Source of the DNA: Anaerolineales bacterium
GTDB lineage: Bacteria; Chloroflexota; Anaerolineae; Anaerolineales; UBA11579
Direction of reading: 5' to 3'
Assembly: GCA_021463845.1 (NCBI GenBank)
Contig: JAJTXV010000002.1
Location: forward strand, 104,962 to 168,961
DNA: 64,000 nucleotides
Shown: in pieces, positions 1 to 64,000 of the stretch
Layout: every line of letters begins with the position of its first letter
How positions within the stretch are numbered: position 1 is the first letter of the stretch
The notes under the pieces: generated by a model
Database searches by the model: none
The model's input: the letters and a program-made list of their open reading frames with translations, nothing else
Told to the model about the DNA's origin: nothing
Position numbers and translations under genes: made by a program

Positions 1-109
1 TGAGATCGAATTGACGCTTGGCTCCCGCCCGGCAACCACCCCATAGGGATCCAGTGTAAAAATCGGCTTGATGGGTTGTTTTGTTTTAGTAGCCCACAAG
101 CGCGGCAAG
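1..109 (-). other. left-edge stretch, possible partial CDS
   Basis: The minus strand is open in one frame from within the end of the GNAT gene to the window edge, and reads a plausible tail ending DPYGVVAGREPSVNSIS at the edge. A second frame begins with an ATG that overlaps the GNAT stop codon (ATGA). The stretch is too short to choose between them or to name a product. It may be the 5' part of a gene that follows ftsK and the GNAT gene in the same direction. Confidence 0.25.
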
Positions 110-553
110 TCATTCAAAACCAAGCCGCATGATCAGCTCATCCTCATCGGCTTCTCCCGTATCTACGAAGCCCAGCTTCTGATAAAAGGGCTGTGGGCTG
201 TGCTCATCGGGCACGTAGCTTAGGGTCATCTCCTTGGCATTTGGGAGTCCCCTCACTCGCTCGATGAGCAACCGCATCGCCTGATAGCCATACCCTTTGC
301 CTTGATGTTGAGCGCCGATCAGAAAACGCCACAAGTAATACTTCCCCTGCCCGGGGTCCTCCTCCATCATTATGAAGCCAACCGGCGTTTCATCAGCATA
401 CACGGCGCGATACCACGCTTTCGGCTCAAACAACGCTTCCGAGAGGGAATAGGCGTTGGGCGCAACAAATTTCTCCTGTTCCGGGGAAACTCTTAGGTCA
501 AGAATTTCGCGAACATTGGTGGACGTAATCGGGCGCAAACTAACGGTTGCCAT
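110..553 (-). CDS. GNAT family N-acetyltransferase, diamine acetyltransferase-like
   Basis: A 147-residue single-domain GNAT. Residues 1-30 (LRPIT then VSPEQEKFVAPN) resemble the start of spermine/spermidine acetyltransferases of the BltD/PaiA type. The acetyl-CoA pyrophosphate loop is visible near residues 80-92 as QHQGKGYGYQAM, followed by the usual C-terminal FYQKLGF segment, where the Tyr is the usual general acid. It would acetylate a small amine, possibly a polyamine; the substrate is inferred only from family resemblance. The gene lies 15 bases behind ftsK in the same direction, so the two are probably co-transcribed. An AAAGG sequence precedes the ATG. Confidence 0.85.
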   Translation of the reverse strand: MATVSLRPITSTNVREILDLRVSPEQEKFVAPNAYSLSEALFEPKAWYRAVYADETPVGFIMMEEDPGQGKYYLWRFLIGAQHQGKGYGYQAMRLLIERVRGLPNAKEMTLSYVPDEHSPQPFYQKLGFVDTGEADEDELIMRLGFE

Positions 554-568
554 GTATGCCTTTTTGTT

Positions 569-2908
569 TTACTCGCCGACCGGCGGGGCGGCAGAGCCGC
601 CGTAGTCCAGCACCTCACGGTGCTGGGCGCCGGGCTTCTGCGGGCCGATGATGCCGCGGGCCTCCATCTGCTCGATGATGCGGGCCGAGCGGGTGTAGCC
701 GATGCGCATGCGGCGCTGCAGCATGGAGATGGAGGCGCGGCCGCGGCGGCGCACCAGGTCCACCGCCTCATCGTACATGGTGTCCTGCTCGTCCTGATTC
801 TGGATCTCTTCGATCTCTTCCCAGATCGGGATCTGTTTGAGCGGCAGGCTGCTGGCGGGGGCGGCATCGCCTTCGTGGTCAGTGGTGCTGCGGGCGGCGC
901 CTGGGTGGGCCTGCGGCGCGCTGCCGGCGAAGCTGCGCCAGTGGGTGGTGATGCGGGTGATCTCGCTCTCCGCCAGGAAGGCACCCTGCAGACGGACAGC
1001 GGCCGGCGCATCCGGCGGCTGGAAGAGCATGTCACCCTTACCGAGCAGGCGCTCAGCGCCCGGCTGGTCAAGGATGACGCGGCTGTCGGTGGTGCTGGCG
1101 ACGGCGAAGGCGATGCGAGCCGGGAAGTTGGCCTTGATGAGGCCGGTGACCACATCCACCGAGGGGCGCTGAGTGGCCAATACTAGATGGATGCCGGTGG
1201 CGCGCGCCAGCTGGGCCATGCGCGTGATCAGCTTCTCGGTCTGGTCGGGCGCGACCATCATCAGGTCAGCCAGCTCGTCAATGATGACGACGAGATAGGG
1301 AAGCTTTTCACCGTCTTGCTGGACGCGCTGGTTGTAATCAATGATGTGGCGAGCGCCGACTTTGGCGAAGCGCTGGTAGCGCTTGTCCATCTCATGGGTG
1401 ACCCATTGCAGGATGCCGACGACGCGGTCGATCTCGACCACGACGGGGGTGAGCAAATGGGGAATGCCGTTGTAGCCGGTCAGCTCGACGCGCTTGGGGT
1501 CGATCATGATGAGGCGCAGCGTCTCGGGCGTGTTGTTGAGCAGCATGCAGCAGATGAGTGCATTGACGCACACGGACTTGCCGGAGCCGGTGGCGCCGGC
1601 GATGAGCAGGTGCGGCATGGCGGCCAGATCAGCCGAAACCGCATTGCCAGCCACATCTTGCCCCAGCGCGAAACGCAGTGGCGAGCGCATGCGGGTGAAG
1701 GCTTCGCTCTCGACCACATCACGCAGGGCGACGCGGCCGATCTGCTCGTTGGGGACTTCGATACCGACGTAGCCTTTGCCGGGCACGGGGGCCTGGACGC
1801 GGATGCGCGAGGCCGCCAGCGCCAGAGCCAGGTCATCAGCCAAGGCGGCGATCTTGCCGACGCGGACGCGGGTGCGGCCGCCGCGGGTCTCGACGAATTC
1901 CGGCTCAACGCCGAACTGGGTGATGGTGGGGCCGCGGTTGATCTCGACCACTTTGGCGGGCGCGCCGAAGGATTGCAGGGTCTCTTCGATCAGGTCAGCC
2001 CGCTGGCGGTCCTGGTCGGCGCTGAAACTGACCACATCGCCAGGGTCGAGCATGTCGGCCAGGACGGGCAGCTCCCAAACGGGCTGGGCGGCTACCGGAG
2101 CAGTGCTCTCGGCAATCTCTTCGTTGATCTGCTCAGCAAGCTGATTGATCTCGGCTTGCTGCTCGGGAGTGACCTGGGGAGCTGGCTGGGCGGGCGCAGG
2201 CGTTGCGACCGGGCTGGCGGCGTAGCCGACACCCGATTCGGCATAGATGGGGTCAACCGGAGTGTAGGCTTGCCACTCGCCTTGAGGAGTGGAAGGACGG
2301 CGGCTACGCAAGGCGGCCAACAGCGGCGGCAGCCAGGCCAGCAGGCTGCTGGCGGGCAGGTCGAAGGCCAGCAGGACGGCGATCAGGAAACCGGTGAAGG
2401 CGCTGACCCACATGCCGGCCGGGCCAAGGCCGCCGAGCAGCCAATTGTGGAGGCCGGCGCCAATGCGGCCGCCGCCGAGGCCCTGGGCGGCCAGCTCCAA
2501 TGAGGCTTCGGCATTGATGGGGAACAGGAAGGCATGCAGGAGCAGGAGCACATTGCCAAACAGCAGGCCAATGCCGACCAGGCGGCGCAGGCGCAGGGGC
2601 GGGATGCGCTCAAAGTGGCGCAGCACCAGCCAGACGCCGAGGACGATGAGGGCTAGCGGGAACAGGTACAGCCCCCAGCCCAGGCCGCCGCGCAGCAGGC
2701 GCAGCCAGGCTGCGCCGAAGCTGCCCGGCGAGCCGGAGAAGACGAGCAGCAGGGTCAGGATGCCGATGGCGGCCAACAGGATGCCGAGCGCATCGAGCTT
2801 GCGGTCAGGCGAGATGCTGGCCCAGAAGTTTTCGAGGGCCGGCAGCAGCTGGGGCTCGTGCGGGCTGCGCCCGCTGCCTTTCTTGTTAGTGCGTTTCTTC
2901 TTAGCCAT
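569..2908 (-). CDS. ftsK: DNA translocase FtsK/SpoIIIE
   Basis: A 779-residue septal DNA pump that clears chromosome DNA from the closing septum and aids dimer resolution. Four membrane segments lie within residues 35-190, followed by a linker rich in Pro, Ala and Gln (about 200-270). The RecA-type motor has Walker A GATGSGKS at 438-445 (K444) and Walker B YLVVIIDEL near 538-546, then the conserved LATQRPSVDVVTG stretch. The C-terminal 70 residues form the gamma winged helix that reads KOPS sequences. The linker is short compared with E. coli FtsK and closer to SpoIIIE. A TATACT -10-like box lies at 2928-2933 (minus), but no good -35 was seen. Confidence 0.97.
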   Translation of the reverse strand: MAKKKRTNKKGSGRSPHEPQLLPALENFWASISPDRKLDALGILLAAIGILTLLLVFSGSPGSFGAAWLRLLRGGLGWGLYLFPLALIVLGVWLVLRHFERIPPLRLRRLVGIGLLFGNVLLLLHAFLFPINAEASLELAAQGLGGGRIGAGLHNWLLGGLGPAGMWVSAFTGFLIAVLLAFDLPASSLLAWLPPLLAALRSRRPSTPQGEWQAYTPVDPIYAESGVGYAASPVATPAPAQPAPQVTPEQQAEINQLAEQINEEIAESTAPVAAQPVWELPVLADMLDPGDVVSFSADQDRQRADLIEETLQSFGAPAKVVEINRGPTITQFGVEPEFVETRGGRTRVRVGKIAALADDLALALAASRIRVQAPVPGKGYVGIEVPNEQIGRVALRDVVESEAFTRMRSPLRFALGQDVAGNAVSADLAAMPHLLIAGATGSGKSVCVNALICCMLLNNTPETLRLIMIDPKRVELTGYNGIPHLLTPVVVEIDRVVGILQWVTHEMDKRYQRFAKVGARHIIDYNQRVQQDGEKLPYLVVIIDELADLMMVAPDQTEKLITRMAQLARATGIHLVLATQRPSVDVVTGLIKANFPARIAFAVASTTDSRVILDQPGAERLLGKGDMLFQPPDAPAAVRLQGAFLAESEITRITTHWRSFAGSAPQAHPGAARSTTDHEGDAAPASSLPLKQIPIWEEIEEIQNQDEQDTMYDEAVDLVRRRGRASISMLQRRMRIGYTRSARIIEQMEARGIIGPQKPGAQHREVLDYGGSAAPPVGE

Positions 2909-2965
2909 AGTTCAAAATTGGGTTTTGAGTATAGCGCAAGCAAAATTGCGACACTAAGGCGGGTG

Positions 2966-3055
2966 GGCAGGCAAAAGCTTTAATCATCATCATTCTTTTT
3001 TTGGGGGGGCGGGGGTAGCTCCGTTAATAGTTAAAGCTTTTGTCAAGCTCCAGCC
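2966..3055. repeat. inverted repeat around a T/G homopolymer tract
   Basis: A perfect 12-base inverted repeat (CAAAAGCTTTAA at 2972-2983, its complement at 3031-3042) lies between the divergent ftsK and rnz genes. The outer GGGCAGGC also recurs inverted, with about ten bases inserted on the right arm. The centre holds a TCATCAT run, then eight T, seven G, C and five G (about 2994-3015). It could be a relic of a small mobile repeat or a structured leader; no function is claimed. Confidence 0.5.
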
Positions 3056-3159
3056 TGCCCTCGCCTTTCGCACGAGATACAGCCTACCCGCGATCGGGCT
3101 GGAGCGGGCAAAAACGATGGTGTTGTCAAGCAGTTATACTGACGCTGAAGCGAGGAATT

Positions 3160-4149
3160 TTGTTCGAGATCACCTTTTTAGGCACATCCGCCTCGGCGCC
3201 CTCGGTGCACCGCGGGCTTTCGGCGCACATCATCAAGCACGACGAGCATCGTTTTCTGGTGGATTGCGGCGAGGGCACCCAGCGGCAGATCCTGAAGTCT
3301 GGGCTGGGTTTCAAGCGGCTCAACCATATTCTGATCACGCACGGCCACCTGGACCATATTCTGGGCCTGGCAGGCTTGTTCTCCACCTTTACGCGCTGGG
3401 AAACGCTGGAAGATGTCGAGATCATGGCGGGCAAGTGGACGCTGGAGCGTATTGATGCGCTGCTGTACGGCGTGCGCATCATCCCCAAAGGCAAGCAGAA
3501 CCCGGTGAACGTTAGCCTGCGGGCGGTGGAACCGGGCGTGATCTTTGAAACGGATGACTTTCACATCCGCGCCTTTGCGGTGAGCCACCGCGGGCCGGAC
3601 TGTCTGGGCTTCGTGTTCCAGGAGCCGGAGCGACGCCCGTTCCTGCCCGAGAAGGCTGACGCGCTGGGCGTGCCGCACGGCCCGCAACGGCGCGACCTGG
3701 TGCACGGCCAGGCGGTGACGCTGGCGGACGGCCGGGTGGTGCAGCCGGACGAGGTGCTGGGCGACGAGGTGAAGGGCGCCAAGCTGGTGCATATTGGCGA
3801 CACCGGGCGCACGGACGATATTCTGGAAGCCTGCCGCGGGGCGGATGCGCTGGTGATCGAAGCGACCTATCTGGAAGAAGAGCGCGAGATGGCCCGCGAG
3901 TTCGCCCATTTGACGGCGCGCCAGGCGGCCGAGCTGGCGCGGGAGGCCGGGGTGGGCAAGCTGATCCTGACGCATATCTCACGTCGCTACCGCGAGAGCG
4001 ATGTGCTGGCCGAGGCGCAGGCGGTGTTCCCAAATGTGGCAGTGGCGCGCGATTTTGATACGTTTCAGGTGCGACGGGGTGAGGTAATCAAGATGGGGAA
4101 GCAGAAGGCTGAGAAGGGTGGACGGAATGCAGGGGAGGCGGAGGAATAA
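3160..4149 (+). CDS. rnz: ribonuclease Z
   Basis: A metallo-beta-lactamase-fold endonuclease that trims tRNA 3' trailers. From the chosen TTG at 3160 the protein is 329 residues and begins FEITFLGTSASAPS, the usual RNase Z N-terminus. The metal-binding HGHLDH lies at residues 61-66, and the later ligands are visible in AVSHRGP, HIGDTGRTDD and LTHIS. The reading frame stays open upstream to 3040, but that extension has no family character, and a GAGG lies just before the TTG. A TATACT box at 3135-3140 may be the -10 element. Length fits the short (bacterial) form. Confidence 0.93.
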   Translation: MFEITFLGTSASAPSVHRGLSAHIIKHDEHRFLVDCGEGTQRQILKSGLGFKRLNHILITHGHLDHILGLAGLFSTFTRWETLEDVEIMAGKWTLERIDALLYGVRIIPKGKQNPVNVSLRAVEPGVIFETDDFHIRAFAVSHRGPDCLGFVFQEPERRPFLPEKADALGVPHGPQRRDLVHGQAVTLADGRVVQPDEVLGDEVKGAKLVHIGDTGRTDDILEACRGADALVIEATYLEEEREMAREFAHLTARQAAELAREAGVGKLILTHISRRYRESDVLAEAQAVFPNVAVARDFDTFQVRRGEVIKMGKQKAEKGGRNAGEAEE

Positions 4150-4219
4150 AATCTGCGCTATTTGGAAGATGTGTCTATAAGGATCCTTCGCTGGTCTGGG
4201 TTCAACTTAGGAGGGCAAC

Positions 4220-4435
4220 ATGAGCTACTTTGTGTATGAAAATTGGCGAGCTGATAACAAAGCAAAGATACACAAAGGCAGTTGTAGTTTCTGTAACTAT
4301 GGCAAGGGCATTCACGTACAGCCTTCTTCAACCAATGGCAAATGGTCCAAGCCGTTCGCGAGTTTGGAAGAAGCCATGAAATACGCAAAAAGCACTGGTC
4401 GAAAAGTTTCTCTTTGCAATTTCTGCCAGAAGTAA
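4220..4435 (+). CDS. small protein with two CxxC pairs, unknown function
   Basis: A 71-residue protein with a strong ribosome binding site (GGAGGG, about 8 bases before the ATG). It has Cys22-x2-Cys25 and Cys66-x2-Cys69 plus His18, an arrangement fit for one zinc site formed by the two ends of the chain. It resembles a widespread family of tiny proteins that start FVYENWR and contain the CSFCNxGKG signature; no function is known to me. Codon use is more AT-rich than in its neighbours. It stands alone between rnz and a convergent DUF1761 gene. Confidence 0.8.
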   Translation: MSYFVYENWRADNKAKIHKGSCSFCNYGKGIHVQPSSTNGKWSKPFASLEEAMKYAKSTGRKVSLCNFCQK

Positions 4436-4457
4436 GACACTATTTCGATAGACAAAA

Positions 4458-4486
4458 AAAGAGGCGGCCAGAGTTGCCGCCTCTTT
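4458..4486. terminator. bidirectional intrinsic terminator
   Basis: An 8-bp GAGGCGGC/GCCGCCTC stem (4461-4468 with 4476-4483) is flanked by seven A on the left and TTT on the right. It lies between the small four-cysteine gene and the DUF1761 gene. The U-tract is better on the minus strand, so it mainly ends the DUF1761 transcript. Confidence 0.8.
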
Positions 4487-4502
4487 GTAAGCGCTTGCAG
4501 CC

Positions 4503-4910
4503 TTACATCGCGCCGATGATAAGGCCCATGACAGCGAAGACAACCACGTTATAGCCGGCATTGATGAGCCACAGCTTGAGCGGCCGGCCTTCGTACATGT
4601 AGTTCACCGCAAAGGCGGTGGCGACCCAGCCGAGGCCGATCATCAGGCCATAGCGCAGACCGGCAGTTGCTCCAGCACCGCTGCCCAGCAGGCTCGCCAG
4701 GGTAAAGGCCATGATGAGCTCCAGCACGAAAGAAGTGATGAGCAGGCGACCGAGGTCAGGCGTTTGCTGGGTGCTGGCTTTGCCTTTGCCCTTGGAGCCC
4801 ATGCCGATGAGTGCTTGCCAGGGCTTGGAGAATATGAAGGTGTACCAGATGAAGCCGAGGAAAAAAGCGGCCAGAGCGGCCAGTGCAACTGCAAGATAGT
4901 TAATGTCCAT
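4503..4910 (-). CDS. DUF1761 family membrane protein
   Basis: A 135-residue integral membrane protein with four hydrophobic segments (about 4-24, 60-78, 84-100, 112-134). The N-terminal pattern LGFIWYTFIFSKPW followed by a short Lys/Gly/Ser-rich loop is typical of DUF1761. The function of this family is unknown. The gene is single, convergent with the preceding small gene, and ends at a shared terminator. Confidence 0.85.
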   Translation of the reverse strand: MDINYLAVALAALAAFFLGFIWYTFIFSKPWQALIGMGSKGKGKASTQQTPDLGRLLITSFVLELIMAFTLASLLGSGAGATAGLRYGLMIGLGWVATAFAVNYMYEGRPLKLWLINAGYNVVVFAVMGLIIGAM

Positions 4911-4975
4911 TTTTTTAGGTCTCCGTTCTGCAAACTAGAACACACCTGCAAGGCGGAAGTTACCTGTTAGGCGGT

Positions 4976-5004
4976 TTGACACTCTTTCTGGCTGGCGATA
5001 TACT
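4976..5004 (+). promoter_or_regulatory. sigma-70-type promoter of the met operon
   Basis: TTGACA at 4976-4981 and TATACT at 4999-5004 are separated by exactly 17 bases. Transcription would begin near 5011, about 50 bases before the SAM riboswitch aptamer. Confidence 0.8.
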
Positions 5005-5061
5005 CGCTCTCAATTGAATAGGCGAACACGCTTTCGTTCGCCCGCGCTGCGCAGCAGCGCA

Positions 5062-5206
5062 CTCATCCAGAGAGGTGGAGGGAATCGGCCCTTTGAAGCC
5101 TCGGCAACCCCCTGAAACGGACGGTGCCAAATCCGACAGACGAATTCTGGAAGATGAGGCGATGAAGTGTAATTTCAGTCGCCTCTTGCATTAGAGGCGT
5201 TTCGTT
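5062..5206 (+). ncRNA. SAM-I (S-box) riboswitch with terminator
   Basis: The S-box signature is clear: AGAGGTGGAGGGA at 5069-5081, then GAAGCCTCGGCAACC and GGTGCCAA. P1 pairs CTCATC (5062-5067) with GATGAG (5153-5158). The expression platform can also be read: GAGGCGA (5156-5162) can pair with TCGCCTC (5179-5185) as an antiterminator, while CGCCTCT (5180-5186) pairs with AGAGGCG (5193-5199) to form a terminator followed by TTTCGTTTTT. SAM binding stabilises P1, frees the terminator and lowers expression of metH and the genes behind it. Confidence 0.93.
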
Positions 5207-5223
5207 TTTAACACCAGTGAGGA

Positions 5224-5280
5224 GTAAACAGTGATTGGTGAGCAGGAGACTGTTCACTGGTTACCGAGCGCTGCTCACTG
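5224..5280. repeat. CAGTGA/TCACTG imperfect inverted repeats in the metH leader
   Basis: Between the riboswitch terminator and the metH ribosome binding site lies a patch of nested inverted repeats: GTGAGCAG (5238-5245) with CTGCTCAC (5271-5278), and GTAAACAGTGA (5224-5234) with TCACTGGTTAC (5254-5264, one mismatch). The composition resembles short interspersed repeats that I recall from Chloroflexota genomes. In the mRNA it would fold just upstream of the start codon. Confidence 0.5.
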
Positions 5281-5298
5281 TACCTGGAGGTTGATTTC

Positions 5299-8200
5299 TT
5301 GAGCACACACCGCACCTACACTCGCCCCGGCTTTTTGGATGCGCTGGCCAAGCGCGTTCTGGTCTATGACGGCGCTATGGGCACCAGCCTGCAGAAGATG
5401 AACCTGACCGCCGAGCACTATGGCGGCGAGCAGTACAACGGCTGCCCGGACTACCTCAACATCACTTACCCTGAGGCGCCGGCCGCGGTGCACCGCTCCT
5501 ACCTTGAGGTGGGCGTGGATGTGGTGGAGACCAACACCTTCCGCAGTAACCGCCTGACGCTGGGCGAATACGGGCTGGGTGAGCGCACGATCGAGATCAA
5601 CATGGTGGCGTCACAGCTGGCGCGCAAACTGTGCGACGAGTTCAGCACGCCCGAGCAGCCGCGCTTCGTGGCCGGCTCCATGGGGCCGAGCGGCAAGCTG
5701 CCCAGCGCCGACGACCCGACCCTCTCGGACATCACCTATGACCAGCTGGTGGAGCTGTTCCGCGAGCAGGCCGTGGGCCTGATCCAGGGCGGCGTGGATG
5801 TGCTGCTGATCGAGACTTCGCAGGACATTCTTGAGGTCAAGGCGGCCATCAACGGCATCCAGAAAGCTTTCGAGGAAACCGGCGAGGTGCTGCCGGTGCA
5901 GTGCCAGGTGACGCTGGACGTCACCGGGCGCATGCTGCTGGGCACCGATATTGCGGCGGCGCTGACGATCCTGGAGGGCATGCCGATCGACGTGATCGGC
6001 CTGAACTGCTCCACCGGGCCGGAGCACATGCGCCAGCCGATCAGCTTCCTGGGCGAGAACACCCAGCTGCCGGTGTCGGCGATCCCCAACGCGGGCCTGC
6101 CGCTCAACGTGGACGGTGAGGCGGTGTATCCGCTGGAGCCGGCGCCGTATGCGCAGGAGATGTTCGAGTTCGTGCACAAGCACCACGTCAGCGTGGTGGG
6201 CGGCTGTTGTGGCACCACACCGGAGCACCTTAAGCAGCTGATCGAGAAGCTGAACAATCACCCTGCCCCCCCGCGCGCCGACAAGACCGAGGCGCGTTTG
6301 TCGTCTTCCATTCAGGCGACGACGATGATCCAGGAGCCGCCGCCGCTGCTGATCGGCGAACGGCTGAACGCCACCGGCAGCCGCCAGTTCAAGCGGCTGC
6401 TGATGAACGAAGACTTTGACGGCATTCTGGAAATGGCCCGCGAGCAGATCGCGGGCGGCGCCCACACGCTGGACGTCAGCGTGGCGCTGACCGAGCGCCC
6501 GGATGAGGCCTATTTGATGAGCAAGGTGGTCAAGAAACTGGCGATGGGCATCGAAGCCCCGCTGGTGATCGACTCCACCGAGCCGGAAGTGATGGAAGTG
6601 GCGCTCAAGCTGGCGCCCGGGCGCTGCCTGCTGAACTCCACGCATCTGGAGGCCGGCCGCCCCAAGATGGACCAGGTGCTGCGCCTGGCCAAGGAGCACA
6701 ACGCGGCCGTGCTGATCCTGACCATCGATGAGAGCGGCATGGCCAAGACGGCCGAGCGCAAGTTCGAGGTGGCCAAGCGCATCCACGATATTGCGGTGGA
6801 CGAGTTCGGCTTCCGCTCCGAGGACCTGGTGTTCGACGTGCTCACTTTCCCGTTGAGCACCGGCCAGGAGGAGTTCAACAACAGCGCGGTGGAGACGATC
6901 AACGCCATCCGCGAGATCAAAGAGAAGCTGCCGGGCTGCTTCACCTCGTTGGGCGTCAGCAACGTCAGCTTTGGCCTCAGCAAGGCGGCCCGCCCGGTGC
7001 TGAACAGCATGATGCTGCACTTCTGCGTGCAGGCTGGGCTCGACATGGCGATCGTGCATGCCAGCAAGGTCAAGCCGTACGCCGAGATCCCCGAAGAAGA
7101 GCGCGTGCTGATGGAGGACCTGATCTTCAACAAGCGCCCGGATGCGCTGCAGAAGGTCATCGAATTCTACGAGAACCGCGCCCCCAGTGAAGAGGAAGGC
7201 GCCGAGGACCCGACCGAGGGCATGACCTCGGAGGAGAAGCTGCACTGGAGCATTCTGCACCGCCACAAAGAGGGTGTGGAAGATGCGATCGACGAAGTCA
7301 TCAGCCGCAAGCAGCACCCCAGCGACCACGAGACCGCGGTCAACCTGTTGAACAACACCTTGCTGCCGGCCATGAAAGAAGTCGGCGACAAGTTTGGCGC
7401 GGGCGAGCTGATCCTGCCGTTCGTGCTGCAATCGGCCGAAGTGATGAAGAAATCGGTCAACCACCTGGAGAACTATCTCGAAAAGGTGGAAGGCGTCAGC
7501 AAGGGCAAGGTGGTGCTGGCCACCGTGTACGGCGACGTGCACGACATTGGCAAGAACCTGACCAAGACCATTTTGGTGAACAACGGCTACGAAGTGTTCG
7601 ACCTGGGCAAGCAAGTGCCCGCTGAAACAATCATCAGCAAGGCCGAGGAAGTGGGCGCCACGGCGATCGGCTTGAGCGCGCTGCTGGTGAGCACCAGCAA
7701 GCAAATGCCGCTGATCGTCAATGAGCTGCAGCGCCGCGGGCTGAAGTACCCGGTGCTGGTAGGCGGCGCGGCGATCAACCGCCGCTTCGGCTGGCGCATC
7801 CTGTACACCGAAGGCGGGGCACCCTACCAGCCCGGCGTCTTCTACTGCCAGGACGCGTTCGAGGGCCTGGAGACGATGGACAAGCTGATCGATGAGCCCA
7901 AGCGGGCTGAGTTGATCCAGGATGTGTTCGGCAAGGCGGCCAAGGAGCTGGAGCGCGAGAGCAAGCCGCGCACCACGGCGAGGGTCACCGGGCGCTCGGC
8001 GGTGGGTCCGGCGGCCAAGATCCCCACGCCGCCCAAGTGGGGCGTGCACGTGGTGAACAATATGCCGCTGGATCTGGTGTTCGAGTGCTTGTACAAGAAC
8101 GAGCTGTATCGCCTCTCGTGGGGCGCCAAGAACAAGCAGGGCGCCGAGTGGGAACAGATCTCCAAGGAATTTGATGAGCGCTTGGCGCGCATGGAGCGCC

Positions 8201-8823
8201 AAGCCAAGCAGACCGGCTGGCTGAAGCCGCAGGGTGTGTACGGCTACTGGCCGGCGCAAGCCGAGGGCGACGAGTTGATCGTATACGACCCGGCCAGCCT
8301 GGGCTCCGCCAAGCCGGCCGAGCTGACCCGCTTTGGCTTCCCGCGCCAGCCCAGCGGCGAGCTGCTGTGCCTGGCGGATTACTTCGCGACGGTGGAGAGC
8401 GGCACGATGGACATGGTCGCCTTCCAGATCGTGACGGTGGGCCAACAGGCCACCGAAGAGCTGGAGAAGCTGCAGGCCACCGGTGACTACACCGAGGCGT
8501 ACTTCATGCACGGCCTGGCGGTGCAAACCGCCGAGGCCACGGCCGAATTCCTGCACCGCCACATCAAGCGCGAGCTGGGGCTGGAGCCCAAGCAGGGCAA
8601 GCGCTATTCGTGGGGCTATCCGGCCATCCCGGATGTGGATGATCACGCCAAGGTGTTCGAGCTGCTGCCGGCCGAGAAGGAGCTGGGCATGCAGCTCACC
8701 GAAGGCTTCCAGCTGATGCCGGAGCAATCCACCGCGGCGATCATTTTGCACCACCCTGAGGCGAAATACTACAGTGTGGGCGAGAGCCGCGTGGAGCAGT
8801 TGATGCGTGAGCGAGGCGAATAG
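5299..8823 (+). CDS. metH: cobalamin-dependent methionine synthase
   Basis: Transfers methyl from 5-methyltetrahydrofolate to homocysteine through methylcobalamin. All modules are present in 1174 residues: homocysteine domain (1-325) with zinc ligands C237, C303 and C304; pterin-binding barrel (about 350-610); B12 cap (about 650-735) and B12 domain with DVHDIG at 746-751, H748 being the cobalt ligand; and a C-terminal AdoMet-binding reactivation domain (about 930-1165). The start is a TTG preceded by GGAGG at an 8-base spacing. The stop overlaps the next start by one base (TAGTG). Control is by the SAM-I riboswitch just upstream. Confidence 0.97.
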   Translation: MSTHRTYTRPGFLDALAKRVLVYDGAMGTSLQKMNLTAEHYGGEQYNGCPDYLNITYPEAPAAVHRSYLEVGVDVVETNTFRSNRLTLGEYGLGERTIEINMVASQLARKLCDEFSTPEQPRFVAGSMGPSGKLPSADDPTLSDITYDQLVELFREQAVGLIQGGVDVLLIETSQDILEVKAAINGIQKAFEETGEVLPVQCQVTLDVTGRMLLGTDIAAALTILEGMPIDVIGLNCSTGPEHMRQPISFLGENTQLPVSAIPNAGLPLNVDGEAVYPLEPAPYAQEMFEFVHKHHVSVVGGCCGTTPEHLKQLIEKLNNHPAPPRADKTEARLSSSIQATTMIQEPPPLLIGERLNATGSRQFKRLLMNEDFDGILEMAREQIAGGAHTLDVSVALTERPDEAYLMSKVVKKLAMGIEAPLVIDSTEPEVMEVALKLAPGRCLLNSTHLEAGRPKMDQVLRLAKEHNAAVLILTIDESGMAKTAERKFEVAKRIHDIAVDEFGFRSEDLVFDVLTFPLSTGQEEFNNSAVETINAIREIKEKLPGCFTSLGVSNVSFGLSKAARPVLNSMMLHFCVQAGLDMAIVHASKVKPYAEIPEEERVLMEDLIFNKRPDALQKVIEFYENRAPSEEEGAEDPTEGMTSEEKLHWSILHRHKEGVEDAIDEVISRKQHPSDHETAVNLLNNTLLPAMKEVGDKFGAGELILPFVLQSAEVMKKSVNHLENYLEKVEGVSKGKVVLATVYGDVHDIGKNLTKTILVNNGYEVFDLGKQVPAETIISKAEEVGATAIGLSALLVSTSKQMPLIVNELQRRGLKYPVLVGGAAINRRFGWRILYTEGGAPYQPGVFYCQDAFEGLETMDKLIDEPKRAELIQDVFGKAAKELERESKPRTTARVTGRSAVGPAAKIPTPPKWGVHVVNNMPLDLVFECLYKNELYRLSWGAKNKQGAEWEQISKEFDERLARMERQAKQTGWLKPQGVYGYWPAQAEGDELIVYDPASLGSAKPAELTRFGFPRQPSGELLCLADYFATVESGTMDMVAFQIVTVGQQATEELEKLQATGDYTEAYFMHGLAVQTAEATAEFLHRHIKRELGLEPKQGKRYSWGYPAIPDVDDHAKVFELLPAEKELGMQLTEGFQLMPEQSTAAIILHHPEAKYYSVGESRVEQLMRERGE

Positions 8824-9251
8824 TGGAAAGAACAAGAAAATCTCCGGACAAGTACATTGCCAGCCTGCCAGACGGCCAACGCGAGGAAATGCGCGCGCTG
8901 GACCAAAAAATCTCGTCGGTACTGAAGGGCGCCTCGCGCGTGCTATGGGAAGGCGTCTTCTGGGGCGGCTCTGAACAGAGCATCATCGGTTATGGAGACA
9001 TGCGCTACCAACGCTCATCGAAAGATAGCGTGGACTGGTTCATGGTGGGACTGGCTGCCCAGAAGAATTACATCAGCGTCTATATCAACGCGACTGAAGA
9101 TAAACAGTATGTCGCCAAAAAATATGGTGACAAGCTGGGCAAGGTCAAGGTGGGCAGCAGTAGCATCAGCTTTAAACGTCTGGCAGATGTCGAGCTTAAG
9201 GAACTAATGAAACTGGTTGAGATCGCCAACCGTCATTTGAAGGCGCAATGA
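8823..9251 (+). CDS. DUF1801 domain protein
   Basis: A 142-residue protein of the DUF1801 (YdhG-like) fold: the N-terminal DKYIASLPDGQREEMRALDQ helix and the later ISVYI and SISFKRLADVELKELMKLV segments are typical. No enzymatic activity is established for the family. It begins with a GTG that overlaps the metH stop and ends inside the start of the next methionine gene (ATGA), so it is translationally coupled to both. Its position inside a methionine operon may be chance insertion or a hint of a role; nothing in the sequence decides this. Confidence 0.85.
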   Translation: MERTRKSPDKYIASLPDGQREEMRALDQKISSVLKGASRVLWEGVFWGGSEQSIIGYGDMRYQRSSKDSVDWFMVGLAAQKNYISVYINATEDKQYVAKKYGDKLGKVKVGSSSISFKRLADVELKELMKLVEIANRHLKAQ

Positions 9252-11116
9252 GCAACTTCATCAAAGAAATCAAGATAGGCAAGCCTCTGCTCGCTGACGG
9301 CGCCATGGGCACCGTGCTGCATGAGCGCGGCGTGGCGTTTGCGCGCAGCTTTGATGAGCTGAACCTTGTGGACCCCGATCTGGTGACCAGCATCCATGCC
9401 GAGTACATCGCGGCCGGCGCCGAGATCGTGATGACGAATACCTTCGGCGCCAACCGCTTCCGCCTGGCCGAGCACGGCCTGGGGGAGCAGGTAGCCGAGA
9501 TCAACCGGCGCGGGGTGGAGCTGGCGCGGGCCGCTGCGCAGGGCGCCCGCCGCCCGGTGTGGGTGGCGGGCGATATTGGCCCGCTGGGCGTGCGCCTGGC
9601 CCCGTTCGGGCGGGTGCAGCCCGAGGAGGCGCGCGCCGCCTTCGAGGAGCAGATCGCCGGCCTGCTTCTGGGTAAGCCCGACCTGCTGCTCATCGAAACG
9701 ATGACCGACCTGTACGAAGCGCGCGAAGCGGTGCAAGCCGCCAAGGCGCTGACCGAGCTGCCCGTGCTGGCCTCGATGACCTTTACGCGGGATGACCGCA
9801 CTTTGCTGGGCGACACGCCCAGCAAAGTGGCCACCAAGCTGCACGAAGCCGGGGCCGACATCATTGGCATCAACTGTTCCGGCGGCCCGGCGCAGTTGCT
9901 GCGTATCCTCAAGCAGATGAAAGAGGCCGTGCCTGGCGCCAAATCCTCGGTGATGCCGAATGCTGGCTGGCCAGAGCAGGCCGCCGGCCGCATTCTGTAC
10001 CCGGCCGGGCCGGAGTACTTCGGCCAGTACGCGCAGGCGTTTGCCCGCGCCGGTGCCAGCATCGTCGGCGGTTGCTGCGGCAGCACGCCAGCGCACATCG
10101 CCGCCATGCGTGCCGCGCTGGACGACCCCGAATCCGTGGAGCCGGTGGAGAACGGCCAGATGCGCATCATCGAGCGCACCGAACAGGTGACCGGCACGGA
10201 CAAGGGTTCTGAGCTGGCGGAAAAGTTCGCCAAGGGGCGCTTTGTGGTGGCGGTAGAGATGGACCCGCCGCGCGGCCTCTCCACCAGCAAGCTGCGCCGC
10301 GGCGCAGAGCTGCTGGAGGATGCCGGAGCCGACGTCATCAATGTAGCCGACAGCCCGATGGCACGCATGCGCATGAGCCCGTGGGCGGTGTGCGAGCTGT
10401 TGCAGCGCGAGGTGCAGATCGACACCACCCTGCACTTCCCCACTCGCGGCCGCAACTTGCTGCGCGTGCAGGGCGATCTGTTGGCCGCGCACGTGCTCGG
10501 CATCCGCAATGTGTTCGTGGTGATGGGCGACCCGACCGCGATCGGCGACTACCCGGACGCGATGGACAACTACGACCTGGCGCCCACCGGCCTGATCAAG
10601 CTCATCAAGCAGGGCTTCAACTCCGGCGTGGACCATGCCGGGGCCGAGATCGGCCAGCCGACTTCGTTCTTTGTCGGCGCGGCGCTCAACCTGGCGCCGC
10701 CCGACCCTGAGCGCGAGCTCAAGCTGCTCAAGCGCAAGCTGGCCAACGGCGCCGATTTCTTTTTGACCCAGCCAGTGTACGAACCGGTCAAGGCGCGTGA
10801 GTTTCTGCGGATGTTGGAAGACAGCGGCCAGCCGCTGCAAAAGCCGGTGCTGGTGGGCGTGCTGCCACTGTTCAGCGCGCGTCATAGCACCTTCTTAAAC
10901 AATGAGGTTCCGGGCATCTCGATCCCCGAGGAAATCCACTCCCGCATTGAGGGGGCGGGCAGCAAGGAAAAGACCGCCGCCGAGGGTATCAAGATCGCGG
11001 CAGAGATCATCGAAGAGATCAAAGAGTGGGGACAGGGTGTGTACCTGATGCCACCCTTCAGCCGCTACGACCTGGCGGCCGAGTTGATAGACAAAATAAG
11101 AGCTAGCGATCGCTAG
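9248..11116 (+). CDS. homocysteine S-methyltransferase / methylenetetrahydrofolate reductase fusion
   Basis: A 622-residue two-domain protein of the YitJ type. Residues 1-295 are a homocysteine methyltransferase domain with zinc ligands C210, C276 and C277 (NCSGG and GGCCGST). Residues about 320-622 are a MetF-type flavin reductase that makes 5-methyltetrahydrofolate (VEMDPPRG, then VADSP and LTQPVYEP). Together with MetH it supplies the methyl donor and remakes methionine, so the operon closes the one-carbon cycle. The stop codon lies inside the terminator palindrome that follows. Confidence 0.95.
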   Translation: MSNFIKEIKIGKPLLADGAMGTVLHERGVAFARSFDELNLVDPDLVTSIHAEYIAAGAEIVMTNTFGANRFRLAEHGLGEQVAEINRRGVELARAAAQGARRPVWVAGDIGPLGVRLAPFGRVQPEEARAAFEEQIAGLLLGKPDLLLIETMTDLYEAREAVQAAKALTELPVLASMTFTRDDRTLLGDTPSKVATKLHEAGADIIGINCSGGPAQLLRILKQMKEAVPGAKSSVMPNAGWPEQAAGRILYPAGPEYFGQYAQAFARAGASIVGGCCGSTPAHIAAMRAALDDPESVEPVENGQMRIIERTEQVTGTDKGSELAEKFAKGRFVVAVEMDPPRGLSTSKLRRGAELLEDAGADVINVADSPMARMRMSPWAVCELLQREVQIDTTLHFPTRGRNLLRVQGDLLAAHVLGIRNVFVVMGDPTAIGDYPDAMDNYDLAPTGLIKLIKQGFNSGVDHAGAEIGQPTSFFVGAALNLAPPDPERELKLLKRKLANGADFFLTQPVYEPVKAREFLRMLEDSGQPLQKPVLVGVLPLFSARHSTFLNNEVPGISIPEEIHSRIEGAGSKEKTAAEGIKIAAEIIEEIKEWGQGVYLMPPFSRYDLAAELIDKIRASDR

Positions 11117-11132
11117 CTCTTATTTTTTTTTA
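11093..11132. terminator. terminator formed by a perfect palindrome
   Basis: The sequence is a perfect 34-base palindrome (11093-11126) centred on GCGATCGC, followed by a T run. It includes the TAG stop of the methionine fusion gene and faces pheT on the other strand, so it probably ends both transcripts. Confidence 0.85.
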
Positions 11133-11154
11133 CTCTTTTTAGATCCCTTGCTAC

Positions 11155-13683
11155 CTAAGCACGCAGCTGTGCACCCAGCTCCTGGGTGATGCGGCGCACA
11201 ATGCGGTCACGCAACTTAGCGACTTCGTCGTCCGTCAGCGTACGCTCGGGGTGCTGGTAGGTGAGCTGGTAGGCCAGGCTCTTCTTGCCAGCGCCGATCT
11301 TGTCACCGCGGAAAACATCAAAGAGCGCCACCCCGGCCAACAGGTTGCCGCCGGTCTGGGCGATCATGGCCTCGACCTGCCCGGCAGGCAGGCTTTCGTC
11401 CACCACCAGGGCCAGGTCCTCGATCACCGGCGGGTATTGCGGCACCGGGCGCGAGTCGAAGCGCTCGGGCACCAGCTCACCCAGCACATCGAGATTGAGT
11501 GTGATGGCCTGCAGGGTATGGCTGCCCAGGTCATACTGGCTGTGCACCTGCGGATGCAGCTCGCCGAAGACGGCCAGCTGGCGCTCACCCACCACAACGC
11601 GGGCGCATTTACCTGGGTGGAAGCTAGGGTGCGCGCCGGGCTCGTACTTCAGGCCGTGCAGGCCGAGGCCAGCCAGCAGCTCGGCCACCACGCCTTTGGC
11701 AGCGTAGAAGTCATAGGCGGCCGCGTCACCAGCCTGCCAGCCGGCCGGCTGCTGCTGGCCGCCGAGCACGACGACGAGGCGCTGCAACTCATCCGGCAGG
11801 GTCTCTTCGGAGCTGTGGAACACTGGGCCAACCTCGAACAAGGCGATGCGCTGGCGTTGGCGAGCATTGCGCTCGGCGATCTCCAGCACCGAAGCAAGCA
11901 GACTCTTGCGCAGCACCGTGCGCTCCTGCGAAATGACGTTGGCCAGCTTCACATAGGGCTTGTCGTCCGGCGGGGTGCCGGGCGGCAGGCGGCGGGCCTC
12001 CTCCTCTGGCGAAGTGAGGCGGTACGTCATCACCTCCTGGATGCCCATGCGGGCCAGCAAGTCCTTCACGCGCTCTTCAAGCTCCAACGGCGGGTTGCCG
12101 TGCTGGGGGGGCAGCGGGTCAGCCAGGCGCGTGGCGGGAATATTGTCGTAGCCGTAGATGCGGGCGACCTCCTCCATCAGGTCAGCCTTGCCGACCACGC
12201 CGGTTTCGATATCCATGCGGTGGTCGGGCACGGTGACCAGCAGGCTTTTGCCCTGCGTGGCAATTGTGAAGCCGAGTTTCTTGAGGATGTCGCCGATCTG
12301 CTTGTTGGTGAGGGCCACGCCGAGCCAGCGCCGCGCGTCTGCCGAGCTGATCTCGATCTGGAGGTCCTTGGCGGGCTTGGGATACTTGTCCACCAGGCCT
12401 TCGTTCACCACGCCGCCAGCCCACTGGCGCATCAGCTCCAGGCCGCGGCTGACGCCGCGCGGCGCCATGGCCGGGTGCACACCACGCGAGAAGCGGTAAG
12501 CCGCCTCGGAGGACATGCGTTGGGCGACCAGCGTTTTGCGGACATTGATAAAGTTCCATGACGCGCCTTCGAGCAGTACGTTGCGCGTGTTCTCGGTGAC
12601 TTCGGACTCGAGGCCGCCCATGATGCCGCCGATGGAAAGCGAGCCGGCCGTGTCGCACACCAGCACGGTGAAATCATCCAGCTTGCGCTCGACGCCATCC
12701 AGGGTGGTGATGGTCTCGCCCTGCTTGGCCGGGCGGGTGATGATGGTGGGGGCCTTGCCGCCAGCGCGCTGCACCAGCACGTCGTAGTCGAAAGCATGCA
12801 GCGGCTCGCCGAGCTCGAGCATGGCGTAGTTGGTGGCATCGACGATGTTATTGATGGGGCGCATGCCGGCCAGGCGCAGGCGCTGCTGCACCCAGGCCGG
12901 GCTGGGCTTGATCTCGACATCTTTGATGAGGCCGAGGACGAAGCGCGGGTTGAGCTCCTTATCCTGGATGTCGATCCTGACCTTGCCCTTGATGCTGGGG
13001 CCAGCCGCTTTAACGGCGGTGGGCATGGGCTTGAGCTTGCGCCCGGTGAGGGCGGATATCTCGCGCGCTACGCCGTATATATTGGCGTCACGGGCGATGT
13101 TGGGCGTGATGGCGATGGTGAGCACTGCGTCACCGAGCACATCCGCCAGCGGCGTGCCAGCTTTGGTGTCCGCAGGCAGGAAGATGATGCCCTCGTGCTC
13201 TTCTGAAATGCCCAACTCCTTTGCGGAGCAGACCATGGAGTACGAGTCGACACCGCGAATCTTGGTGCGTTTGAGCACCGTCTTGTGCATGCCATCCTGG
13301 TGGCCGTCGTAGATCTCGGCGCCTTCTTTGGCGTAGGCCACTTTTAGCGGCGGCTTGAGCTCACCCTGGCCGCGATATTCGAACAGGTTGGGCGCGCCGG
13401 TGAGGACCGTGTGCTCCTGCTGGCCATCGTAGAGGCGGCACAGCACGAGCCGGTCGGCATTGGGGTGCGGACCGACGTCTCGGATCTCGGCCACCACCAA
13501 TTTCTCAGGATCCCAGGAGAGGCCGCTGACCTTGGTCTGCTGCAAGCCGCTGGGCATGGGCAGACCGATGTAGTGGATCTCTTCGACCTCGAGGCCCGCT
13601 ACGGTGAGGGTGTGAGCCAGCTCCTCGAGGTTGATGCCTTCAAGGTCAACAAAGTCTTTGAGCCAGGAAAGAGGCGTCTTCAT
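11155..13683 (-). CDS. pheT: phenylalanyl-tRNA synthetase beta chain
   Basis: An 842-residue beta subunit of the (alpha-beta)2 enzyme. Order of domains: N-terminal B1 (MKTPLSWLKDFVDL), EMAP-type tRNA-binding domain (about 45-170), B3/B4 editing domain (about 225-420, IVDATNYAMLELGEPLHAFD), B5, the catalytic-like core and a C-terminal FDX-ACB anticodon-binding domain that ends the protein. The length fits the family. Its start codon overlaps the pheS stop by one base, so expression follows pheS and the T-box. Confidence 0.97.
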   Translation of the reverse strand: MKTPLSWLKDFVDLEGINLEELAHTLTVAGLEVEEIHYIGLPMPSGLQQTKVSGLSWDPEKLVVAEIRDVGPHPNADRLVLCRLYDGQQEHTVLTGAPNLFEYRGQGELKPPLKVAYAKEGAEIYDGHQDGMHKTVLKRTKIRGVDSYSMVCSAKELGISEEHEGIIFLPADTKAGTPLADVLGDAVLTIAITPNIARDANIYGVAREISALTGRKLKPMPTAVKAAGPSIKGKVRIDIQDKELNPRFVLGLIKDVEIKPSPAWVQQRLRLAGMRPINNIVDATNYAMLELGEPLHAFDYDVLVQRAGGKAPTIITRPAKQGETITTLDGVERKLDDFTVLVCDTAGSLSIGGIMGGLESEVTENTRNVLLEGASWNFINVRKTLVAQRMSSEAAYRFSRGVHPAMAPRGVSRGLELMRQWAGGVVNEGLVDKYPKPAKDLQIEISSADARRWLGVALTNKQIGDILKKLGFTIATQGKSLLVTVPDHRMDIETGVVGKADLMEEVARIYGYDNIPATRLADPLPPQHGNPPLELEERVKDLLARMGIQEVMTYRLTSPEEEARRLPPGTPPDDKPYVKLANVISQERTVLRKSLLASVLEIAERNARQRQRIALFEVGPVFHSSEETLPDELQRLVVVLGGQQQPAGWQAGDAAAYDFYAAKGVVAELLAGLGLHGLKYEPGAHPSFHPGKCARVVVGERQLAVFGELHPQVHSQYDLGSHTLQAITLNLDVLGELVPERFDSRPVPQYPPVIEDLALVVDESLPAGQVEAMIAQTGGNLLAGVALFDVFRGDKIGAGKKSLAYQLTYQHPERTLTDDEVAKLRDRIVRRITQELGAQLRA

Positions 13684-14735
13684 TAGAACTGCTCCAGAAA
13701 GCGCATGTCATTGCGCCAGAAATAGCGAATGTCTTCAATGCGGTAGCGCAGCATAGTGAGACGCTCCGGCCCCATGCCGAAGGCGAAGCCGGAATACTTC
13801 TCCGGGTCGTAGCCGCCGTTGCGCAGCACGTTGGGGTGCACCATGCCGCTGCCCAGGATCTCCAGCCAGCCGCTGTGTTTGCAGACCGAGCAGCCTGCCC
13901 CGCCGCAGACGAAGCACTCCACGTCCATCTCGGCGCTGGGCTCGGTGAAGGGGAAGTGCGAAGCGCGGAAGCGCGTGCGCACGTTGGCATTGAAGAAGCG
14001 CTGAGCAAAGTCGGTCAGCGTGCCCTTGAGGTCACCAAAAGTAATGTTCTCGCCCACAGCCAGACCCTCGACCTGGGTGAACTGCACCTCAGAGCGGGCC
14101 GAGACTTGCTCAAAGCGGTAGCACATACCCGGCAGCACGATACGTATGGGCGGCGGGTTCTTGGGGTCCTTGGCCGCATACTCACGCATGGCATGGATCT
14201 GGCCAGCGGAGGTGTGAGTGCGCAGCAGGGTCGGGTTGTCGGGCGCACCGCCTTCCACATAGAAGGAGTCTTGCATTTCACGCGCGGGATGGTTGGGCGG
14301 GAAGTTGAGCAGCAGGAAGTTGTACTCATCCGTCTCAACATCACGCGAGCGATAGACCTGGAAGCCCATCTGGGCGAAGATGGCATTGATGCGGCGCAGG
14401 GTCTGCGTGATGGGGTGCAGGCGCCCGAGCGCCAGGCTGCGGCCGGGCAGGGTTACATCCAGCTTCTCGCTGCTGAGCGAGGCGCGCAGGCGGGCGCCTT
14501 CCAGCGCGGCGCGCTTCTCTTCAAAGGCAGCTTCCAGGGCCAGCTTGACCTCGTTGGCCTGCTTACCGGCCAGCGGGCGCTCCTCGGCGCTGAGCTGGCC
14601 GAGGTTCTTCATGGCCTGAGTGAGCGCGGCATTGCGGCCGAGCTGGGCCACCTTCCATTGCTCCAGGGCGACCTCATCCTGCACGGCGTTGAGGGCTGCC
14701 AGCGCCTGCTCGCGAATTGCTTGCAAATTCTCCAT
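13683..14735 (-). CDS. pheS: phenylalanyl-tRNA synthetase alpha chain
   Basis: A 350-residue class II catalytic subunit: N-terminal coiled coil (1-90), LHPITQTLRRINAIF, motif 2 region around VLPGMCYRFEQVSA and motif 3 FAFGMGPERLTML. The segment CGGAGCSVCKHSGW is the usual PheS cysteine cluster. The frame is open upstream to 14858, but that part is the T-box terminator. The ATG at 14735 has GGAGGAA six bases before it and gives the normal N-terminus. Confidence 0.96.
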   Translation of the reverse strand: MENLQAIREQALAALNAVQDEVALEQWKVAQLGRNAALTQAMKNLGQLSAEERPLAGKQANEVKLALEAAFEEKRAALEGARLRASLSSEKLDVTLPGRSLALGRLHPITQTLRRINAIFAQMGFQVYRSRDVETDEYNFLLLNFPPNHPAREMQDSFYVEGGAPDNPTLLRTHTSAGQIHAMREYAAKDPKNPPPIRIVLPGMCYRFEQVSARSEVQFTQVEGLAVGENITFGDLKGTLTDFAQRFFNANVRTRFRASHFPFTEPSAEMDVECFVCGGAGCSVCKHSGWLEILGSGMVHPNVLRNGGYDPEKYSGFAFGMGPERLTMLRYRIEDIRYFWRNDMRFLEQF

Positions 14736-14754
14736 TCGTGTTCCTCCAGACAAC

Positions 14755-15037
14755 AAAAAAGCTCCAATCCACTCAAGGGACGGGAGCTCCGCGGTACCAC
14801 CCAGATTGCGGCTGCTGTGCAGCCACCACTCAGGCCAACGGCCACAACTGTGGCGCATGGCATTCCCTGTATCGTGGGAATACGGTTTCAGCTACTAACC
14901 CAGTGGGCATTCACCGAAACAACTCGAGAGGGAACTTCAGCGCAGGTCGCCGGGTGGGCTTGCAGTCTGGGCCGCACCTCCCTGAGGCAGCGGAACGCTG
15001 CGCGTACTTTCCTCTGTCAACGTCTATATAGCGATGT
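14755..15037 (-). ncRNA. T-box leader, phenylalanine specifier
   Basis: The T-box sequence GGGTGGTACCGCGG is on the minus strand at 14789-14802; the TGGT bulge fits the ACCA end of a tRNA with A73. The base of stem I pairs AGAGG (15015-15011) with CCTCT just after a TTC triplet at 14934-14932. TTC is a Phe codon in the position of the specifier, matching the downstream genes. The competing terminator is AGCTCC/GGAGCT (14760-14765 with 14783-14788) followed by six U. Uncharged tRNA-Phe would allow read-through to pheST. Confidence 0.93.
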
Positions 15038-15043
15038 GGGTCA

Positions 15044-15071
15044 ATTATGCGCCAAAGACTGCCAATGTCAA
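15044..15071 (-). promoter_or_regulatory. promoter of the pheST T-box transcript
   Basis: On the minus strand TTGACA (15071-15066) and CATAAT (15049-15044) are 16 bases apart. The -35 box overlaps the stop codon of plsC, so pheST has its own promoter inside a same-strand run of genes. Confidence 0.8.
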
Positions 15072-15748
15072 GCGGGCACGGCGGCAGCTTGCTCAGCCAG
15101 CAATTCTTTGAGGCGGGGATGGTCAGCGTAGTAGCCGCGGTATTTCTCGGGCAGCATCACGGCGATGCGGCACATGATCTCATCCGTGCCGCGCGCCAGC
15201 TCTTCCTGGCGGTTGCCAGGCGTGAAGGGCGGCAGGGTGAAGGGGTCGCCAATGGTGGCGGTGAGGACCGGCTTGCGCAGGCGCAGCCAGTCGCCGGCTG
15301 AGTCCTCGGTGCCGGTGATGGCCATGGGGTAAATGGGCGCGCCGCTGGAGATGGCCAGGTAGGAGGCGCCTTCTTTGGCCTTGAGCATGGCGTGGGTGGG
15401 GCTGCGGGTGCCCTCAGGCGCCAGGCCGAACAAGCGGCCCTCTTTAAGCGCCTGCAAGGCTTTGCGCAAGGCGTTCATGTCCACGTTCTCGCGGTCAAGC
15501 CAGATGCCGTCCGCTACCTTGATGAAGAAGGAGTACAGCGGATTCTTCTTGTGCTTATCGGCCACCCAACCGGTCATATCCGGGCGGCGGATGCACACCA
15601 GACCCAGGGCAGGGTCAAGGAAACCGAGGTGGTTGATGGCCACAATCGCAGCCCCGGTGCGGGGCAGCTTTTCAACTCCCTTGAGGGTCACATCACACAA
15701 GTGCTTGAGGGCAAAGTCGACAAAACGCAGCAGCTGATCGTAATTCAT
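15068..15748 (-). CDS. plsC: 1-acyl-sn-glycerol-3-phosphate acyltransferase
   Basis: A 226-residue PlsC-family acyltransferase that adds the second fatty acid to lysophosphatidic acid at the membrane. The catalytic HX4D box is NHLGFLD near residue 38, and the acceptor-binding block APEGTRS lies near residue 124. The C-terminal part RGYYADHPRLKELL is a short helix. The frame runs on upstream to 16738, but this is antisense to the PPIC gene; the ATG at 15748 gives the family length. It could also act on another lysophospholipid. Confidence 0.92.
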   Translation of the reverse strand: MNYDQLLRFVDFALKHLCDVTLKGVEKLPRTGAAIVAINHLGFLDPALGLVCIRRPDMTGWVADKHKKNPLYSFFIKVADGIWLDRENVDMNALRKALQALKEGRLFGLAPEGTRSPTHAMLKAKEGASYLAISSGAPIYPMAITGTEDSAGDWLRLRKPVLTATIGDPFTLPPFTPGNRQEELARGTDEIMCRIAVMLPEKYRGYYADHPRLKELLAEQAAAVPA

Positions 15749-15816
15749 AGTTGTGAGGTGGCATTCTATCAAGGAACAGCCGCTCTGCCCGATAGATATG
15801 CACACGCGCCGGACTG

Positions 15817-15822
15817 TATAAT
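15817..15822 (+). promoter_or_regulatory. TATAAT box ten bases before a start codon
   Basis: A perfect TATAAT ends 10 bases before the ATG of the PPIC lipoprotein. No Shine-Dalgarno sequence and no clear -35 box are seen. The transcript would begin within a few bases of the ATG, so it is nearly leaderless. Confidence 0.5.
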
Positions 15823-15832
15823 TTCCGCTCCA

Positions 15833-16702
15833 ATGCAAAAAACCATTCTCTCTTTTCTGCTGCTGGGCATCCTGGCCGCTTGTGGCGGCCGCAGCCCCAG
15901 CACTCCCCAAGCCACGCTGCAAATGCCGGAAGCCGCCACCGCCACCCCGCCGCAGTTCGCGGCGCAGGTGAACGGCGAGGGCGTGACGGCCGAGAGCTTC
16001 AACGCCAATATGCGCATGTTCCAGGATGCGCAGAGCCAAGCTGGCACGCTTCTGGCAACAACAGATGCACGCCAGACCGTGATCGACAGCCTGGTGGACC
16101 GCCTGCTGCTGGCCCAAGGCGCCCGCAGCGCCGGCTTTGTGCTGGACGACACCTTGCTGGACGAACGGCTGGCCAGCGTGATCGAGCAAGCGGGCGGCCA
16201 GGCGGCCTTTGACAGCTGGCTGGCAAGGTACGGCCTGAGCCAAGCCAGCTACCGCGAGGAACTGCGCCTGGAGCTGGAGGCGGCCCACATGGTGGCCGAG
16301 ATCAGCGCGGCGGTGCCGGCCACAGCCGAGCAGGTGCAGGCCCGTCAGGTGCTGCTGCCCGACCAATTCTCGGCGGAGCGGCTGCTGGCGCAACTGGAAG
16401 GCGGCGCCACGTTTGAAAGCGTGGTGCAGAACAACGACCCGCGGCGTCTGGGCACGCTGGGCTGGTTCCCGCGAGGTTATCTGTTGCAGCCCGAGGTGGA
16501 AGAAGCCGCCTTTGCTCTGCAGCCGGGTCAGTACAGCGGCGTGGTGGAGAGCAGCCTGGGCTTTCACCTGATCGAGGTGCTGGGGCGCGAAACCGGGCGT
16601 CCACTGGCCCCGCAGGCCCGCCTGGTATTGCAAACCCAAGCGGTGCATGACTGGCTGAATCAGCAACGGGCAGGTTCGGCGATCGAAATCCGGTTGCCGT
16701 AA
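15833..16702 (+). CDS. PPIC-type peptidyl-prolyl isomerase lipoprotein
   Basis: A 289-residue SurA/PrsA-like foldase. Residues 1-17 are a lipoprotein signal with lipobox LAAC and C17 as the lipidated residue. A SurA_N-type helical region (about 40-150) is followed by a parvulin domain (about 160-265) with RRLGTLGWFPRG and YSGVVESSLGFHLIEVL. It would help fold exported proteins on the outer face of the membrane. It is divergent from plsC and has its own near-leaderless promoter. Confidence 0.9.
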   Translation: MQKTILSFLLLGILAACGGRSPSTPQATLQMPEAATATPPQFAAQVNGEGVTAESFNANMRMFQDAQSQAGTLLATTDARQTVIDSLVDRLLLAQGARSAGFVLDDTLLDERLASVIEQAGGQAAFDSWLARYGLSQASYREELRLELEAAHMVAEISAAVPATAEQVQARQVLLPDQFSAERLLAQLEGGATFESVVQNNDPRRLGTLGWFPRGYLLQPEVEEAAFALQPGQYSGVVESSLGFHLIEVLGRETGRPLAPQARLVLQTQAVHDWLNQQRAGSAIEIRLP

Positions 16703-16755
16703 GAGACGCTGATATAGACTTGAGTTGGCTGCAAGCAAGCCAACCGGGAGCGAGA

Positions 16756-17424
16756 ATGGACGAGTTCGATTTCAAAGAAGAGAAGCCGCGTAAGCCCAAA
16801 GGCAAGTTTGGGGCCGCCGTGCTTAACGTAGGCAGCCTGCTGGCCCTGGTGGCCTCGCTGTGCTCAGGCGGCTTCTTTTTGCAGCTGTTCCTTGACCCCG
16901 AAAGCGAGTGGAACCCGCTGCCGCCGGTAACGGCCACGATCGCACCTACGCAAACCTCGGTGCTGCCAACGCAAACCCTGGCGCCCACGGCTGAGGCCAC
17001 CGCCAACCCCACGGCCACGCCTTCGCCCACCGTGCAGCCGCTGGTCTACAACCTGCAGGAAGGCAGCCCGGCCTATCTGGATGCCACCCTGTTCCGCCCG
17101 GAGCAGGCGTGCAATTTCATGGGCGTGTTCGGGCAGGTGTTTGGGCTGGACGATGCCCCGCTGACCGGAGTGCGCGTGCAGGTGGTGGGCACACTCAACA
17201 ACGAAGCGGTGGACAAGCTGGGCCTTACCGGCGCGGCCACGCAATATGGCGCGGGCGCGTATTACGAGATCCAGCTGGGCAATGCTCCGCTGGCGAGCGA
17301 GAATGCGCTGCAGATCATGCTGCTCAGCGAGAACGGCGAGCCGCTCTCGACCCCGGCGGCGTTCAGCACGCGCGGCGAATGCGCCCAGAATTTGATACTG
17401 ATCAATTTCAAACAGCTGCCGTAA
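16756..17424 (+). CDS. membrane-anchored protein with Thr/Pro linker, unknown
   Basis: A 222-residue protein: charged N-terminus (MDEFDFKEEKPRKPKGK), one membrane segment (about 22-42), a Thr/Pro/Ala-rich linker (about 55-88) and a compact C-terminal domain (about 92-222) with two Cys that could pair outside the cell. I do not recognise the domain. An earlier ATG-less extension was rejected; the ATG at 16756 has GGGAGCGAG before it. It probably shares a transcript with the PPIC lipoprotein 50 bases upstream. Confidence 0.8.
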   Translation: MDEFDFKEEKPRKPKGKFGAAVLNVGSLLALVASLCSGGFFLQLFLDPESEWNPLPPVTATIAPTQTSVLPTQTLAPTAEATANPTATPSPTVQPLVYNLQEGSPAYLDATLFRPEQACNFMGVFGQVFGLDDAPLTGVRVQVVGTLNNEAVDKLGLTGAATQYGAGAYYEIQLGNAPLASENALQIMLLSENGEPLSTPAAFSTRGECAQNLILINFKQLP

Positions 17425-17441
17425 GCGAAACTAAGAATAAC

Positions 17442-17470
17442 AAAAAACGCCCGGGTTCCGGGCGTTTTTT
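17442..17470. terminator. bidirectional terminator
   Basis: A perfect 13-bp stem with a GTT loop, six A on the left and six T on the right. It separates the anchored protein (plus) from the aminotransferase (minus) and can end both. Confidence 0.93.
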
Positions 17471-17473
17471 GTT

Positions 17474-18658
17474 TTAGGCGAGGATTGCTTTTTGCAATTC
17501 TTCGCAGACCAGGCTGACCTGGTCTGCGGTCATGACGCTGGAGAACGGCAAGGCCAGGCTGCGGGCGCCGAGATCCTCAGTGATGGGGAAGTCACCCGGC
17601 TGGTAGCCGAAGCGCTGGCGCATGTATTTCTGCAGATGGATGGGGGCGAAGTATGGGCGCACGGGGATGCCAGCCTGGGCCAGGGTAGCGATGACACGCT
17701 GGCGGTCGATCTGCGGCGCCAGGCGCACGACATAGACGAACCAGCTCATGCGCGTGGTGGCTTGCAGGACCTGGGGAAGCTCGACCAGCTCAAAGTCCTG
17801 CAGCCGTTCTGCGTACCAGCCGGCTACCTGGGCACGGCTGGCCACCATCTCATCCAGGCGCTGCAGCTGTACGCGGCCGAGGGCCGCGCTCATCTCGGTG
17901 ATGCGATAGTTGTAGCCCAGGTGCGTGTGCTCGAGCCAGGTGTCGCCATCGGCTCGGCCCTGGTTGCGCAGGGCGCGCATCAGGGCGGCGGCCTCGTCAT
18001 CATCAGTGACGATGATGCCGCCCTCGCCAGTGGTCATTTGCTTATTGGGATAGAAGGCGAATACACCCGACTGGCCAAAGCGGCCGGCGGGAGTGCCTTT
18101 ATAGCTGGCGCCGAGCGCTTCACACGAGTCTTCGATAAGGGTCAGGGCGTATTCATCGGCGATGGGCTGGATGGCATCGTATTCGGCAGGCTGGCCGAAC
18201 ACGTCCACGGCCAGCACGGCTTTGGCGTGCTGCTGGCCGGCGGCAGCGCCGTGGCGCGGCAGCCAGCGGGCAGCCGCATCGCCGCCCTGGCGCAGGTCGT
18301 GGGCAGCCTGCTGCAGCAAAGCCGGGTCGATGTTGCCGGTGCGCGGGTCAATATCCACAAAGACCGGCACGGCGTTCTCGTACAGCAGGACGTTGGTGGA
18401 GGCTACGAAAGAGAACGGCGTCGTGAGCACCACATCGCCTGCGCCGATGCCGGCGGCGCACACACACAGGTGCAGACCGGCGGTGCCTGAGTTGACCGCA
18501 ATGGCGTGTCGGCTGCCTACATAGGCGGCCACTTCGGCTTCAAAGCCAGCAGTGTGCTCACCCATACTGAGCACGGGCGATTCCATCACCTGCATCACCG
18601 CAGCGCGTTCAGCCGCGGTGAGGTCCGGCGAGGACATGGGGACGCGAGGTTTATTCAT
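17474..18658 (-). CDS. DegT/DnrJ/EryC1/StrS family aminotransferase
   Basis: A 394-residue PLP enzyme of the sugar aminotransferase family. The segment LIEDSCEALGASYKG is the usual one before the PLP lysine, K206, in FYPNKQMTTGEGG. Such enzymes put an amino group on a keto-sugar nucleotide (for example 3- or 4-amino deoxy sugars). It lies about 20 kb away from the polysaccharide locus of this window and is not part of it, but could feed it. Its substrate cannot be told from sequence. Confidence 0.93.
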   Translation of the reverse strand: MNKPRVPMSSPDLTAAERAAVMQVMESPVLSMGEHTAGFEAEVAAYVGSRHAIAVNSGTAGLHLCVCAAGIGAGDVVLTTPFSFVASTNVLLYENAVPVFVDIDPRTGNIDPALLQQAAHDLRQGGDAAARWLPRHGAAAGQQHAKAVLAVDVFGQPAEYDAIQPIADEYALTLIEDSCEALGASYKGTPAGRFGQSGVFAFYPNKQMTTGEGGIIVTDDDEAAALMRALRNQGRADGDTWLEHTHLGYNYRITEMSAALGRVQLQRLDEMVASRAQVAGWYAERLQDFELVELPQVLQATTRMSWFVYVVRLAPQIDRQRVIATLAQAGIPVRPYFAPIHLQKYMRQRFGYQPGDFPITEDLGARSLALPFSSVMTADQVSLVCEELQKAILA

Positions 18659-18679
18659 AGTGGGGGCGCGGCGATTATC

Positions 18680-19513
18680 TCACAGCCAAACTGTCGCTGC
18701 GGCGAGCAGCACGAGGATGCTGAACAAGCCACTGAGAAAGTTTACCCAGTCATTGCTCATCCAGGCCCAGCCGCGGCGCAGCGTGGTGGGCGTCCCGCAA
18801 CTGTGCAGTGGATGCTGCTCCGTCTCTTTTTTGCAGTCAGGGCAGTAGTAGATGGCCTGCACCGTCGCGCCGATGAGCGAATCGAAGTACGAACCCAGGA
18901 CACCTGCCAGCAAGACTGACAGCAGGAAGCTGGGATGCATAAAGCCCACACCAACTAGACCCGCGACCAGGGCGATCAACAATGCGCCAGCGGCGGCCGC
19001 CAGGCTGCCAACCAGCGAGACCCCGCCCGAGGTGCCCTTAGGCACACGCTGGCCGGTGGTGATGAGCTGCGGCTGGCCCGGGCTTAGCACGCCGAGCTCG
19101 GTGGCCCAGGTGTCCGCCGTGGCGCCAGCCAGCGCGGCGGCAAATGCGGGCCAGGCTACGGCCTGCGGTAGCCAATCGGCGGCTCCGAGCCCGAGTGCCA
19201 GGAGGGCCGGGCCGCCATTGGCAAGCACCTGAACCCAATCGCGCCGGCCGCCCTTGGAAAAGGTCTTGGCCAGCGCTTTTTTGCGCTTTGAGAACAGACG
19301 GGTGAGAGCGCTGGATGAGGCAAAGAACGCCACCAGCAGGATCGCAGCCGGCAAGCCGCCCAAGCCAAAGTTAAGGCCGCCGAGCAGCACGGCCGCCAGC
19401 GCTCCGCTGGGGGCCAGCAGGCGCAGGCGCCAGGCGGCGGCCGCCAGGGCCGCCGCAATGGCCAGGCCGAGGGCCAGGCGCTGCCAGTCAAAGGTGAGGA
19501 AGATCTCGAACAT
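18680..19513 (-). CDS. DUF92 family membrane protein
   Basis: A 277-residue integral membrane protein with about seven hydrophobic segments. It carries the DUF92 signatures FFASSSALTRLF, GATADTWATELGVLS and VPKGTSGGVSLVG. The family includes plant VTE6-type phytyl-phosphate kinases, so a role on an isoprenoid phosphate is possible but unproven. The ATG at 19513 is chosen because the longer frame (to 19612) overlaps the neighbouring gene and has no membrane character. A DnaA box lies three bases before this start. Confidence 0.88.
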   Translation of the reverse strand: MFEIFLTFDWQRLALGLAIAAALAAAAWRLRLLAPSGALAAVLLGGLNFGLGGLPAAILLVAFFASSSALTRLFSKRKKALAKTFSKGGRRDWVQVLANGGPALLALGLGAADWLPQAVAWPAFAAALAGATADTWATELGVLSPGQPQLITTGQRVPKGTSGGVSLVGSLAAAAGALLIALVAGLVGVGFMHPSFLLSVLLAGVLGSYFDSLIGATVQAIYYCPDCKKETEQHPLHSCGTPTTLRRGWAWMSNDWVNFLSGLFSILVLLAAATVWL

Positions 19514-19516
19514 GGC

Positions 19517-19546
19517 TGTGGATAACCCGTCTATATGTGTGGATAA
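19517..19546 (-). promoter_or_regulatory. two perfect DnaA boxes, 21 bases apart
   Basis: TTATCCACA occurs twice on the minus strand, at 19546-19538 and 19525-19517, in the same direction and with starts 21 bases (two helical turns) apart. They fill the gap between the PH-domain gene and the DUF92 gene. No dnaA, dnaN or AT-rich unwinding region is near, so this is not an origin; it may be a DnaA-controlled site or a DnaA-titrating site. Confidence 0.6.
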
Positions 19547-19548
19547 CC

Positions 19549-20463
19549 TTACAGGATGCTCACAATGATCGCCGCCAAAAACAGCACACTGGTGACCAGG
19601 CTGCTGCCCCACAGTAGAACAGACAGGCTATCCCCTTGCGGCTCCCTAAAGAAGAGAAGGCCCAAGAGCAGATTACCGACATAGAAAAGCAAATTCAGGC
19701 CAGGCAGAAGCAAAAGCTGGGTGCCGGCCACGCTGGGCAGCGGGTTGTTATCCGGGCCGAAGCCGAGGCTTACGCCGGGCAAACCGGGGCCAACGAAGCC
19801 CACCAGCAGGAGCAATACCAATGCGGCCACGCCGCCAACGGCCATCAGGCGGCGCGGCAACGGCCGGGCCCAGGCCTCTACGAGCACAAAGCTGGGGGCA
19901 GTCGAGCGCGCCCGCAGGGGGCGCAAGCTGCCGCGCAGCGATTCGCGCTTGAGGGCCGCCACGAACTGGGCGTCCTTCTCCGGGCTGAGCACGTAGACGC
20001 GGTCAGCCGTGCCGAGCAGCACCAGGCGGTTCCTGTCGGAGGCCATGTATTCGACCGTACCCAGTTCGGCGTCGCTCACCTGGCCGAGGACAGAGCCGGG
20101 CCAGATGGCGCGCGGCAGCTGCGGCGGAACCTCAAGCTCGCTCCAGCGGGCAATATCTACGATGGCATCGTAGGGCAGATCGACAGCGCGCAAACCCCAG
20201 CGCAGACGCAGCCCATCCCGGCTGATCCAATAGCCAGACTTGTGCAGGCAATACAGGCGGTAGAAGAGCAGCGGCAACAGCAGGCAGATCAGCGAGCCAG
20301 CCACCAGCAGAATGATGCCTACCACCCCGGGCGGCTGGGCAAGTGCGAGCAGAAAGAGCACGGCGGCCACCGTGAGCACCAGCAGGGCGGCGGAGACATG
20401 CAGGCCGGTGCCACGGCGACGGGGCGGGTCAAATTGCAGAGAGGTGGGGGCGGCTTGCGCCAT
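19549..20463 (-). CDS. PH-like domain membrane protein, unknown
   Basis: A 304-residue protein. Two membrane helices (about 23-70) are followed by a bacterial PH-like segment (about 75-175: YWISRDGLRLRWGLRAVDLPYDAI, given in parts, then RVYVLSPEKDAQFVAAL), and the C-terminal part has three more hydrophobic segments (about 210-235, 250-275, 283-303). Proteins of this layout sense or organise membranes, but no function is known. It is divergent from the operon starting at 20555. Confidence 0.8.
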   Translation of the reverse strand: MAQAAPTSLQFDPPRRRGTGLHVSAALLVLTVAAVLFLLALAQPPGVVGIILLVAGSLICLLLPLLFYRLYCLHKSGYWISRDGLRLRWGLRAVDLPYDAIVDIARWSELEVPPQLPRAIWPGSVLGQVSDAELGTVEYMASDRNRLVLLGTADRVYVLSPEKDAQFVAALKRESLRGSLRPLRARSTAPSFVLVEAWARPLPRRLMAVGGVAALVLLLLVGFVGPGLPGVSLGFGPDNNPLPSVAGTQLLLLPGLNLLFYVGNLLLGLLFFREPQGDSLSVLLWGSSLVTSVLFLAAIIVSIL

Positions 20464-20519
20464 GCCTCAATATTAATCCAAGCCAAATCAGATTGTGAGA
20501 TATCTCGTCGCGCTCTCGC

Positions 20520-20548
20520 TTGACCCTGTGAAATGCGGCATATACAAT
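20520..20548 (+). promoter_or_regulatory. promoter of the MutL-like operon, leaderless
   Basis: TTGACC at 20520-20525 and TACAAT at 20543-20548 are 17 bases apart. The GTG start of the first gene begins 7 bases after the -10 box, that is, at the expected transcription start. No Shine-Dalgarno sequence precedes it. The mRNA is therefore probably leaderless. Confidence 0.7.
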
Positions 20549-20554
20549 CCACCT

Positions 20555-20815
20555 GTGCTTTCATTAACAAGTACCCCGCAGAAGCGCAACCCACTCATTA
20601 AGCAGATCCAGCATTGGGGACTTGGCAGCCTGGCTGCCGCGCTGTTGGAGACCGGCGGCGCGTTTGCCAGCCTGGCGGCACAGGGCCTGTATGTGGCCGA
20701 GCCACTGCTGACAAGTTGGACGCCCGCCCAGAGCGTGCGAGAGTTAGCCGCCATGCTGGAAGACCCACACCAACGCGCCGAGCTGGCTGACGCACTGCGA
20801 GAGCCAAACAAATGA
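20555..20815 (+). CDS. small protein, first gene of the MutL-like operon
   Basis: An 86-residue protein of unknown function, starting at GTG 20555. The first half is basic (TPQKRNPLIKQ) then amphipathic and Ala/Leu/Gly-rich, with no certain membrane helix; the second half is acidic and helical (VRELAAMLEDPHQRAELADAL). The frame is open to 20495, but the promoter -10 box lies inside that extension. Its stop overlaps the next start (ATGA). Confidence 0.6.
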   Translation: MLSLTSTPQKRNPLIKQIQHWGLGSLAAALLETGGAFASLAAQGLYVAEPLLTSWTPAQSVRELAAMLEDPHQRAELADALREPNK

Positions 20816-21552
20816 TCCCTTCCCCATTGGCCATTGTGGCGCTGGTTGTGGCGCTGATCCTGCTGTTCTCGGTGTGGAAGGGCGGCAAGCGGCGCACGCT
20901 GCGCCACATCCCCGCCATCCAACGCTTGCAACGCAGCATTGAACTTTCAGTGGAAGATGGTTCGCGTCTGCAAGTGAACCTGGGCCACGGCGGCCTGCTG
21001 GGGCCGCAGAGCGCGGCTGCATTGGCCGGCCTGACGCTGCTGCAGCAATTGGCTGAGATCGCGGCAGACAGCGACCTGCCGCCGGTGGCCACCAGCGGCG
21101 AAGGCACGTTGATGCTGCTGGCGCAGGACACGCTGCGGGGCACATATCAGCGCCTGGGCATCCGCGAGCAATTCAATTTTGAGCTGGCGCAGACCACGGG
21201 CGTGACGCCGTTCTCGTACGCGGCGGGCACGCTGCCCTCGGTGCTGGACCGCACAGCACTCTCGACCGCGATGGTGGGTTCGTTTGGCGTGGAAGCTGGT
21301 TTGATCGCCGACGCGGCCCAGCGCACCGAGGGCTTTAGCCTGGGCGGCAGCAACGACCTGAGCGCGCAAGCCGTGCTGTTTGCGGCGGCGCACGAGCCGC
21401 TGCTGGGCGAAGAGCTGTACGCGGCGGGCGCGTATACGAACGCCAACGCAGCCCACGAAGCCAGCCTGCGGGCGCAGGATGTGCTGCGCTGGGCCGTGAT
21501 CATCTTGCTCATCATCACGGCGGTGTCGCCGCTGTTGGGCGGTGGCCAGTGA
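20812..21552 (+). CDS. DUF6754-type membrane protein
   Basis: A 246-residue protein with one membrane helix at each end (about 5-22 and 226-243), so the middle domain lies on one side of the membrane as a tethered loop. The middle is rich in ATSGEGTLMLLAQDTLRG-like and GSFGVEAGLIADAA-like blocks; I place it with DUF6754 from memory of Chloroflexota proteins, with moderate certainty. It is coupled by 4-base overlaps to both neighbours. Function unknown. Confidence 0.8.
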   Translation: MIPSPLAIVALVVALILLFSVWKGGKRRTLRHIPAIQRLQRSIELSVEDGSRLQVNLGHGGLLGPQSAAALAGLTLLQQLAEIAADSDLPPVATSGEGTLMLLAQDTLRGTYQRLGIREQFNFELAQTTGVTPFSYAAGTLPSVLDRTALSTAMVGSFGVEAGLIADAAQRTEGFSLGGSNDLSAQAVLFAAAHEPLLGEELYAAGAYTNANAAHEASLRAQDVLRWAVIILLIITAVSPLLGGGQ

Positions 21553-22163
21553 AACTACGCGCTCCTATTTCCACCGCAGTGGCGATCAGCTTCGGCTTGC
21601 TGGTGCTGCTGGGCATCTTCATCCCCGACCTGGCCGATTTTCGCAACCGCATCCTGAACTGGGCCATGCTGCTGGCCGCCATGGCCCTGCTGCTTGGCCT
21701 GCTCAACCTGGCCCAGGTGCACTGGCAGCGAATACGCGGGCGCGAGACGCCGGTGTATAGCGCGGTACTGCTGATCGCGATGGTGGTGACCTTTGCAGTG
21801 ACTCTGCTGCAAGGCAGCGACAGCGAAACAGCTGAATGGATATTCAATTATCTGGTCGTGCCGATCGAGACCAGTCTGATGGCAGTGCTGGCGGTAAGTC
21901 TTACGCTGGCAGCGGCGCGTGTGTTTCAGCAGCGCACCGAATTAATGAACACTGTATTCATCGCCACCCTGCTGCTGCTGTTGATTGGCGCCGGCCCCCT
22001 GTTCGGCGTAGAGCTGCCATATTTCACGCGGGTGCTCAACCCCTACATCAACAACGTACTGGCCCTGGGCGCAATGCGCGGCCTGCTGATCGGCGTGGCG
22101 CTGGGCACCATCACCACGGGCGTGCGTATTCTTATTGGGGCTGACCGCCCTTACGGGGCCTAA
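21549..22163 (+). CDS. six-helix membrane protein, unknown
   Basis: A 204-residue protein made almost only of hydrophobic segments (about 8-28, 37-57, 72-90, 104-125, 135-155, 170-195). It begins with GTG in a GTGA overlap with the preceding stop. No family is recognised. It is a likely membrane platform of the complex encoded by this operon. Confidence 0.78.
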   Translation: MKLRAPISTAVAISFGLLVLLGIFIPDLADFRNRILNWAMLLAAMALLLGLLNLAQVHWQRIRGRETPVYSAVLLIAMVVTFAVTLLQGSDSETAEWIFNYLVVPIETSLMAVLAVSLTLAAARVFQQRTELMNTVFIATLLLLLIGAGPLFGVELPYFTRVLNPYINNVLALGAMRGLLIGVALGTITTGVRILIGADRPYGA

Positions 22164-22166
22164 GCG

Positions 22167-23717
22167 ATGAGCACGCCACAGCACGACCCCGAAGAGAACC
22201 TGCCGGACTGGCTTAAGGCGCTGCGCCAAAAGCAAAGCGAACAAGCCGCGCAGGATGCTGAGGCCGAGAATGCGGCGGCATCGCAAGCCGCGCCGGAACC
22301 TGAGCCAGACTGGCTGGCTGACATCCGCCGCCGCCACAGCAGTGAAGACAGCGCAGACAGCGAACGCGCCCTGACGGACACCCAGCCGAACAAACCCTTC
22401 AGGCTGGAGAGCCGGCGGCTTGAGGCGCCCGCTTTTGAAGCCAGTGATGAGCCTAAGCCAGAGGACGCCAACCCGGTGCCGGACTGGCTGGACGCATCTG
22501 ATGAAGATGCATTCGATGACGATGACCAAGAAACCAGCCCTGCGTTCAGCGATGAGGACATAGAGCCAGCCAGCGAGCTGCCCAGCTGGCTGCGAGGCGT
22601 GCCGCCGGCTGAAGAAGCCCCTAGTCCGAGCGGAGCCTTCTACGACAATTACGAGAACATGCAGCCGCTGACCCCGGCTGAGATCGAAAATGCCGGCCCG
22701 CTGGCCGGGTTGAGTGGCGTGTTGCCTGCCGAACCTGAAGTAGCCAAGATCGGCAAAGCGCCGGTGTTCTCGACCCGGCTGGAGGTTAGCGAAGGCCAGT
22801 ACCGCCACGCGGCCGTGCTGCAGAGCCTGATCGCCAACGAGGCCCAGCCCACACCCGACACCACGGCCAGCACGCGGCGCCCAGCGCGGCTGCTGAACCT
22901 GCTGATGGCGGGGATGCTGGTCGCGGCGGCGTTCGTGCCGCTGATGGGCGGGCAAGTGCGCTCGCCGCGGCCTGAGCCCGAGGCCTTGCCGGGCGGCACG
23001 GCGATGTTCAATGCGATCGATGTGCTGCCGGCGAATGCATCTGTGCTGGTGATCTTTGATGTGCAGCCAGCCTTGTATGGTGAGCTGCGCGCGGCGGCCA
23101 ACCCGGTGATCAGCCACTTACTTGACCGCCAGGCACGCCTGACCTTCGTCTCCACCCAGCCCACCGGCCCGGGCCTGGTGGAGCGCATGCTGCAAAGCGA
23201 CTTTGCCCAAGTGCCCTTGGTGGCCAGCAATGACTATGTATCGCTGGGCTATCTGCCGGGCGGCATGGCGGCGGTGCGCAGCTTTGCCAACGATCCGCGC
23301 CAGGCCACCCTGTCTGCCCCGGCGGCGTTCGCGCAGCCGTGGCAGCGCAGCAGCCTGCAAAGCATTCAGGATCTGGATGATTTTGCGTTGGTGCTGCTGG
23401 TTGTAAGCGAAGGTGAGGACGCCCGCACTTGGGTAGAACAAGCCACGCCGGAACTGAGCAAAGGCCTGCTGGTCGTGAGCAGCGCACAGGCCGCGCCGAT
23501 AGTGCGAGCGTACATGGATACGGAACCCAGCCAGGTGGAAGCGCTGGTGGCCGGGGTGAGCGGTGGCGCACACTACGAGCGGCTCCGGGCGCGGGACACC
23601 TTGAGCGTCACCTACTGGGACTCGTACAGTTACCAGCTGGGCGCGGCCGTGCTGGTGATCGTGCTGGGCGGACTGTATGGCCGCCTGATCCTTGCGCCAA
23701 CGGAGAAGAAAGCATGA
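22167..23717 (+). CDS. protein with acidic tail and two membrane helices, unknown
   Basis: A 516-residue protein. Residues 1-190 are acidic, low in complexity and repeat the short block PDWLxxxR or PDWLD four or so times (for example LPDWLKALRQ, PDWLADIRR, PDWLDASDE, LPSWLRGV). A membrane helix near 240-262 leads to a domain of about 220 residues that would lie outside, and a second helix near 490-512 returns. The PDWL repeats look like short docking motifs for a partner. No known domain is recognised. Confidence 0.8.
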   Translation: MSTPQHDPEENLPDWLKALRQKQSEQAAQDAEAENAAASQAAPEPEPDWLADIRRRHSSEDSADSERALTDTQPNKPFRLESRRLEAPAFEASDEPKPEDANPVPDWLDASDEDAFDDDDQETSPAFSDEDIEPASELPSWLRGVPPAEEAPSPSGAFYDNYENMQPLTPAEIENAGPLAGLSGVLPAEPEVAKIGKAPVFSTRLEVSEGQYRHAAVLQSLIANEAQPTPDTTASTRRPARLLNLLMAGMLVAAAFVPLMGGQVRSPRPEPEALPGGTAMFNAIDVLPANASVLVIFDVQPALYGELRAAANPVISHLLDRQARLTFVSTQPTGPGLVERMLQSDFAQVPLVASNDYVSLGYLPGGMAAVRSFANDPRQATLSAPAAFAQPWQRSSLQSIQDLDDFALVLLVVSEGEDARTWVEQATPELSKGLLVVSSAQAAPIVRAYMDTEPSQVEALVAGVSGGAHYERLRARDTLSVTYWDSYSYQLGAAVLVIVLGGLYGRLILAPTEKKA

Positions 23718-24439
23718 TCCCGGCGGAACTATTGGCTCAAGTTGGTATCTTAGTAGCGGCGGCGCTGACGCTGGTGACGCTGTCGTATATTTTTGGCGAC
23801 CACCCCATCTTTCGCGTGGTGCTGCACATATTCATTGGCGCAGCGGCGGGCTACGCCGGGGCAATTGCGGTGCAGGATGTGATATTTCCGCAGCTCATCT
23901 TCCCGGCGATCGAATTGGCCAGCGGCGCCAGCACGCTGGACACAGTCGATGTAGGCATGCGCCTGGGGCTGAGCGCGCTGCTGCTGACCAAGCTATCACC
24001 GCACACAGCCCGCTTCGGCAACCCGGTGACGGCGATGCTGGTGGGCGTGGGCGCAGCGCTGGCAATCGGCGGCGCGATTCAGGGCACGCTGCTGCCGCAG
24101 ATCAACTCCAGTGCGCAGATCTTTGATGTGGCCGGGTTTGACCTGGCCCTGCAAGGCGGCTATTACGGCGAAAGCCTCAGCATCGTTCTGCAGGGCATGC
24201 TGGCGCTGCTGGCGATGGTGAGCACGCTGGCTTATTTTCACTTTGGCGCCGAAGGCCGCGGCAAGCAGACACCGCAGCGCAATATTCTGGTGGATGTGCT
24301 GGCCTGGGCGGGCAGCGTATTCATTGCGATCACACTGGCCACGCTGTTCAGCGGCGTGCTGCTCTCCGGCATGGGCGCGCTGACCGAACGGCTGGACTTT
24401 TTGTATAAGACTCTTTCCGTGCTGCTGGGGACGCCATGA
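23714..24439 (+). CDS. multi-helix membrane protein, unknown
   Basis: A 241-residue protein with about six membrane segments, beginning MIPAELLAQVGILVAAALT. It is linked by ATGA overlaps to the genes on both sides. I do not recognise a family. Together with the gene at 21549 it gives the operon two polytopic components. Confidence 0.78.
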   Translation: MIPAELLAQVGILVAAALTLVTLSYIFGDHPIFRVVLHIFIGAAAGYAGAIAVQDVIFPQLIFPAIELASGASTLDTVDVGMRLGLSALLLTKLSPHTARFGNPVTAMLVGVGAALAIGGAIQGTLLPQINSSAQIFDVAGFDLALQGGYYGESLSIVLQGMLALLAMVSTLAYFHFGAEGRGKQTPQRNILVDVLAWAGSVFIAITLATLFSGVLLSGMGALTERLDFLYKTLSVLLGTP

Positions 24440-26199
24440 GCGAAGGCCGCCCGCAGACTTCCAACTCACTGGTGGCGATCGACCTGGGTAGCGTGAACAC
24501 ACGCGCCCAGTTCTTCGATGCGGTGGAGGGCCGCTACCGCTTCATTGCGGCAGGCGAGGCGCCCACCACCGCCGGCGCGCCGACCTTTGACACCAACCAC
24601 GGCGTGCTGCAGGCGTTGAGCCAGCTGCAGGAGATCACCGGCCGCCAGCTGCTCAACGAGCGCGGCCTGCTGCTGGCGCCGGACGCCGACGGCAACACCG
24701 GCGCCAACGCGCTCACGGCCACGTTCTCGGCCGGGCCGCCGCTGCGGGTGATCACGGTGGGTTTGCTGGAAGGTGTTTCGCTGCATAGCGTGAACAACCT
24801 GGTGGATTCATTCCACTGTGAGATCGTAGACAGCTTGAGCTTGGGAGACCGCCGCAGCCCTGAAAGCGTGATCGATGCGGTGTCACAGAACCTGCCCGAC
24901 CTGATCGTGGTGGCCGGCGGCACCCACCGCGGCGCTTCGCGCTCGGTGGTGCGGCTGGCCAACTATCTAGCCCTGGCGCTCAAGCTGCTGCCGGAAAGCG
25001 CCCGCCCGCCGGTTTTGTTTGTAGGCAACGAAAATCTGCAGGGCGAGATCGACGCCCTGTTGGCGCCGCTGACGAAGGTGTACAAAACCGCCAACATCCG
25101 CCCCAGCCTGGACCAGGAGAACTTTGGGCCGGCAGAAGCGGCGATGAGTTCACTTATCTATGAGGTGCAGGCGAACAAGCTGGGGGGCCTGCGCTTGCTC
25201 AACCAGCTGGCTGAAACGCGCCTGGGCCATGCCGCCCAGGCTTTTGGGCGCACGGTGCGTTTTCTCAGCACCGTGATCGATGCGCCCAAGGGCATGCTGG
25301 GGATCGATCTGGGTGCATCCAGCACCACGGTGGCTTCGGCGTTCGCCGGACAGCTGGAAGTGCGCAGTTTCCCGAACCTGGGCATGGGGCGCGGCCTGGC
25401 GGGCATGCTGGCCGAAACGCAGCTGCAGCAGATCACGCGCTGGCTGGCATACGAAATTCCGGATGAGTTTGTGCTGGACTATATATACAACAAGCCGCTG
25501 CTGCCGCAGACGCTGCCTTCGACGCCCTACGAGTTGGCGATCGAAATGGCGGCGGCGCGCCAAGTGGTGCGGCTGGCGATCGGCAAGAGCCTGCCCATGT
25601 TCCCGGCCAATGCCATCTACCCATTGATGGGCACGGTGCCGTGGTTTGATCGCATCCTGGTATCGGGCAGCACACTCACTCGCCACCCGCGGCTGGAGCA
25701 GAGCCTGCTGGCGGTGCTGGATGCAGTGCAGCCTGTGGGCATCGTGACCATTATTTTGGACCAGAACAACCTGGCCGCTTCGTTGGGCGCGGCCGCCGCG
25801 GTGGACCCGGTGCTGGCCGTGCAGGTATTGGAATCCAACGCGTTCATGAACCTGGGCACCGTCATCGTGCCGGTGGGCACGCCGCGCCCCGGCAGCACCG
25901 TGCTGCGCGTGCAACTGGTGCGGGATGGGCAGAAGGAAGATGTGGTCGAGATCCTTGAAGGCGGTTTGACGGTGCTGCCGCTGGCGCCTGGCAAAGCGGC
26001 GGACTTGTTCGTGCAACCGTTGCAGAATATGAACATTGGCCTGGGCGCCGGGCGCGGCGGCTGGATCCGCCGGGTAGTGGGCGGCGCCTTCGGGCTTATT
26101 TTTGATACACGCGGGCGGCCGATCCAAATGCCGACCTGGTTCAACAAGCGCCAGGAATTGCTGCAGACCTGGGAACGCACGCTGGCGGAGGGCGGGTAA
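24436..26199 (+). CDS. MutL-like (glutamate mutase L-like) ASKHA ATPase
   Basis: A 587-residue protein of the actin/Hsp70 fold. The first phosphate loop is AIDLGSVNTRAQFF (about 14-27) and the second is GIDLGASSTTVASAF (about 287-301), the spacing found in MutL/GlmL proteins. A later segment ILVSGSTLTRHP (about 404-415) and ASLGAAAAVDP fit the adenosine region. GlmL is thought to serve glutamate mutase, but no mutase subunit is encoded here; the partners are membrane proteins. I infer an ATP-driven assembly or cytoskeletal-like role at the membrane. Overlaps: ATGA before, TAATG after. Confidence 0.82.
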   Translation: MSEGRPQTSNSLVAIDLGSVNTRAQFFDAVEGRYRFIAAGEAPTTAGAPTFDTNHGVLQALSQLQEITGRQLLNERGLLLAPDADGNTGANALTATFSAGPPLRVITVGLLEGVSLHSVNNLVDSFHCEIVDSLSLGDRRSPESVIDAVSQNLPDLIVVAGGTHRGASRSVVRLANYLALALKLLPESARPPVLFVGNENLQGEIDALLAPLTKVYKTANIRPSLDQENFGPAEAAMSSLIYEVQANKLGGLRLLNQLAETRLGHAAQAFGRTVRFLSTVIDAPKGMLGIDLGASSTTVASAFAGQLEVRSFPNLGMGRGLAGMLAETQLQQITRWLAYEIPDEFVLDYIYNKPLLPQTLPSTPYELAIEMAAARQVVRLAIGKSLPMFPANAIYPLMGTVPWFDRILVSGSTLTRHPRLEQSLLAVLDAVQPVGIVTIILDQNNLAASLGAAAAVDPVLAVQVLESNAFMNLGTVIVPVGTPRPGSTVLRVQLVRDGQKEDVVEILEGGLTVLPLAPGKAADLFVQPLQNMNIGLGAGRGGWIRRVVGGAFGLIFDTRGRPIQMPTWFNKRQELLQTWERTLAEGG

Positions 26200-27251
26200 T
26201 GCTGGCGCCGATCACGTACATTCAGCCACTGACCACATTGCGCCGCACGCGCCAACTGCCAGTGGAAGGGCTGATCACGGTTGGCTTGGGCGACCGCTTG
26301 CGCGCCACAGATGTGATCGCGCGCACGGGGCTGCACAAGCAGCACATCATGCTGGATGCGACCCGCGCCCTGGGCGTGCCTGCCAACCGGGTCAGCAAAC
26401 TGATCCAGCGCGTGGTGGGTGAGGAAGTGGAAGCAGGCGCGATCCTGGCGGGCAGCCGCGGGTTGGCCAGCCGCCAACTGCGCGCTCCGGCGGCGGGCAA
26501 GATCGCCGCGATCAGCGAAGGCCAGATCCTGCTGCAGATCAGTGACGAGAGCGCCCAGGTGCCGGCCCGCGTGCCGGGCCTGGTGATCGACATTGACCCA
26601 GGGCAAAGCGTGACCCTGGAGTGCATTTGTGCCTGGGTACAGTGCGTGTGGGGCAACGACTTGGTGGCCGAGGGCAATCTGCACATGGTGGCGGACAGCC
26701 CGCAGCATGTGCTGACCGCCGACCAGATCGACATGAGCTTGCGCGGCGCCATTCTGGTGGCGGGGCACTGCAACCAGCGCCAGGCGCTGGAGCTGGCGGG
26801 GCAGGTGCCGATCCGCGGCCTGATCCTTGGCAGCATTGCTACGCGCATGCTGCCCATCGCCGAAAAGATGGAGTATCCCATCGCTGTTTTGGAAGGTTTT
26901 GGAAAAATTCCGTTCAACAGCGATGCATTCAAGCTGCTCTCAATGCACGCAGGGGCGGTAGCCTCATTGAATGCCCAGGCCAGCAACCCGCACACGGGCG
27001 AACGCCCAGAGGTGATCATTCCGCTGGCGGATGCGGGCCACCCACCCCAGCCAGTGGAGATACAAAGCTTCCGTTTGGGCCAGACCGTGCGGGTGCTGTC
27101 TGGCAAGTACAAAGGTCAGCTGGGCGAGATCGTTGAGCTGCGCGAGAATGTAATCTATGAGAGCGGGCTGCGCGGCCCGGCGGCGGAGCTCAGCCTCACA
27201 GACGGCGGGCGGGGCCGCGTGCCGCTGGCAAACCTTGAACTTCTAGGGTAA
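26199..27251 (+). CDS. protein with a KOW-like end, unknown
   Basis: A 350-residue soluble-looking protein. Around residues 90-130 the blocks LRAPAAGKIAAISEGQILLQ and VPARVPGLVIDIDPGQ look like a barrel-sandwich (lipoyl-like) fold without the lysine. The middle has an alpha/beta look (GAILVAGHCNQRQALELAG, PIRGLILGSIATRMLP). The last 60 residues contain VRVLSGKYKGQLGEIVEL, a KOW/SH3 signature as in NusG or ribosomal L24. Start overlaps the MutL-like stop by one base. Function unknown; the direct coupling suggests that it binds the MutL-like protein. Confidence 0.8.
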   Translation: MLAPITYIQPLTTLRRTRQLPVEGLITVGLGDRLRATDVIARTGLHKQHIMLDATRALGVPANRVSKLIQRVVGEEVEAGAILAGSRGLASRQLRAPAAGKIAAISEGQILLQISDESAQVPARVPGLVIDIDPGQSVTLECICAWVQCVWGNDLVAEGNLHMVADSPQHVLTADQIDMSLRGAILVAGHCNQRQALELAGQVPIRGLILGSIATRMLPIAEKMEYPIAVLEGFGKIPFNSDAFKLLSMHAGAVASLNAQASNPHTGERPEVIIPLADAGHPPQPVEIQSFRLGQTVRVLSGKYKGQLGEIVELRENVIYESGLRGPAAELSLTDGGRGRVPLANLELLG

Positions 27252-27263
27252 AAATAGGTTCCC

Positions 27264-27848
27264 ATGCTAGACGACGCTGATTTGGATCTGCCATCAGAGC
27301 AGCCCGAACCCCCCAGACGCTCAGGCAGCCGCAATTTTCTCGTAGTGGCCGGCGTGCTGGGCGGCTTGATGCTGCTAGCGCTGATCGCTCTAGCGGTGTA
27401 TGCGCTGGTCATCTTGCCACAGCAGCAGCGTGCCGCCCCGGATGAGGGCGCGGCTCAGGTTACGAATACGCAGATCGTGCAAACACTGCAGCCCAGCAAC
27501 ACGGCCACCGCACAAAACACACCCACCCGCACAGCCACATCCACACGCACTCCGGTGCCGCCTACGGCCACCAACACGCCGGTGACGCCCCTGTTCACCA
27601 GCAACCCCGCCGCCACGCAGACAGTGGAAGCGCTGCTGACCCAGGCGGCCCTGGCGCAGGAACAAGCTGCGGCAACAACGGACCCGAATGCGACCGCTAC
27701 CGCCACCAGCGCTCCGACGGCTACGCCGAGCGCGTTGCCGCAAAGCGGCCTGGCAGATGACATCGGCGGGCCGGGCATTCTGGCGCTGGCCGCGGCGCTG
27801 CTGCTGGCCATCATCTTCACCGCGCGCAGACTGCGCGCACAAGCGTGA
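27264..27848 (+). CDS. surface protein with LPQSG sorting-like tail
   Basis: A 194-residue protein: acidic cytoplasmic tail (1-22), a membrane helix (about 24-50), a long Thr/Pro/Ala linker (about 65-157), then LPQSG at 158-162, a hydrophobic stretch (about 170-187) and an Arg-rich end. The last part has the layout of an LPXTG sorting signal with Ser in place of Thr. With the N-terminal helix it may be cleaved by a sortase-type enzyme, or simply span the membrane twice. Last gene of the operon; a terminator follows. Confidence 0.75.
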   Translation: MLDDADLDLPSEQPEPPRRSGSRNFLVVAGVLGGLMLLALIALAVYALVILPQQQRAAPDEGAAQVTNTQIVQTLQPSNTATAQNTPTRTATSTRTPVPPTATNTPVTPLFTSNPAATQTVEALLTQAALAQEQAAATTDPNATATATSAPTATPSALPQSGLADDIGGPGILALAAALLLAIIFTARRLRAQA

Positions 27849-27865
27849 TGTAAATACGAGCCAAT

Positions 27866-27899
27866 AATAAAAAGAGCCGCAGATGCGGCTCTTTTTATT
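27866..27899. terminator. bidirectional terminator
   Basis: A 15-bp stem AATAAAAAGAGCCGC/GCGGCTCTTTTTATT (27866-27880 with 27885-27899). It ends the MutL-like operon on the plus strand and coaBC on the minus strand; the coaBC stop codon lies inside the stem. Confidence 0.92.
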
Positions 27900-29097
27900 T
27901 CAGCAAACTCAGTGCCTTCTCCAAAACCTTGCGGGCCACTTCATACTTGCTGAGCAATGGCAGCTCTTCCTGCGCGCCATCCTTGGTAAGTAGGATGACG
28001 CGGTTGGTGTCGACCTCAAAGCCAGCATCCTGAGCGCTGACATCGTTAGCGACGATCATGTCCAATCCCTTGGAAGCCAGCTTGCCTTGTGCGTTGGCGA
28101 GCAGGTCATTGCTCTCAGCCGCAAAACCCACCAGCAGGCGCGGTTTGCCGGCTTGCTGGCTGACTTCCTTGAGAATATCCGGGTTGGCAGCCAGCTCCAC
28201 CGTGGGCACGCCTTCGGCGCGTTTGATCTTCTTGTTGGCAGCATTGCTGGGGCGGAAGTCTGCCACGGCAGCAGCCATCAGCAGCATATCGGCGCCGGCA
28301 GCGTGGGCCAGCACGGCATTGCGCATCTCAACGGCGGTTTGCACGCGCACGAACTCTGCGCCAACCGGCGGGGTAAGCGCGGTGGGGCCGGAGACCAGGG
28401 TCACCTGTGCGCCCATGTCGAGCGCGGCTTGCGCCAACGCGTAGCCTTGCTTGCCAGAGGAGCGATTGGCGATCACGCGCACCGGGTCGATCGGCTCCTG
28501 CGTGCCGCCAGCGGTGACCAGCACGCGGCGGCCAGCCAAGGGGCCGCTGGCGCCGAGTGCGACGCGAGCATGGCCGGCCAACTCAGCCGGCTCCAGCATG
28601 CGGCCCACGCCGCTGAGGCCGGAGGCCAGATGGCCGCTGACCGGGCCGTGGATCTGCGCGCCGCGGGCGCGCAAGGTGTCAAGGCTGGCCTGAGTGGCGG
28701 GGTGGTCATACATGCCGCCATCCATAGCCGGGGCGAGCATGAGCGGCGCGGTGGCAGCCAGGGCGGTGAGGGTGAGCAGATTATCAGCCTGGCCGGCAGC
28801 CAGCTTGGCGAGCGTGTTAGCGGTGGCTGGGGCTATCAGCAGCAGGTCAGCATCCTTGCCCAGTTTCACGTGCAACACGTGGCCTTCCGGCCCCCATAAG
28901 TCTTGATCCACATAGGTGCGGCGACCTGTGACAGACTGAAAGGTGAGCGGCTTGATGAAGTGCTGCGCCGCGCCAGTGAGGATCACATCCACCTCTGCGC
29001 CGAGTTGAGTAAGCTTGGAGGCCAGGTCAGCAGCTTTGTAGCAGGCGATGGAGCCGGTGACACCGAGCACGATACGTTTGGATTGGAGGGGCAGCAT
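27895..29097 (-). CDS. coaBC: phosphopantothenoylcysteine decarboxylase / phosphopantothenate-cysteine ligase
   Basis: A 400-residue fusion that joins cysteine to 4'-phosphopantothenate (CoaB, C-terminal) and decarboxylates the product (CoaC, N-terminal). The flavin-binding CoaC half begins IVLGVTGSIACYKAADLAS and includes PAMDGGMYDHPAT; the CoaB half has VLVTAGGTQEPIDPVRVIANRSSG and ends near KKIKRAEGVPTVEL and LVGFAAES. The ATG at 29097 overlaps the stop of the ATP-grasp gene; a TTG one codon earlier is possible. It is the last gene of the CoA operon. Confidence 0.96.
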   Translation of the reverse strand: MLPLQSKRIVLGVTGSIACYKAADLASKLTQLGAEVDVILTGAAQHFIKPLTFQSVTGRRTYVDQDLWGPEGHVLHVKLGKDADLLLIAPATANTLAKLAAGQADNLLTLTALAATAPLMLAPAMDGGMYDHPATQASLDTLRARGAQIHGPVSGHLASGLSGVGRMLEPAELAGHARVALGASGPLAGRRVLVTAGGTQEPIDPVRVIANRSSGKQGYALAQAALDMGAQVTLVSGPTALTPPVGAEFVRVQTAVEMRNAVLAHAAGADMLLMAAAVADFRPSNAANKKIKRAEGVPTVELAANPDILKEVSQQAGKPRLLVGFAAESNDLLANAQGKLASKGLDMIVANDVSAQDAGFEVDTNRVILLTKDGAQEELPLLSKYEVARKVLEKALSLLK

Positions 29098-29966
29098 CAA
29101 TTCTCCAGTCTGGCCAACAGAGTGCGGGCAAAGTGCTGAGCAGACCCTGGGCTGTAATCCAAAAACAGATTGGGCTCGATCAGCTCAAGCTCCATCAAAT
29201 AGAACGAACCATCCCGCAGAATACCATCCACGCGGGCATAGGCCAACGGGTGGCCAACTAGGCGGCTGACCGCCTGGAGCACACCGGCGGCCTGCTCAAT
29301 CAGCTCCGGCGACGCCTCGACGGCCCGGGTACTGGCGCCGTAGCCCATCTGGGTGCGAAAGTCGCCGGATCTTGGGGTCTTACGCACAGTGTGGCTGTAC
29401 TCTTCACAAAAAAAGAGCAGCGAATACTCCCCTACTGTTTGCACTTCAGGCATGAACTCCTGCACCACACCATCGCCCAGAGCGAGCACCTCGGCCTGGT
29501 GGGCATTCCACTGGGTTTCGTTCTCGATCACGTAGGTATGGTACGAGTCGGCCGAGACCAGCGGTTTCAGCGCGGCCTGGGCCCAGCCGCGCTGCTGCAC
29601 GGCGACATAAGGTTGTGGCTGGCCTTGTGCCAGCCACAACGAAGGTACGATACGGACACCTTCGGCTTCCAGCTCGGCCAGGTAGCGCTTGTGCATGTTC
29701 CAGCGCATGACTGGGATAGGGTTCCAGACTGGAACCCCGGCGGCCTGCAACGCATCAAGCCAGGCTGAGAACTCAGCGGCACGCACGTGATAGTCCCAAG
29801 TGGAGCGGATGACCACAGCGCGGTATTGCGCCCAGTCTACAGGAGCATCCCAGATCACCGGAGCAACCTCAGCCCCAAGTTCAACCAGAGCGGCCTGGGC
29901 CAGCTGGTCACTGGGAGTGAGCTGAGGCCATTCAGCATCGGTAGCGAAGGCGATCGGTTTAGCCAT
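29097..29966 (-). CDS. ATP-grasp family ligase, substrate unknown
   Basis: A 289-residue ATP-grasp protein. After an N-terminal pre-ATP-grasp domain (1-95) comes KPLVSADSYHTYVIEN, the lid segment VVQEFMPEVQTVGEYSLLFF and the metal site ARVDGILRDGSFYLMELELIEPNLF (in parts), with the Glu and Asn that bind magnesium. The closest recalled class is the cycloserine/prodigiosin-associated and RimK-like group that ligates an amine to a carboxylate. It overlaps coaX and coaBC by one base on each side, so it belongs to the CoA operon, though no known CoA step needs it. Confidence 0.85.
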   Translation of the reverse strand: MAKPIAFATDAEWPQLTPSDQLAQAALVELGAEVAPVIWDAPVDWAQYRAVVIRSTWDYHVRAAEFSAWLDALQAAGVPVWNPIPVMRWNMHKRYLAELEAEGVRIVPSLWLAQGQPQPYVAVQQRGWAQAALKPLVSADSYHTYVIENETQWNAHQAEVLALGDGVVQEFMPEVQTVGEYSLLFFCEEYSHTVRKTPRSGDFRTQMGYGASTRAVEASPELIEQAAGVLQAVSRLVGHPLAYARVDGILRDGSFYLMELELIEPNLFLDYSPGSAQHFARTLLARLEN

Positions 29967-30730
29967 TACTGATTGAGACCCCAGATGATGCGCAGGCCGT
30001 CCAGAGTCAGCCAGGGGGCAAGGATCTGAATGACATCGGTTTCCTTGGCAATGATCTCGGCCAGGCCGCCGGTGCCGATCACTTTCATCTCAGGCCCGAG
30101 TTCAGCGCGGAAGCGAGCCACCAGGCCTTCCACCAGACCAACGTAGCCGAAGAGCAAGCCGGATTGCATGGCGTGGGTGGTGTTGCGGCCGATGGGGCCG
30201 GGCGGGCGCTGCAGGTCGACGCGGGAGAGCTTGGCAGCGCGCGAGAAGAGGGCCTCGGCGGCGATGCCGATGCCCGGGGCAATGGCGCCGCCGAGGTATT
30301 CGCCGGCGGCGGTGATGGCGTCAAAGGTGGTGCCAGTGCCAAAATCCACCACGCAGGCCGGGCCGCCGTACAGGTGCTGCACGGCGGCGGCATCCACAAT
30401 GCGGTCAGCGCCGACGGTGCGCGGATCCTCGTAGAGGACGCGCACACCGGTCTTGACACCAGCATCGACCACCAGCGGGTCTTTTTGCAAGTACACACGG
30501 CAGGCCTCGACGATCTTGCCGGTGAGCGGCGGCACGACCGAGGCCATGCAGATGCCGGTCAGTTGGCTGATGGGAATACCGGCGTGCTGGAACATGCCAA
30601 TGAACTGCAGGCCGTATTCATCCGGCATGCTGCTGTGGTTGGTGGCCACACGCCAGCGCGGGCCGAGGGTATCGCCATCGTACAAGCCTAAGGTGACGTT
30701 GGTATTGCCAATATCTACGGCGAGAAGCAT
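29966..30730 (-). CDS. coaX: type III pantothenate kinase
   Basis: A 254-residue CoaX that phosphorylates pantothenate with ATP and is not inhibited by CoA. The ASKHA motifs are DIGNTNVTLGLYDG at the N-terminus, GADRIVDAAA (about 103-112) and VDFGTGTTFDAITA (about 124-137), with the Asp that acts as base. It lies 13 bases behind panC and its stop overlaps the ATP-grasp start. Confidence 0.96.
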   Translation of the reverse strand: MLLAVDIGNTNVTLGLYDGDTLGPRWRVATNHSSMPDEYGLQFIGMFQHAGIPISQLTGICMASVVPPLTGKIVEACRVYLQKDPLVVDAGVKTGVRVLYEDPRTVGADRIVDAAAVQHLYGGPACVVDFGTGTTFDAITAAGEYLGGAIAPGIGIAAEALFSRAAKLSRVDLQRPPGPIGRNTTHAMQSGLLFGYVGLVEGLVARFRAELGPEMKVIGTGGLAEIIAKETDVIQILAPWLTLDGLRIIWGLNQ

Positions 30731-30743
30731 GAGATCTACCTTT

Positions 30744-31577
30744 CTAGTCCAGAATCAGGTTATCGATCAGGCGTGTTTTACCAAAGTAGACCGCCATGGA
30801 AAGCAGCGCCCCATTGGTGATCGTGTCGAGCTCGTGCAGGGTAAGCAGATCGGCACATGAGACGTATTGAACACGAGCCAGTGGCTCGTGTTCAATAGCG
30901 CTCTGCATGAGCGCCCGCAGGGCCGCGCCACCGCGCTCGCCGGCGGCGTATGCGGCCTGGGCGGCCAGCAAGGCGCGGTGCAGCACCGGGGCGGCGGCGC
31001 GCTCAGCTTCGCTCAGGTACTTGTTGCGGCTGGAGAGCGCCAGGCCATCGGCCTCACGCTGGGTGGGGCCAACGATGATCTCGAGCGGAAAGTTGAGGTC
31101 CAGCACCATGCGTTTGATGACGGCGACTTGCTGGGCATCCTTCTGGCCGAAGTAGGCTTTGTCTGGCCCGACGGCGTTGAAGAGCTTGGCGACGACGGTG
31201 GCCACGCCGCGGAAGTGGCCCGGGCGCATGCCGCCTTCGAGGGGTTGAGTAATTTCTTCCAGATCGATCCAGGTTTGGAAGCCGGGCGGATACATGGTCT
31301 CAGGCGTTGGGAGCCACACCAGGTCCACCCCGGCGTCTTGCAGCATTTGCAGGTCACGCGGAATGTCACGCGGGTAGGCCGACAAGTCCTCGTTGGGGCC
31401 GAACTGGGCCGGGTTGACAAAGATGCTGACGACGACCGATTTACATTGCTGCTTGGCCAGCTCGACCAGCGAGATGTGGCCGGCATGCAAGTAGCCCATG
31501 GTGGGCACAAAGCCGAGCGGGCCGGGCAAGGCGGCGCGGGCGCTACGGAGTTCGGCGAGAGTGGTGACGGTCTTCAT
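30744..31577 (-). CDS. panC: pantothenate synthetase
   Basis: A 277-residue enzyme that joins pantoate and beta-alanine with ATP. The nucleotide-binding HxGH is in PTMGYLHAGHISLV (about 25-38), and the KMSKS-like loop is LALSSRNKYLS (about 180-190). Other family blocks are FVNPAQFGPNEDLSAYPR and YFGQKDAQQ. Start overlaps the panE stop by 4 bases (ATGA). A beta-alanine source (panD) is not in the window. Confidence 0.96.
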   Translation of the reverse strand: MKTVTTLAELRSARAALPGPLGFVPTMGYLHAGHISLVELAKQQCKSVVVSIFVNPAQFGPNEDLSAYPRDIPRDLQMLQDAGVDLVWLPTPETMYPPGFQTWIDLEEITQPLEGGMRPGHFRGVATVVAKLFNAVGPDKAYFGQKDAQQVAVIKRMVLDLNFPLEIIVGPTQREADGLALSSRNKYLSEAERAAAPVLHRALLAAQAAYAAGERGGAALRALMQSAIEHEPLARVQYVSCADLLTLHELDTITNGALLSMAVYFGKTRLIDNLILD

Positions 31578-32470
31578 GCCGGCCTCAGGGCTTGCACCAG
31601 TTTCCAGACGGTCTCGGTGGCTGGCGTGGGTACGCCGGCTTCTCGGCCGGCGCGCACGATGGCGCCGCTGATGGCGTCCACCTCGGTGACAGCACCACGC
31701 TGCGCGTCCTGAAACATGGAGGAGTGGTTGGCCGCCGTGCGCCGCGCTACGTCCTGAGCAGCGGCGGCCGGGTCTGCAAAAGTAAGTGGGACGTTGAGGG
31801 CGGCGGCGACGGCGGCGGCCTCGGCGGCCAGCTGGGCGCTGAGCTCGGCTGCGGCCGGGCGGGTGAGCAGCTCACCGTTGGGCACGCCGAGCAGCGCAGT
31901 GAGCGGGTTGATGGCGGCGTTGATGACCAGCTTGCTCCACTGCAGGGAGGCTACGTCCTGTACTGTATTGACTTGAAAGCCGGCCGAGGTGAACAAGCCA
32001 GCAAACTCGGCTTGCGCGGCGTGAGCACCAAGTGAGATGGTTCCATCGCCGCCCCAGCGCACTACGCCAGGGGCCACTAGAGTGGCTCCGGTGGTGATGA
32101 CGCCGACCGCCACACGCTCGACGCCCAGCGCCTGCTCCAACGTTTGCTGGTTACCGAGGCCGTTTTGCAGAGTCAGCGCCACGCCATCCGGCGCGAGGCA
32201 GGCGGCCAGCTGTTGGGCGGCACGCGGCGTTTGCCAGGCCTTGACCAGCACCAGCGCCCGGCGAGCGCCGGCAAAGGCGTGCGGGTCATTGCTGGCGTGT
32301 ACTGGAAAAGTTGTGCGCGTGCCGTCCACTTCCAGCGTGACGCCGGAGCTTTGCAGGGCCTGCAGCCCCTCAGGCCAGGTGGCGAGCAGGTCAACCTGCT
32401 CGCCGATGGCGGCCAGTCGGGCGGCGAACAGGCAGGCCAGCGCGCCGCTGCCGACAATCAGCACGGACAC
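31574..32470 (-). CDS. panE: 2-dehydropantoate 2-reductase
   Basis: A 298-residue NADPH-dependent enzyme that reduces ketopantoate to pantoate. Rossmann motif VGSGALACLFAARLA lies at the N-terminus, LQNGLGNQ near residue 105, and the catalytic Lys is in SLQWSKLVINAAINPLTAL (about 178-196). The C-terminal helical domain ends with the family motif HSSMFQDAQRGAVTEVDAISG. It lies one base before the panB stop codon in transcription order. Confidence 0.95.
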   Translation of the reverse strand: MSVLIVGSGALACLFAARLAAIGEQVDLLATWPEGLQALQSSGVTLEVDGTRTTFPVHASNDPHAFAGARRALVLVKAWQTPRAAQQLAACLAPDGVALTLQNGLGNQQTLEQALGVERVAVGVITTGATLVAPGVVRWGGDGTISLGAHAAQAEFAGLFTSAGFQVNTVQDVASLQWSKLVINAAINPLTALLGVPNGELLTRPAAAELSAQLAAEAAAVAAALNVPLTFADPAAAAQDVARRTAANHSSMFQDAQRGAVTEVDAISGAIVRAGREAGVPTPATETVWKLVQALRPA

Positions 32471-33355
32471 TTAGTCTCCCAGATCCTTGAGCAGGGCATC
32501 CCAGGCTTCGTCCTTGATGGAGACGCTGTGCTCGTCGGTGGGGAAGCTGCGCGCCTGCACTTCTTGAATATAGACGCCAAATGCATCCACCATGGTGGTG
32601 TGCATGTCAGCATATTTTTTGACAAATTTGGGGGTGAAACGATCGAACAAACCGAGCAGGTCATGCGTAACGAGCACCTGGCCGTCACAACCCACTCCGG
32701 CGCCAATGCCGATAGTGGGGATGGTGAGTTTTTTGGATATCCACTCCGCCAGACGGTCTGGCACCGACTCGAGCACGACGCTGAAGGCGCCGGCCTCCTG
32801 CAGCGCAAGGGCATCCTCAATCAGCTTGCGGGCAGCGGACTTGGTGCGGGCTTGCGGGCGGAAGCCGCCGAGCGTGTTCACACTCTGCGGCGTGAGGCCG
32901 AGGTGGCCCATGACGGGGATGCCGGCGGCCACGATCTGGCGCACGGATTCGGCGCGCTCCTGGCCACCCTCCAGCTTAACGGCGTCCATGCCCGCTTCCT
33001 GCAGGAAGCGTCCGGCATTGGCCACGGCTTGCTGCACGGACACCTGGTAGGACATGAACGGCAGATCGCCGATCAGCATGGGCGTCTGGGCGCCGCGCGC
33101 CACTGCCTTGCAGTGGTGGAGCATATCCTCCATGGTGACGGGCAATGTGTTGGGGTAGCCCAGCACCACCATGCCCAGTGAGTCGCCAACCAGGATGGCA
33201 TCCACCCCGGCGCGCTCCTGGGCCAGGGCGGTGGGATAGTCATAGGCGGTCAGCATGGTAATGGGCTGGCCGTCTTTCTTCATTTGCCTGAAGGTGCGCG
33301 TGGTGACTTTGGGGCGGGCAGCCGTAATGGCGGCCTTGGGTGCTTCTGTCGACAT
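32471..33355 (-). CDS. panB: 3-methyl-2-oxobutanoate hydroxymethyltransferase
   Basis: A 294-residue TIM-barrel enzyme that makes ketopantoate from ketoisovalerate and methylene-tetrahydrofolate. Family blocks are MLTAYDYPTA, DSLGMVVLGYPNTLPVT, MDAVKLEGG and VMGHLGLTPQSV. The ATG at 33355 has GGAGG before it; a TTG-free upstream ATG at 33370 gives five more residues but is less likely. First gene of the CoA operon, behind a structured leader with a terminator. Confidence 0.96.
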   Translation of the reverse strand: MSTEAPKAAITAARPKVTTRTFRQMKKDGQPITMLTAYDYPTALAQERAGVDAILVGDSLGMVVLGYPNTLPVTMEDMLHHCKAVARGAQTPMLIGDLPFMSYQVSVQQAVANAGRFLQEAGMDAVKLEGGQERAESVRQIVAAGIPVMGHLGLTPQSVNTLGGFRPQARTKSAARKLIEDALALQEAGAFSVVLESVPDRLAEWISKKLTIPTIGIGAGVGCDGQVLVTHDLLGLFDRFTPKFVKKYADMHTTMVDAFGVYIQEVQARSFPTDEHSVSIKDEAWDALLKDLGD

Positions 33356-33380
33356 GAAACCTCCGCACAATGCGCTGGGA

Positions 33381-33484
33381 CAAAAAAGCCGCCCCAGCTT
33401 GAAAGGCGGCAGACAGTTGCGCGAAGGGCGCAGTGAGACTGGATTTGTCTACCGTCTCGGCCCGTAATGGGTCCAAGCAGCGCC
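33381..33484 (-). ncRNA. structured panB leader with terminator (possible pan RNA)
   Basis: On the minus strand, GGCGC (33484-33480) pairs with GCGCC (33431-33427) and closes a junction with two hairpins. One is GGACCC-ATTAC-GGGCC (33474-33459) with a bulged A; the other is GAGACGG with CCAGTCTC (33458-33435), also with a bulged A. A terminator GCCGCC/GGCGGC plus six U follows (33410-33381), 26 bases before the panB ATG. The bulged A residues and the location recall the published pan motif RNA, which is known from Chloroflexota, but I could not align them. Confidence 0.65.
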
Positions 33485-33487
33485 TTA

Positions 33488-33493
33488 ATTATA
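33488..33493 (-). promoter_or_regulatory. TATAAT box for the CoA operon
   Basis: A perfect TATAAT on the minus strand, four bases before the first stem of the leader RNA. No convincing -35 hexamer was found 16-18 bases upstream. Confidence 0.5.
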
Positions 33494-33537
33494 GCGTGAG
33501 TATCAGCATGGCAGTAGTGCCGCGGCTTCTGGCTCGT

Positions 33538-33543
33538 TATAAT
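33538..33543 (+). promoter_or_regulatory. TATAAT box for the YtxH-like gene
   Basis: A perfect TATAAT lies 28 bases before the ATG of the YtxH-like gene, with AAGGAGA in between as ribosome binding site. No clear -35 box is visible. Confidence 0.5.
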
Positions 33544-33571
33544 TAGACAGGCAACCAAGGAGACATAAACA

Positions 33572-33808
33572 ATGAGGCAATTCTTTGCTTTTCTACTGGG
33601 TGTCGTGGGCGGAGCGCTGATCGGCAGCAGCATTGCCATCCTGGCCGCCCCGAGCTCCGGCGAGGATCTGCGCGGCGAGCTGCGCAACCGCTGGAACCGG
33701 GTGCGCGATGAGCTAAGTGAGGCCGCCGGCGAGCGCCGCTACGAGCTGGAGCGCCAGCTGAGCTCCATGCGCAACCCCGTGCGTGAGATCCCGCTGGAAG
33801 ATAGATAA
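33572..33808 (+). CDS. YtxH-like small membrane protein
   Basis: A 78-residue protein with one N-terminal membrane segment (FFAFLLGVVGGALIGSSIAI) followed by LAAPSSGEDLR, the typical YtxH (gas vesicle GvpP-like) signature, and a charged amphipathic helix. Such proteins are linked with stress in Bacillus, but their role is not known. Strong Shine-Dalgarno AAGGAGA. Single-gene transcript ended by a terminator. Confidence 0.85.
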   Translation: MRQFFAFLLGVVGGALIGSSIAILAAPSSGEDLRGELRNRWNRVRDELSEAAGERRYELERQLSSMRNPVREIPLEDR

Positions 33809-33813
33809 ACTCC

Positions 33814-33842
33814 AAAAAACCGCCTTTAAGAGGCGGTTTTTT
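33814..33842 (+). terminator. terminator after the YtxH-like gene
   Basis: A 12-bp stem AAAAAACCGCCT/AGGCGGTTTTTT (33814-33825 with 33831-33842) with a TTAAG loop; usable in both directions. Confidence 0.92.
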
Positions 33843-33898
33843 GTTCGTAGCACCGATAATTGAATATACGTTGTAGAAGCAAGTAACAGACTGCTCTT

Positions 33899-34717
33899 AT
33901 GCGAGCCTATCAAATCGCCGCTGCGGTTTTTCTGATCAGTCTGTTTTCGTCTGCCTGTAGTCCAGCACCTGTTACTACTACCCCCGATCGCCCCACCCTT
34001 ACGGCTACCCAGCCAGCTCCTACATTGGAGGCGGCTACGGCAGCACCAACTCCCACGGCTACACAGGCGCCGCCTGCGCTGGAAGTGGTTGAGTGGCACG
34101 CATGGCCCCCTGCATCCGAAGGCAGCACACCGAACTATATAGAGATCCTGGTGCGCAATCCGTATGACTATCCCGTCAAAGTCTATGGGTTGGTAGCGCA
34201 ACTGGTGAATGGCGGCGAGATCGTTCACCAGACGCCTGACGTAAACCTGTATCTCTTTGCAGATGTGGGCTGGAACATTATCCTGCCCGGCGAAACGGTG
34301 CCAGGCCAGCTGTGCATTTGCCTCGGCTATCAAGTAGATATGCCCGAGTGGGATTCAGTGGCCCTCGCGGGCGATGTGGAGCAGACGGAGCCGATCCCTT
34401 ACACGACGGAGCTGGACATCCGCACGGGATCGTTCAGCCGTAACGGCAAAGGCACCTTTGTGGCGCAAGGCAACGTAACCAACATGAGCGGGCAGCCACT
34501 GCGAGTGATCCTCATGCGCGTGATCGCTCGCGACGCCAGCGGCCATTTTATGGGCAGTGGCTTCATCGGAGTGATCGGTGATTACATTGGCGGCAGGTAC
34601 GAAAGCCTGGAAGCCGGGAGCCGGCACGATTTCCCCATCTCGGTATTCTCGAATTCCAAATTGCCGGATGGCATGAATTTCGAAGTTACCGGATTCGGAA
34701 TTCTGGCGAAGCCATAG
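33899..34717 (+). CDS. lipoprotein with Thr/Pro linker, paralogue A
   Basis: A 272-residue secreted lipoprotein. The signal ends at C20 (FSSAC, a slightly atypical lipobox without Leu at -3). A Thr/Pro/Ala linker (about 22-58) leads to a first beta-rich domain (about 60-175: VVEWHAWP, IEILVRNPYDYPVKVYG) and a second one (about 185-272: NVTNMSGQPLRVILMRVIARD), both like the fibronectin/FxLYD-type folds. The next gene is a paralogue. No specific function is recognised. Confidence 0.82.
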   Translation: MRAYQIAAAVFLISLFSSACSPAPVTTTPDRPTLTATQPAPTLEAATAAPTPTATQAPPALEVVEWHAWPPASEGSTPNYIEILVRNPYDYPVKVYGLVAQLVNGGEIVHQTPDVNLYLFADVGWNIILPGETVPGQLCICLGYQVDMPEWDSVALAGDVEQTEPIPYTTELDIRTGSFSRNGKGTFVAQGNVTNMSGQPLRVILMRVIARDASGHFMGSGFIGVIGDYIGGRYESLEAGSRHDFPISVFSNSKLPDGMNFEVTGFGILAKP

Positions 34718-34735
34718 CCGCCGCTAGAGGATGAT

Positions 34736-35878
34736 ATGAACACAATTCACAGATCCGTCATATGGGTTTTGCTAGCCAGTTTGGCGCTAGGTGCGTGCGC
34801 CGCACCGGCTTCCGCAGAAGACCAGCCTACTGGCGAGCCTGCAACAGATACGCCGACCGCGCTAGATAGTACAACTCCGCAGCCCTCGGCGACGCCGACG
34901 GTGACGGTACTCGACTTGGAGATCGTTGAGTGGTTCGAGCACGCCATTCCCAACCTGGCCGACCCATCGATCACGGATACCCAGATCGAGATCCTTGTCC
35001 ACAACCCGAATGAGTTTCCTGTCACCGTCAAAACGCAAGACATGGAGTTCAGGCTGGTGAATGCAAGCGAAGAAGTTGTGTACACCAACAAGGCCGCCCA
35101 CTTCTCTCTGTGGGAAGGCACCTGGATGCTGGCAGGCGATTCAACCGGCTTCCAGATATGCGCCTGTTTTGAAACCAGCGGCATGGAAAAACAAGACTGG
35201 GAAACCGTTGAGCTGAGCATGCCGATTGAACCCGCCAGGGATGTGATCTACACGCTGGATGTCGAAGCCAGCCTGGGCGAGCCTCTTTCGCTGGCCGAGG
35301 CGCATCTGGGCGGCAGCGGGATCGGCATCCCGATCACGATGACGAACACCAGCGACCAGGCTTTGGCAAGCGTTCCTATGCGAGTGATCGCGCGGGACCT
35401 GAACGGACGCTATATTGGCATGCCGGCCTTCGGGAACTCGGTGGCCAGCTTCACGCAAAATATCCTGATCCAGCCTGGAGATTCAGCCCAGGGCATTCTT
35501 GCCTCTGAGATCAACTACTATGACGGTCCGCTCACCTATGAGGTGGCGGCGATCGGCATCCCGGCTTCGTCCACAGCCGACGAGGTTCCGCTGCCCAGCG
35601 GAGAGCCGGCGGAAACATGGGAGGGCATCCCGATCATGCCCGCCGCCATCGGCGGGGCGGATGAGGGCAGCGCATACCAGTTCACGGTCGGGGCAACGAT
35701 CGATGAGATCACCGCGTTTTACGAGAGCGAACTGGCGATCCTGGGCTACACGCTTGAAAATTCCGAGGATCAAGGCGGTTACACAACGCTGTATTTTGCC
35801 CAGGGAACATCCACGGTTCTCGTCATGATCGTGCCCTTGGGTGTCATCAGCGGAGTTGTGCTGACTATGGGTGAGTAA
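34736..35878 (+). CDS. lipoprotein with Thr/Pro linker, paralogue B
   Basis: A 380-residue lipoprotein, lipobox LGAC with C21. Residues about 60-275 align by eye with the preceding gene (IVEWFEHAIP, IEILVHNPNEFPVTVK, ICACFETSGM, VPMRVIARDLNGRYIGM). It has an extra C-terminal domain (about 285-380) in which TVGATIDEITAFYESELAILG resembles the small domain found in many Anaerolineae lipoproteins. The pair probably arose by duplication and lies on one transcript. Confidence 0.82.
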   Translation: MNTIHRSVIWVLLASLALGACAAPASAEDQPTGEPATDTPTALDSTTPQPSATPTVTVLDLEIVEWFEHAIPNLADPSITDTQIEILVHNPNEFPVTVKTQDMEFRLVNASEEVVYTNKAAHFSLWEGTWMLAGDSTGFQICACFETSGMEKQDWETVELSMPIEPARDVIYTLDVEASLGEPLSLAEAHLGGSGIGIPITMTNTSDQALASVPMRVIARDLNGRYIGMPAFGNSVASFTQNILIQPGDSAQGILASEINYYDGPLTYEVAAIGIPASSTADEVPLPSGEPAETWEGIPIMPAAIGGADEGSAYQFTVGATIDEITAFYESELAILGYTLENSEDQGGYTTLYFAQGTSTVLVMIVPLGVISGVVLTMGE

Positions 35879-35890
35879 AACGAGCTAACA

Positions 35891-35923
35891 AAAAAAAGAG
35901 CGGCCCGAGGGCCGCTCTTTTTT
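35891..35923. terminator. bidirectional terminator
   Basis: Stem GAGCGGCC/GGCCGCTC (35898-35905 with 35910-35917), seven A before and six T after. It ends the lipoprotein pair on plus and the 28-kb polysaccharide run on minus. Confidence 0.93.
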
Positions 35924-35936
35924 GCGCTTGATCTGC

Positions 35937-37928
35937 TTACTCAAACCAGAATTGGTACACCGCGGTTTGGCGGGTAAAGCGGGTGGCGCCCATCACCACC
36001 AGCGTGACCTCATCATCCCCCAGCTCAACTTGCAAGACATTGTTGCTGGGCATATCCAGGATCTCGACGGCGGTGGTGGCGCCGTGGCGGATGAGGGCCA
36101 GGCGGAAGTTCTGCGGCAGGGCATTCTCGATGCGGGCAAAGCCGGCCGCTTCCCAGCCACCGGAGCCACTCTCGAAGTCTTCGAAGTAGTTGATGGCAGG
36201 GATAGCAATGTCATCCACCATGAAGCCTTCGCCGTTCACGGCGGCATCGGTGATGTATTCAAAGCGCAGCAGCACCTGCTGGCCAGCATAGGCCGAGATG
36301 TCTACGCTCTCTTTGATCCATGCGCCGGGCTCAGAGCCGCCGGAGAAACCGGTGTAGCCCCAGCCAAAGTTGCCGCCAGTGGGGTTGGAACCGGTGCCGC
36401 TGGGGGTCTGCAGGAAGTCCCAGGTGACGCCGCCATTGGTGGAGGCGAGCACGTATCCGTAGTCCCAGTCCTCTTCGATGTTGTACCAGATGTAGTAGTC
36501 GAGGGTGACGGCGCCGGTTACCTCGCGCAGGTCGAATTCACGCGTCAGGGTCATGTCTGATTCGTCGCCCTTGTTGGACCAGAAGGCATAGCGGCCAGAG
36601 TATGCGTCCTCAGGGATCAGCTGCGTGCTGGTGGAACCACCAAAGTGCAAGGTGGCGCCGGGGCAGCTGATGTTGATGTAGTCGACACCATACTGATTAA
36701 CATCGCGGGTTTGCGAGGCGCCTGCGCAGTTGGATACGCTCTCGGTAGCGTAGGTGCGCACATATACGTCATCGCCATACAGCGGGTAATGGTAGCGGCC
36801 ATCAGCCACGTCCTCATCGCCCAAGTAGTTGGCGATCACCCAATCGAGCACAACATCATCGGCCAGTATCTGCTGACCGGTGATGTTGTCAGTGGCGGCT
36901 TCGAGGCGCAGCACATTGTCGATGGAGTCGAGCCCGTTGGCGGGGTCGGCCACCAGGGCCTGGGTGGCCTCGTTGCCAAAGCGCTCCAGGAAGTAGGTGA
37001 CGAAGGAGAAGGCCGCGCCGTAGTAAGGCGTGGTGTAGTCGTGGTTGGGCCAGTCGTTGAGCTGGTGATCAGGGTTGCTGGCATATTGCTGGATGAAGCC
37101 CGTGTGCACGTAGCCGTTGAGCAGCGTGGCGAGTTCAGACAGGCCCTCGTTCAGCCAGCTGGTCTCGTTGCGGTCGGTGTTCCAGTGGATCATGTGCTGG
37201 TACTCGTGGGCCAGCACGCCGTAGGTATATTCATCATCCAGCGGACTGTTGCCGGCATTGATGAGGAACATCTCGTGGGCATTCGAGTCCGGCCGGGCGA
37301 TGGGGTGGATCTCGTCCGCCGAGGAGAAATAGCCGGCGACATTGAAGCCCATGCCGGTGGTGTAAAGAATGTAGATGTGCGGGTCATTATCGATACCGGG
37401 CGACCACTCGCTGCCGAAGAAGCTGCGATTGATGGGGTACATCTGGGTTTCAAAGGCACGCGCCAGACGCTCCAGATCGCCCTGGTCAAAGTTCACACCA
37501 TTCTCGATCCAGAAGTAGACGATGTCGCCGGCATAGCGCAGGGTGGCGTTGCGCAGCGAAGTTTCGTTGGTGTCACTGTTGGTGACATAGAAGCTCTTCT
37601 GGTCACCCACGCGAGAGGGGCCAGCATAAGGAACCGAGTCGGGAATGCTGAGGATGCCCTGCAGGCGGCTGGCGATATCAGCCGGGTTATTCTCCGGGAC
37701 GATGGTTTGCTCAAGCACGCGCAAGGTCTCGTCTGAGGCTGGGTCAGTGTTGATGGTCACGTTGGGGGTCGGCGACTGCGTGTTTGGCCCGGTATAGGTG
37801 GCGGGCAAGTCCAGTTCGTTGTCCCAGAACCACAGGAAGCCCAGCCCGCCCACTGCGGCGCAGGCAATGCAGGCGATCAGCAGGGAAACCAGCACGATCG
37901 CCAAAATTAGTACAGTTCGTCTATTCAT
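35937..37928 (-). CDS. secreted zinc metallopeptidase with immune-inhibitor-A-like C-terminus
   Basis: A 663-residue exported protease. Residues 5-35 form an uncleaved anchor or signal helix. The zinc site is LAHEYQHMIHW (HExxH, about 243-253) with the third ligand in NEGLSE about 20 residues on. The C-terminal half has beta-rich domains (YAFWSNKGDESDMTLTREF, MVDDIAIP) like those of M6 immune inhibitor A proteases. It is the last gene of the polysaccharide run and overlaps the O-antigen ligase gene by 8 bases. It might process surface proteins; the substrate is unknown. Confidence 0.88.
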   Translation of the reverse strand: MNRRTVLILAIVLVSLLIACIACAAVGGLGFLWFWDNELDLPATYTGPNTQSPTPNVTINTDPASDETLRVLEQTIVPENNPADIASRLQGILSIPDSVPYAGPSRVGDQKSFYVTNSDTNETSLRNATLRYAGDIVYFWIENGVNFDQGDLERLARAFETQMYPINRSFFGSEWSPGIDNDPHIYILYTTGMGFNVAGYFSSADEIHPIARPDSNAHEMFLINAGNSPLDDEYTYGVLAHEYQHMIHWNTDRNETSWLNEGLSELATLLNGYVHTGFIQQYASNPDHQLNDWPNHDYTTPYYGAAFSFVTYFLERFGNEATQALVADPANGLDSIDNVLRLEAATDNITGQQILADDVVLDWVIANYLGDEDVADGRYHYPLYGDDVYVRTYATESVSNCAGASQTRDVNQYGVDYINISCPGATLHFGGSTSTQLIPEDAYSGRYAFWSNKGDESDMTLTREFDLREVTGAVTLDYYIWYNIEEDWDYGYVLASTNGGVTWDFLQTPSGTGSNPTGGNFGWGYTGFSGGSEPGAWIKESVDISAYAGQQVLLRFEYITDAAVNGEGFMVDDIAIPAINYFEDFESGSGGWEAAGFARIENALPQNFRLALIRHGATTAVEILDMPSNNVLQVELGDDEVTLVVMGATRFTRQTAVYQFWFE

Positions 37929-39432
37929 TTAGCCCTTTCAGTTGGTCAGGCTGTTGCGGGTACACCCCAGCCAGGAGGCCGAATATAACCCACATGATGG
38001 GGAAGGTGAACGAATCCTGGGTGAAGTTGCGCAACAGCGTCGCCACCCAGGCAAACAAGCCTGCCACGGCTACAAAACGATAGAAGCCGTCTTTTGCTAC
38101 CCACATCTGGCGCAGCAAGGCGAGGAAGGAAACAAAAAACACGCTGAAGAACCAGAAACCTGGCAGGCCAGTTTCAGCCAGCAGGCGTACATGCAGGTTT
38201 TTGATATTGGGAATGATGTCTGAATCGGGGCTGAGCTGGCGCGCAATTTCAGGGATGGTGTAGGACCAGTCAGGATATTCAGAGAACAGGTACAGGCCGC
38301 TGGCGCCCAGCCCAACGCCAGTCAGCGGGGCCAACTCAAACACGCGGTAGCCGGCAGCAGCGTAAGCCAGGCGCGGCCCGGCGCTGATATCGATGACATA
38401 TTCCACCAGATTGCGCTCTTCGTTCTCGCTTGGCTCCCACAGGCTGGTGATGTAGTCATAGCTGGCGAGGAAGCTGCCAGCGGCCACCAGCGCGGCCATG
38501 GCGGCCAAGGCCAGGCCAAGACGCAGCGCAATGCCAGCAGGCTGCGGTTTGCCAGAACCCTTAATGCGCTGCTTCGGCAGTGGGGCACGGCGCAAGGGAG
38601 TGCCGGCGAACGGGGCACGGTACCAATCCCAAGCGCGCTGCAAAGCAGGGCGCCCTGCTAACACCAGCACCACGGCGGCGCACAGGATTGCAACTAGCAA
38701 TCCACCGCGCGAGTAAGTGAGCAACAGCACGACGACGCTGAGCGCCAACAGCAAAGGCTCCAGCCAACGCCAGCGAGCCAGTGAGCTGCGCGTCAGTATT
38801 GCAGCGAACAAGAACGGAATGTAAAGACCCACCAACTGATCAGCCAGCCAAGAGGGTTCGTAGGCGAGACCACTAACACGCTGTGGAAAGAGTGGGTGCT
38901 CCGAAAAAGCCAGTTGGACCGAGTTGGCCCAGGCGGAAGTGACAAGCTCAGTGTGAATGGCCAGGGCCTGAATAAAACTCCACACGATCGTGACAACCAA
39001 GCCGGCATACAGCCAACGCAGCGAAAAATGCACATCCTGACGGGTACGGTTCATCCAGAACGCAGCAATGAAGAAGGCCAACCCGACCAGCAAGGATATC
39101 CAGCCACGCAGGATGCGTCCATCCACATCAGCGCCGCGCAGCGACTCCGGCGCGTACAGGATGGCGATCGCGCTGGCGGCGGCAGCAAAGAGTACAAAAA
39201 CTAAGAGGGGACGAATATTTATGGGCAGTGGCAAACGCTTTTCACGCCAGTGAAGCCATAGGAGCACCGGCAGCAAGAGGGCCAACGGCAGCATCGAAAA
39301 GGGCTTGATCTGCGCCGCGCCCAGCGGACCGGGGATATAGCGGAAAGTGGTGATGGGCAAGCCCAGCAGCACTAGGGCCCAAAGGGCCTGGGTGGCGCGT
39401 TTGAGGTTGCTGTGGGACAGCCAGGTATCCAT
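37921..39432 (-). CDS. O-antigen ligase/polymerase family membrane protein
   Basis: A 503-residue protein with about eleven membrane helices. The Wzy_C region has the typical LTYSRGGLLVAIL block (about 233-245), preceded by GLAYEPSWLADQLVGLY and followed by a large outer loop (about 320-410) with GVGLGASG. It would join or polymerise undecaprenyl-linked glycan units on the outer face. It lies next to a Wzz-like gene, which supports a polymerase role. Start overlaps the Wzz-like stop by one base. Confidence 0.88.
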   Translation of the reverse strand: MDTWLSHSNLKRATQALWALVLLGLPITTFRYIPGPLGAAQIKPFSMLPLALLLPVLLWLHWREKRLPLPINIRPLLVFVLFAAAASAIAILYAPESLRGADVDGRILRGWISLLVGLAFFIAAFWMNRTRQDVHFSLRWLYAGLVVTIVWSFIQALAIHTELVTSAWANSVQLAFSEHPLFPQRVSGLAYEPSWLADQLVGLYIPFLFAAILTRSSLARWRWLEPLLLALSVVVLLLTYSRGGLLVAILCAAVVLVLAGRPALQRAWDWYRAPFAGTPLRRAPLPKQRIKGSGKPQPAGIALRLGLALAAMAALVAAGSFLASYDYITSLWEPSENEERNLVEYVIDISAGPRLAYAAAGYRVFELAPLTGVGLGASGLYLFSEYPDWSYTIPEIARQLSPDSDIIPNIKNLHVRLLAETGLPGFWFFSVFFVSFLALLRQMWVAKDGFYRFVAVAGLFAWVATLLRNFTQDSFTFPIMWVIFGLLAGVYPQQPDQLKGLNE

Positions 39433-40178
39433 TAGCTTTGGCGGCGCAGGCGAGCCGGCACCAGCAGCACATACAGTGGCACAGCCAGCGCACCTACGAT
39501 GGAACCCATGAACATGTACGTAGCCAAGCTGACGTTGCGCCGCAAGGGCAGCTCAGCGGCTTGACTTACATACAGCTCGGTATACATGGAGATGCCCTGG
39601 GTGTGCTCCGCCAGGAACTGCATTTCGCTCATAAGCTCGAACATAGTGGACGGGTCCGGCTCAGGCGTGGCCAGCAGGATCTCGCTCATGCGGGCGCGGG
39701 CAGCCTGCAGCTCCGGCGAAGCGGCGGCGGCGGCCTGTACGGCGCTGACAAAGGCTTGCGCCCAGCTGGAAGCGAGCGCCTGTGCGGTGGCGGGCTCAGG
39801 CGAGTTGGCATAGAAGCGCCAGCCGCCATCTGAAGGATGGCTGAGCCCGAGCACGCGGCTGCGCAACTCGCGGACGCTGTAGGCGGGAACTGCCTCCGCC
39901 ACCACACCCAGCACCTGGTCAGACCAGGCCAGCTCTTCCATGCGATCTGTTTCGCGGGCAAGGAAGTGAAACAGATCGCGCTCGGGGAAGTACTGCCAGG
40001 CTTCCTCCAGGTTGGCGTCCACCACCACGGTGGCACGCGCCCGGTAGTCAGGCGGGAAGAGCTGGTACGCGCCCCAGGCCAGCAATGCGCCTGCCAGGGC
40101 GCCGAGCAGCCACAGGCGCCAGGCGGCCAGAATTTCGGCCAGCGGATCAGCAGGGGAGCTTTCTCGTTTTTTTGCCAT
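39432..40178 (-). CDS. Wzz-like chain-length determinant protein
   Basis: A 248-residue protein with a membrane helix at each end (about 19-38 and 218-240) and a helical periplasm-side domain between. The first part DPLAEILAAWRLWLLGALAG then YRARATVVVD is the Wzz N-terminus. There is no tyrosine kinase domain. It would set the length of the polymer made by the adjacent polymerase. Confidence 0.8.
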   Translation of the reverse strand: MAKKRESSPADPLAEILAAWRLWLLGALAGALLAWGAYQLFPPDYRARATVVVDANLEEAWQYFPERDLFHFLARETDRMEELAWSDQVLGVVAEAVPAYSVRELRSRVLGLSHPSDGGWRFYANSPEPATAQALASSWAQAFVSAVQAAAAASPELQAARARMSEILLATPEPDPSTMFELMSEMQFLAEHTQGISMYTELYVSQAAELPLRRNVSLATYMFMGSIVGALAVPLYVLLVPARLRRQS

Positions 40179-40180
40179 AT

Positions 40181-40951
40181 CTACTCAGCAATGCCCGCCT
40201 GACGTTGGCGACGGGCACGAATAAGGGGAAATAATAGCTTACGCAGCCAATATTTAGCGCGCATGAGCGAAAAATAGCCACCGCCCTCTCGTTTGTGCAC
40301 ACGCAGCATATCCTGCCAGGCGCGCATGTCATTCTGCAGGGTCTTGGAATCCGCATGCAGGCGAAACTGCGCCCACAGCCGCGGCAGATAATGCAGCCTG
40401 CTATGTTTAGCAACATGCACCCACAGGTCGTAGTCCATGGCAAATTGCAAACCAGCATCCAGCGGACGCCACAGACTGGCACGCCACACCGTGGCCTGCT
40501 GCGGAATGTGCACATAGCCGCGCAGCATGCGGGCGTAGTCGGTCTGGGCGGCGGGGAAACGCCCGCGGGGGTTTCCGTACGCATCAATGAACTCGGTGTC
40601 GCCGTAGACCAATCCCACCTGCGGTTGCTGCTCAAGGAACTCTACGGCTTCACGGATGGCATGCGGCAGCAGGATGTCGTCGGCATTGATCCAGGCCTGG
40701 TAGACACCGCGAGTGCGGGCAAAGCCCTTGTTGATGGCATCGGCCTGCCCGGCATCAGGCTCTGAGACCCACCAATCCAGCTTGGGTGCGTACTTCTTGA
40801 TGATGTCCACACTGCCGTCGGTGGAGCCGCCATCCACGATGATGTATTGGATATTTGCGTACTCCTGCGCCAAGACGGATCCGATCGTGCGCTCGAGGTA
40901 TTGCGCCTGGTTGTACGACGGCGTGACGATGGTGACCAGCGGTTGGGCCAA
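40181..40951 (-). CDS. glycosyltransferase family 2
   Basis: A 256-residue GT-A enzyme. VTIVTPSYNQAQYLERTIGS opens the fold, VDGGSTDGS binds the nucleotide, and INADDILLP carries the DXD-like metal site. The TTG at 40951 has GGGAG before it and follows the stop of the previous gene by one base; the longer frame (to 41143) is antisense-like and lacks GT character. It is close in sequence to the gene just upstream, so a tandem duplication is likely. Confidence 0.9.
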   Translation of the reverse strand: MAQPLVTIVTPSYNQAQYLERTIGSVLAQEYANIQYIIVDGGSTDGSVDIIKKYAPKLDWWVSEPDAGQADAINKGFARTRGVYQAWINADDILLPHAIREAVEFLEQQPQVGLVYGDTEFIDAYGNPRGRFPAAQTDYARMLRGYVHIPQQATVWRASLWRPLDAGLQFAMDYDLWVHVAKHSRLHYLPRLWAQFRLHADSKTLQNDMRAWQDMLRVHKREGGGYFSLMRAKYWLRKLLFPLIRARRQRQAGIAE

Positions 40952-40952
40952 C

Positions 40953-41882
40953 TCAATACTCCCGGCGCTGAAACAGGCGGCGCAGGCCGCCCAACCCGAG
41001 CAGGCTGAGCAAGGCGAACAGGATGCGCGGCAGGTGGCGCAACAGGCGCTGCGGCTGCAAGCCCGCCACGCGCCCATAGGAGCGCAGGGCGGCCGCCGCC
41101 TGGCCGCCATCCAGCAGATAACGCGCATCGAAAAGATGCGCACCGGCCAGCACCTGGCGATGGTGGGCGGCGATCAGCTCGCGCATGGCGGGTTGGGTAC
41201 CGGCCCAGGCCAGAATGCGCATGGCCTCGCGGCCGAAGCCGGCCGCCTCGCCCACGTTCTTGGCACTGGCGTGGTGGCGGGCGGCCGCCCACACCTGCGG
41301 CACATAGACGGCCGGGGCCAGCTGCAGCATGCGCAGCCAGAGTTGGTGGTCGAGCAGGTAACGATACTCGGTATCCAATACACCCGCGCGTTGCAGCGCA
41401 TCACGGCGCATGAACACCGTGGGCTGGCCAATAATTTCAAACGAGAGCAAGTCGAGGAGCGAGAATTGGCGGTAGTGGATGGTGTTAAAGACCCGGCCCG
41501 TACGGTCGATCGAGTCAAGATCGGCATAGACCATGCCAGCTTCCGGATGCTGTTGCAAGGCGGCTACCGCGTTAGCGACAGCGCCGGGGCGATAGACATC
41601 GTCAGAATTGAGCCAAGCCACGATATCGCCCTTGGCGCGGGCCATGCCCTTATTGATGGCATCAGCCTGCCCTTGATCCGGCTCAGACACCCACCACTTG
41701 ATGTGAGCAGTATGCTTTTTAATGATGTCTACGCTGCCGTCGGTGGAGCCGCCATCGACGACGAGGTACTCAATGTTTGCATAGTCCTGCGCAGTGACGG
41801 AGAGAATGGTCTCTTCCAGGAAGGATGCTTGATTGTAGGATGGCGTGATGATGGAAACCAGGGGCTGCCCAGCGGAGGCCAT
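40953..41882 (-). CDS. glycosyltransferase family 2
   Basis: A 309-residue GT-A enzyme (VSIITPSYNQASFLEETILS, VDGGSTDGSVDIIKKH, WLNSDDVYRPG). It is the paralogue of the following gene, with near-identical WWVSEPDxGQADAINKG stretches, and has a longer helical C-terminus. Start overlaps the stop of the GT-C gene (TAATG). Confidence 0.93.
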   Translation of the reverse strand: MASAGQPLVSIITPSYNQASFLEETILSVTAQDYANIEYLVVDGGSTDGSVDIIKKHTAHIKWWVSEPDQGQADAINKGMARAKGDIVAWLNSDDVYRPGAVANAVAALQQHPEAGMVYADLDSIDRTGRVFNTIHYRQFSLLDLLSFEIIGQPTVFMRRDALQRAGVLDTEYRYLLDHQLWLRMLQLAPAVYVPQVWAAARHHASAKNVGEAAGFGREAMRILAWAGTQPAMRELIAAHHRQVLAGAHLFDARYLLDGGQAAAALRSYGRVAGLQPQRLLRHLPRILFALLSLLGLGGLRRLFQRREY

Positions 41883-43405
41883 TACTTGGCTCCGAGGTCA
41901 TAGATCAGGTAATCGCCGCCATCTTTATAAAGAGCCGCGTTGGCTTCCAGATAGGCTTTGAGCTCAGCCTGGCGTTCGAACTCGCCAAGCTCAGTGATCA
42001 AAAAGTACTGTACATCCGCGGTGCGGCCCTCGAAGTATTCTTCAAAGCTGCCCCAATCACTACCGCGCAATTCGGCCAGGTCGAATTCGGCCATGATCGG
42101 CCATAAGCGTAAATTCCAACCGCCATAGTAGTTGAGCAAATAGCCATACCCATCCACCAGGCCAATGGTGTTGCCATCATGCGGAATGGCGCGGCCTACG
42201 CGAGCCCAATAGGCCGGCGCATCACGGAAGTCTGCGCCAAACAGGGTGGAGCGAAAGATCCAGGCTGCATGCACCAACACGCCTGCCACCACCAGAAGTG
42301 CAATCGCGTGCCATACACGCGACTGGCGCCGCAACTGTTCGAGCAGGACACCCAATACAGGCGTCATACCCAGGGCGATCACAGGCACAAGCTGCAAGTG
42401 GTAATACGAATGCGTGGTGGTTTGATGCGGCAGCGAGATGCCGTACACGACATAGCCAACCCAGATCCCTAAAAGCATAGTGCGCCAACGCGGCGGGGCC
42501 AATAAAGTGCCAATGCCAGCTGCCAGCAAAGCGCCACCGCTGAACAGACTATCCAGCATCTTGACCCAGAAAATGTAAAAGGATGGCACAAAAGCCCGGG
42601 GCAGCAAAGCCAAAATCCAATCCTGTAGATAGGATCCTGACGCCTCGCCAATGTTCAGCAGGTAGTAGAGCGCGGCCGGCAGCGCGCTGAGGATGGCCAT
42701 GGCCCATACCTGGCGGTTGCGTAGGGCGGCTTTGAATCCGAGCGTCGACAAGACCAACGCCAGCATATAGCCCACCACGATGTAGACAGCTACGATCTTG
42801 ACCAAAACCGCCAGGCCAGAAGCCGCGGCAGCCCACAGCGCCCATTTCCATTCCTGGGTTTCGCTCCAGCGGTAGGCGGCGTATGCGCCGAATATCAGCA
42901 GAGCGACCATAAAGGGGTCAGGCTGCAGCGAGCGGCTGGCCTGGGCCGCAAAGGGCAGGAAGCAGTAGTAGGCCACAGCCAAGAGAGCGGGCACATCGCC
43001 AGCGGCCCGGCGGGCCAGGCCAAACAGCGGAATACCAGCCAGCACCCAAAACAGGGAGTTGATGACGCGGGCCACCCACAAGTGCGGCCCGCCAGCTAAA
43101 AGGTAGCCATAGGCGACGATGGTTTCGAGGATGGGCGGCTCAAGCTCGCCGACGACGTTGCGCATCGAGACCATGCGCTCTTGCACGTCTGGATCAGGGT
43201 CGGGTTGCATCTCATAGTAGATACTGCGGGCTACGATGGCGCCGTGCAGTTGGCGCGTGGAGTGAAAATCCAACGGGGGATCGGTGAGATCCAGCATACG
43301 CAAGCCAAAGCCCAGCAGCAGAAGCACCGCCAGAAGTATTTTGGTGGTGCGCGGGGATGGATCCAGCAGGCTTGGACGCGTTTGTGAAGCTTTTCGAGGG
43401 CTCAT
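41882..43405 (-). CDS. GT39/ArnT-like membrane glycosyltransferase
   Basis: A 507-residue GT-C protein with about eleven membrane helices. The first outer loop DLTDPPLDFHSTRQLHGAIV carries the acidic residue expected for a polyprenyl-phosphate-sugar donor, and ARSIYYEMQPDPDPDVQER follows. The C-terminal 110 residues are soluble. It would move a sugar from a lipid carrier to a glycan, lipid or protein on the outer face. Acceptor unknown. Confidence 0.85.
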   Translation of the reverse strand: MSPRKASQTRPSLLDPSPRTTKILLAVLLLLGFGLRMLDLTDPPLDFHSTRQLHGAIVARSIYYEMQPDPDPDVQERMVSMRNVVGELEPPILETIVAYGYLLAGGPHLWVARVINSLFWVLAGIPLFGLARRAAGDVPALLAVAYYCFLPFAAQASRSLQPDPFMVALLIFGAYAAYRWSETQEWKWALWAAAASGLAVLVKIVAVYIVVGYMLALVLSTLGFKAALRNRQVWAMAILSALPAALYYLLNIGEASGSYLQDWILALLPRAFVPSFYIFWVKMLDSLFSGGALLAAGIGTLLAPPRWRTMLLGIWVGYVVYGISLPHQTTTHSYYHLQLVPVIALGMTPVLGVLLEQLRRQSRVWHAIALLVVAGVLVHAAWIFRSTLFGADFRDAPAYWARVGRAIPHDGNTIGLVDGYGYLLNYYGGWNLRLWPIMAEFDLAELRGSDWGSFEEYFEGRTADVQYFLITELGEFERQAELKAYLEANAALYKDGGDYLIYDLGAK

Positions 43406-43411
43406 TGGGAA

Positions 43412-44224
43412 CTAGAAGAGCGAATTATATTCAACCTTGGGGAAGACTGTGAGCTTGCCGCCGATGGTGGCGTCCAGCACGCGGCGGCCATCGGCTTCAT
43501 AGGCCTGGCGGGCCATGGCATAGGAGCGTTCGGAGGTTTCGAGGTCGGGTAGCTGCCAGCGGAAGCCGGCGCCGAAGTAACCCACGTTGAAGTGATCCTT
43601 ATCATCGCCCTGAGAGGTGACGGTGGTGTTGGGCGTACCCTGGGCACTAAAGTTGTGATCCACACCGATAAGGATGACGGTCTCGAAGCCCATGTAGTAG
43701 GCCAGCTGCAGGGCGACATAGGTCACTGTGGCCCCTTCCCACAAACGGCGGCGGGCATCGGTGGCGAAGGTTGGCCCGTCATAGGTGCTGTGCAGGAACA
43801 TGGTGCGCTGGTCTGGTTCAATAAAACGACGCGAGCGCCATGAGAGGAACTTGGGCATCTGCAGCGCCTGGATCTCAGGCACGGTCTGCTCGATGACCAA
43901 GTCGTTCACGCATACAAAATAGCTGGTGGCGAAGCCCCACTCCGGGAACGCCAGATACACGCGGTTCATGCCAAAGGTCAGCTCATTTTTGAGCTTGCTC
44001 ACATCGGTATTGCGCAGACTAGGCCCGTTGCCGAGGATGAAGGCGCGCTTGCCGCGCTGGCTGTCTTTGAGCGCGGCAAGCCGGGCAATACTCTGGCGAC
44101 GCCAGGGATGCAGAGTTGCGGCCGGCAAGGCGGCAGCGTGGCGCAACGCCAGCAGGCCGGCACTGCCCGCCTGCCACAGCGGCTGCGGGGTGAATTGCTT
44201 GATACGCTGTTTGAGAGAACTCAT
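43412..44224 (-). CDS. DUF115 / MptE-like protein, possible nonulosonate transferase
   Basis: A 270-residue protein with the GKRAFILGNGPSLRNTD loop and VILIGVDHNFSAQG block of the DUF115/MptE-like family. The family includes archaeal 6-hydroxymethylpterin diphosphokinase, but in bacterial glycan loci its relatives (for example Maf proteins) are linked with transfer of legionaminic or pseudaminic acid. The location here favours a sialyltransferase-like role. Start in an ATGA overlap with the SDR gene is on its downstream side. Confidence 0.85.
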   Translation of the reverse strand: MSSLKQRIKQFTPQPLWQAGSAGLLALRHAAALPAATLHPWRRQSIARLAALKDSQRGKRAFILGNGPSLRNTDVSKLKNELTFGMNRVYLAFPEWGFATSYFVCVNDLVIEQTVPEIQALQMPKFLSWRSRRFIEPDQRTMFLHSTYDGPTFATDARRRLWEGATVTYVALQLAYYMGFETVILIGVDHNFSAQGTPNTTVTSQGDDKDHFNVGYFGAGFRWQLPDLETSERSYAMARQAYEADGRRVLDATIGGKLTVFPKVEYNSLF

Positions 44225-44982
44225 TCTGTGCTGAGGCGCGCCAGTGCACCGCCGTCCACCACCAGGGATTGCCCCGTGATGTAAGCAGAGGCTTCGCTAT
44301 CGCCCAGGAAATAGACACTGCGAGCGATCTCTTCGGGAGTGGCCAGGCGTTTGAGCAGGATCTTGCCCGCCAAGTCATCTTTGCGTTGCTGCACATCATT
44401 GCCCTGCACATGGCCGCGGCTGAGCCCGGCCCGCAGCATGGGTGTATCCGTGGCGCCGGGCAGCACGGCGTTGGCGCGCACGCCGTCCTTGGCGAACTCG
44501 ATCGCCATGGCGCGGGTGAGCGCCAGCAAGCCGCCCTTGGAGCTGGCATAGGCGCCAATATCGGCTGAGGTGGCGAAGGCGTGCACCGAGCTGACATTCA
44601 CCACCGCACCGTGAGCAGCGGCCAGCGCGGGGTACAGGCCGCGGGCCAGCAGGAAGGGGGCGCGCAGGTTGACGGCGTGGACGCGGTCCCACTCGTCTGC
44701 GCTGGTGTCGGCGAGGGGTTTGGCCACTTGTAGGGCGGCATTGTTGACGAGCACATGCAAATGGCCGCCGAGCTGCTGGGTGAGCTGATCCACCACCGCG
44801 TCGACCTCGCCCGCGGCGGCCAGGTCGGCCTCGATAAAGATCACGCCATCCGGCAACGGCGAACCAGGCTGCGCCTGATCGATGGCCCAGACGCGGTAGC
44901 CATGCTGGTCGTAAAGCTCTACACAGGCGCGGCCAATGCCGCCTGCTGCTCCGGTAATGACGACGTGACGATTGCTTGCCAT
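44221..44982 (-). CDS. SDR family oxidoreductase
   Basis: A 253-residue classical short-chain dehydrogenase: TGAAGGIGRACVEL binds NAD(P), VNNAA follows, and the active-site Ser, Tyr and Lys are in NVSSVHAF and YASSKGG. The end, YITGQSLVVDGG, is standard. In nonulosonic acid loci such enzymes modify the sugar nucleotide or the acid. Exact substrate unknown. It overlaps the DUF115 gene by 4 bases. Confidence 0.93.
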   Translation of the reverse strand: MASNRHVVITGAAGGIGRACVELYDQHGYRVWAIDQAQPGSPLPDGVIFIEADLAAAGEVDAVVDQLTQQLGGHLHVLVNNAALQVAKPLADTSADEWDRVHAVNLRAPFLLARGLYPALAAAHGAVVNVSSVHAFATSADIGAYASSKGGLLALTRAMAIEFAKDGVRANAVLPGATDTPMLRAGLSRGHVQGNDVQQRKDDLAGKILLKRLATPEEIARSVYFLGDSEASAYITGQSLVVDGGALARLSTE

Positions 44983-44991
44983 ACGCTGATT

Positions 44992-45969
44992 TTAGCGGGC
45001 CGGATAGTCTGCCGGGTCTAAATCATCGGCGGGAATTCCAAGCCCGTCCAGCAGATTGCGGATGGTGTTCCAGTGCACACGTTCCCACGAGAATGGGCTG
45101 GCATTGGAATTGTGCGGGGCGAGGAGCACATTGTCCATCGTGCGCAGCGGGCTGTCGGCGGGCAGCGGCTCGTGCTCAAAGACGTCCAGCATGGCGCCGG
45201 CCAGCTTGCATGCCTGTAGGGCAGCGATCAAGGCTGGTTCGTCTACCAGCGGGCCGCGGGCGGTGTTGATGACTACTGCGTGCGGCTGGAGATGGGCAAG
45301 GGTCTGGGCATTGAGGATGTGATGGCTGGTGGGGTTGAGATCAGCGTTCAGGCTCACGAAGTCGGACTGCGAGAGCAGCTCTTCCAGCGAGACCATGTCT
45401 ACGCCTGTCTCGGCCAGGAAACTGTCCGGCACTTCGGCGGTGTCGTATCCCAGCAGGCGCATGCCAAAGCCGCGGGCGCGGCGGATGACGGCCTTACCGA
45501 TGCGGCCCACACCGATGACGCCCAGCGTGCACTCGAACAGCGAGCGACCGGGCAGCTTGCGCCACTCGCCGGCCTTGATGGCCTTGTCCAGCCAGGGGGT
45601 CTGGCGGGCAAAGCTGAGCACGCCAGCCATCACCGAATCGGCGACAGGGTCAGTGAAGGCATCCGGCGTGTTGCGGATCTGGATGCCAAGCTCGGCAGCC
45701 GCCACACGGTCCAGCGAGTCGATGCCCGTGCCCCATTTGGAGATCACCTTGAGGCGCGGAGCACAGGCGGCCAGCACCTCGGCGGTGTAGCGGTCATCGC
45801 CACACACCGCGCCGTCAAACTGGCCAGCATAGCGCAGGATGTCTTCGGCCTCCATGCGTTCTTCAACATCGGGAACGATGAGGGCCAGCCCATACTTGGC
45901 GAAAGCGGGACGGAAGCGCTCGACAGTGGGGAGCATATAAGGAGCGGAAAGCAAAATGGTCTTGGTCAT
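44992..45969 (-). CDS. D-2-hydroxyacid dehydrogenase (phosphoglycerate dehydrogenase-like)
   Basis: A 325-residue NAD-dependent enzyme. The Rossmann motif is GVIGVGRIGKAV (about 150-161); the catalytic Arg is in NTARGPLVDE, Glu in DVFEHEP and His in LLAPHNSNAS. It lacks the C-terminal ACT domain of SerA. In this locus it probably oxidises or reduces a sugar-derived acid, not serine precursors. Overlaps the cytidylyltransferase gene by 4 bases. Confidence 0.92.
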   Translation of the reverse strand: MTKTILLSAPYMLPTVERFRPAFAKYGLALIVPDVEERMEAEDILRYAGQFDGAVCGDDRYTAEVLAACAPRLKVISKWGTGIDSLDRVAAAELGIQIRNTPDAFTDPVADSVMAGVLSFARQTPWLDKAIKAGEWRKLPGRSLFECTLGVIGVGRIGKAVIRRARGFGMRLLGYDTAEVPDSFLAETGVDMVSLEELLSQSDFVSLNADLNPTSHHILNAQTLAHLQPHAVVINTARGPLVDEPALIAALQACKLAGAMLDVFEHEPLPADSPLRTMDNVLLAPHNSNASPFSWERVHWNTIRNLLDGLGIPADDLDPADYPAR

Positions 45970-46646
45970 GAGCTCTTCTGGCGCTGCTGCATCAAGAAAT
46001 CGGCGATCTTGAAATCCAACTCTTCGTCAATATCCCAGGCTTCGTTGCGCGGGATGGGGAACATGAGCGGCTTAGCACCGATACGGTGACCGTGCTCTGC
46101 AAGGCTGGCACGGTTAAATATGTAAATGCAGGAGTTTTCTTCGTAGATGGGCGGTAAGTCCTGAGTGCGCAACAATTCTTTGGGATCGTGGTTGACTGCC
46201 CTCCCCTCGGCATCGTAGAAGCGGGTTTGCAGGCCAGTGACACTGAACAACGAGTCGACATCCGGCAAAGCGTTCACAAAAACATCAATGGCTGCGTCGA
46301 TCGTCTGGCTGCGCAGCAGTGGATTGGTGCTGTGAGTCTGCAAGTAGTAGTCAGCTGGGATCTGGGCCGTGTCGTGCAACAGTATCTCGTTCATGGGCAC
46401 TTCGCCGGCGCGCAGGTGCTCTGGGCGCTCGATGACACGCACGGCGGGGAAATGCTCGGCCAGCCCGGCTTTGATGCTGGGGCTGTCGGTATCCACAGCG
46501 ATCTCGGCGATGCCGCGGCAGGATTGGAGGGCGCGCAAAATATGATGGAAGAGCGGCGCGCCAGCCAGTGTGCGGTAGTTCTTACCGGGCACACGCTCGG
46601 ACTGGTCTCGCATGGGGACGAGGGCAACGATGCGGGGTGTGGTCAT
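45966..46646 (-). CDS. acylneuraminate cytidylyltransferase family protein
   Basis: A 226-residue nucleotidyltransferase. The N-terminus ALVPMRDQSERVPGKNYRTL is a variant of the AxRxGSxxxPxKN loop, and the later YLQTHSTNPLLRSQTID and NEAWDIDEELDFKIAD fit the CMP-sugar synthetases. It would activate an acidic sugar with CTP. A second, fused synthetase lies at 54090, so two different acids may be activated, or one of the two has drifted. Confidence 0.9.
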   Translation of the reverse strand: MTTPRIVALVPMRDQSERVPGKNYRTLAGAPLFHHILRALQSCRGIAEIAVDTDSPSIKAGLAEHFPAVRVIERPEHLRAGEVPMNEILLHDTAQIPADYYLQTHSTNPLLRSQTIDAAIDVFVNALPDVDSLFSVTGLQTRFYDAEGRAVNHDPKELLRTQDLPPIYEENSCIYIFNRASLAEHGHRIGAKPLMFPIPRNEAWDIDEELDFKIADFLMQQRQKSS

Positions 46647-46649
46647 AGG

Positions 46650-47609
46650 CTAGGCTGACTTGTTGCGCGCCTTACGGCGGCCAGGCGGAGCCGGACGCGG
46701 CTCCAGCGAGCCAGGCGGATAATAAAAGACCCGCTTGAGCTGGCTGCTGGGCTGGGCCGGGTCACGATAGCCGCGGTACGTGCCCCAGTATTGCAGAAAA
46801 CGGAAGCGCGGGATGTTGATGAGTTGGTGCAAAAACTGGCCCTGGCGCAGCGCGGCGGCATAGTCCGAAAGCGTGGTGCGCACGAACAGGCTGAGAAAGT
46901 TAAAGAAACTGAAAGTGCTTTCAGGTAGGATCTGGCGCAGTGCGATCGCCTCACGGCGATGTCGGTTCATGATCTGGGCGGCGGTCTCGGTATGGACGTG
47001 ATACACGCCCGCCTCGGCCACATAGGCGATCGTGTAGCCTTCAGCGTGGGCCCAGCTGGCCCAGGCCAGGTCTTCAAGACCGGTCAGTTCTTCGTCAAAG
47101 GGCATGGTCTGCCACACGCTTTTGCGCACGGCGGAGTTGGCGTTGTTGGCAAAACCATGCGGCTGTGTCGGCGCTGAAGTCTCCGGGAACCATTTGCGGA
47201 AGTGCTGGCTCTCCGAGAATTGGCTCTCATCCGTGCCGCGCTGCTTGCCGTAGGTCATGGCGACTTGTGGATCAGCAAACGGGGCCACCAGGTGCTTGAG
47301 CCAGTCGTCATTTTCAGGGAAGACGTGGGCACTGGCCAGCACCATAATATCGCCGCTGGCCTTGCGGATACCCAGGTTGAGCGAACGGCCAAAGGTGAAG
47401 TCTTGCGGCTTGATATGGACGATCGTGGCTTTGTACTGCCGTGCAATCACCAATGTACGGTCTGTGGAACCCGAATCGACCAGGATCACTTCAGGATCAG
47501 GCAGGCTTTGGCGCTGGATGGCGCTGAGCAAGCGGCCGAGGTGCTTCTCTTCATTGAGAGCGCGGATGATGATGGAAACACGCGGCGTTTTTTTACTGCC
47601 AGACGGCAT
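46650..47609 (-). CDS. glycosyltransferase family 2
   Basis: A 319-residue GT-A enzyme of the rhamnosyltransferase-like group (VSIIIRALNEEKHLGRLLSA, ILVDSGSTDRT, GIRKASGDIMVLASAHVFP). The motif SAH replaces DXD at the metal site, a variant seen in this group. The C-terminal 60 residues are basic. Located between the cytidylyltransferase and the DUF4910 gene. Confidence 0.92.
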   Translation of the reverse strand: MPSGSKKTPRVSIIIRALNEEKHLGRLLSAIQRQSLPDPEVILVDSGSTDRTLVIARQYKATIVHIKPQDFTFGRSLNLGIRKASGDIMVLASAHVFPENDDWLKHLVAPFADPQVAMTYGKQRGTDESQFSESQHFRKWFPETSAPTQPHGFANNANSAVRKSVWQTMPFDEELTGLEDLAWASWAHAEGYTIAYVAEAGVYHVHTETAAQIMNRHRREAIALRQILPESTFSFFNFLSLFVRTTLSDYAAALRQGQFLHQLINIPRFRFLQYWGTYRGYRDPAQPSSQLKRVFYYPPGSLEPRPAPPGRRKARNKSA

Positions 47610-47627
47610 TTAAGAATCTTACCAGCG

Positions 47628-48959
47628 CTACTTGCGTAGGTGCGGGTCGGTGGGCTGAGGCGTGTCGCTCAGTGAAACCAGGCCCTTTTCAAGCAATAAG
47701 GCGATGACCTGCCAGACTTCTTGGAAACTGAGATGCAACTCATCAGCAATATCAGCTACGCGGCGAGTGCCATCGCAACGGTCCATAATCTCGAAACGGC
47801 GCTTGTGGCCAGCGGCGTCACTCTTGTAATCGACCCACAGTCCGTACCCGGAGGCGAAGACCTCGCCTTTGAAATGGTTGACCACATAGCGGTTGTGCTG
47901 GAACGCCTGAAGCAACTCCAACACCAGCTCAACCGACTGCTCCAGCCGGGCCTGCGAGACGATGGCGGGCGTATCCAGGCTGGAGTGATATTCAGGGTAT
48001 GGGGCAAAGCGCGAACCCGGCAAATGCGGGTTGACGACGCGGGAAAGCGAGAGCATGGGCACACGCACGCCGGGGGCGTTGAACTGGCGCTCGTCGTTAT
48101 CGATGACGGTGCGAAAGCCGCCCACATAGGCTGCGGGTTCGTGACCCGCCAGCGCATTCACCAGGGCGCGGTCAGGCGCGCTGAGTGGCTGGAAGGACTG
48201 CTGCAGCGCATGGGGCGCATCATTGCCCAGCATTTCAAGGAACAGGCCGCCGAGCATATTGGGAATCTCATGCTCGTGCTGGCTGAGATAAGCGATAGAG
48301 CCCTGCGTCTCAGGGAAGATGAGCAAGCGCACGCCGTAGTGCGGCTTCTCGCCGCCAGCAGCGTCGGCCAGCAGTCGGCGGGCCGCCTCAATACCAACCA
48401 CGACTCCAGTCAAGTCGTCGTTCACCATGGCGGGGTGATCGAGGTGGGCAGCGAGCACGAAATTCTCTGAGCGCTGGCCGGGAATGTACACCTCGCCGAT
48501 CTTTAGCGTGCCGGGCGTGAATTCGGAACGAATGACGACGCGGTAGCGCGCATCGGTGAGAGAATCGCGCAGAGTTTTGGAGGCACACAAGCCCCAGTCA
48601 CGCTGGTAATACTTGAAGACATAAGGAATGGCATCTGGCAGGCTAGCATGCACATGCAGGTGCGCCAGCAACTCCTCACGGCTGACCTCGCCCTCGAACG
48701 GCAGCGAGTAGGAGACTACATGCAAAGGATGGTCGGCGTAATCCAGCAGGCGGCGACCATCCAGGGTCTCGAGGTATGCCGCGTGGCAGGTCCACCTCTC
48801 GGGCACGGTCCAGCTCCACACCTTGGTGCCGCTGGGCACCTCATGGATGGTCATGGGCACTTCCTGCGCCAGGCGCAGCAGGGCGCGGTCGTAGTCATCC
48901 GAGACGAGATCGCGCTTGAGGAACCACAATTCCTGGATGAGCTGGAGCATGCTGGCCAT
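47628..48959 (-). CDS. DUF4910 aminopeptidase-like protein with winged helix
   Basis: A 443-residue protein with the three-part layout DUF2172/DUF4910 plus a C-terminal winged helix (about 375-430: DGTRRVADIADELHLSFQEV). The M28-like metal ligands are visible in LAAHLDHPAMVNDDLTG, PETQGS and EYHSSLDTP. Such proteins recur in surface-glycan loci; their substrate is unknown. It overlaps the AAC(3)-family gene by one base (TAATG). A role in removing or adding aminoacyl groups would suit its neighbours, but this is inference. Confidence 0.88.
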   Translation of the reverse strand: MASMLQLIQELWFLKRDLVSDDYDRALLRLAQEVPMTIHEVPSGTKVWSWTVPERWTCHAAYLETLDGRRLLDYADHPLHVVSYSLPFEGEVSREELLAHLHVHASLPDAIPYVFKYYQRDWGLCASKTLRDSLTDARYRVVIRSEFTPGTLKIGEVYIPGQRSENFVLAAHLDHPAMVNDDLTGVVVGIEAARRLLADAAGGEKPHYGVRLLIFPETQGSIAYLSQHEHEIPNMLGGLFLEMLGNDAPHALQQSFQPLSAPDRALVNALAGHEPAAYVGGFRTVIDNDERQFNAPGVRVPMLSLSRVVNPHLPGSRFAPYPEYHSSLDTPAIVSQARLEQSVELVLELLQAFQHNRYVVNHFKGEVFASGYGLWVDYKSDAAGHKRRFEIMDRCDGTRRVADIADELHLSFQEVWQVIALLLEKGLVSLSDTPQPTDPHLRK

Positions 48960-49732
48960 TAGTGAGCCACCTCCGGGCGGTTGCTGACCAGGGCCCATGG
49001 GTCCAACTTCAGCAAGGCATCCGTAGCGGTGACGAAGTCCTGCAAACGACAGACAGCGATGTGGCCGTGGTTGAGCGGCACACTGCGCCAATCGGCCGAG
49101 GCCTCCAAGGCAGCCTGGATAGGCGCCAGGCGCAATTGTGGGTTGATGTCCATATCACGCACGAACATACGATAGCTGCGCGGCTGCCATTCCCCGCCGA
49201 TATTCACCTGGCCGGCAAAATCCTTCCAATAGCGATACGGCACAGCGGCGCGCTGCTCGCTGTAGTGCACCATCGACGCCGCCTGGATATCGGCGCCCAG
49301 CAACAGAAGCTTGAAATCCGCCTGCAGCATGCGGTCAAACGCGGAGCCATCGTCAAACGCAGACGGGGTATCGCACGCCGCCAGCGCCTCGGCCGCCGCG
49401 CCCAGGGCAGCTACCGACTGCATGGGGTGCAAGGTGCGGCGGGCGGCGGGCTGCTGGCGGACGAACTCAGAGAACACGCCCATGCCCTGCGAGGGCGTGG
49501 TGGCCGGGTCATATTCTCCCGTTTTGGCGAACTCAAACGAGAAGGCCGGCACGACCAGCGTGCCGTGCGCACCAATCAGAGATTGAAGCGAATCAAGATA
49601 TAAGGCCAGCCCACCTTCAGGCTTACCAAGGAACTGCACGGCGGAGTGCACCAGCAAACCATCGCCTGCTTGCACACCAAGGGACTGCAAGGCGCCATCC
49701 AGTTGCAGACGAGTGAGAGCCGCCAACGCCAT
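48959..49732 (-). CDS. AAC(3)-family N-acyltransferase
   Basis: A 257-residue protein of the aminoglycoside 3-N-acetyltransferase fold: LLVHSAVQFLG near 27-37, GTLVVPAFSFEFAKTGEYDP, LHPMQSVAALG with the catalytic His, and LLLLGADIQAASMVHYSEQ. In glycan loci such proteins acylate sugar amines. Because the enzyme binds a pantetheine arm, an acyl- or aminoacyl-carrier protein is a possible donor. The ATG at 49732 overlaps the GNAT stop. It is unlikely to be a drug-resistance gene. Confidence 0.88.
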   Translation of the reverse strand: MALAALTRLQLDGALQSLGVQAGDGLLVHSAVQFLGKPEGGLALYLDSLQSLIGAHGTLVVPAFSFEFAKTGEYDPATTPSQGMGVFSEFVRQQPAARRTLHPMQSVAALGAAAEALAACDTPSAFDDGSAFDRMLQADFKLLLLGADIQAASMVHYSEQRAAVPYRYWKDFAGQVNIGGEWQPRSYRMFVRDMDINPQLRLAPIQAALEASADWRSVPLNHGHIAVCRLQDFVTATDALLKLDPWALVSNRPEVAH

Positions 49733-50199
49733 CACAGCACCTTGCGCACCAGGGTCAGATCCGTAGCAAAGCCGTGCTTGTGCCAAAAATCCAGCCCGCC
49801 ATCGTTGCCAGCCTGCACCTGCACTTCCACAGAGTGCACAGCCAGCTCAGCGAACTTTTGCATAGCCGCCTGCACCAGCTGGCCGGCAAGGCCGCTGCCG
49901 CGCACCGACTCGTTTACATAAAGGTCACTGATCTCGCCGATCTGCTGGCCCCCGAGGTGAGCGGGGCTTTGCTTGACGCGCGCCATCAGGAAGCCGACCA
50001 CGGCCCCATCCTGTTCGGCCAGCCACAGAAAACTAAAACGCCCCAGCGTACGCTGAAAGCTCTCAGCCCACAACTGTGGCGCGTTGTCTACATGGGGGAA
50101 AGCCAGGCCAAGACTGCGATGGTACGCATCCAATTGCTGCCACAGGGCGGCGGCCGCGGGCAGATCCTCAACACTCGCCTGGCGGATGGTTACCCCCAT
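49732..50199 (-). CDS. GNAT family N-acyltransferase
   Basis: A 155-residue GNAT with VGFLMARVKQ (beta 4), ISDLYVNESVRGSGLAGQLVQAA (acyl-carrier binding loop) and FWHKHGF near the end. The ATG at 50199 overlaps the end of the carrier-protein ligase gene by 10 bases. It may use acetyl-CoA or the neighbouring carrier protein; the acceptor is unknown. Confidence 0.88.
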   Translation of the reverse strand: MGVTIRQASVEDLPAAAALWQQLDAYHRSLGLAFPHVDNAPQLWAESFQRTLGRFSFLWLAEQDGAVVGFLMARVKQSPAHLGGQQIGEISDLYVNESVRGSGLAGQLVQAAMQKFAELAVHSVEVQVQAGNDGGLDFWHKHGFATDLTLVRKVL

Positions 50200-51371
50200 T
50201 GGCGCGCCTCGCGCATGATCGCAGGCCACTGGGCCGGGTCAAGGCCGTACTGGGCCAAGAAGGCGTAGGCCATGCGCTCCAGCCCAAAGGCGACACAGCC
50301 AGTGTGCGCCGGTTTGCCGTCCGGCAGCGTGATCTTGAGATGGCGGCCGAAGAAATCCTGATGATAGTTGTACGAACCTACAGCCAGCGTGCTGTCCTTG
50401 AAGGGCAGGCGGGCGCGGATCTCATATTTAAGCTGGAAGGCGTTCTGGAAGGCGGCCTGCTTGCGGAACTCGCCGACGAAGAAGGGATCATTGGCACTCT
50501 CCACCATGTAGGCCATGCCGAGCTCTTGCAGCCAGGGCGTCACCTTTTTGCGGGCGGCCTCGCGATTGTCGAGCACATAATCTGCTGAGCCAACGAAGAT
50601 GACTTCGCGCATAGTGAAATCCCACAGGCGTTCCAGACTGTTGAGGTTGCTGGACTCATAGCGGAAGCAGTGGCCGACTGCGGTAGCAGCCAACTGGCCG
50701 CCGGGCAGCGGCTTGTCGGCCAGGCCGAAGTACAGGTGGTAGCACACCGCAGGCGAGAGCAGCGCCTGGATCTTGGAGAACGACTCGAGCGAGGCGCTGA
50801 GGCCAGAGGGTTCGTATACGGCGTTCTCGGCAAAATCACTGATGATGTGCAGGTCTTCACGCAGGTGAGTGGCAAAGGTCAGCGAGTGCGGGAAGGCACG
50901 GAAGTAATTCACGCGGCCCAGCATCTCGGCCGAGATCAGGGTCGGAAAACGCTGCGGCTTGGCGCCAAATTCAGCGGCCAGCTCCAGAAAATAGTCTTCA
51001 AACACGCCGATCAGGTTGGCGAGCAGCGGGCCAAAGCTGTAGACGCCATTGGTCTCCTGGTGGACCTCACCGCGCTGCTCCAGCTCGGGCATGGGGTCGG
51101 CGGCATAAGGGACCGCGCGCTGCAAGTGATCCTCGAGCACTTCGACTTTGGGCTTGGAGGCGCCGGTGGCCATGTCTTGCACAACGCTCTGGACCTTGGC
51201 TTCCAGGTCAGGCGAGGCGGGGGCGCGCAGCTGCAAGTCAATGCGGCTGCCATCCGCGGCGATGCTGGCCGAGGCGATGGCCTCGTCAACATAGGCCAGC
51301 TTGGCCTGCACCTGGCCAACTAGATGGGCGGGGATGGGAATGCTGGGCGTGATGGAGAGTTGCTCAGCCAT
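50190..51371 (-). CDS. amino acid:[carrier protein] ligase, SerRS-like
   Basis: A 393-residue class II synthetase-like protein. Motif 2 is HCFRYES (234-240) and motif 3 GLERMAYA (363-370). Putative zinc ligands are C210, E256 and C359; these spacings (46 and 103) nearly match the C131/E176/C279 triad that I recall for the Bradyrhizobium aa:CP ligase. It has no tRNA-binding arm. The family activates glycine or alanine and loads it on the phosphopantetheine of a carrier protein, here surely the product of the gene it overlaps by 8 bases. An N-terminal extension of about 80 residues is extra. Confidence 0.88.
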   Translation of the reverse strand: MAEQLSITPSIPIPAHLVGQVQAKLAYVDEAIASASIAADGSRIDLQLRAPASPDLEAKVQSVVQDMATGASKPKVEVLEDHLQRAVPYAADPMPELEQRGEVHQETNGVYSFGPLLANLIGVFEDYFLELAAEFGAKPQRFPTLISAEMLGRVNYFRAFPHSLTFATHLREDLHIISDFAENAVYEPSGLSASLESFSKIQALLSPAVCYHLYFGLADKPLPGGQLAATAVGHCFRYESSNLNSLERLWDFTMREVIFVGSADYVLDNREAARKKVTPWLQELGMAYMVESANDPFFVGEFRKQAAFQNAFQLKYEIRARLPFKDSTLAVGSYNYHQDFFGRHLKITLPDGKPAHTGCVAFGLERMAYAFLAQYGLDPAQWPAIMREARQWG

Positions 51372-51603
51372 GCTTGCTCTGAATATGGGCCAGGATGGCC
51401 GGCACGCTAATGAGGGCACTAATGGTTTCGGCGGTAATTTCAATGCCAAAGGCAGTTTCAAGCCCGACCATGAGATCCATATGCCCCATTGAATCCCAAG
51501 CAGGTAACTCGCCAAATTGCAGATCGGGAGTGATCTCTTCGGGCGCAAGTTTAAAAACATCCGCAAATACGGATTGAAGTTTTGAGAAATTTGCGTCTTG
51601 CAT
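51364..51603 (-). CDS. acyl carrier protein
   Basis: A 79-residue carrier protein: FADVFKLAPEEITPDLQFGE, then DSMGHMDL with S38 as the site of phosphopantetheine, then the acidic helix LETAFGIEI. It is not the fatty-acid AcpP (no DSLDTVE box). It directly precedes the ligase that should charge it. A phosphopantetheinyl transferase is not in the window. Confidence 0.93.
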   Translation of the reverse strand: MQDANFSKLQSVFADVFKLAPEEITPDLQFGELPAWDSMGHMDLMVGLETAFGIEITAETISALISVPAILAHIQSKHG

Positions 51604-51610
51604 GTCTGTC

Positions 51611-53188
51611 TTATACCAGAAAGGGTTTGTGCTCCACCACACCGTCTCGCACGGCTTTGATGGCGGGTGAATGCTCAGCCCGCAACGCGCTGATGGGAAA
51701 TTCCTGCAGGTTCACATAGCCCATACTGGTGGGCTGCAGATAACGCTCAAAGGGAAGACTGGTTTTGAATAGCTGAAAGTACAGTACGCGGCGCGCCTCG
51801 CGCACAAAGGCGTCTGGCTGCGGCACCTGGGCAGCAGCCAGGAAGCTGTTCGCGAGCTGCTTGTACTCAGCCTGGCTGGCGGGGAAGTACAGGGTCGGGT
51901 ACTGCGTATAGCGGGCCGCCCCGGCGCACAAGGCAGGCTTGCCCATGATGGAGGCTTCCAGCCCGATCGAGGAGTTGTACAGCATGACGAAGTGGGCTTT
52001 TTCGATCAGCGCGTACGAGTCGACAAATTCGGTGGGCGGGATGAAGATCACGTTGGGCAACACCTGCAGCCCGCGGGCAGCCACCCACTCGGCCACGCTC
52101 TGGCGGCTCTGCTTCGTGGAGCCGGGGCGCATCTCGTCTGGATGGGCACGAATGACGAAGAGGGTGCGCGGGTTGGCACGGATGAGTTCTTCTACGTAGG
52201 CGAGCCAGGCGAACATATCCTCGAACAGCACATTGGCATGCACCTGGCTGGTGTCAAAGATCACGTTGGTGAAGGCCGGCACCAGTTTGTCAAACTTAGC
52301 AACTTTGGCGAGAAAGTCAGCGTCCAGCGCCTGGATATCGCGCCAGAAACGAATACCCGCCATGCTAAAGTCGCCCTTGAAGCGGCGGCTTAGGTACGCG
52401 TCGAGTTGTTGGTTCTCGGCATCGCCAAGCTGGAAATCCGCGGGAATATCCATCGGGTAGGCGGTGGCTTCGCCATCGGTGAAGAAGGCGGTCATGGGCT
52501 GTAAGCCGACCTCGTGGGTGATGACGCGCAGGCCGCGGCGTAGGGCGATCTGGCGTGCGACTGCCTCAGGGAACATGATTCCGTTGAATACCACCACGGC
52601 CTGAAGGTCTTTGCCTTCAATGAAGGCGGCAAACTCACGCGCCACGTTGCTGGCGGAGAGGATGTATTCGCGCAGCAATGTGCGCGTGGTTTCATCGTCG
52701 ACAAGATCATGGCGGCGCATGGCCCAGCGCAGCGAGGGCAGCACCAGTTGCCCGAGCGGCAGGCCGCCGTGTTCGACAGCGAGCAATTCTTCGAGGGCCA
52801 GAGGTTGTACGCGGGCGGCCAGCTCCGCATCCGGTTGATACGCAAACCAGTGAGCATCGGCGCCGGCGTACATGCGTCGTGATTGCGCCACGCAGGCTGC
52901 ACAGGGCGGCGTCTGCCCGGCGTCATCGGGGTTGGTACCCAGCACGCAGCGGCTCATGCCAGCGTTGCACACGAAGTGCAGGATGGGTACGCCCTCGAGG
53001 CGCAGCCCCCACGAAGCCAAGAGCGCAAAGGCAGCATTCTGACTGAGATGACCAAGGCGCGTAGATGCATTGAAGAAGACGACCGGCCTGTGCGCGGCGT
53101 GCTCCGCCGCGGCGACGGCGCGGGCAGTACGCGCCAAGCGCACTCGGCTGTTTAGCGTGTGGAGCTTGTTGACTATTCGCTTGAGCAC
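51611..53188 (-). CDS. capsule-biosynthesis-like GT-B glycosyltransferase
   Basis: A protein of about 525 residues with the KpsS/KpsC-like layout: an N-terminal domain with FFNASTRLGHLSQN and GADAHWFAYQPD, and a C-terminal one with RTLFVIRAHPDEMRPGS and MLYNSSIGLEASIMGKPALC. The HPDE and SSIGLEA blocks bind the donor in Kdo or CDP-linked transferases. Cysteines CxxC near 105 (PPCAAC) may bind zinc. The start is uncertain: GTG at 53188, or TTG at 53215; neither has a good ribosome binding site. Confidence 0.85.
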   Translation of the reverse strand: MLKRIVNKLHTLNSRVRLARTARAVAAAEHAAHRPVVFFNASTRLGHLSQNAAFALLASWGLRLEGVPILHFVCNAGMSRCVLGTNPDDAGQTPPCAACVAQSRRMYAGADAHWFAYQPDAELAARVQPLALEELLAVEHGGLPLGQLVLPSLRWAMRRHDLVDDETTRTLLREYILSASNVAREFAAFIEGKDLQAVVVFNGIMFPEAVARQIALRRGLRVITHEVGLQPMTAFFTDGEATAYPMDIPADFQLGDAENQQLDAYLSRRFKGDFSMAGIRFWRDIQALDADFLAKVAKFDKLVPAFTNVIFDTSQVHANVLFEDMFAWLAYVEELIRANPRTLFVIRAHPDEMRPGSTKQSRQSVAEWVAARGLQVLPNVIFIPPTEFVDSYALIEKAHFVMLYNSSIGLEASIMGKPALCAGAARYTQYPTLYFPASQAEYKQLANSFLAAAQVPQPDAFVREARRVLYFQLFKTSLPFERYLQPTSMGYVNLQEFPISALRAEHSPAIKAVRDGVVEHKPFLV

Positions 53189-53220
53189 AATGAACCCAGC
53201 CGCCCGCGGCGGCAAAAAGA

Positions 53221-54093
53221 CTACTTGGCGCGGCGCAGCTTCTCCATGGAAGGACGCTCGCTGTCATAGACGCGCTTGACGCCGTCACCCAGCGCCTGCT
53301 CGGTGACACGGATGTACTTCACCAGCTTCTGCATGCCGCCCGGCTCCACCGAGGCAGCCTGGTCGCTGCCCCACATGGCGCGGTCAAGCGTGAAGTGGCG
53401 CTCGATAAAGCAGGAGCCCATGGCAACCGCGACGGCGGAGAGCACCAGGCCGACTTCATGGCCCGAGTAACCCACTGGGCAGGGGAACTTCTCGCGCAGG
53501 GTTTGGATCATGCGCAGATTGAGCTCTTCCGGCTCGCAGGGGTAAGTGCTGGTGGTGTGAGTCAGCATGGTGTTGCCCATGTCTACATGCTTGATGGCTT
53601 CGTCGATCTGCTCCATGGTGGACATGCCGGTGGAAAGCACCACCGGGCGGCCAGTCTTGCGCACATGGTCCAGCAAGGCATGGTCAGTCAGCGAAGCCGA
53701 GGGAATCTTGTAGCAAGGGGTGTCAAACTTCTCCATGAAGTCCACGGCGGGCTCATCCCATACAGAGACGAACCAATCCAGCCCCTTGGTTTTGCAGTGG
53801 GCGTCAATCTCGGCGTATTCTTTCTGGCCGAACTCGACCTTGTTGCGGTAGTCCATGTAGCTGATGTAGCCCCACGGAGTTTCGCGCATCTTATCGCGCT
53901 GGTCAGGCGGAACGGCAAGCTCCGGCGTGCGCTTTTGGAACTTAATGGCGTCTGCCCCGGCCCAGGCAGCCAGATCGATCAGCTGCTTGGCAATCTCCAG
54001 GCTTCCATTGTGGTTGATGCCAATCTCCCCTACGATGTAGACCGGGTGGCCATCCCCCACCATGCGGTTGCCTAGCTTTAATTCTCGAGTCAT
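53221..54093 (-). CDS. NeuB-family nonulosonate synthase without SAF domain
   Basis: A 290-residue barrel that should condense an N-acyl sugar with phosphoenolpyruvate. VGEIGINHNGSLEIAKQLID, AIKFQKR, KIPSASLTDHALL and GYSGHEVGLVLS are the family blocks; ERHFTLDRAMWGSDQAAS is the metal/PEP site. The C-terminal antifreeze-like (SAF) domain of about 60 residues, which closes the site in normal NeuB dimers, is missing. A full NeuB with SAF lies at the right edge. It may act on a different substrate. Confidence 0.9.
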   Translation of the reverse strand: MTRELKLGNRMVGDGHPVYIVGEIGINHNGSLEIAKQLIDLAAWAGADAIKFQKRTPELAVPPDQRDKMRETPWGYISYMDYRNKVEFGQKEYAEIDAHCKTKGLDWFVSVWDEPAVDFMEKFDTPCYKIPSASLTDHALLDHVRKTGRPVVLSTGMSTMEQIDEAIKHVDMGNTMLTHTTSTYPCEPEELNLRMIQTLREKFPCPVGYSGHEVGLVLSAVAVAMGSCFIERHFTLDRAMWGSDQAASVEPGGMQKLVKYIRVTEQALGDGVKRVYDSERPSMEKLRRAK

Positions 54094-55331
54094 TCGTTCA
54101 TCCTTTGGGCGTTTATCGCCATGATTAAATCACAAAGCTCGCGCACTGCGCCATGCCCACCGCGTTGAGTGAGACGCTGGTCGGCCTGGCGCAGCACGGC
54201 CGGGTGCGAATCAGCCACGGCCACGGCACAGCCAGCGATGGGGAAGCACGGCAGATCATTGGTGTCATTACCGAGGAACACTGTGTGCTCGGCAGGAATA
54301 TTGAGTTCAGCGAGCAACTGGCGCAGCGCTTCACCTTTTTCGTTGATGCCCTGGCGATAGCCGATCTTTAGCTTTTCGCAGCGGCGAGCTACTACCGGGT
54401 TCTCTTCGCGCGAGAGCACGAACACCTGCACGCCACTTTCTTTTAGTTTGCCGATGCCCAGGCTGTCGCTGCGGTTGGCCGCGATCGATTCCTTGCCGTT
54501 CTCATCAACCCAGACGCGGTTGTCGCTCAGCACGCCGTCAAAATCCAGCACGAGCAGCTTGACCTGCCGGGGGTAGGGGCGCGTTTGCGCGCCGGGCCAC
54601 ACGGCATCCAGCTCGCCCGAGGTGGCCAGCCACTCGCCACGCTGCCAGTCATTCATGGTGTCAATATCCACGCTGTAGCGCGGGTCAACCATGACTGGCA
54701 AGATGACATCGCCGCTCATGGAGTGCTTTTTGAGGATGACCGAGCTGCGAATGGCATCAATGTGCCCGGTCTGCCAGTAGGTGGCGGGGAGTTTTTGACG
54801 CGGAGCGTTATAAGGTTCAGTGACGCCTTTGGCCTTGAGTAAGGGTTGCATCACGCCGTCCGGGCCGATGCGCCACATCTTGTGGGGATTTTGGCCGCTG
54901 GGCACCACGCCACGGGCGGAGTCGGCTTTGGGATTCTTGAGCAGCAACTGCACAGCCTCATCCACAAGACCACGCGGGCGCAGGGGGGATGTGGGGCGCA
55001 ACTGGACCACAATGTCAGGCTTATAGCTTTCGTTCCTGGCAAGCCACTGCAGGGCGTGCTCAAAGACAGGCAGGTCAAGGGTATTGTCTTGCGCAAACTC
55101 GGCGGGGCGGATGAACGGCGCCTCGGCGCCGAGATTGCGGGCGACCGCGGCCATGTCTTCATCGTCGGTCGAGATGATCGTGCGCGTCACGGTATCGGCC
55201 TGCAAGGCGGCGGCGATGCTGAACGCCAGCAGCGGATGGCCCGCGAACAAGCGCACATTCTTGCGCGGGATGCTCTTGGAGCCGCCGCGAGCGGGAATGA
55301 TGGCAAGGACCTGGGGCTTCTTAGACGCCAT
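54090..55331 (-). CDS. CMP-acylneuraminate synthetase fused to KdsC-type phosphatase
   Basis: A 413-residue fusion. The N-terminal half (1-235) is a CMP-sugar synthetase (IIPARGGSKSIPRKNVRLFAG, VQLRPTSPLRPRGLVDEA). The C-terminal half (about 255-413) is a HAD phosphatase with DFDGVLSDNRVW (D263 and D265 nucleophile pair) and FLGNDTNDLPCF. The HAD part would remove phosphate from the 9-phosphate made by a NeuB, and the other half charge the acid with CMP. The ATG at 55331 is chosen over a GTG three codons earlier. Overlaps the NeuB gene by 4 bases. Confidence 0.93.
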   Translation of the reverse strand: MASKKPQVLAIIPARGGSKSIPRKNVRLFAGHPLLAFSIAAALQADTVTRTIISTDDEDMAAVARNLGAEAPFIRPAEFAQDNTLDLPVFEHALQWLARNESYKPDIVVQLRPTSPLRPRGLVDEAVQLLLKNPKADSARGVVPSGQNPHKMWRIGPDGVMQPLLKAKGVTEPYNAPRQKLPATYWQTGHIDAIRSSVILKKHSMSGDVILPVMVDPRYSVDIDTMNDWQRGEWLATSGELDAVWPGAQTRPYPRQVKLLVLDFDGVLSDNRVWVDENGKESIAANRSDSLGIGKLKESGVQVFVLSREENPVVARRCEKLKIGYRQGINEKGEALRQLLAELNIPAEHTVFLGNDTNDLPCFPIAGCAVAVADSHPAVLRQADQRLTQRGGHGAVRELCDLIMAINAQRMNE

Positions 55332-55333
55332 GG

Positions 55334-56149
55334 TTACCACGCGGTCCAGCCGCCATCCACAACCAGGTTGGCGCCGGTCATATAGCTCGATGCATCGGAG
55401 GCGAGGAACAGCAGTGCACCGTTCATTTCATCTTGCTCGGCCATGCGCCCCATGGCGGCACGCGCCGAGTAGGCTTTGACGAACTCTTCATCTTGCGTAT
55501 TGCGCACACCACCGGGGGTAAGCGCATTGACGCGGATATTCTGCGTGCCGTAATAGGTGGCCAGGTACTTGGTGAGGCCGAGGATGCCCGCCTTGGTGAC
55601 GGTGTAATCCACCGGCTTGAATGAAGGCGGCTTGCCCTCGCGCTGGTAAATGCGCTGGTCCGGCCCTCCGAGGCCATAGGTTGAGCAAATATTGATGATG
55701 GCGCCGCGGCCCTGCGAGAGCATGTGCGGCACGACTGCCTGGCTGAACAGGAAGGCTCCGGTCAGATTCACGGACAGCGAATTGTTCCAATTCTCCAGGC
55801 TGTATTCTTCAAAAGAAGAGTTGTGCTTGCCAGCCTCGCCGGCGTCAAACTTGGGGTCAAGCGCGGCGCTGTTGACCAGAATGTCGAGGCGACAAAATTT
55901 ATCTAGAGTCGTTTGGACGGCGGCCTGCACGGCGGCCTTGTCGCTCACATTGCATTGCACGGCCAGCGCCCGTTCGCCCAACTCAGCCTGCAACGCAGCG
56001 AGTGCAGCCGGATTGAGATCCACCAGCGCCACTGAGGCGCCGGCCTGCACTAGCGTGCGGCAGAACTGCTTGCCCAGCAAACCAGCCGCCCCGGTAACCA
56101 GGGCGACGCGGCCAGTGAGATCGAATGCAGATTGGATGGTGGTGGGCAT
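55334..56149 (-). CDS. SDR family oxidoreductase
   Basis: A 271-residue short-chain dehydrogenase: TGAAGLLGKQFCRTL binds the cofactor, NSAALDPKFD follows, and Ser, Tyr and Lys are in NICSTYGL and DYTVTKAGIL. Between Ser and Tyr there is an insertion of about 17 residues (QRIYQREGKPPSFKP) compared with the usual 12-residue spacing. The family member in legionaminic or related loci (PtmA-like) has the same insertion. Two bases precede the stop of the next gene. Confidence 0.92.
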   Translation of the reverse strand: MPTTIQSAFDLTGRVALVTGAAGLLGKQFCRTLVQAGASVALVDLNPAALAALQAELGERALAVQCNVSDKAAVQAAVQTTLDKFCRLDILVNSAALDPKFDAGEAGKHNSSFEEYSLENWNNSLSVNLTGAFLFSQAVVPHMLSQGRGAIINICSTYGLGGPDQRIYQREGKPPSFKPVDYTVTKAGILGLTKYLATYYGTQNIRVNALTPGGVRNTQDEEFVKAYSARAAMGRMAEQDEMNGALLFLASDASSYMTGANLVVDGGWTAW

Positions 56150-56182
56150 AGGCCTCTAACCAAGTACCCCAGTAAACAAAGC

Positions 56183-56200
56183 GGCCTGTTTTTGCAGGCC
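56183..56200 (-). terminator. possible weak terminator or attenuator
   Basis: GGCCTG/CAGGCC stem (56183-56188 with 56195-56200) with a TTTTTG loop lies in the only gap (65 bases) of the polysaccharide run. On the minus strand GCTTTGTTT follows, a poor U-tract. It may split the run in two or only modulate it. Confidence 0.35.
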
Positions 56201-56214
56201 CACGATGGATTTTA

Positions 56215-57207
56215 TCATGGCCGCCCCAGCTCCACCCGGGCGCCCTGTTCGTGGGCGCGGTGGGCCGCCAGGGCAATCTCCAAAGCGCGAGTGCCATCCT
56301 GCAAGGTGCAGAGCGGCTGCGCAATGCCGTGCGCGACCTCTAAAAAGTGGCGCGTCTGTTCAATAAACAGGTGATTGCGTTCGAAACCCGTATCAGGTGC
56401 AAATTCACGCTGCTCACCACTGGCGGATGTGTGCACCAGAGTGCCGCTGGCAGCGTTCCATTCCAGGCGGCCTTGGCTACAGACTATCTGCACAGTGTGG
56501 CTGGGTGGCTGCTGGACATAATCCAAGTACACGCTGCCCACAGCGCCGCTGGCAAACTGCAAGCCCACTTCGGCCTGGTCTTCTACAGCGATCTCCAGCT
56601 CGCCGCTGTGGGTCAATGTGGCCCATACGGAATCCACTTCACCAAGCAGCCAGCGCAAGTAATCGAAGGGGTGGCACAAGGTGAGCACCACCCCACCACC
56701 CAAATCGGCGCGGGCGCTGTAGCCCTTACGATAGTCCTCGTACGGGTGCCAGTTGGGCAGGTACTCGCCCCAATGAGCGCGTGCCGAAAGGGGGCGGCCC
56801 AGCTGGCCAGACTGAAGAATCTCGGCTGCCTTTTGCAACGTGGGGTGAAAGCGCCACTGGAAGCCGACCAGGATACGGCTGCCGCCGGATGCGGCGGCCT
56901 GGCGCAGCTCGTCCACGCGGGCCAGGCTGTGGCTGATGGGCTTTTCCATCAGCAGGCTGCAGCCCTGGGCGGCGGCAGGGATGGCCACATCCATATGCAG
57001 GGCGGTGGGATTGGAGATCACCACTGCGTCCGGCTTGTGGGCCAACGCAGCCTCAATGCTGTGCTCGACGGGGTATTCGGCCAACTCGCTAACATCCAGC
57101 GTGCTTTTGTTGCTGCGCAGGAACACAAAATCCTTCACGCTGAGGGCGCGCAAATTATTGAAGTGGCGTTTACCGATCGAGCCGTAGCCAGCGATGAGAA
57201 TTTTCAT
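56215..57207 (-). CDS. Gfo/Idh/MocA family oxidoreductase
   Basis: A 330-residue NAD(P)-dependent sugar dehydrogenase. ILIAGYGSIGKRHFNN is the Rossmann loop, MEKPISHSL contains the catalytic EKP, and the C-terminal domain has GGVVLTLCHPFDYLRW with the active His. In nonulosonate loci such proteins act on the amino-sugar precursor. ATG at 57207 is in an ATGA overlap with the sulfotransferase gene. Confidence 0.93.
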   Translation of the reverse strand: MKILIAGYGSIGKRHFNNLRALSVKDFVFLRSNKSTLDVSELAEYPVEHSIEAALAHKPDAVVISNPTALHMDVAIPAAAQGCSLLMEKPISHSLARVDELRQAAASGGSRILVGFQWRFHPTLQKAAEILQSGQLGRPLSARAHWGEYLPNWHPYEDYRKGYSARADLGGGVVLTLCHPFDYLRWLLGEVDSVWATLTHSGELEIAVEDQAEVGLQFASGAVGSVYLDYVQQPPSHTVQIVCSQGRLEWNAASGTLVHTSASGEQREFAPDTGFERNHLFIEQTRHFLEVAHGIAQPLCTLQDGTRALEIALAAHRAHEQGARVELGRP

Positions 57208-58115
57208 TCCCAATCGACTCCCACTTCATAGCCCCACTTGAGCAAAGCCTTATCCGCGTTCTCTTTGAAGATGTTCTTGTCGCTAGGCGTAAAGAATTGA
57301 CGCCAGACGGCTTGTGGACTCTTATCGAGCACAAGCTCTTCGTCCTGAGCGATCTCGGCAGCCACTTTCGCCTCAAGACCATCAGCCTCCAACCGGAGAA
57401 AGGCCCAGACCTTAGCCAGCATGTCAAAGGGGCGCGCCAGCAAGTCCTCATAGCGCAGCGAAAAATAACTCTCCCCATAAAGCTGGTGACCCAGACGATC
57501 TGTTTCGCTGACGCCGGTGGTCCACTGGCGAGTTGCCTCAGAAAGCCAGCCGGGGGCGAAGATGGCCACGTTGTCTGCAGGGCGAGTGCGCTCGCGGCGG
57601 GTACTGGCGGCTGCACCGCCAGTGAGTTCTTGCAAGCGCTGCTTGACGAGGACGTCACGCCCATCCCGCACAATATGGATCAGACTGGCATCCGGATAGA
57701 GGTGGTGCATCTCTTGTACGGCGCGGCCGCCAAGCTCATTCTGGCTTTGGTCACCCGCCACAGTTTTGCCCAGCGGATGCGCCTGGCGCTCCAACAGAAA
57801 ATCAGCCATGACGCGCAAAGCGGCCGCCGAAGGCGCGGCAGCCGGCTCCTCAGGCTGGGCGAACAACTCGGTAAGCACAGGAATACGGGTGAAGAAATGC
57901 GCTCCGGTGCCGCAATACAGATCAGGATGTACGTTGAGCACCCGCGCCAACACGCCGCCCCCGGAGTGTGGTTGCCCGATCACAAAGAATTTCTGCAGAG
58001 GAAAGAATTCTTTGACCTCGGCCAGCTCCGCAGCTGACAGAGGCGGCAATGCATGACTGGCGGCGCTTTCGTCGCCGGTGATGGCGCGCAAGGCTTTGCG
58101 CAAGGGCGAACTCAT
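57204..58115 (-). CDS. sulfotransferase family protein
   Basis: A 303-residue PAPS-dependent sulfotransferase-like enzyme. The 5'-phosphosulfate loop is FFVIGQPHSGGGVLARVLNVHP (in parts), and the 3'-phosphate site is LIHIVRDGRDVLVKQ. The end, LLKWGYEV, is usual. It may sulfate the glycan. The ATG at 58115 overlaps the stop of the gene before (ATGA); a longer frame is not GT- or ST-like. Confidence 0.85.
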   Translation of the reverse strand: MSSPLRKALRAITGDESAASHALPPLSAAELAEVKEFFPLQKFFVIGQPHSGGGVLARVLNVHPDLYCGTGAHFFTRIPVLTELFAQPEEPAAAPSAAALRVMADFLLERQAHPLGKTVAGDQSQNELGGRAVQEMHHLYPDASLIHIVRDGRDVLVKQRLQELTGGAAASTRRERTRPADNVAIFAPGWLSEATRQWTTGVSETDRLGHQLYGESYFSLRYEDLLARPFDMLAKVWAFLRLEADGLEAKVAAEIAQDEELVLDKSPQAVWRQFFTPSDKNIFKENADKALLKWGYEVGVDWE

Positions 58116-59557
58116 GCGCTGGCTCCTGCACGCTGGCCAAGACGAGAAAGCAAGTAGGCGCCTGTGCGCTGGCCGGCGCTGGCATCGGTAAATGTGCACT
58201 CGCGGGCAATGAAAGCGGCGCGCTCGGCTTCGTCGGCGCCGGGAGTATTGAGATAGAAGTTGAGCGCATCGCGCAGTTGATGGATGTCATAAGCTACGCG
58301 GCCAGCCGACGAATTACGGAAGCGCGAATGGGTGGGCCAGTCACCGATGCGCGAAAGTGGCAGGGTGAACTTGCCCGGCCAGCCCACGGGCGAATCAATG
58401 CAGGCGCTCACCACGGGGGTCTTGTGGGCCGAGGCCTCGACCACCATGGTGGAGTAGACGGTAACGAACACATCCGAATGGGCCATCATGGACGATTTCT
58501 CGTGCATATCTTCCCCTGAATAATGGCCCAGCGAGCCGCCCAGCGCAACCGGCTCCACCACGTGAACATGCGGATACTTCTGAGCCAGCTGGAAGATGGC
58601 TTCACGCTCCTGAGCGAAGCGCGGCACATCCATGAAGTGATTGGGGTGCAAACGCACGAGTAGCTGGCTGGGTTCAGCCAACTGGTCACCCGAGACCAGC
58701 TCAGCCAACGCTTCGATATCCTGAATATTGGGCGAGAAGGTGATGAAGCTGCTGGCAAAGGAGATCAGCTTGCGCTGCGGGTCCAGCCCGTGCGCTTTGA
58801 AATACTCCGCCCGCGGCAGCACCCACTCCTGCTTGAAGTAGCCGTCGTAGGACGGGATGCCGCCGATGTGGACGCGGGCAGGGTCCCAGTCAGAGCCATT
58901 GACCAGTTCCTGTTTTTGAATTTCAGACCAGCAGGTGATGTAGTCAACCGGCGCACCGGGCAGGCTATAGCTGCTGGAGTTATCCCAACCCACGATGACC
59001 GCCGCGGTGGGGATGTTGTGAGCAGCGGCTTCACGCAGCAGGTAACGGTCGTAGCGCCAGCCCGGCGTGCTGGCGACCACCAGGCTGGGCCGGTACTTGG
59101 CGAACAGGTCGGCATAGATATCCGGGGTGAAGCGCTGTTGCAAGCCGTGCAGCCAGCGGCGAGCGGCGCGGCTGCGGCGCAGGATGGCGACAAAGAATTC
59201 CATGAAAGGGAACAGCAACTTGCGGCGGGCGTGGGCCTCAGCTTTTACCTGGTTGATATAGCTATCCACCGCTTCAAGATTGATATGGTTGGAGGCGCCA
59301 GCGCGGCGCAAGAAATCCAGCCACCACTGCGCGCCGTAGGAGTGCGAGTGGAAGTATTGCTTGGCCTGCTTGAGGCGCAGACCTTCGATGATCAGACCCG
59401 GTTGGGCAAAGCGTTCACGGATGCGCTCAACGATCTCGTCATCTGTGAGTACAACGACTTCGGCGCCGTCGTCAAGCAGGGTGCGCAAAACATCACTCTG
59501 CAGGAAATAAACGATGGCTAGGCCGTGATCGGCGCTGATAAAGATACGCGGCTTCAT
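58112..59557 (-). CDS. CDP-glycerol/capsule-type GT-B transferase
   Basis: A 481-residue protein with a GT-B layout. The C-terminal domain contains LLVRLHPNHFMDVPRF, the block VEPVALGG and SDVFVTVYSTMVVEASAHKTP, as in CDP-glycerol glycerophosphotransferases and related capsule enzymes. The N-terminal part has VVASTPGWRYDRYLLREA and VIVGWDNSSSY. Donor unknown; a CMP- or CDP-linked sugar is likely given the locus. Confidence 0.85.
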   Translation of the reverse strand: MKPRIFISADHGLAIVYFLQSDVLRTLLDDGAEVVVLTDDEIVERIRERFAQPGLIIEGLRLKQAKQYFHSHSYGAQWWLDFLRRAGASNHINLEAVDSYINQVKAEAHARRKLLFPFMEFFVAILRRSRAARRWLHGLQQRFTPDIYADLFAKYRPSLVVASTPGWRYDRYLLREAAAHNIPTAAVIVGWDNSSSYSLPGAPVDYITCWSEIQKQELVNGSDWDPARVHIGGIPSYDGYFKQEWVLPRAEYFKAHGLDPQRKLISFASSFITFSPNIQDIEALAELVSGDQLAEPSQLLVRLHPNHFMDVPRFAQEREAIFQLAQKYPHVHVVEPVALGGSLGHYSGEDMHEKSSMMAHSDVFVTVYSTMVVEASAHKTPVVSACIDSPVGWPGKFTLPLSRIGDWPTHSRFRNSSAGRVAYDIHQLRDALNFYLNTPGADEAERAAFIARECTFTDASAGQRTGAYLLSRLGQRAGASA

Positions 59558-60519
59558 TTTTGTGTGCGGTGTAGGCGGTCAAAGCTCCAACCATTGAGCC
59601 ATTGCAACAGCTTACGCAGCGGCGGCCAGGCCCAGAAGCTGGCCACACGCGCCGGGCGGGTTGGCGCGGCCAGCGTCCCATCCAATAGGTCACCGACGGC
59701 GGGGAGCTGGTTGCCCATATGCTGCACATGCCATTCAGCGGTGGAGAGACGCAGGTAGCCGAGCGCGTTGATGGCTTCGTCGAGCAGGCGCACGCGGCCC
59801 ATAGGCTTCTCGGCCGGGATGGGCAGCACTTGTTGGAGGATACGCTTGCGGGCCGTGAACTGGAAGTGGGCCGCGCCTACCCAGTACTGGCGTTTCTTGA
59901 AACTCAGACGCACAGCCTTGTTATCTTTGAAGAAGGCACGACCGTGCTCTTCGCTATTGCCCAGGCTGCGGGCATGCTTCCAAAAATCGTCCCAGTTAAA
60001 AAGCTGGCCGGTTTCGAGTTTGGCGCCGCGCTGCCCCTTGGCCCACTTCACCGTAGCGGTGGAATATTTCTGCGGCGTGAGCATGGGCATTGCGGTCACC
60101 ATGCCGGCCTGGGGCATGGTGCGCAGGGCATCCAGGCTGCTGGGCAACCAGCCTTTATAGAAGTACACATCAGCATCCGCGTAAGCAATGAACTCGCCCG
60201 GCGCGGCGGCAAAGCAAATATTCCAGGCGGCAGGTTTGCCCAGGTTGCGCTCAGACAGGGTCAGATATTGAATGCGGCCGGCGCCTTGCTCCGCCAGCAA
60301 GTATTCGCGCACCTCGGCGCACGAGCCGTTGTCGAACACCATCAGATCGTAAGCGCCTTCAGTATTGGCATGGATGCTACCCAAACACAGCTTGAGCAGC
60401 TCAAGGCTGTGGGTGTAGTAGCCGCTGAGGAAGGGGATATAGCTGATGACGACCACCGTCACCGGCGCGGGCGGAGCAATGCTCTCGACTGACTTAATCG
60501 GATTCTGGCCGACGCGCAT
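59554..60519 (-). CDS. glycosyltransferase family 2
   Basis: A 321-residue GT-A enzyme: VVVISYIPFLSGYYTHSLELL, VFDNGSCAEVRE, GEFIAYADADVYFYKG with the DAD metal site. Residues about 200-260 vary. Coupled by 4-base overlap with the GT-B gene that follows. Confidence 0.9.
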   Translation of the reverse strand: MRVGQNPIKSVESIAPPAPVTVVVISYIPFLSGYYTHSLELLKLCLGSIHANTEGAYDLMVFDNGSCAEVREYLLAEQGAGRIQYLTLSERNLGKPAAWNICFAAAPGEFIAYADADVYFYKGWLPSSLDALRTMPQAGMVTAMPMLTPQKYSTATVKWAKGQRGAKLETGQLFNWDDFWKHARSLGNSEEHGRAFFKDNKAVRLSFKKRQYWVGAAHFQFTARKRILQQVLPIPAEKPMGRVRLLDEAINALGYLRLSTAEWHVQHMGNQLPAVGDLLDGTLAAPTRPARVASFWAWPPLRKLLQWLNGWSFDRLHRTQK

Positions 60520-60521
60520 GC

Positions 60522-61421
60522 TTAGCGCCCTCCCAAGGCAAAGCGCAGGTTGCGCACCTGGCGCATCAGGCGCCAGCGCAGGCTGCGGTCTTGGATGGCG
60601 TTGGGCTGCAGCATGCGCTCAATGCTGCGCAGGGCGCGGATGGCTGAGAACGGCGCCCGGCGCACCTTACCGCTCACGAGCTCATAAGGCACATCCAGGA
60701 GCATATACATGCTGCGCATGCCGCCGCCCAGCATCGTGTTCTCGTCGGTCTCTACATGGCGCTGGTGGCCGTGCTCGCCTTGCAAGTGGGAATAATCGTG
60801 GTTTTGGTGGACGATATCGATCTCGGCGGTGCAATCAATGGCCTGCCAGTTGCGGCGGTTGGCTTCGTACATCATCCAATTATCCCAGCCGGCGCGGCCG
60901 ATGGCGAAGGGAGGCATATCCGTGTATAGGTGGCGCGGGAAGGCAAAGTAGTCGCTGCCGCCACGCGTGTGCAGCTTGCCGCGGGCGTGCATGTCGGCAC
61001 GCAGGCGGGCATCCCAACCCGTAGAGAATTCCAGCGGTTGGGTAATGTCGAGATCGTAGCGGCGGCCCAACAGCACAAACTCCGGCGCTTGTGCGGCGAC
61101 CGTGTGCAGGGTCTCTAGCAGGCCGGGGTATAAAATAATGTCTGCGTTGACGTAAAGCAGATACGGCGCGTCACTATTCTGGCGCGCGGCGTCAAAAATA
61201 GCACTGACCAGCGGTGTTCCGTGTGCATTGGCGGCCACGCTGGGCACATGCTTGACACCGAATTCAGCGGCGGTCTGCGCAATACCTTCGTCATCCCCCA
61301 CCAACACAATATCAACAGCATCGCCCAGGGCCAGCCACGAGCCCAGCGCGTTGCGCTGGATGGTGGTGATGTGCAGGTCACGAAACGGCTTGGGAGCCGT
61401 GAATATACATAGTTGCTTCAT
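60522..61421 (-). CDS. putative GT-A-fold transferase, unrecognised
   Basis: A 299-residue protein that I place as GT-A-like because of IVLVGDDEGI near 38-47 and LLYVNADIILYPGLLETL with an NAD metal-site variant. A His/Asp-rich HQNHDYSHLQGEHGHQRH stretch near 215 is unusual. It may use a sugar nucleotide or be a non-canonical transferase. ATGA overlap with the gene before it, and two bases from the next. Confidence 0.75.
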   Translation of the reverse strand: MKQLCIFTAPKPFRDLHITTIQRNALGSWLALGDAVDIVLVGDDEGIAQTAAEFGVKHVPSVAANAHGTPLVSAIFDAARQNSDAPYLLYVNADIILYPGLLETLHTVAAQAPEFVLLGRRYDLDITQPLEFSTGWDARLRADMHARGKLHTRGGSDYFAFPRHLYTDMPPFAIGRAGWDNWMMYEANRRNWQAIDCTAEIDIVHQNHDYSHLQGEHGHQRHVETDENTMLGGGMRSMYMLLDVPYELVSGKVRRAPFSAIRALRSIERMLQPNAIQDRSLRWRLMRQVRNLRFALGGR

Positions 61422-62179
61422 CGGCGTTCGTCTACCTGGCGGTAGTCCTTGTGCTGCACAGCGGAGTTGATATGTGCCAACTCGGGATTGGCCTCAAACA
61501 AGGCCAGAATGTCTGTCCACGCGAAGGTGTCGTCGAGAAAATGGCTGGCAATGGCGCGGGCCAGCTCCAGATCCTCGGGCGTGTCCACTGTCCAGCGCAG
61601 GTGACCATAGGACGGTTGCTGCTTAAACTCGGCAATGCGGAAGCGCTCCGGATGCTCGTAGAAGAACGGCATCACATGCTCGCGTTGGTGCGGCTCTTTG
61701 GCCTCATGCCAGGCGGTTTCCAACGCGGCCCGCGTACACAGCTCAACATCCAAGCCGATGGGAATGGTACGTCCTTCGGGTAGACGGTTGGCGGCAAAAT
61801 CCAGCGGCGGGTCGGCGCTGACAAATTTACGCACGTACTCACCGAGCAAGCCCGGGTCAATGAAAGGGCAATCAGCGGTGATACGGACGATGACATCGGC
61901 TTCGGTCTGGCGCGCCGTTTGTATATAGCGGTCGAGCACATCGTGCAGGTTGCCGCGCACACAGGTTATGCCTTGCTCAGCGCAGTAAGCCGCCAGGGGG
62001 TCGTCGAGATCCCCGGTGGGCGCCGCCACGGCTACCTGGTGGATGCCTGCGGCGCGCTGCGTGCGGCGCAGCACCCAGGCCAGCACCGGCTGGCCATTGA
62101 GATCGGCCAGCACTTTGCCGGGCAGGCGGCTGGAGCCCATGCGCGCCTGGATGATGGCGACAACTTTGAGCGTGCTCAC
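61418..62179 (-). CDS. SpsF-like cytidylyltransferase family protein
   Basis: A 253-residue protein of the cytidylyltransferase fold: IIQARMGSSRLPGKVLADLNG opens it (in parts), VRGNLHDVLDRYIQTA and RITADCPFIDPGLL follow. It is the SpsF type found in spore-coat and nonulosonate gene clusters, often as a fused or stand-alone protein beside NeuB. It may make a CMP- or CTP-activated sugar acid. Overlaps both neighbours by 4 bases. Confidence 0.92.
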   Translation of the reverse strand: MSTLKVVAIIQARMGSSRLPGKVLADLNGQPVLAWVLRRTQRAAGIHQVAVAAPTGDLDDPLAAYCAEQGITCVRGNLHDVLDRYIQTARQTEADVIVRITADCPFIDPGLLGEYVRKFVSADPPLDFAANRLPEGRTIPIGLDVELCTRAALETAWHEAKEPHQREHVMPFFYEHPERFRIAEFKQQPSYGHLRWTVDTPEDLELARAIASHFLDDTFAWTDILALFEANPELAHINSAVQHKDYRQVDERR

Positions 62180-63213
62180 GCCACCGCCATTTCGTAGGCG
62201 CGCTGCAGGCCCAGCTTATTCTTGGACCAATCGGCGCGTTCTTCGGCATGCTGGCGGGCGCGTTGCCCGATGGCATGTAGGTCAGTGTTTTGCATCGCAG
62301 CCACAATCTTATCGGCAAGTGCGGCTGAGTCGCCCACCGGGAACAGCCAACCCTGCTGGCCAGGTTGCACCCACTCGCGATTGGCGGGGATGTCTGATAC
62401 GAGTGCAGGTAACCCGCAAGCCAGCGCTTCCATCAAAGATACAGATGAGCCGTCACTGCGCGAGGCGCTGACGTACAGATCAGCCGCGGCGTAATACTCA
62501 GGCAAGTCTTCCTGCGAGATATAGCCGGGCATATGGATGCGCTCGGCGAAACCCGAATCTTGCACCAGCTGGCGAATGCGCGGCGCTAGGCTGCCGCCGC
62601 CTGGCAGCAGCAGGCGCAGCTGCGGCTGGCTGGGCGCCAGCGCCAGGAAGGCGCGCAGGGCGGTCTCGGTGTCGTAGACCGACTCCCAACTGCGCAGGTG
62701 CAGAAGCACGAAGGCATGCTGCCAGCCCAGCTGCTGGCGCAGCGGGCTGGTGGCTTGTGGCTGGAAGCGATGCAGGTCAATCCCCCACGGGAAGATGACG
62801 GCGCGCTGCGAGTCGAAGCCAAACTCCACCACGGCGTCCACGACGGCCTGACAATCAGCGATCAACACGCGCGCCGCTCTCAACGCAGTGCGGGTCTTAT
62901 AGCGCGCCAGCCAGTTGCGTTTCGCGGTGTAGAGAATATCTGAGCCCCAGCTCATAGCCACCAGCGGCCGCGTATTACGGGCTTGCCAGGCGCAGGTGTG
63001 CAGCGGGCCGGCGTGCACCAGGTCTGGTTTGTGCTGGCGTACCACGTCACCCACGCGGCCGTGCACCTGCTGCACGCCTGCGGGCAACTGATCGCCTGCC
63101 ACGCGCTGTGCCCCGGTGCACAGGAACAAGCCAGCATGCCCGGCTTCCGCAATGGCAGCGAGGAAACGGCGGTCATGCGGGCCGTGCTGTTGGCTGACGT
63201 ACAAAACTTTCAT
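62176..63213 (-). CDS. GT4 family glycosyltransferase
   Basis: A 345-residue GT-B enzyme. LYVSQQHGPHDRRFLAAIAEAG opens the N-terminal domain (in parts), and the donor site in the C-terminal domain has ASRSDGSSVSLMEALACGLP with the EX7E pattern. It adds a sugar at the inner face of the membrane. ATGA overlap with SpsF. Confidence 0.93.
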   Translation of the reverse strand: MKVLYVSQQHGPHDRRFLAAIAEAGHAGLFLCTGAQRVAGDQLPAGVQQVHGRVGDVVRQHKPDLVHAGPLHTCAWQARNTRPLVAMSWGSDILYTAKRNWLARYKTRTALRAARVLIADCQAVVDAVVEFGFDSQRAVIFPWGIDLHRFQPQATSPLRQQLGWQHAFVLLHLRSWESVYDTETALRAFLALAPSQPQLRLLLPGGGSLAPRIRQLVQDSGFAERIHMPGYISQEDLPEYYAAADLYVSASRSDGSSVSLMEALACGLPALVSDIPANREWVQPGQQGWLFPVGDSAALADKIVAAMQNTDLHAIGQRARQHAEERADWSKNKLGLQRAYEMAVA

Positions 63214-63234
63214 TCAAGCTACGCGCGGTGCGCC

Positions 63235-64000
63235 TCAGGCCAAATCGCTCAGGCGCACTTCTTTGCCAAAGGGCATGTCGGCGGCGGCTTTGCGTCCCAG
63301 CACCTGCGGAATATCCCATGACATGAGGGCGCCTTCCACGGCCGGGCGCAGCACTTCGAGCATGTCTTCGGTGAATACTTCGCCCGCCTTCACATCCCGC
63401 GCCACGCGCAAGCAATGGCGCTGCACGATATAGGTGTCCTTCTCGTTCTCAGCTACGAACTTCTGCTCAGAGCCCAGGGCGCGTTCAAGGATGCGTACTT
63501 CGCTCACCATGTAGGCCCAGTTGGCTGGGTTGAGGGCGAATTTGTGGTCTGGCCCCTCACGGTCATTGCTGTCGGTGAAGTGGCGTTCAATCACGCGCGC
63601 CCCCAAGGCTACAGCCCCCACCACCGGCGCTGCGCCCTGCGTGTGGTCAGACAGGCCCAGGATGACATCCGGCCACTTTTGGGCATAGGTCTTGAGCACA
63701 TTGAGATGCAAATGGTCGTAGTTGCTCTCGGCGGCGGTGTAGTTGGTGTTGCACTGCATCAGTACGATCTGCTGATTGACCGGTTGCACCATCGCCATGG
63801 CGCGTTCCACATCGGCCATATCGCAGTCCCCAGTAGCCATCAGGATCGGCTTGCCAAAGCTGGCCATGCACACGATGGCTTCCGGCCACGACATCAAGCT
63901 GGAGCCAGCTTTGAAGGCAGGTACATACGGCACGAGCATGTCGATGGCGTCGTGGTCGTAAGGTGACGAGAAATAGTGGATGCCGTACTTCTCACAGGCC
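63235..64000 (-). CDS. neuB: N-acylneuraminate synthase-type NeuB, partial at right edge
   Basis: The C-terminal 254 or so residues of a NeuB; the start lies outside the window. Visible are YGIHYFSSPYDHDAIDML, KAGSSLMSW, LMATGDCDMADVERAM, LGLSDHTQGAAPVVGAVALG, RHFTDSNDREGPDHKFAL and a C-terminal SAF domain (RCLRVARDVKAGEVFTEDML-like segment near the end). It makes a nonulosonic acid from PEP and an N-acyl sugar. It is the most upstream gene seen of the minus-strand run. Confidence 0.93.
   Translation of the reverse strand, partial: ACEKYGIHYFSSPYDHDAIDMLVPYVPAFKAGSSLMSWPEAIVCMASFGKPILMATGDCDMADVERAMAMVQPVNQQIVLMQCNTNYTAAESNYDHLHLNVLKTYAQKWPDVILGLSDHTQGAAPVVGAVALGARVIERHFTDSNDREGPDHKFALNPANWAYMVSEVRILERALGSEQKFVAENEKDTYIVQRHCLRVARDVKAGEVFTEDMLEVLRPAVEGALMSWDIPQVLGRKAAADMPFGKEVRLSDLA

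Follow-up and report, generated by a model that had tools for sequence, protein, structure and literature searches.

Amino acids are moved from an acyl carrier protein (ACP) onto an amino sugar in butirosin side-chain assembly (BtrI/BtrJ/BtrH), where the loader is an ATP-grasp enzyme and the product is an antibiotic, not a surface glycan. Loaders of another kind, the amino acid:carrier-protein ligases, have been on record since 2010, and a 2022 review (PMC9437257) still regarded their role as unknown; in the operons of the Bradyrhizobium Bll0957 family that we examined, the gene order is ACP, acyl-CoA dehydrogenase, ligase, DUF1839 and GH2. Among surface-sugar systems, Campylobacter jejuni Cj1295, a DUF4910-family protein encoded next to an N-acetyltransferase in a nonulosonate locus, is required for N5 di-O-methylglyceroyl pseudaminate, a non-acetyl acylation for which no aminoacyl-tRNA-synthetase (aaRS)-like ligase is reported (PMC3068675). 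The Clostridium acetobutylicum locus CA_C2195 brings together DUF4910, an ACP, N-acetyltransferases, NeuB, MAF/DUF115 and an aminoacyl ligase, but that ligase is of ATP-grasp type (PMC4000134). In the Clostridium difficile type B flagellin peptidylamido-glycan, a surface glycan, glycine acylates an amino sugar, there Fuc3N; the same report cites amino acids on pseudaminate in the flagella of Aeromonas caviae and C. jejuni (PMC5207245).

Other gene arrangements close to the one described here, from nonulosonate or flagellin-modification loci, combine an AAC(3)-type acyltransferase with DUF4910. Among the Alphaproteobacteria, a nonulosonate locus of Maritalea has an AAC(3)–FkbH fusion followed by a short-chain dehydrogenase/reductase (SDR) with an ACP domain and then by DUF4910 and NeuB; Sinorhizobium RAC02 carries the fusion, the SDR with its ACP domain and DUF4910. 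The order is pseBCFGIH–AAC(3)–DUF4910 in Agrobacterium and DUF4910–AAC(3)–FlmD in Tritonibacter. The precedent for FkbH is glyceryl-ACP (PMC7489565). Among the papers that could be searched, we found no report of an aminoacyl-ACP route to nonulosonic acids and no clear ACP pathway in work on O-antigen Qui3N/Qui4N.

In an uncultured member of the Chloroflexota, we find a module of five minus-strand genes inside a surface-sugar block that is conserved throughout the order. Within the window, the 64-kb stretch of DNA that was analysed, these encode an ACP (51364–51603; 79 aa; PF00550), an aaRS-like amino acid:carrier-protein ligase (50190–51371; 393 aa; class II aaRS core with similarity to PRK07080/PRK00960), a GNAT N-acetyltransferase (49732–50199; ATG start; PF00583), an AAC(3)/FrbF-family acyltransferase (48959–49732; Antibiotic_NAT, PF02522) and a DUF4910/DUF2172 M28-like protein (47628–48959; PF16254). 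Pfam and NCBIfam uphold the domain identities of all five. In this order the genes overlap by 8, 10, 1 and 1 bases (refined ORF coordinates), bearing out the consecutive reading frames with overlaps of 1–10 bases described in an earlier note on this DNA; that note is corrected in that DUF4910 is a member of the module and not a bystander. As in Maritalea and Sinorhizobium RAC02, AAC(3), ACP and DUF4910 are adjacent, with NeuB as well in Maritalea, but those loci have an FkbH loader where the module has the aaRS-like ligase. We favour, with a probability of about 0.6, the reading that ligase and ACP form an aminoacyl-donor unit added to an AAC(3)/DUF4910 sugar-acylation pair.

The linkage of these genes is conserved. 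About 40 independent contigs of the Anaerolineales carry the same set, so chance adjacency is excluded; the outcome that would have refuted the earlier note, a failure to find the five genes together in other genomes, did not occur. Ligase-bearing Anaerolineales loci have the ACP in 39/40 cases, AAC(3) in 40/40, DUF4910 in 35/36 and GNAT in 38/43, in the context of a nonulosonate/sulfate glycan block. Three Anaerolineaceae loci retain DUF4910–AAC(3), and in these neither ligase nor ACP was found.

The AAC(3)-like protein matches PF02522 at 1.8e-39 (136 bits against a gathering score of 25) and FrbF (3sma) at 1.4e-19, and its H157 and E160 are conserved in the alignment. It scores 100.1 bits against the NCBIfam AAC_3 resistance equivalog, for which the cut-off is 270, and lies apart from the resistance row in the AAC(3) tree. 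That tree groups by donor type, with support of 100/100 for the ligase-linked Anaerolineales rows, 100/98 for the FkbH-linked group and 99/97 for the group in which no ACP was found, so that AAC(3) lineages largely follow the type of donor supply; the AAC(3)s of two ligase loci, L044 and L049, fall outside the main ligase-linked clade. A search for further AAC(3)-linked ligases near L044, covering its phylum and family, returned G442 itself only, apart from one weaker ligase match in G743.

We propose that AAC(3) acts as an aminoacyl-ACP:sugar amine transferase. It is a likelier candidate for this step than GNAT because it is present in 40 of 40 ligase-bearing loci, its lineages largely track donor type and it is fused to the ACP-loader FkbH in other nonulosonate loci, whereas GNAT is missing from five of 43. 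An alternative that we consider unlikely makes GNAT the aminoacyltransferase and leaves to AAC(3) and DUF4910 a separate, acetyl-CoA-dependent acylation. The GNAT gene does directly follow that of the ligase, and in the ligase-free Anaerolineaceae loci, where AAC(3)–DUF4910 persists without an ACP, no GNAT homologue was found. Against this, besides its absence from some loci and the FkbH fusions of AAC(3), the GNAT protein (PF00583, 7.9e-17; model pLDDT 96) has a fold matching RimI, polyamine and AAC-type GNATs, and the best of these matches are acetyl-CoA users that act on small amines or N-terminal alanine. We propose that GNAT modifies the amine of the aminoacyl group or the sugar.

The genes described here from around the module also lie on the minus strand. 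The next gene upstream of the ACP encodes a Capsule_synth/BFO_1060-type glycosyltransferase (51611–53215; PF05159, 2.8e-5; syntenic), followed by a NeuB-type nonulosonate synthase without a SAF domain (53221–54093; PF03102, 6e-78) and a PseF-like CMP-sugar synthetase fused to a KdsC-like phosphatase (54090–55340). Downstream of the module lie a second PseF-like CMP-sugar synthetase (45966–46646; PF02348, 2.4e-28; TIGR03584, 2e-18) and an MptE-like protein (43412–44224; PF01973, 5.2e-11); the PF01973 domain also occurs in Maf-type transferases. With NeuB, CMP-sugar synthetase, DUF4910 and acyltransferase co-located, the region has the composition of a nonulosonate acyl-decoration locus. No aminotransferase was found among the immediate neighbours of the module, a point against the favoured reading.

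Beyond the Chloroflexota, the related ligase clade extends to the Pseudomonadota, Acidobacteriota, Planctomycetota, Gemmatimonadota and Myxococcota. There, too, the ligase adjoins an ACP, many loci add a hexapeptide acyltransferase or a GNAT, and flippases are found nearby. These acyltransferases and flippases, the order-wide conservation of the position within the glycan block and the lack of NRPS or PKS genes in the annotated part of the window all speak against a second alternative, namely that the aminoacyl-ACP is used in making a peptide or natural product, as in NRPS/PKS contexts, and that the glycan block is merely where the genes happen to lie. Relatives of the ligase in Streptomyces do occur in PKS/NRPS-like contexts, and a 2813-aa ORF stands beside the ligase of one locus (L046), yet we regard this explanation as improbable.

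The DUF4910 protein (PF16254, 1.3e-59, 201.5 bits; DUF2172 insert, 98.2 bits; 3k9t, 1.4e-53) has candidate metal ligands in H174, D180, E216, D288 and H324, with conservation of 95% or higher at each position across 33 rows, and may serve as an N-deacylase or as a co-factor of acyl exchange. Some DUF4910 loci in which no AAC(3) or ACP was detected contain a PIG-L deacetylase, so the role of DUF4910 may not be deacylation. In butirosin biosynthesis, a protecting group is handled by BtrJ/BtrI/BtrH and then BtrG. By analogy, the aminoacyl or acyl group could be a temporary protecting group that DUF4910 later takes off, and the M28-like character of the protein, its conserved candidate ligands and the position of its gene directly after AAC(3) would suit such a scheme; we nevertheless consider it quite improbable, as Cj1295 is needed for the presence of the acyl group and not for its loss (PMC3068675).

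The donor side of the module is intact at its catalytic residues. The zinc triad of the ligase named in the earlier note (C210, E256 and C359) is invariant in 44/44 aligned homologues, and the carrier (PF00550, 1.6e-7; 31.9 bits against a cut-off of 20.8) indeed has DSMGHM, within WDSMGHM, with the phosphopantetheine Ser38 in the DSx motif; WDS[ML]-H is common to about 40 relatives. The class II core, the C/E/C triad and the adjacent ACP are shared with Bll0957. Scoring 169.5 bits against the NCBIfam equivalog PRK07080 (cut-off 357), the ligase belongs to a sister subfamily and is not an equivalog member. It differs from the Bll0957-type operons in its acyltransferase partner, its glycan locus, its separate clade (support 98/94) and an N-terminal extension of about 90 aa before the core, which Bll0957 lacks and which the structural matches of the whole-ligase fold search scarcely cover. 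The sub-threshold PRK07080 score and this extension count against the favoured reading. The tRNA search found 0 tRNA genes in the window. The idea that the ligase acts on tRNA as a divergent seryl-tRNA synthetase (SerRS) is very improbable and was rejected: although it carries the extension and its model (pLDDT 85) matches archaeal SerRS (Z 29.7–30.8) as well as it does the Bll0957 structure 4h2s (Z 29.2), it superposes on the latter at 2.6 Å, in sequence Bll0957 (3mey) is far closer (3.9e-41 versus 1.1e-23), the type-2 SerRS cut-offs are not reached (PRK00960, 130.6 of 611 bits; TIGR00415, 89.6 of 489.55) and an ACP almost always adjoins it.

Our best reading, then, is that the module is an acyl-decoration system of a partly known kind in which the donor has been exchanged, and for it we infer the following chemistry, amino acid and acceptor. 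The ligase would form an aminoacyl-adenylate and charge the ACP with the amino acid through the pantetheine arm on Ser38; precedent in the family suggests glycine or alanine. The amino group of a sugar, probably a nonulosonate, would be exposed or held by DUF4910, as proposed for Cj1295, and the AAC(3)/FrbF-type enzyme would move the aminoacyl group from the ACP to this amine. The new alpha-amine may then be acetylated by GNAT, after which the sugar would be CMP-activated and incorporated into surface glycan.

Family, structure and context agree with the earlier suggestion that an aaRS-like ligase supplies aminoacyl-ACP for surface-glycan decoration; between the two N-acyltransferases, to which the note gave equal standing, AAC(3) now seems the more probable. 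The note's statement that no such pathway had been described was too strong, since ACP/N-acetyltransferase/DUF4910 nonulosonate loci, amino-acid-substituted flagellar glycans and Cj1295-dependent N5-acyl pseudaminate are all published. Given these precedents in sugar and flagellin aminoacylation, the chemistry is not wholly new; an aaRS-type loader in glycan loci appears to be.

For the AAC(3)/DUF4910 nonulosonate acylation systems, a general rule is sharpened: they swap their loader (FkbH, ATP-grasp or aaRS-like) to alter the decoration, and the AAC(3) genes of such loci are probably sugar acyltransferases and not resistance genes. We put at about even odds the broader proposal that the six-phylum, aaRS-derived ligase clade makes aminoacyl-ACP for surface-sugar aminoacylation through interchangeable acyltransferases (AAC(3), hexapeptide or GNAT). 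The locus and its relatives offer a concrete, testable role for amino acid:carrier-protein ligases in aminoacyl supply to surface glycans; if true of the clade, this would be the first biological role for such enzymes and would link enzymes of translation to glycan chemistry.

The unit's five genes lie consecutively on the minus strand within a nonulosonate and sulfate glycan block of the window: ACP (51364–51603), aminoacyl-tRNA synthetase (aaRS)-like ligase (50190–51371), GNAT (49732–50199), AAC(3)-like acyltransferase (48959–49732) and DUF4910 (47628–48959). Order and overlaps (8, 10, 1 and 1 bases) are as the earlier note described, and Pfam and NCBIfam give the same assignments. Both sets of residues that it named are also present: the ACP retains Ser38 within the motif WDSMGHM (noted as DSMGHM), and the ligase triad C210/E256/C359 is invariant across 44 relatives. 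The window's closest relatives are Anaerolineales MAGs, and the 2.33-Mb source genome holds a single ligase copy.

The set recurs in other glycan loci. Among ligase-bearing Anaerolineales loci with enough contig, AAC(3) is present in 40/40, ACP in 39/40, DUF4910 in 35/36 and GNAT in 38/43, amid NeuB, CMP-sugar synthetases, glycosyltransferases and an MptE-like gene; relatives' loci add sulfotransferases, ATP-sulfurylase/APS kinase and methyltransferases. Of 151 genomes sampled from the order, 29 carry the ligase, among them 8 of the 9 that belong to the window's own genus. The five-gene unit is real, conserved and functionally coherent. In some relatives (L007, 11173–12180; L041, 11164–12173) a tandem pair of GNAT genes separates the ligase from AAC(3). 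Judging from the sulfotransferase (window 57204–58199) and ATP-sulfurylase/APS-kinase genes, the block's glycan is probably sulfated; in relatives (L005, 13742–15459; L009, 1610–3397) tandem sulfotransferases accompany an ATP-sulfurylase/APS-kinase fusion.

By sequence, the ligase's best solved-structure match is Bll0957, the Bradyrhizobium amino acid:[carrier protein] ligase (3.9e-41), with type-2 SerRS far behind (1.1e-23). Its AlphaFold model (pLDDT 85) superposes on the Bll0957 structure 4h2s with Z 29.2 (2.6 Å across 270 residues); the Z for archaeal SerRS is equal, but its r.m.s.d. is larger. We file it as a sister subfamily because it has an N-terminal extension of about 90 residues, which Bll0957-type proteins lack, and scores 169.5 bits, below the NCBI equivalog cut-off of 357. 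In a tree that included operon-type ligases but not Bll0957 itself, it falls in a clade (98/94) separate from ACP–acyl-CoA dehydrogenase–ligase operons. Chloroflexota genome G022 has a Bll0957-type ligase in an acyl-CoA dehydrogenase–ligase–DUF1839–GH2 operon (L080, 7302–12919) shared with Rhizobium and Azospirillum plasmids. In several glycan-like loci of other phyla, a ligase-clade member has an ACP as neighbour together with either a GNAT or a hexapeptide acyltransferase; L044 (Pseudomonadota) reads AAC(3)–ACP–ligase–formyltransferase. Two ACP loaders, an FkbH-domain protein (glyceryl-ACP loader) and the aaRS-like ligase, adjoin with an ACP in L049 (Planctomycetota, 11752–13521) and L052 (Acidobacteriota, 10867–12708).

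The ligase had no match in Anaerolineaceae genomes G005, G018 and G046, where a related nonulosonate block has DUF4910 and AAC(3) side by side; no ACP was found at these blocks. From this joint absence, ligase and ACP are present or missing together, with DUF4910–AAC(3) the constant pair. On alphaproteobacterial plasmids, the pair lies within loci for nonulosonates or for flagellin modification. Maritalea and Sinorhizobium RAC02 have AAC(3) as a fusion with an FkbH domain (1e-83 to 1e-86); after it come an SDR protein with an ACP domain, then DUF4910 and, in Maritalea, NeuB; FkbH proteins are described as glyceryl-ACP makers (PMC7489565). An Agrobacterium locus reads pseBCFGIH–AAC(3)–DUF4910, with no ACP found there, and the 2 kb read around the Tritonibacter pair gives DUF4910–AAC(3)–FlmD. 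The AAC(3) tree resolves ligase-linked Anaerolineales (100/100), FkbH-fused (100/98) and no-ACP-found (99/97) lineages; ligase-free Anaerolineaceae join the alphaproteobacterial pairs, not their own order, and L044 and L049 form long branches that do not fit this donor-type pattern. A Rahnella plasmid (L110, 5890–8403) employs the same AAC(3)–FkbH-type fusion in a different pathway, with MaoC, SDR, ATP-grasp and CDP-alcohol phosphatidyltransferase genes. A Solidesulfovibrio plasmid (L100, 9962–11272) encodes a DUF4910 protein 51% identical to the window's, near NeuB and several radical SAM genes.

Going beyond what is observed (which genes are present, their catalytic residues and linkage, the co-absence of ligase and ACP, and the pattern of the tree), we infer a route in which the ligase would put an amino acid, glycine or alanine by family precedent (PMC9437257), onto the ACP, AAC(3) would pass the aminoacyl group to a sugar amine that DUF4910 would expose or present, and GNAT may acetylate the new alpha-amine. 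The unit is flanked by NeuB and PseF-like genes, and the acceptor is most likely a nonulosonate; another amino sugar is a less likely candidate, and the contig also carries DegT aminotransferases (window 17495–18622 and about 19.6 kb past the window end) and a Polysacc_synt_2 dehydratase (1.4 kb past it). A PseF-like CMP-sugar synthetase is fused to a KdsC-like phosphatase (window 54090–55340); in place of the window's short NeuB, many relatives have a protein that joins NeuB-SAF to a xylose-isomerase-like TIM barrel (L009, 5120–7057; 645 aa).

Precedents exist for such chemistry. C. jejuni needs the DUF4910-family protein Cj1295 to make pseudaminate with an N5 di-O-methylglyceroyl group, and the authors of that study proposed N5 acetyl removal (PMC3068675). 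Beside CA_C2195 of Clostridium acetobutylicum, Das et al. listed an aminoacyl ligase of the ATP-grasp type, an ACP and N-acetyltransferases, and suggested transacylation onto an amino sugar (PMC4000134). Pseudaminate carrying glycine or N-acetylglutamine is also reported, as is Gly-acylated Fuc3N (PMC5207245). Against a deacylase role for DUF4910, some DUF4910 loci have a PIG-L deacetylase and neither AAC(3) nor ACP. Aligned DUF4910 rows retain H174, D180, E216, D288 and H324, which could bind metal; the CA_C2195 authors judged the peptidase site not conserved (PMC4000134). The earlier note knew of no such described pathway; the Cj1295 and CA_C2195 precedents make this kind of system partly known, and what appears new here is the aaRS-type loader, together with a likely role for this ligase subfamily.
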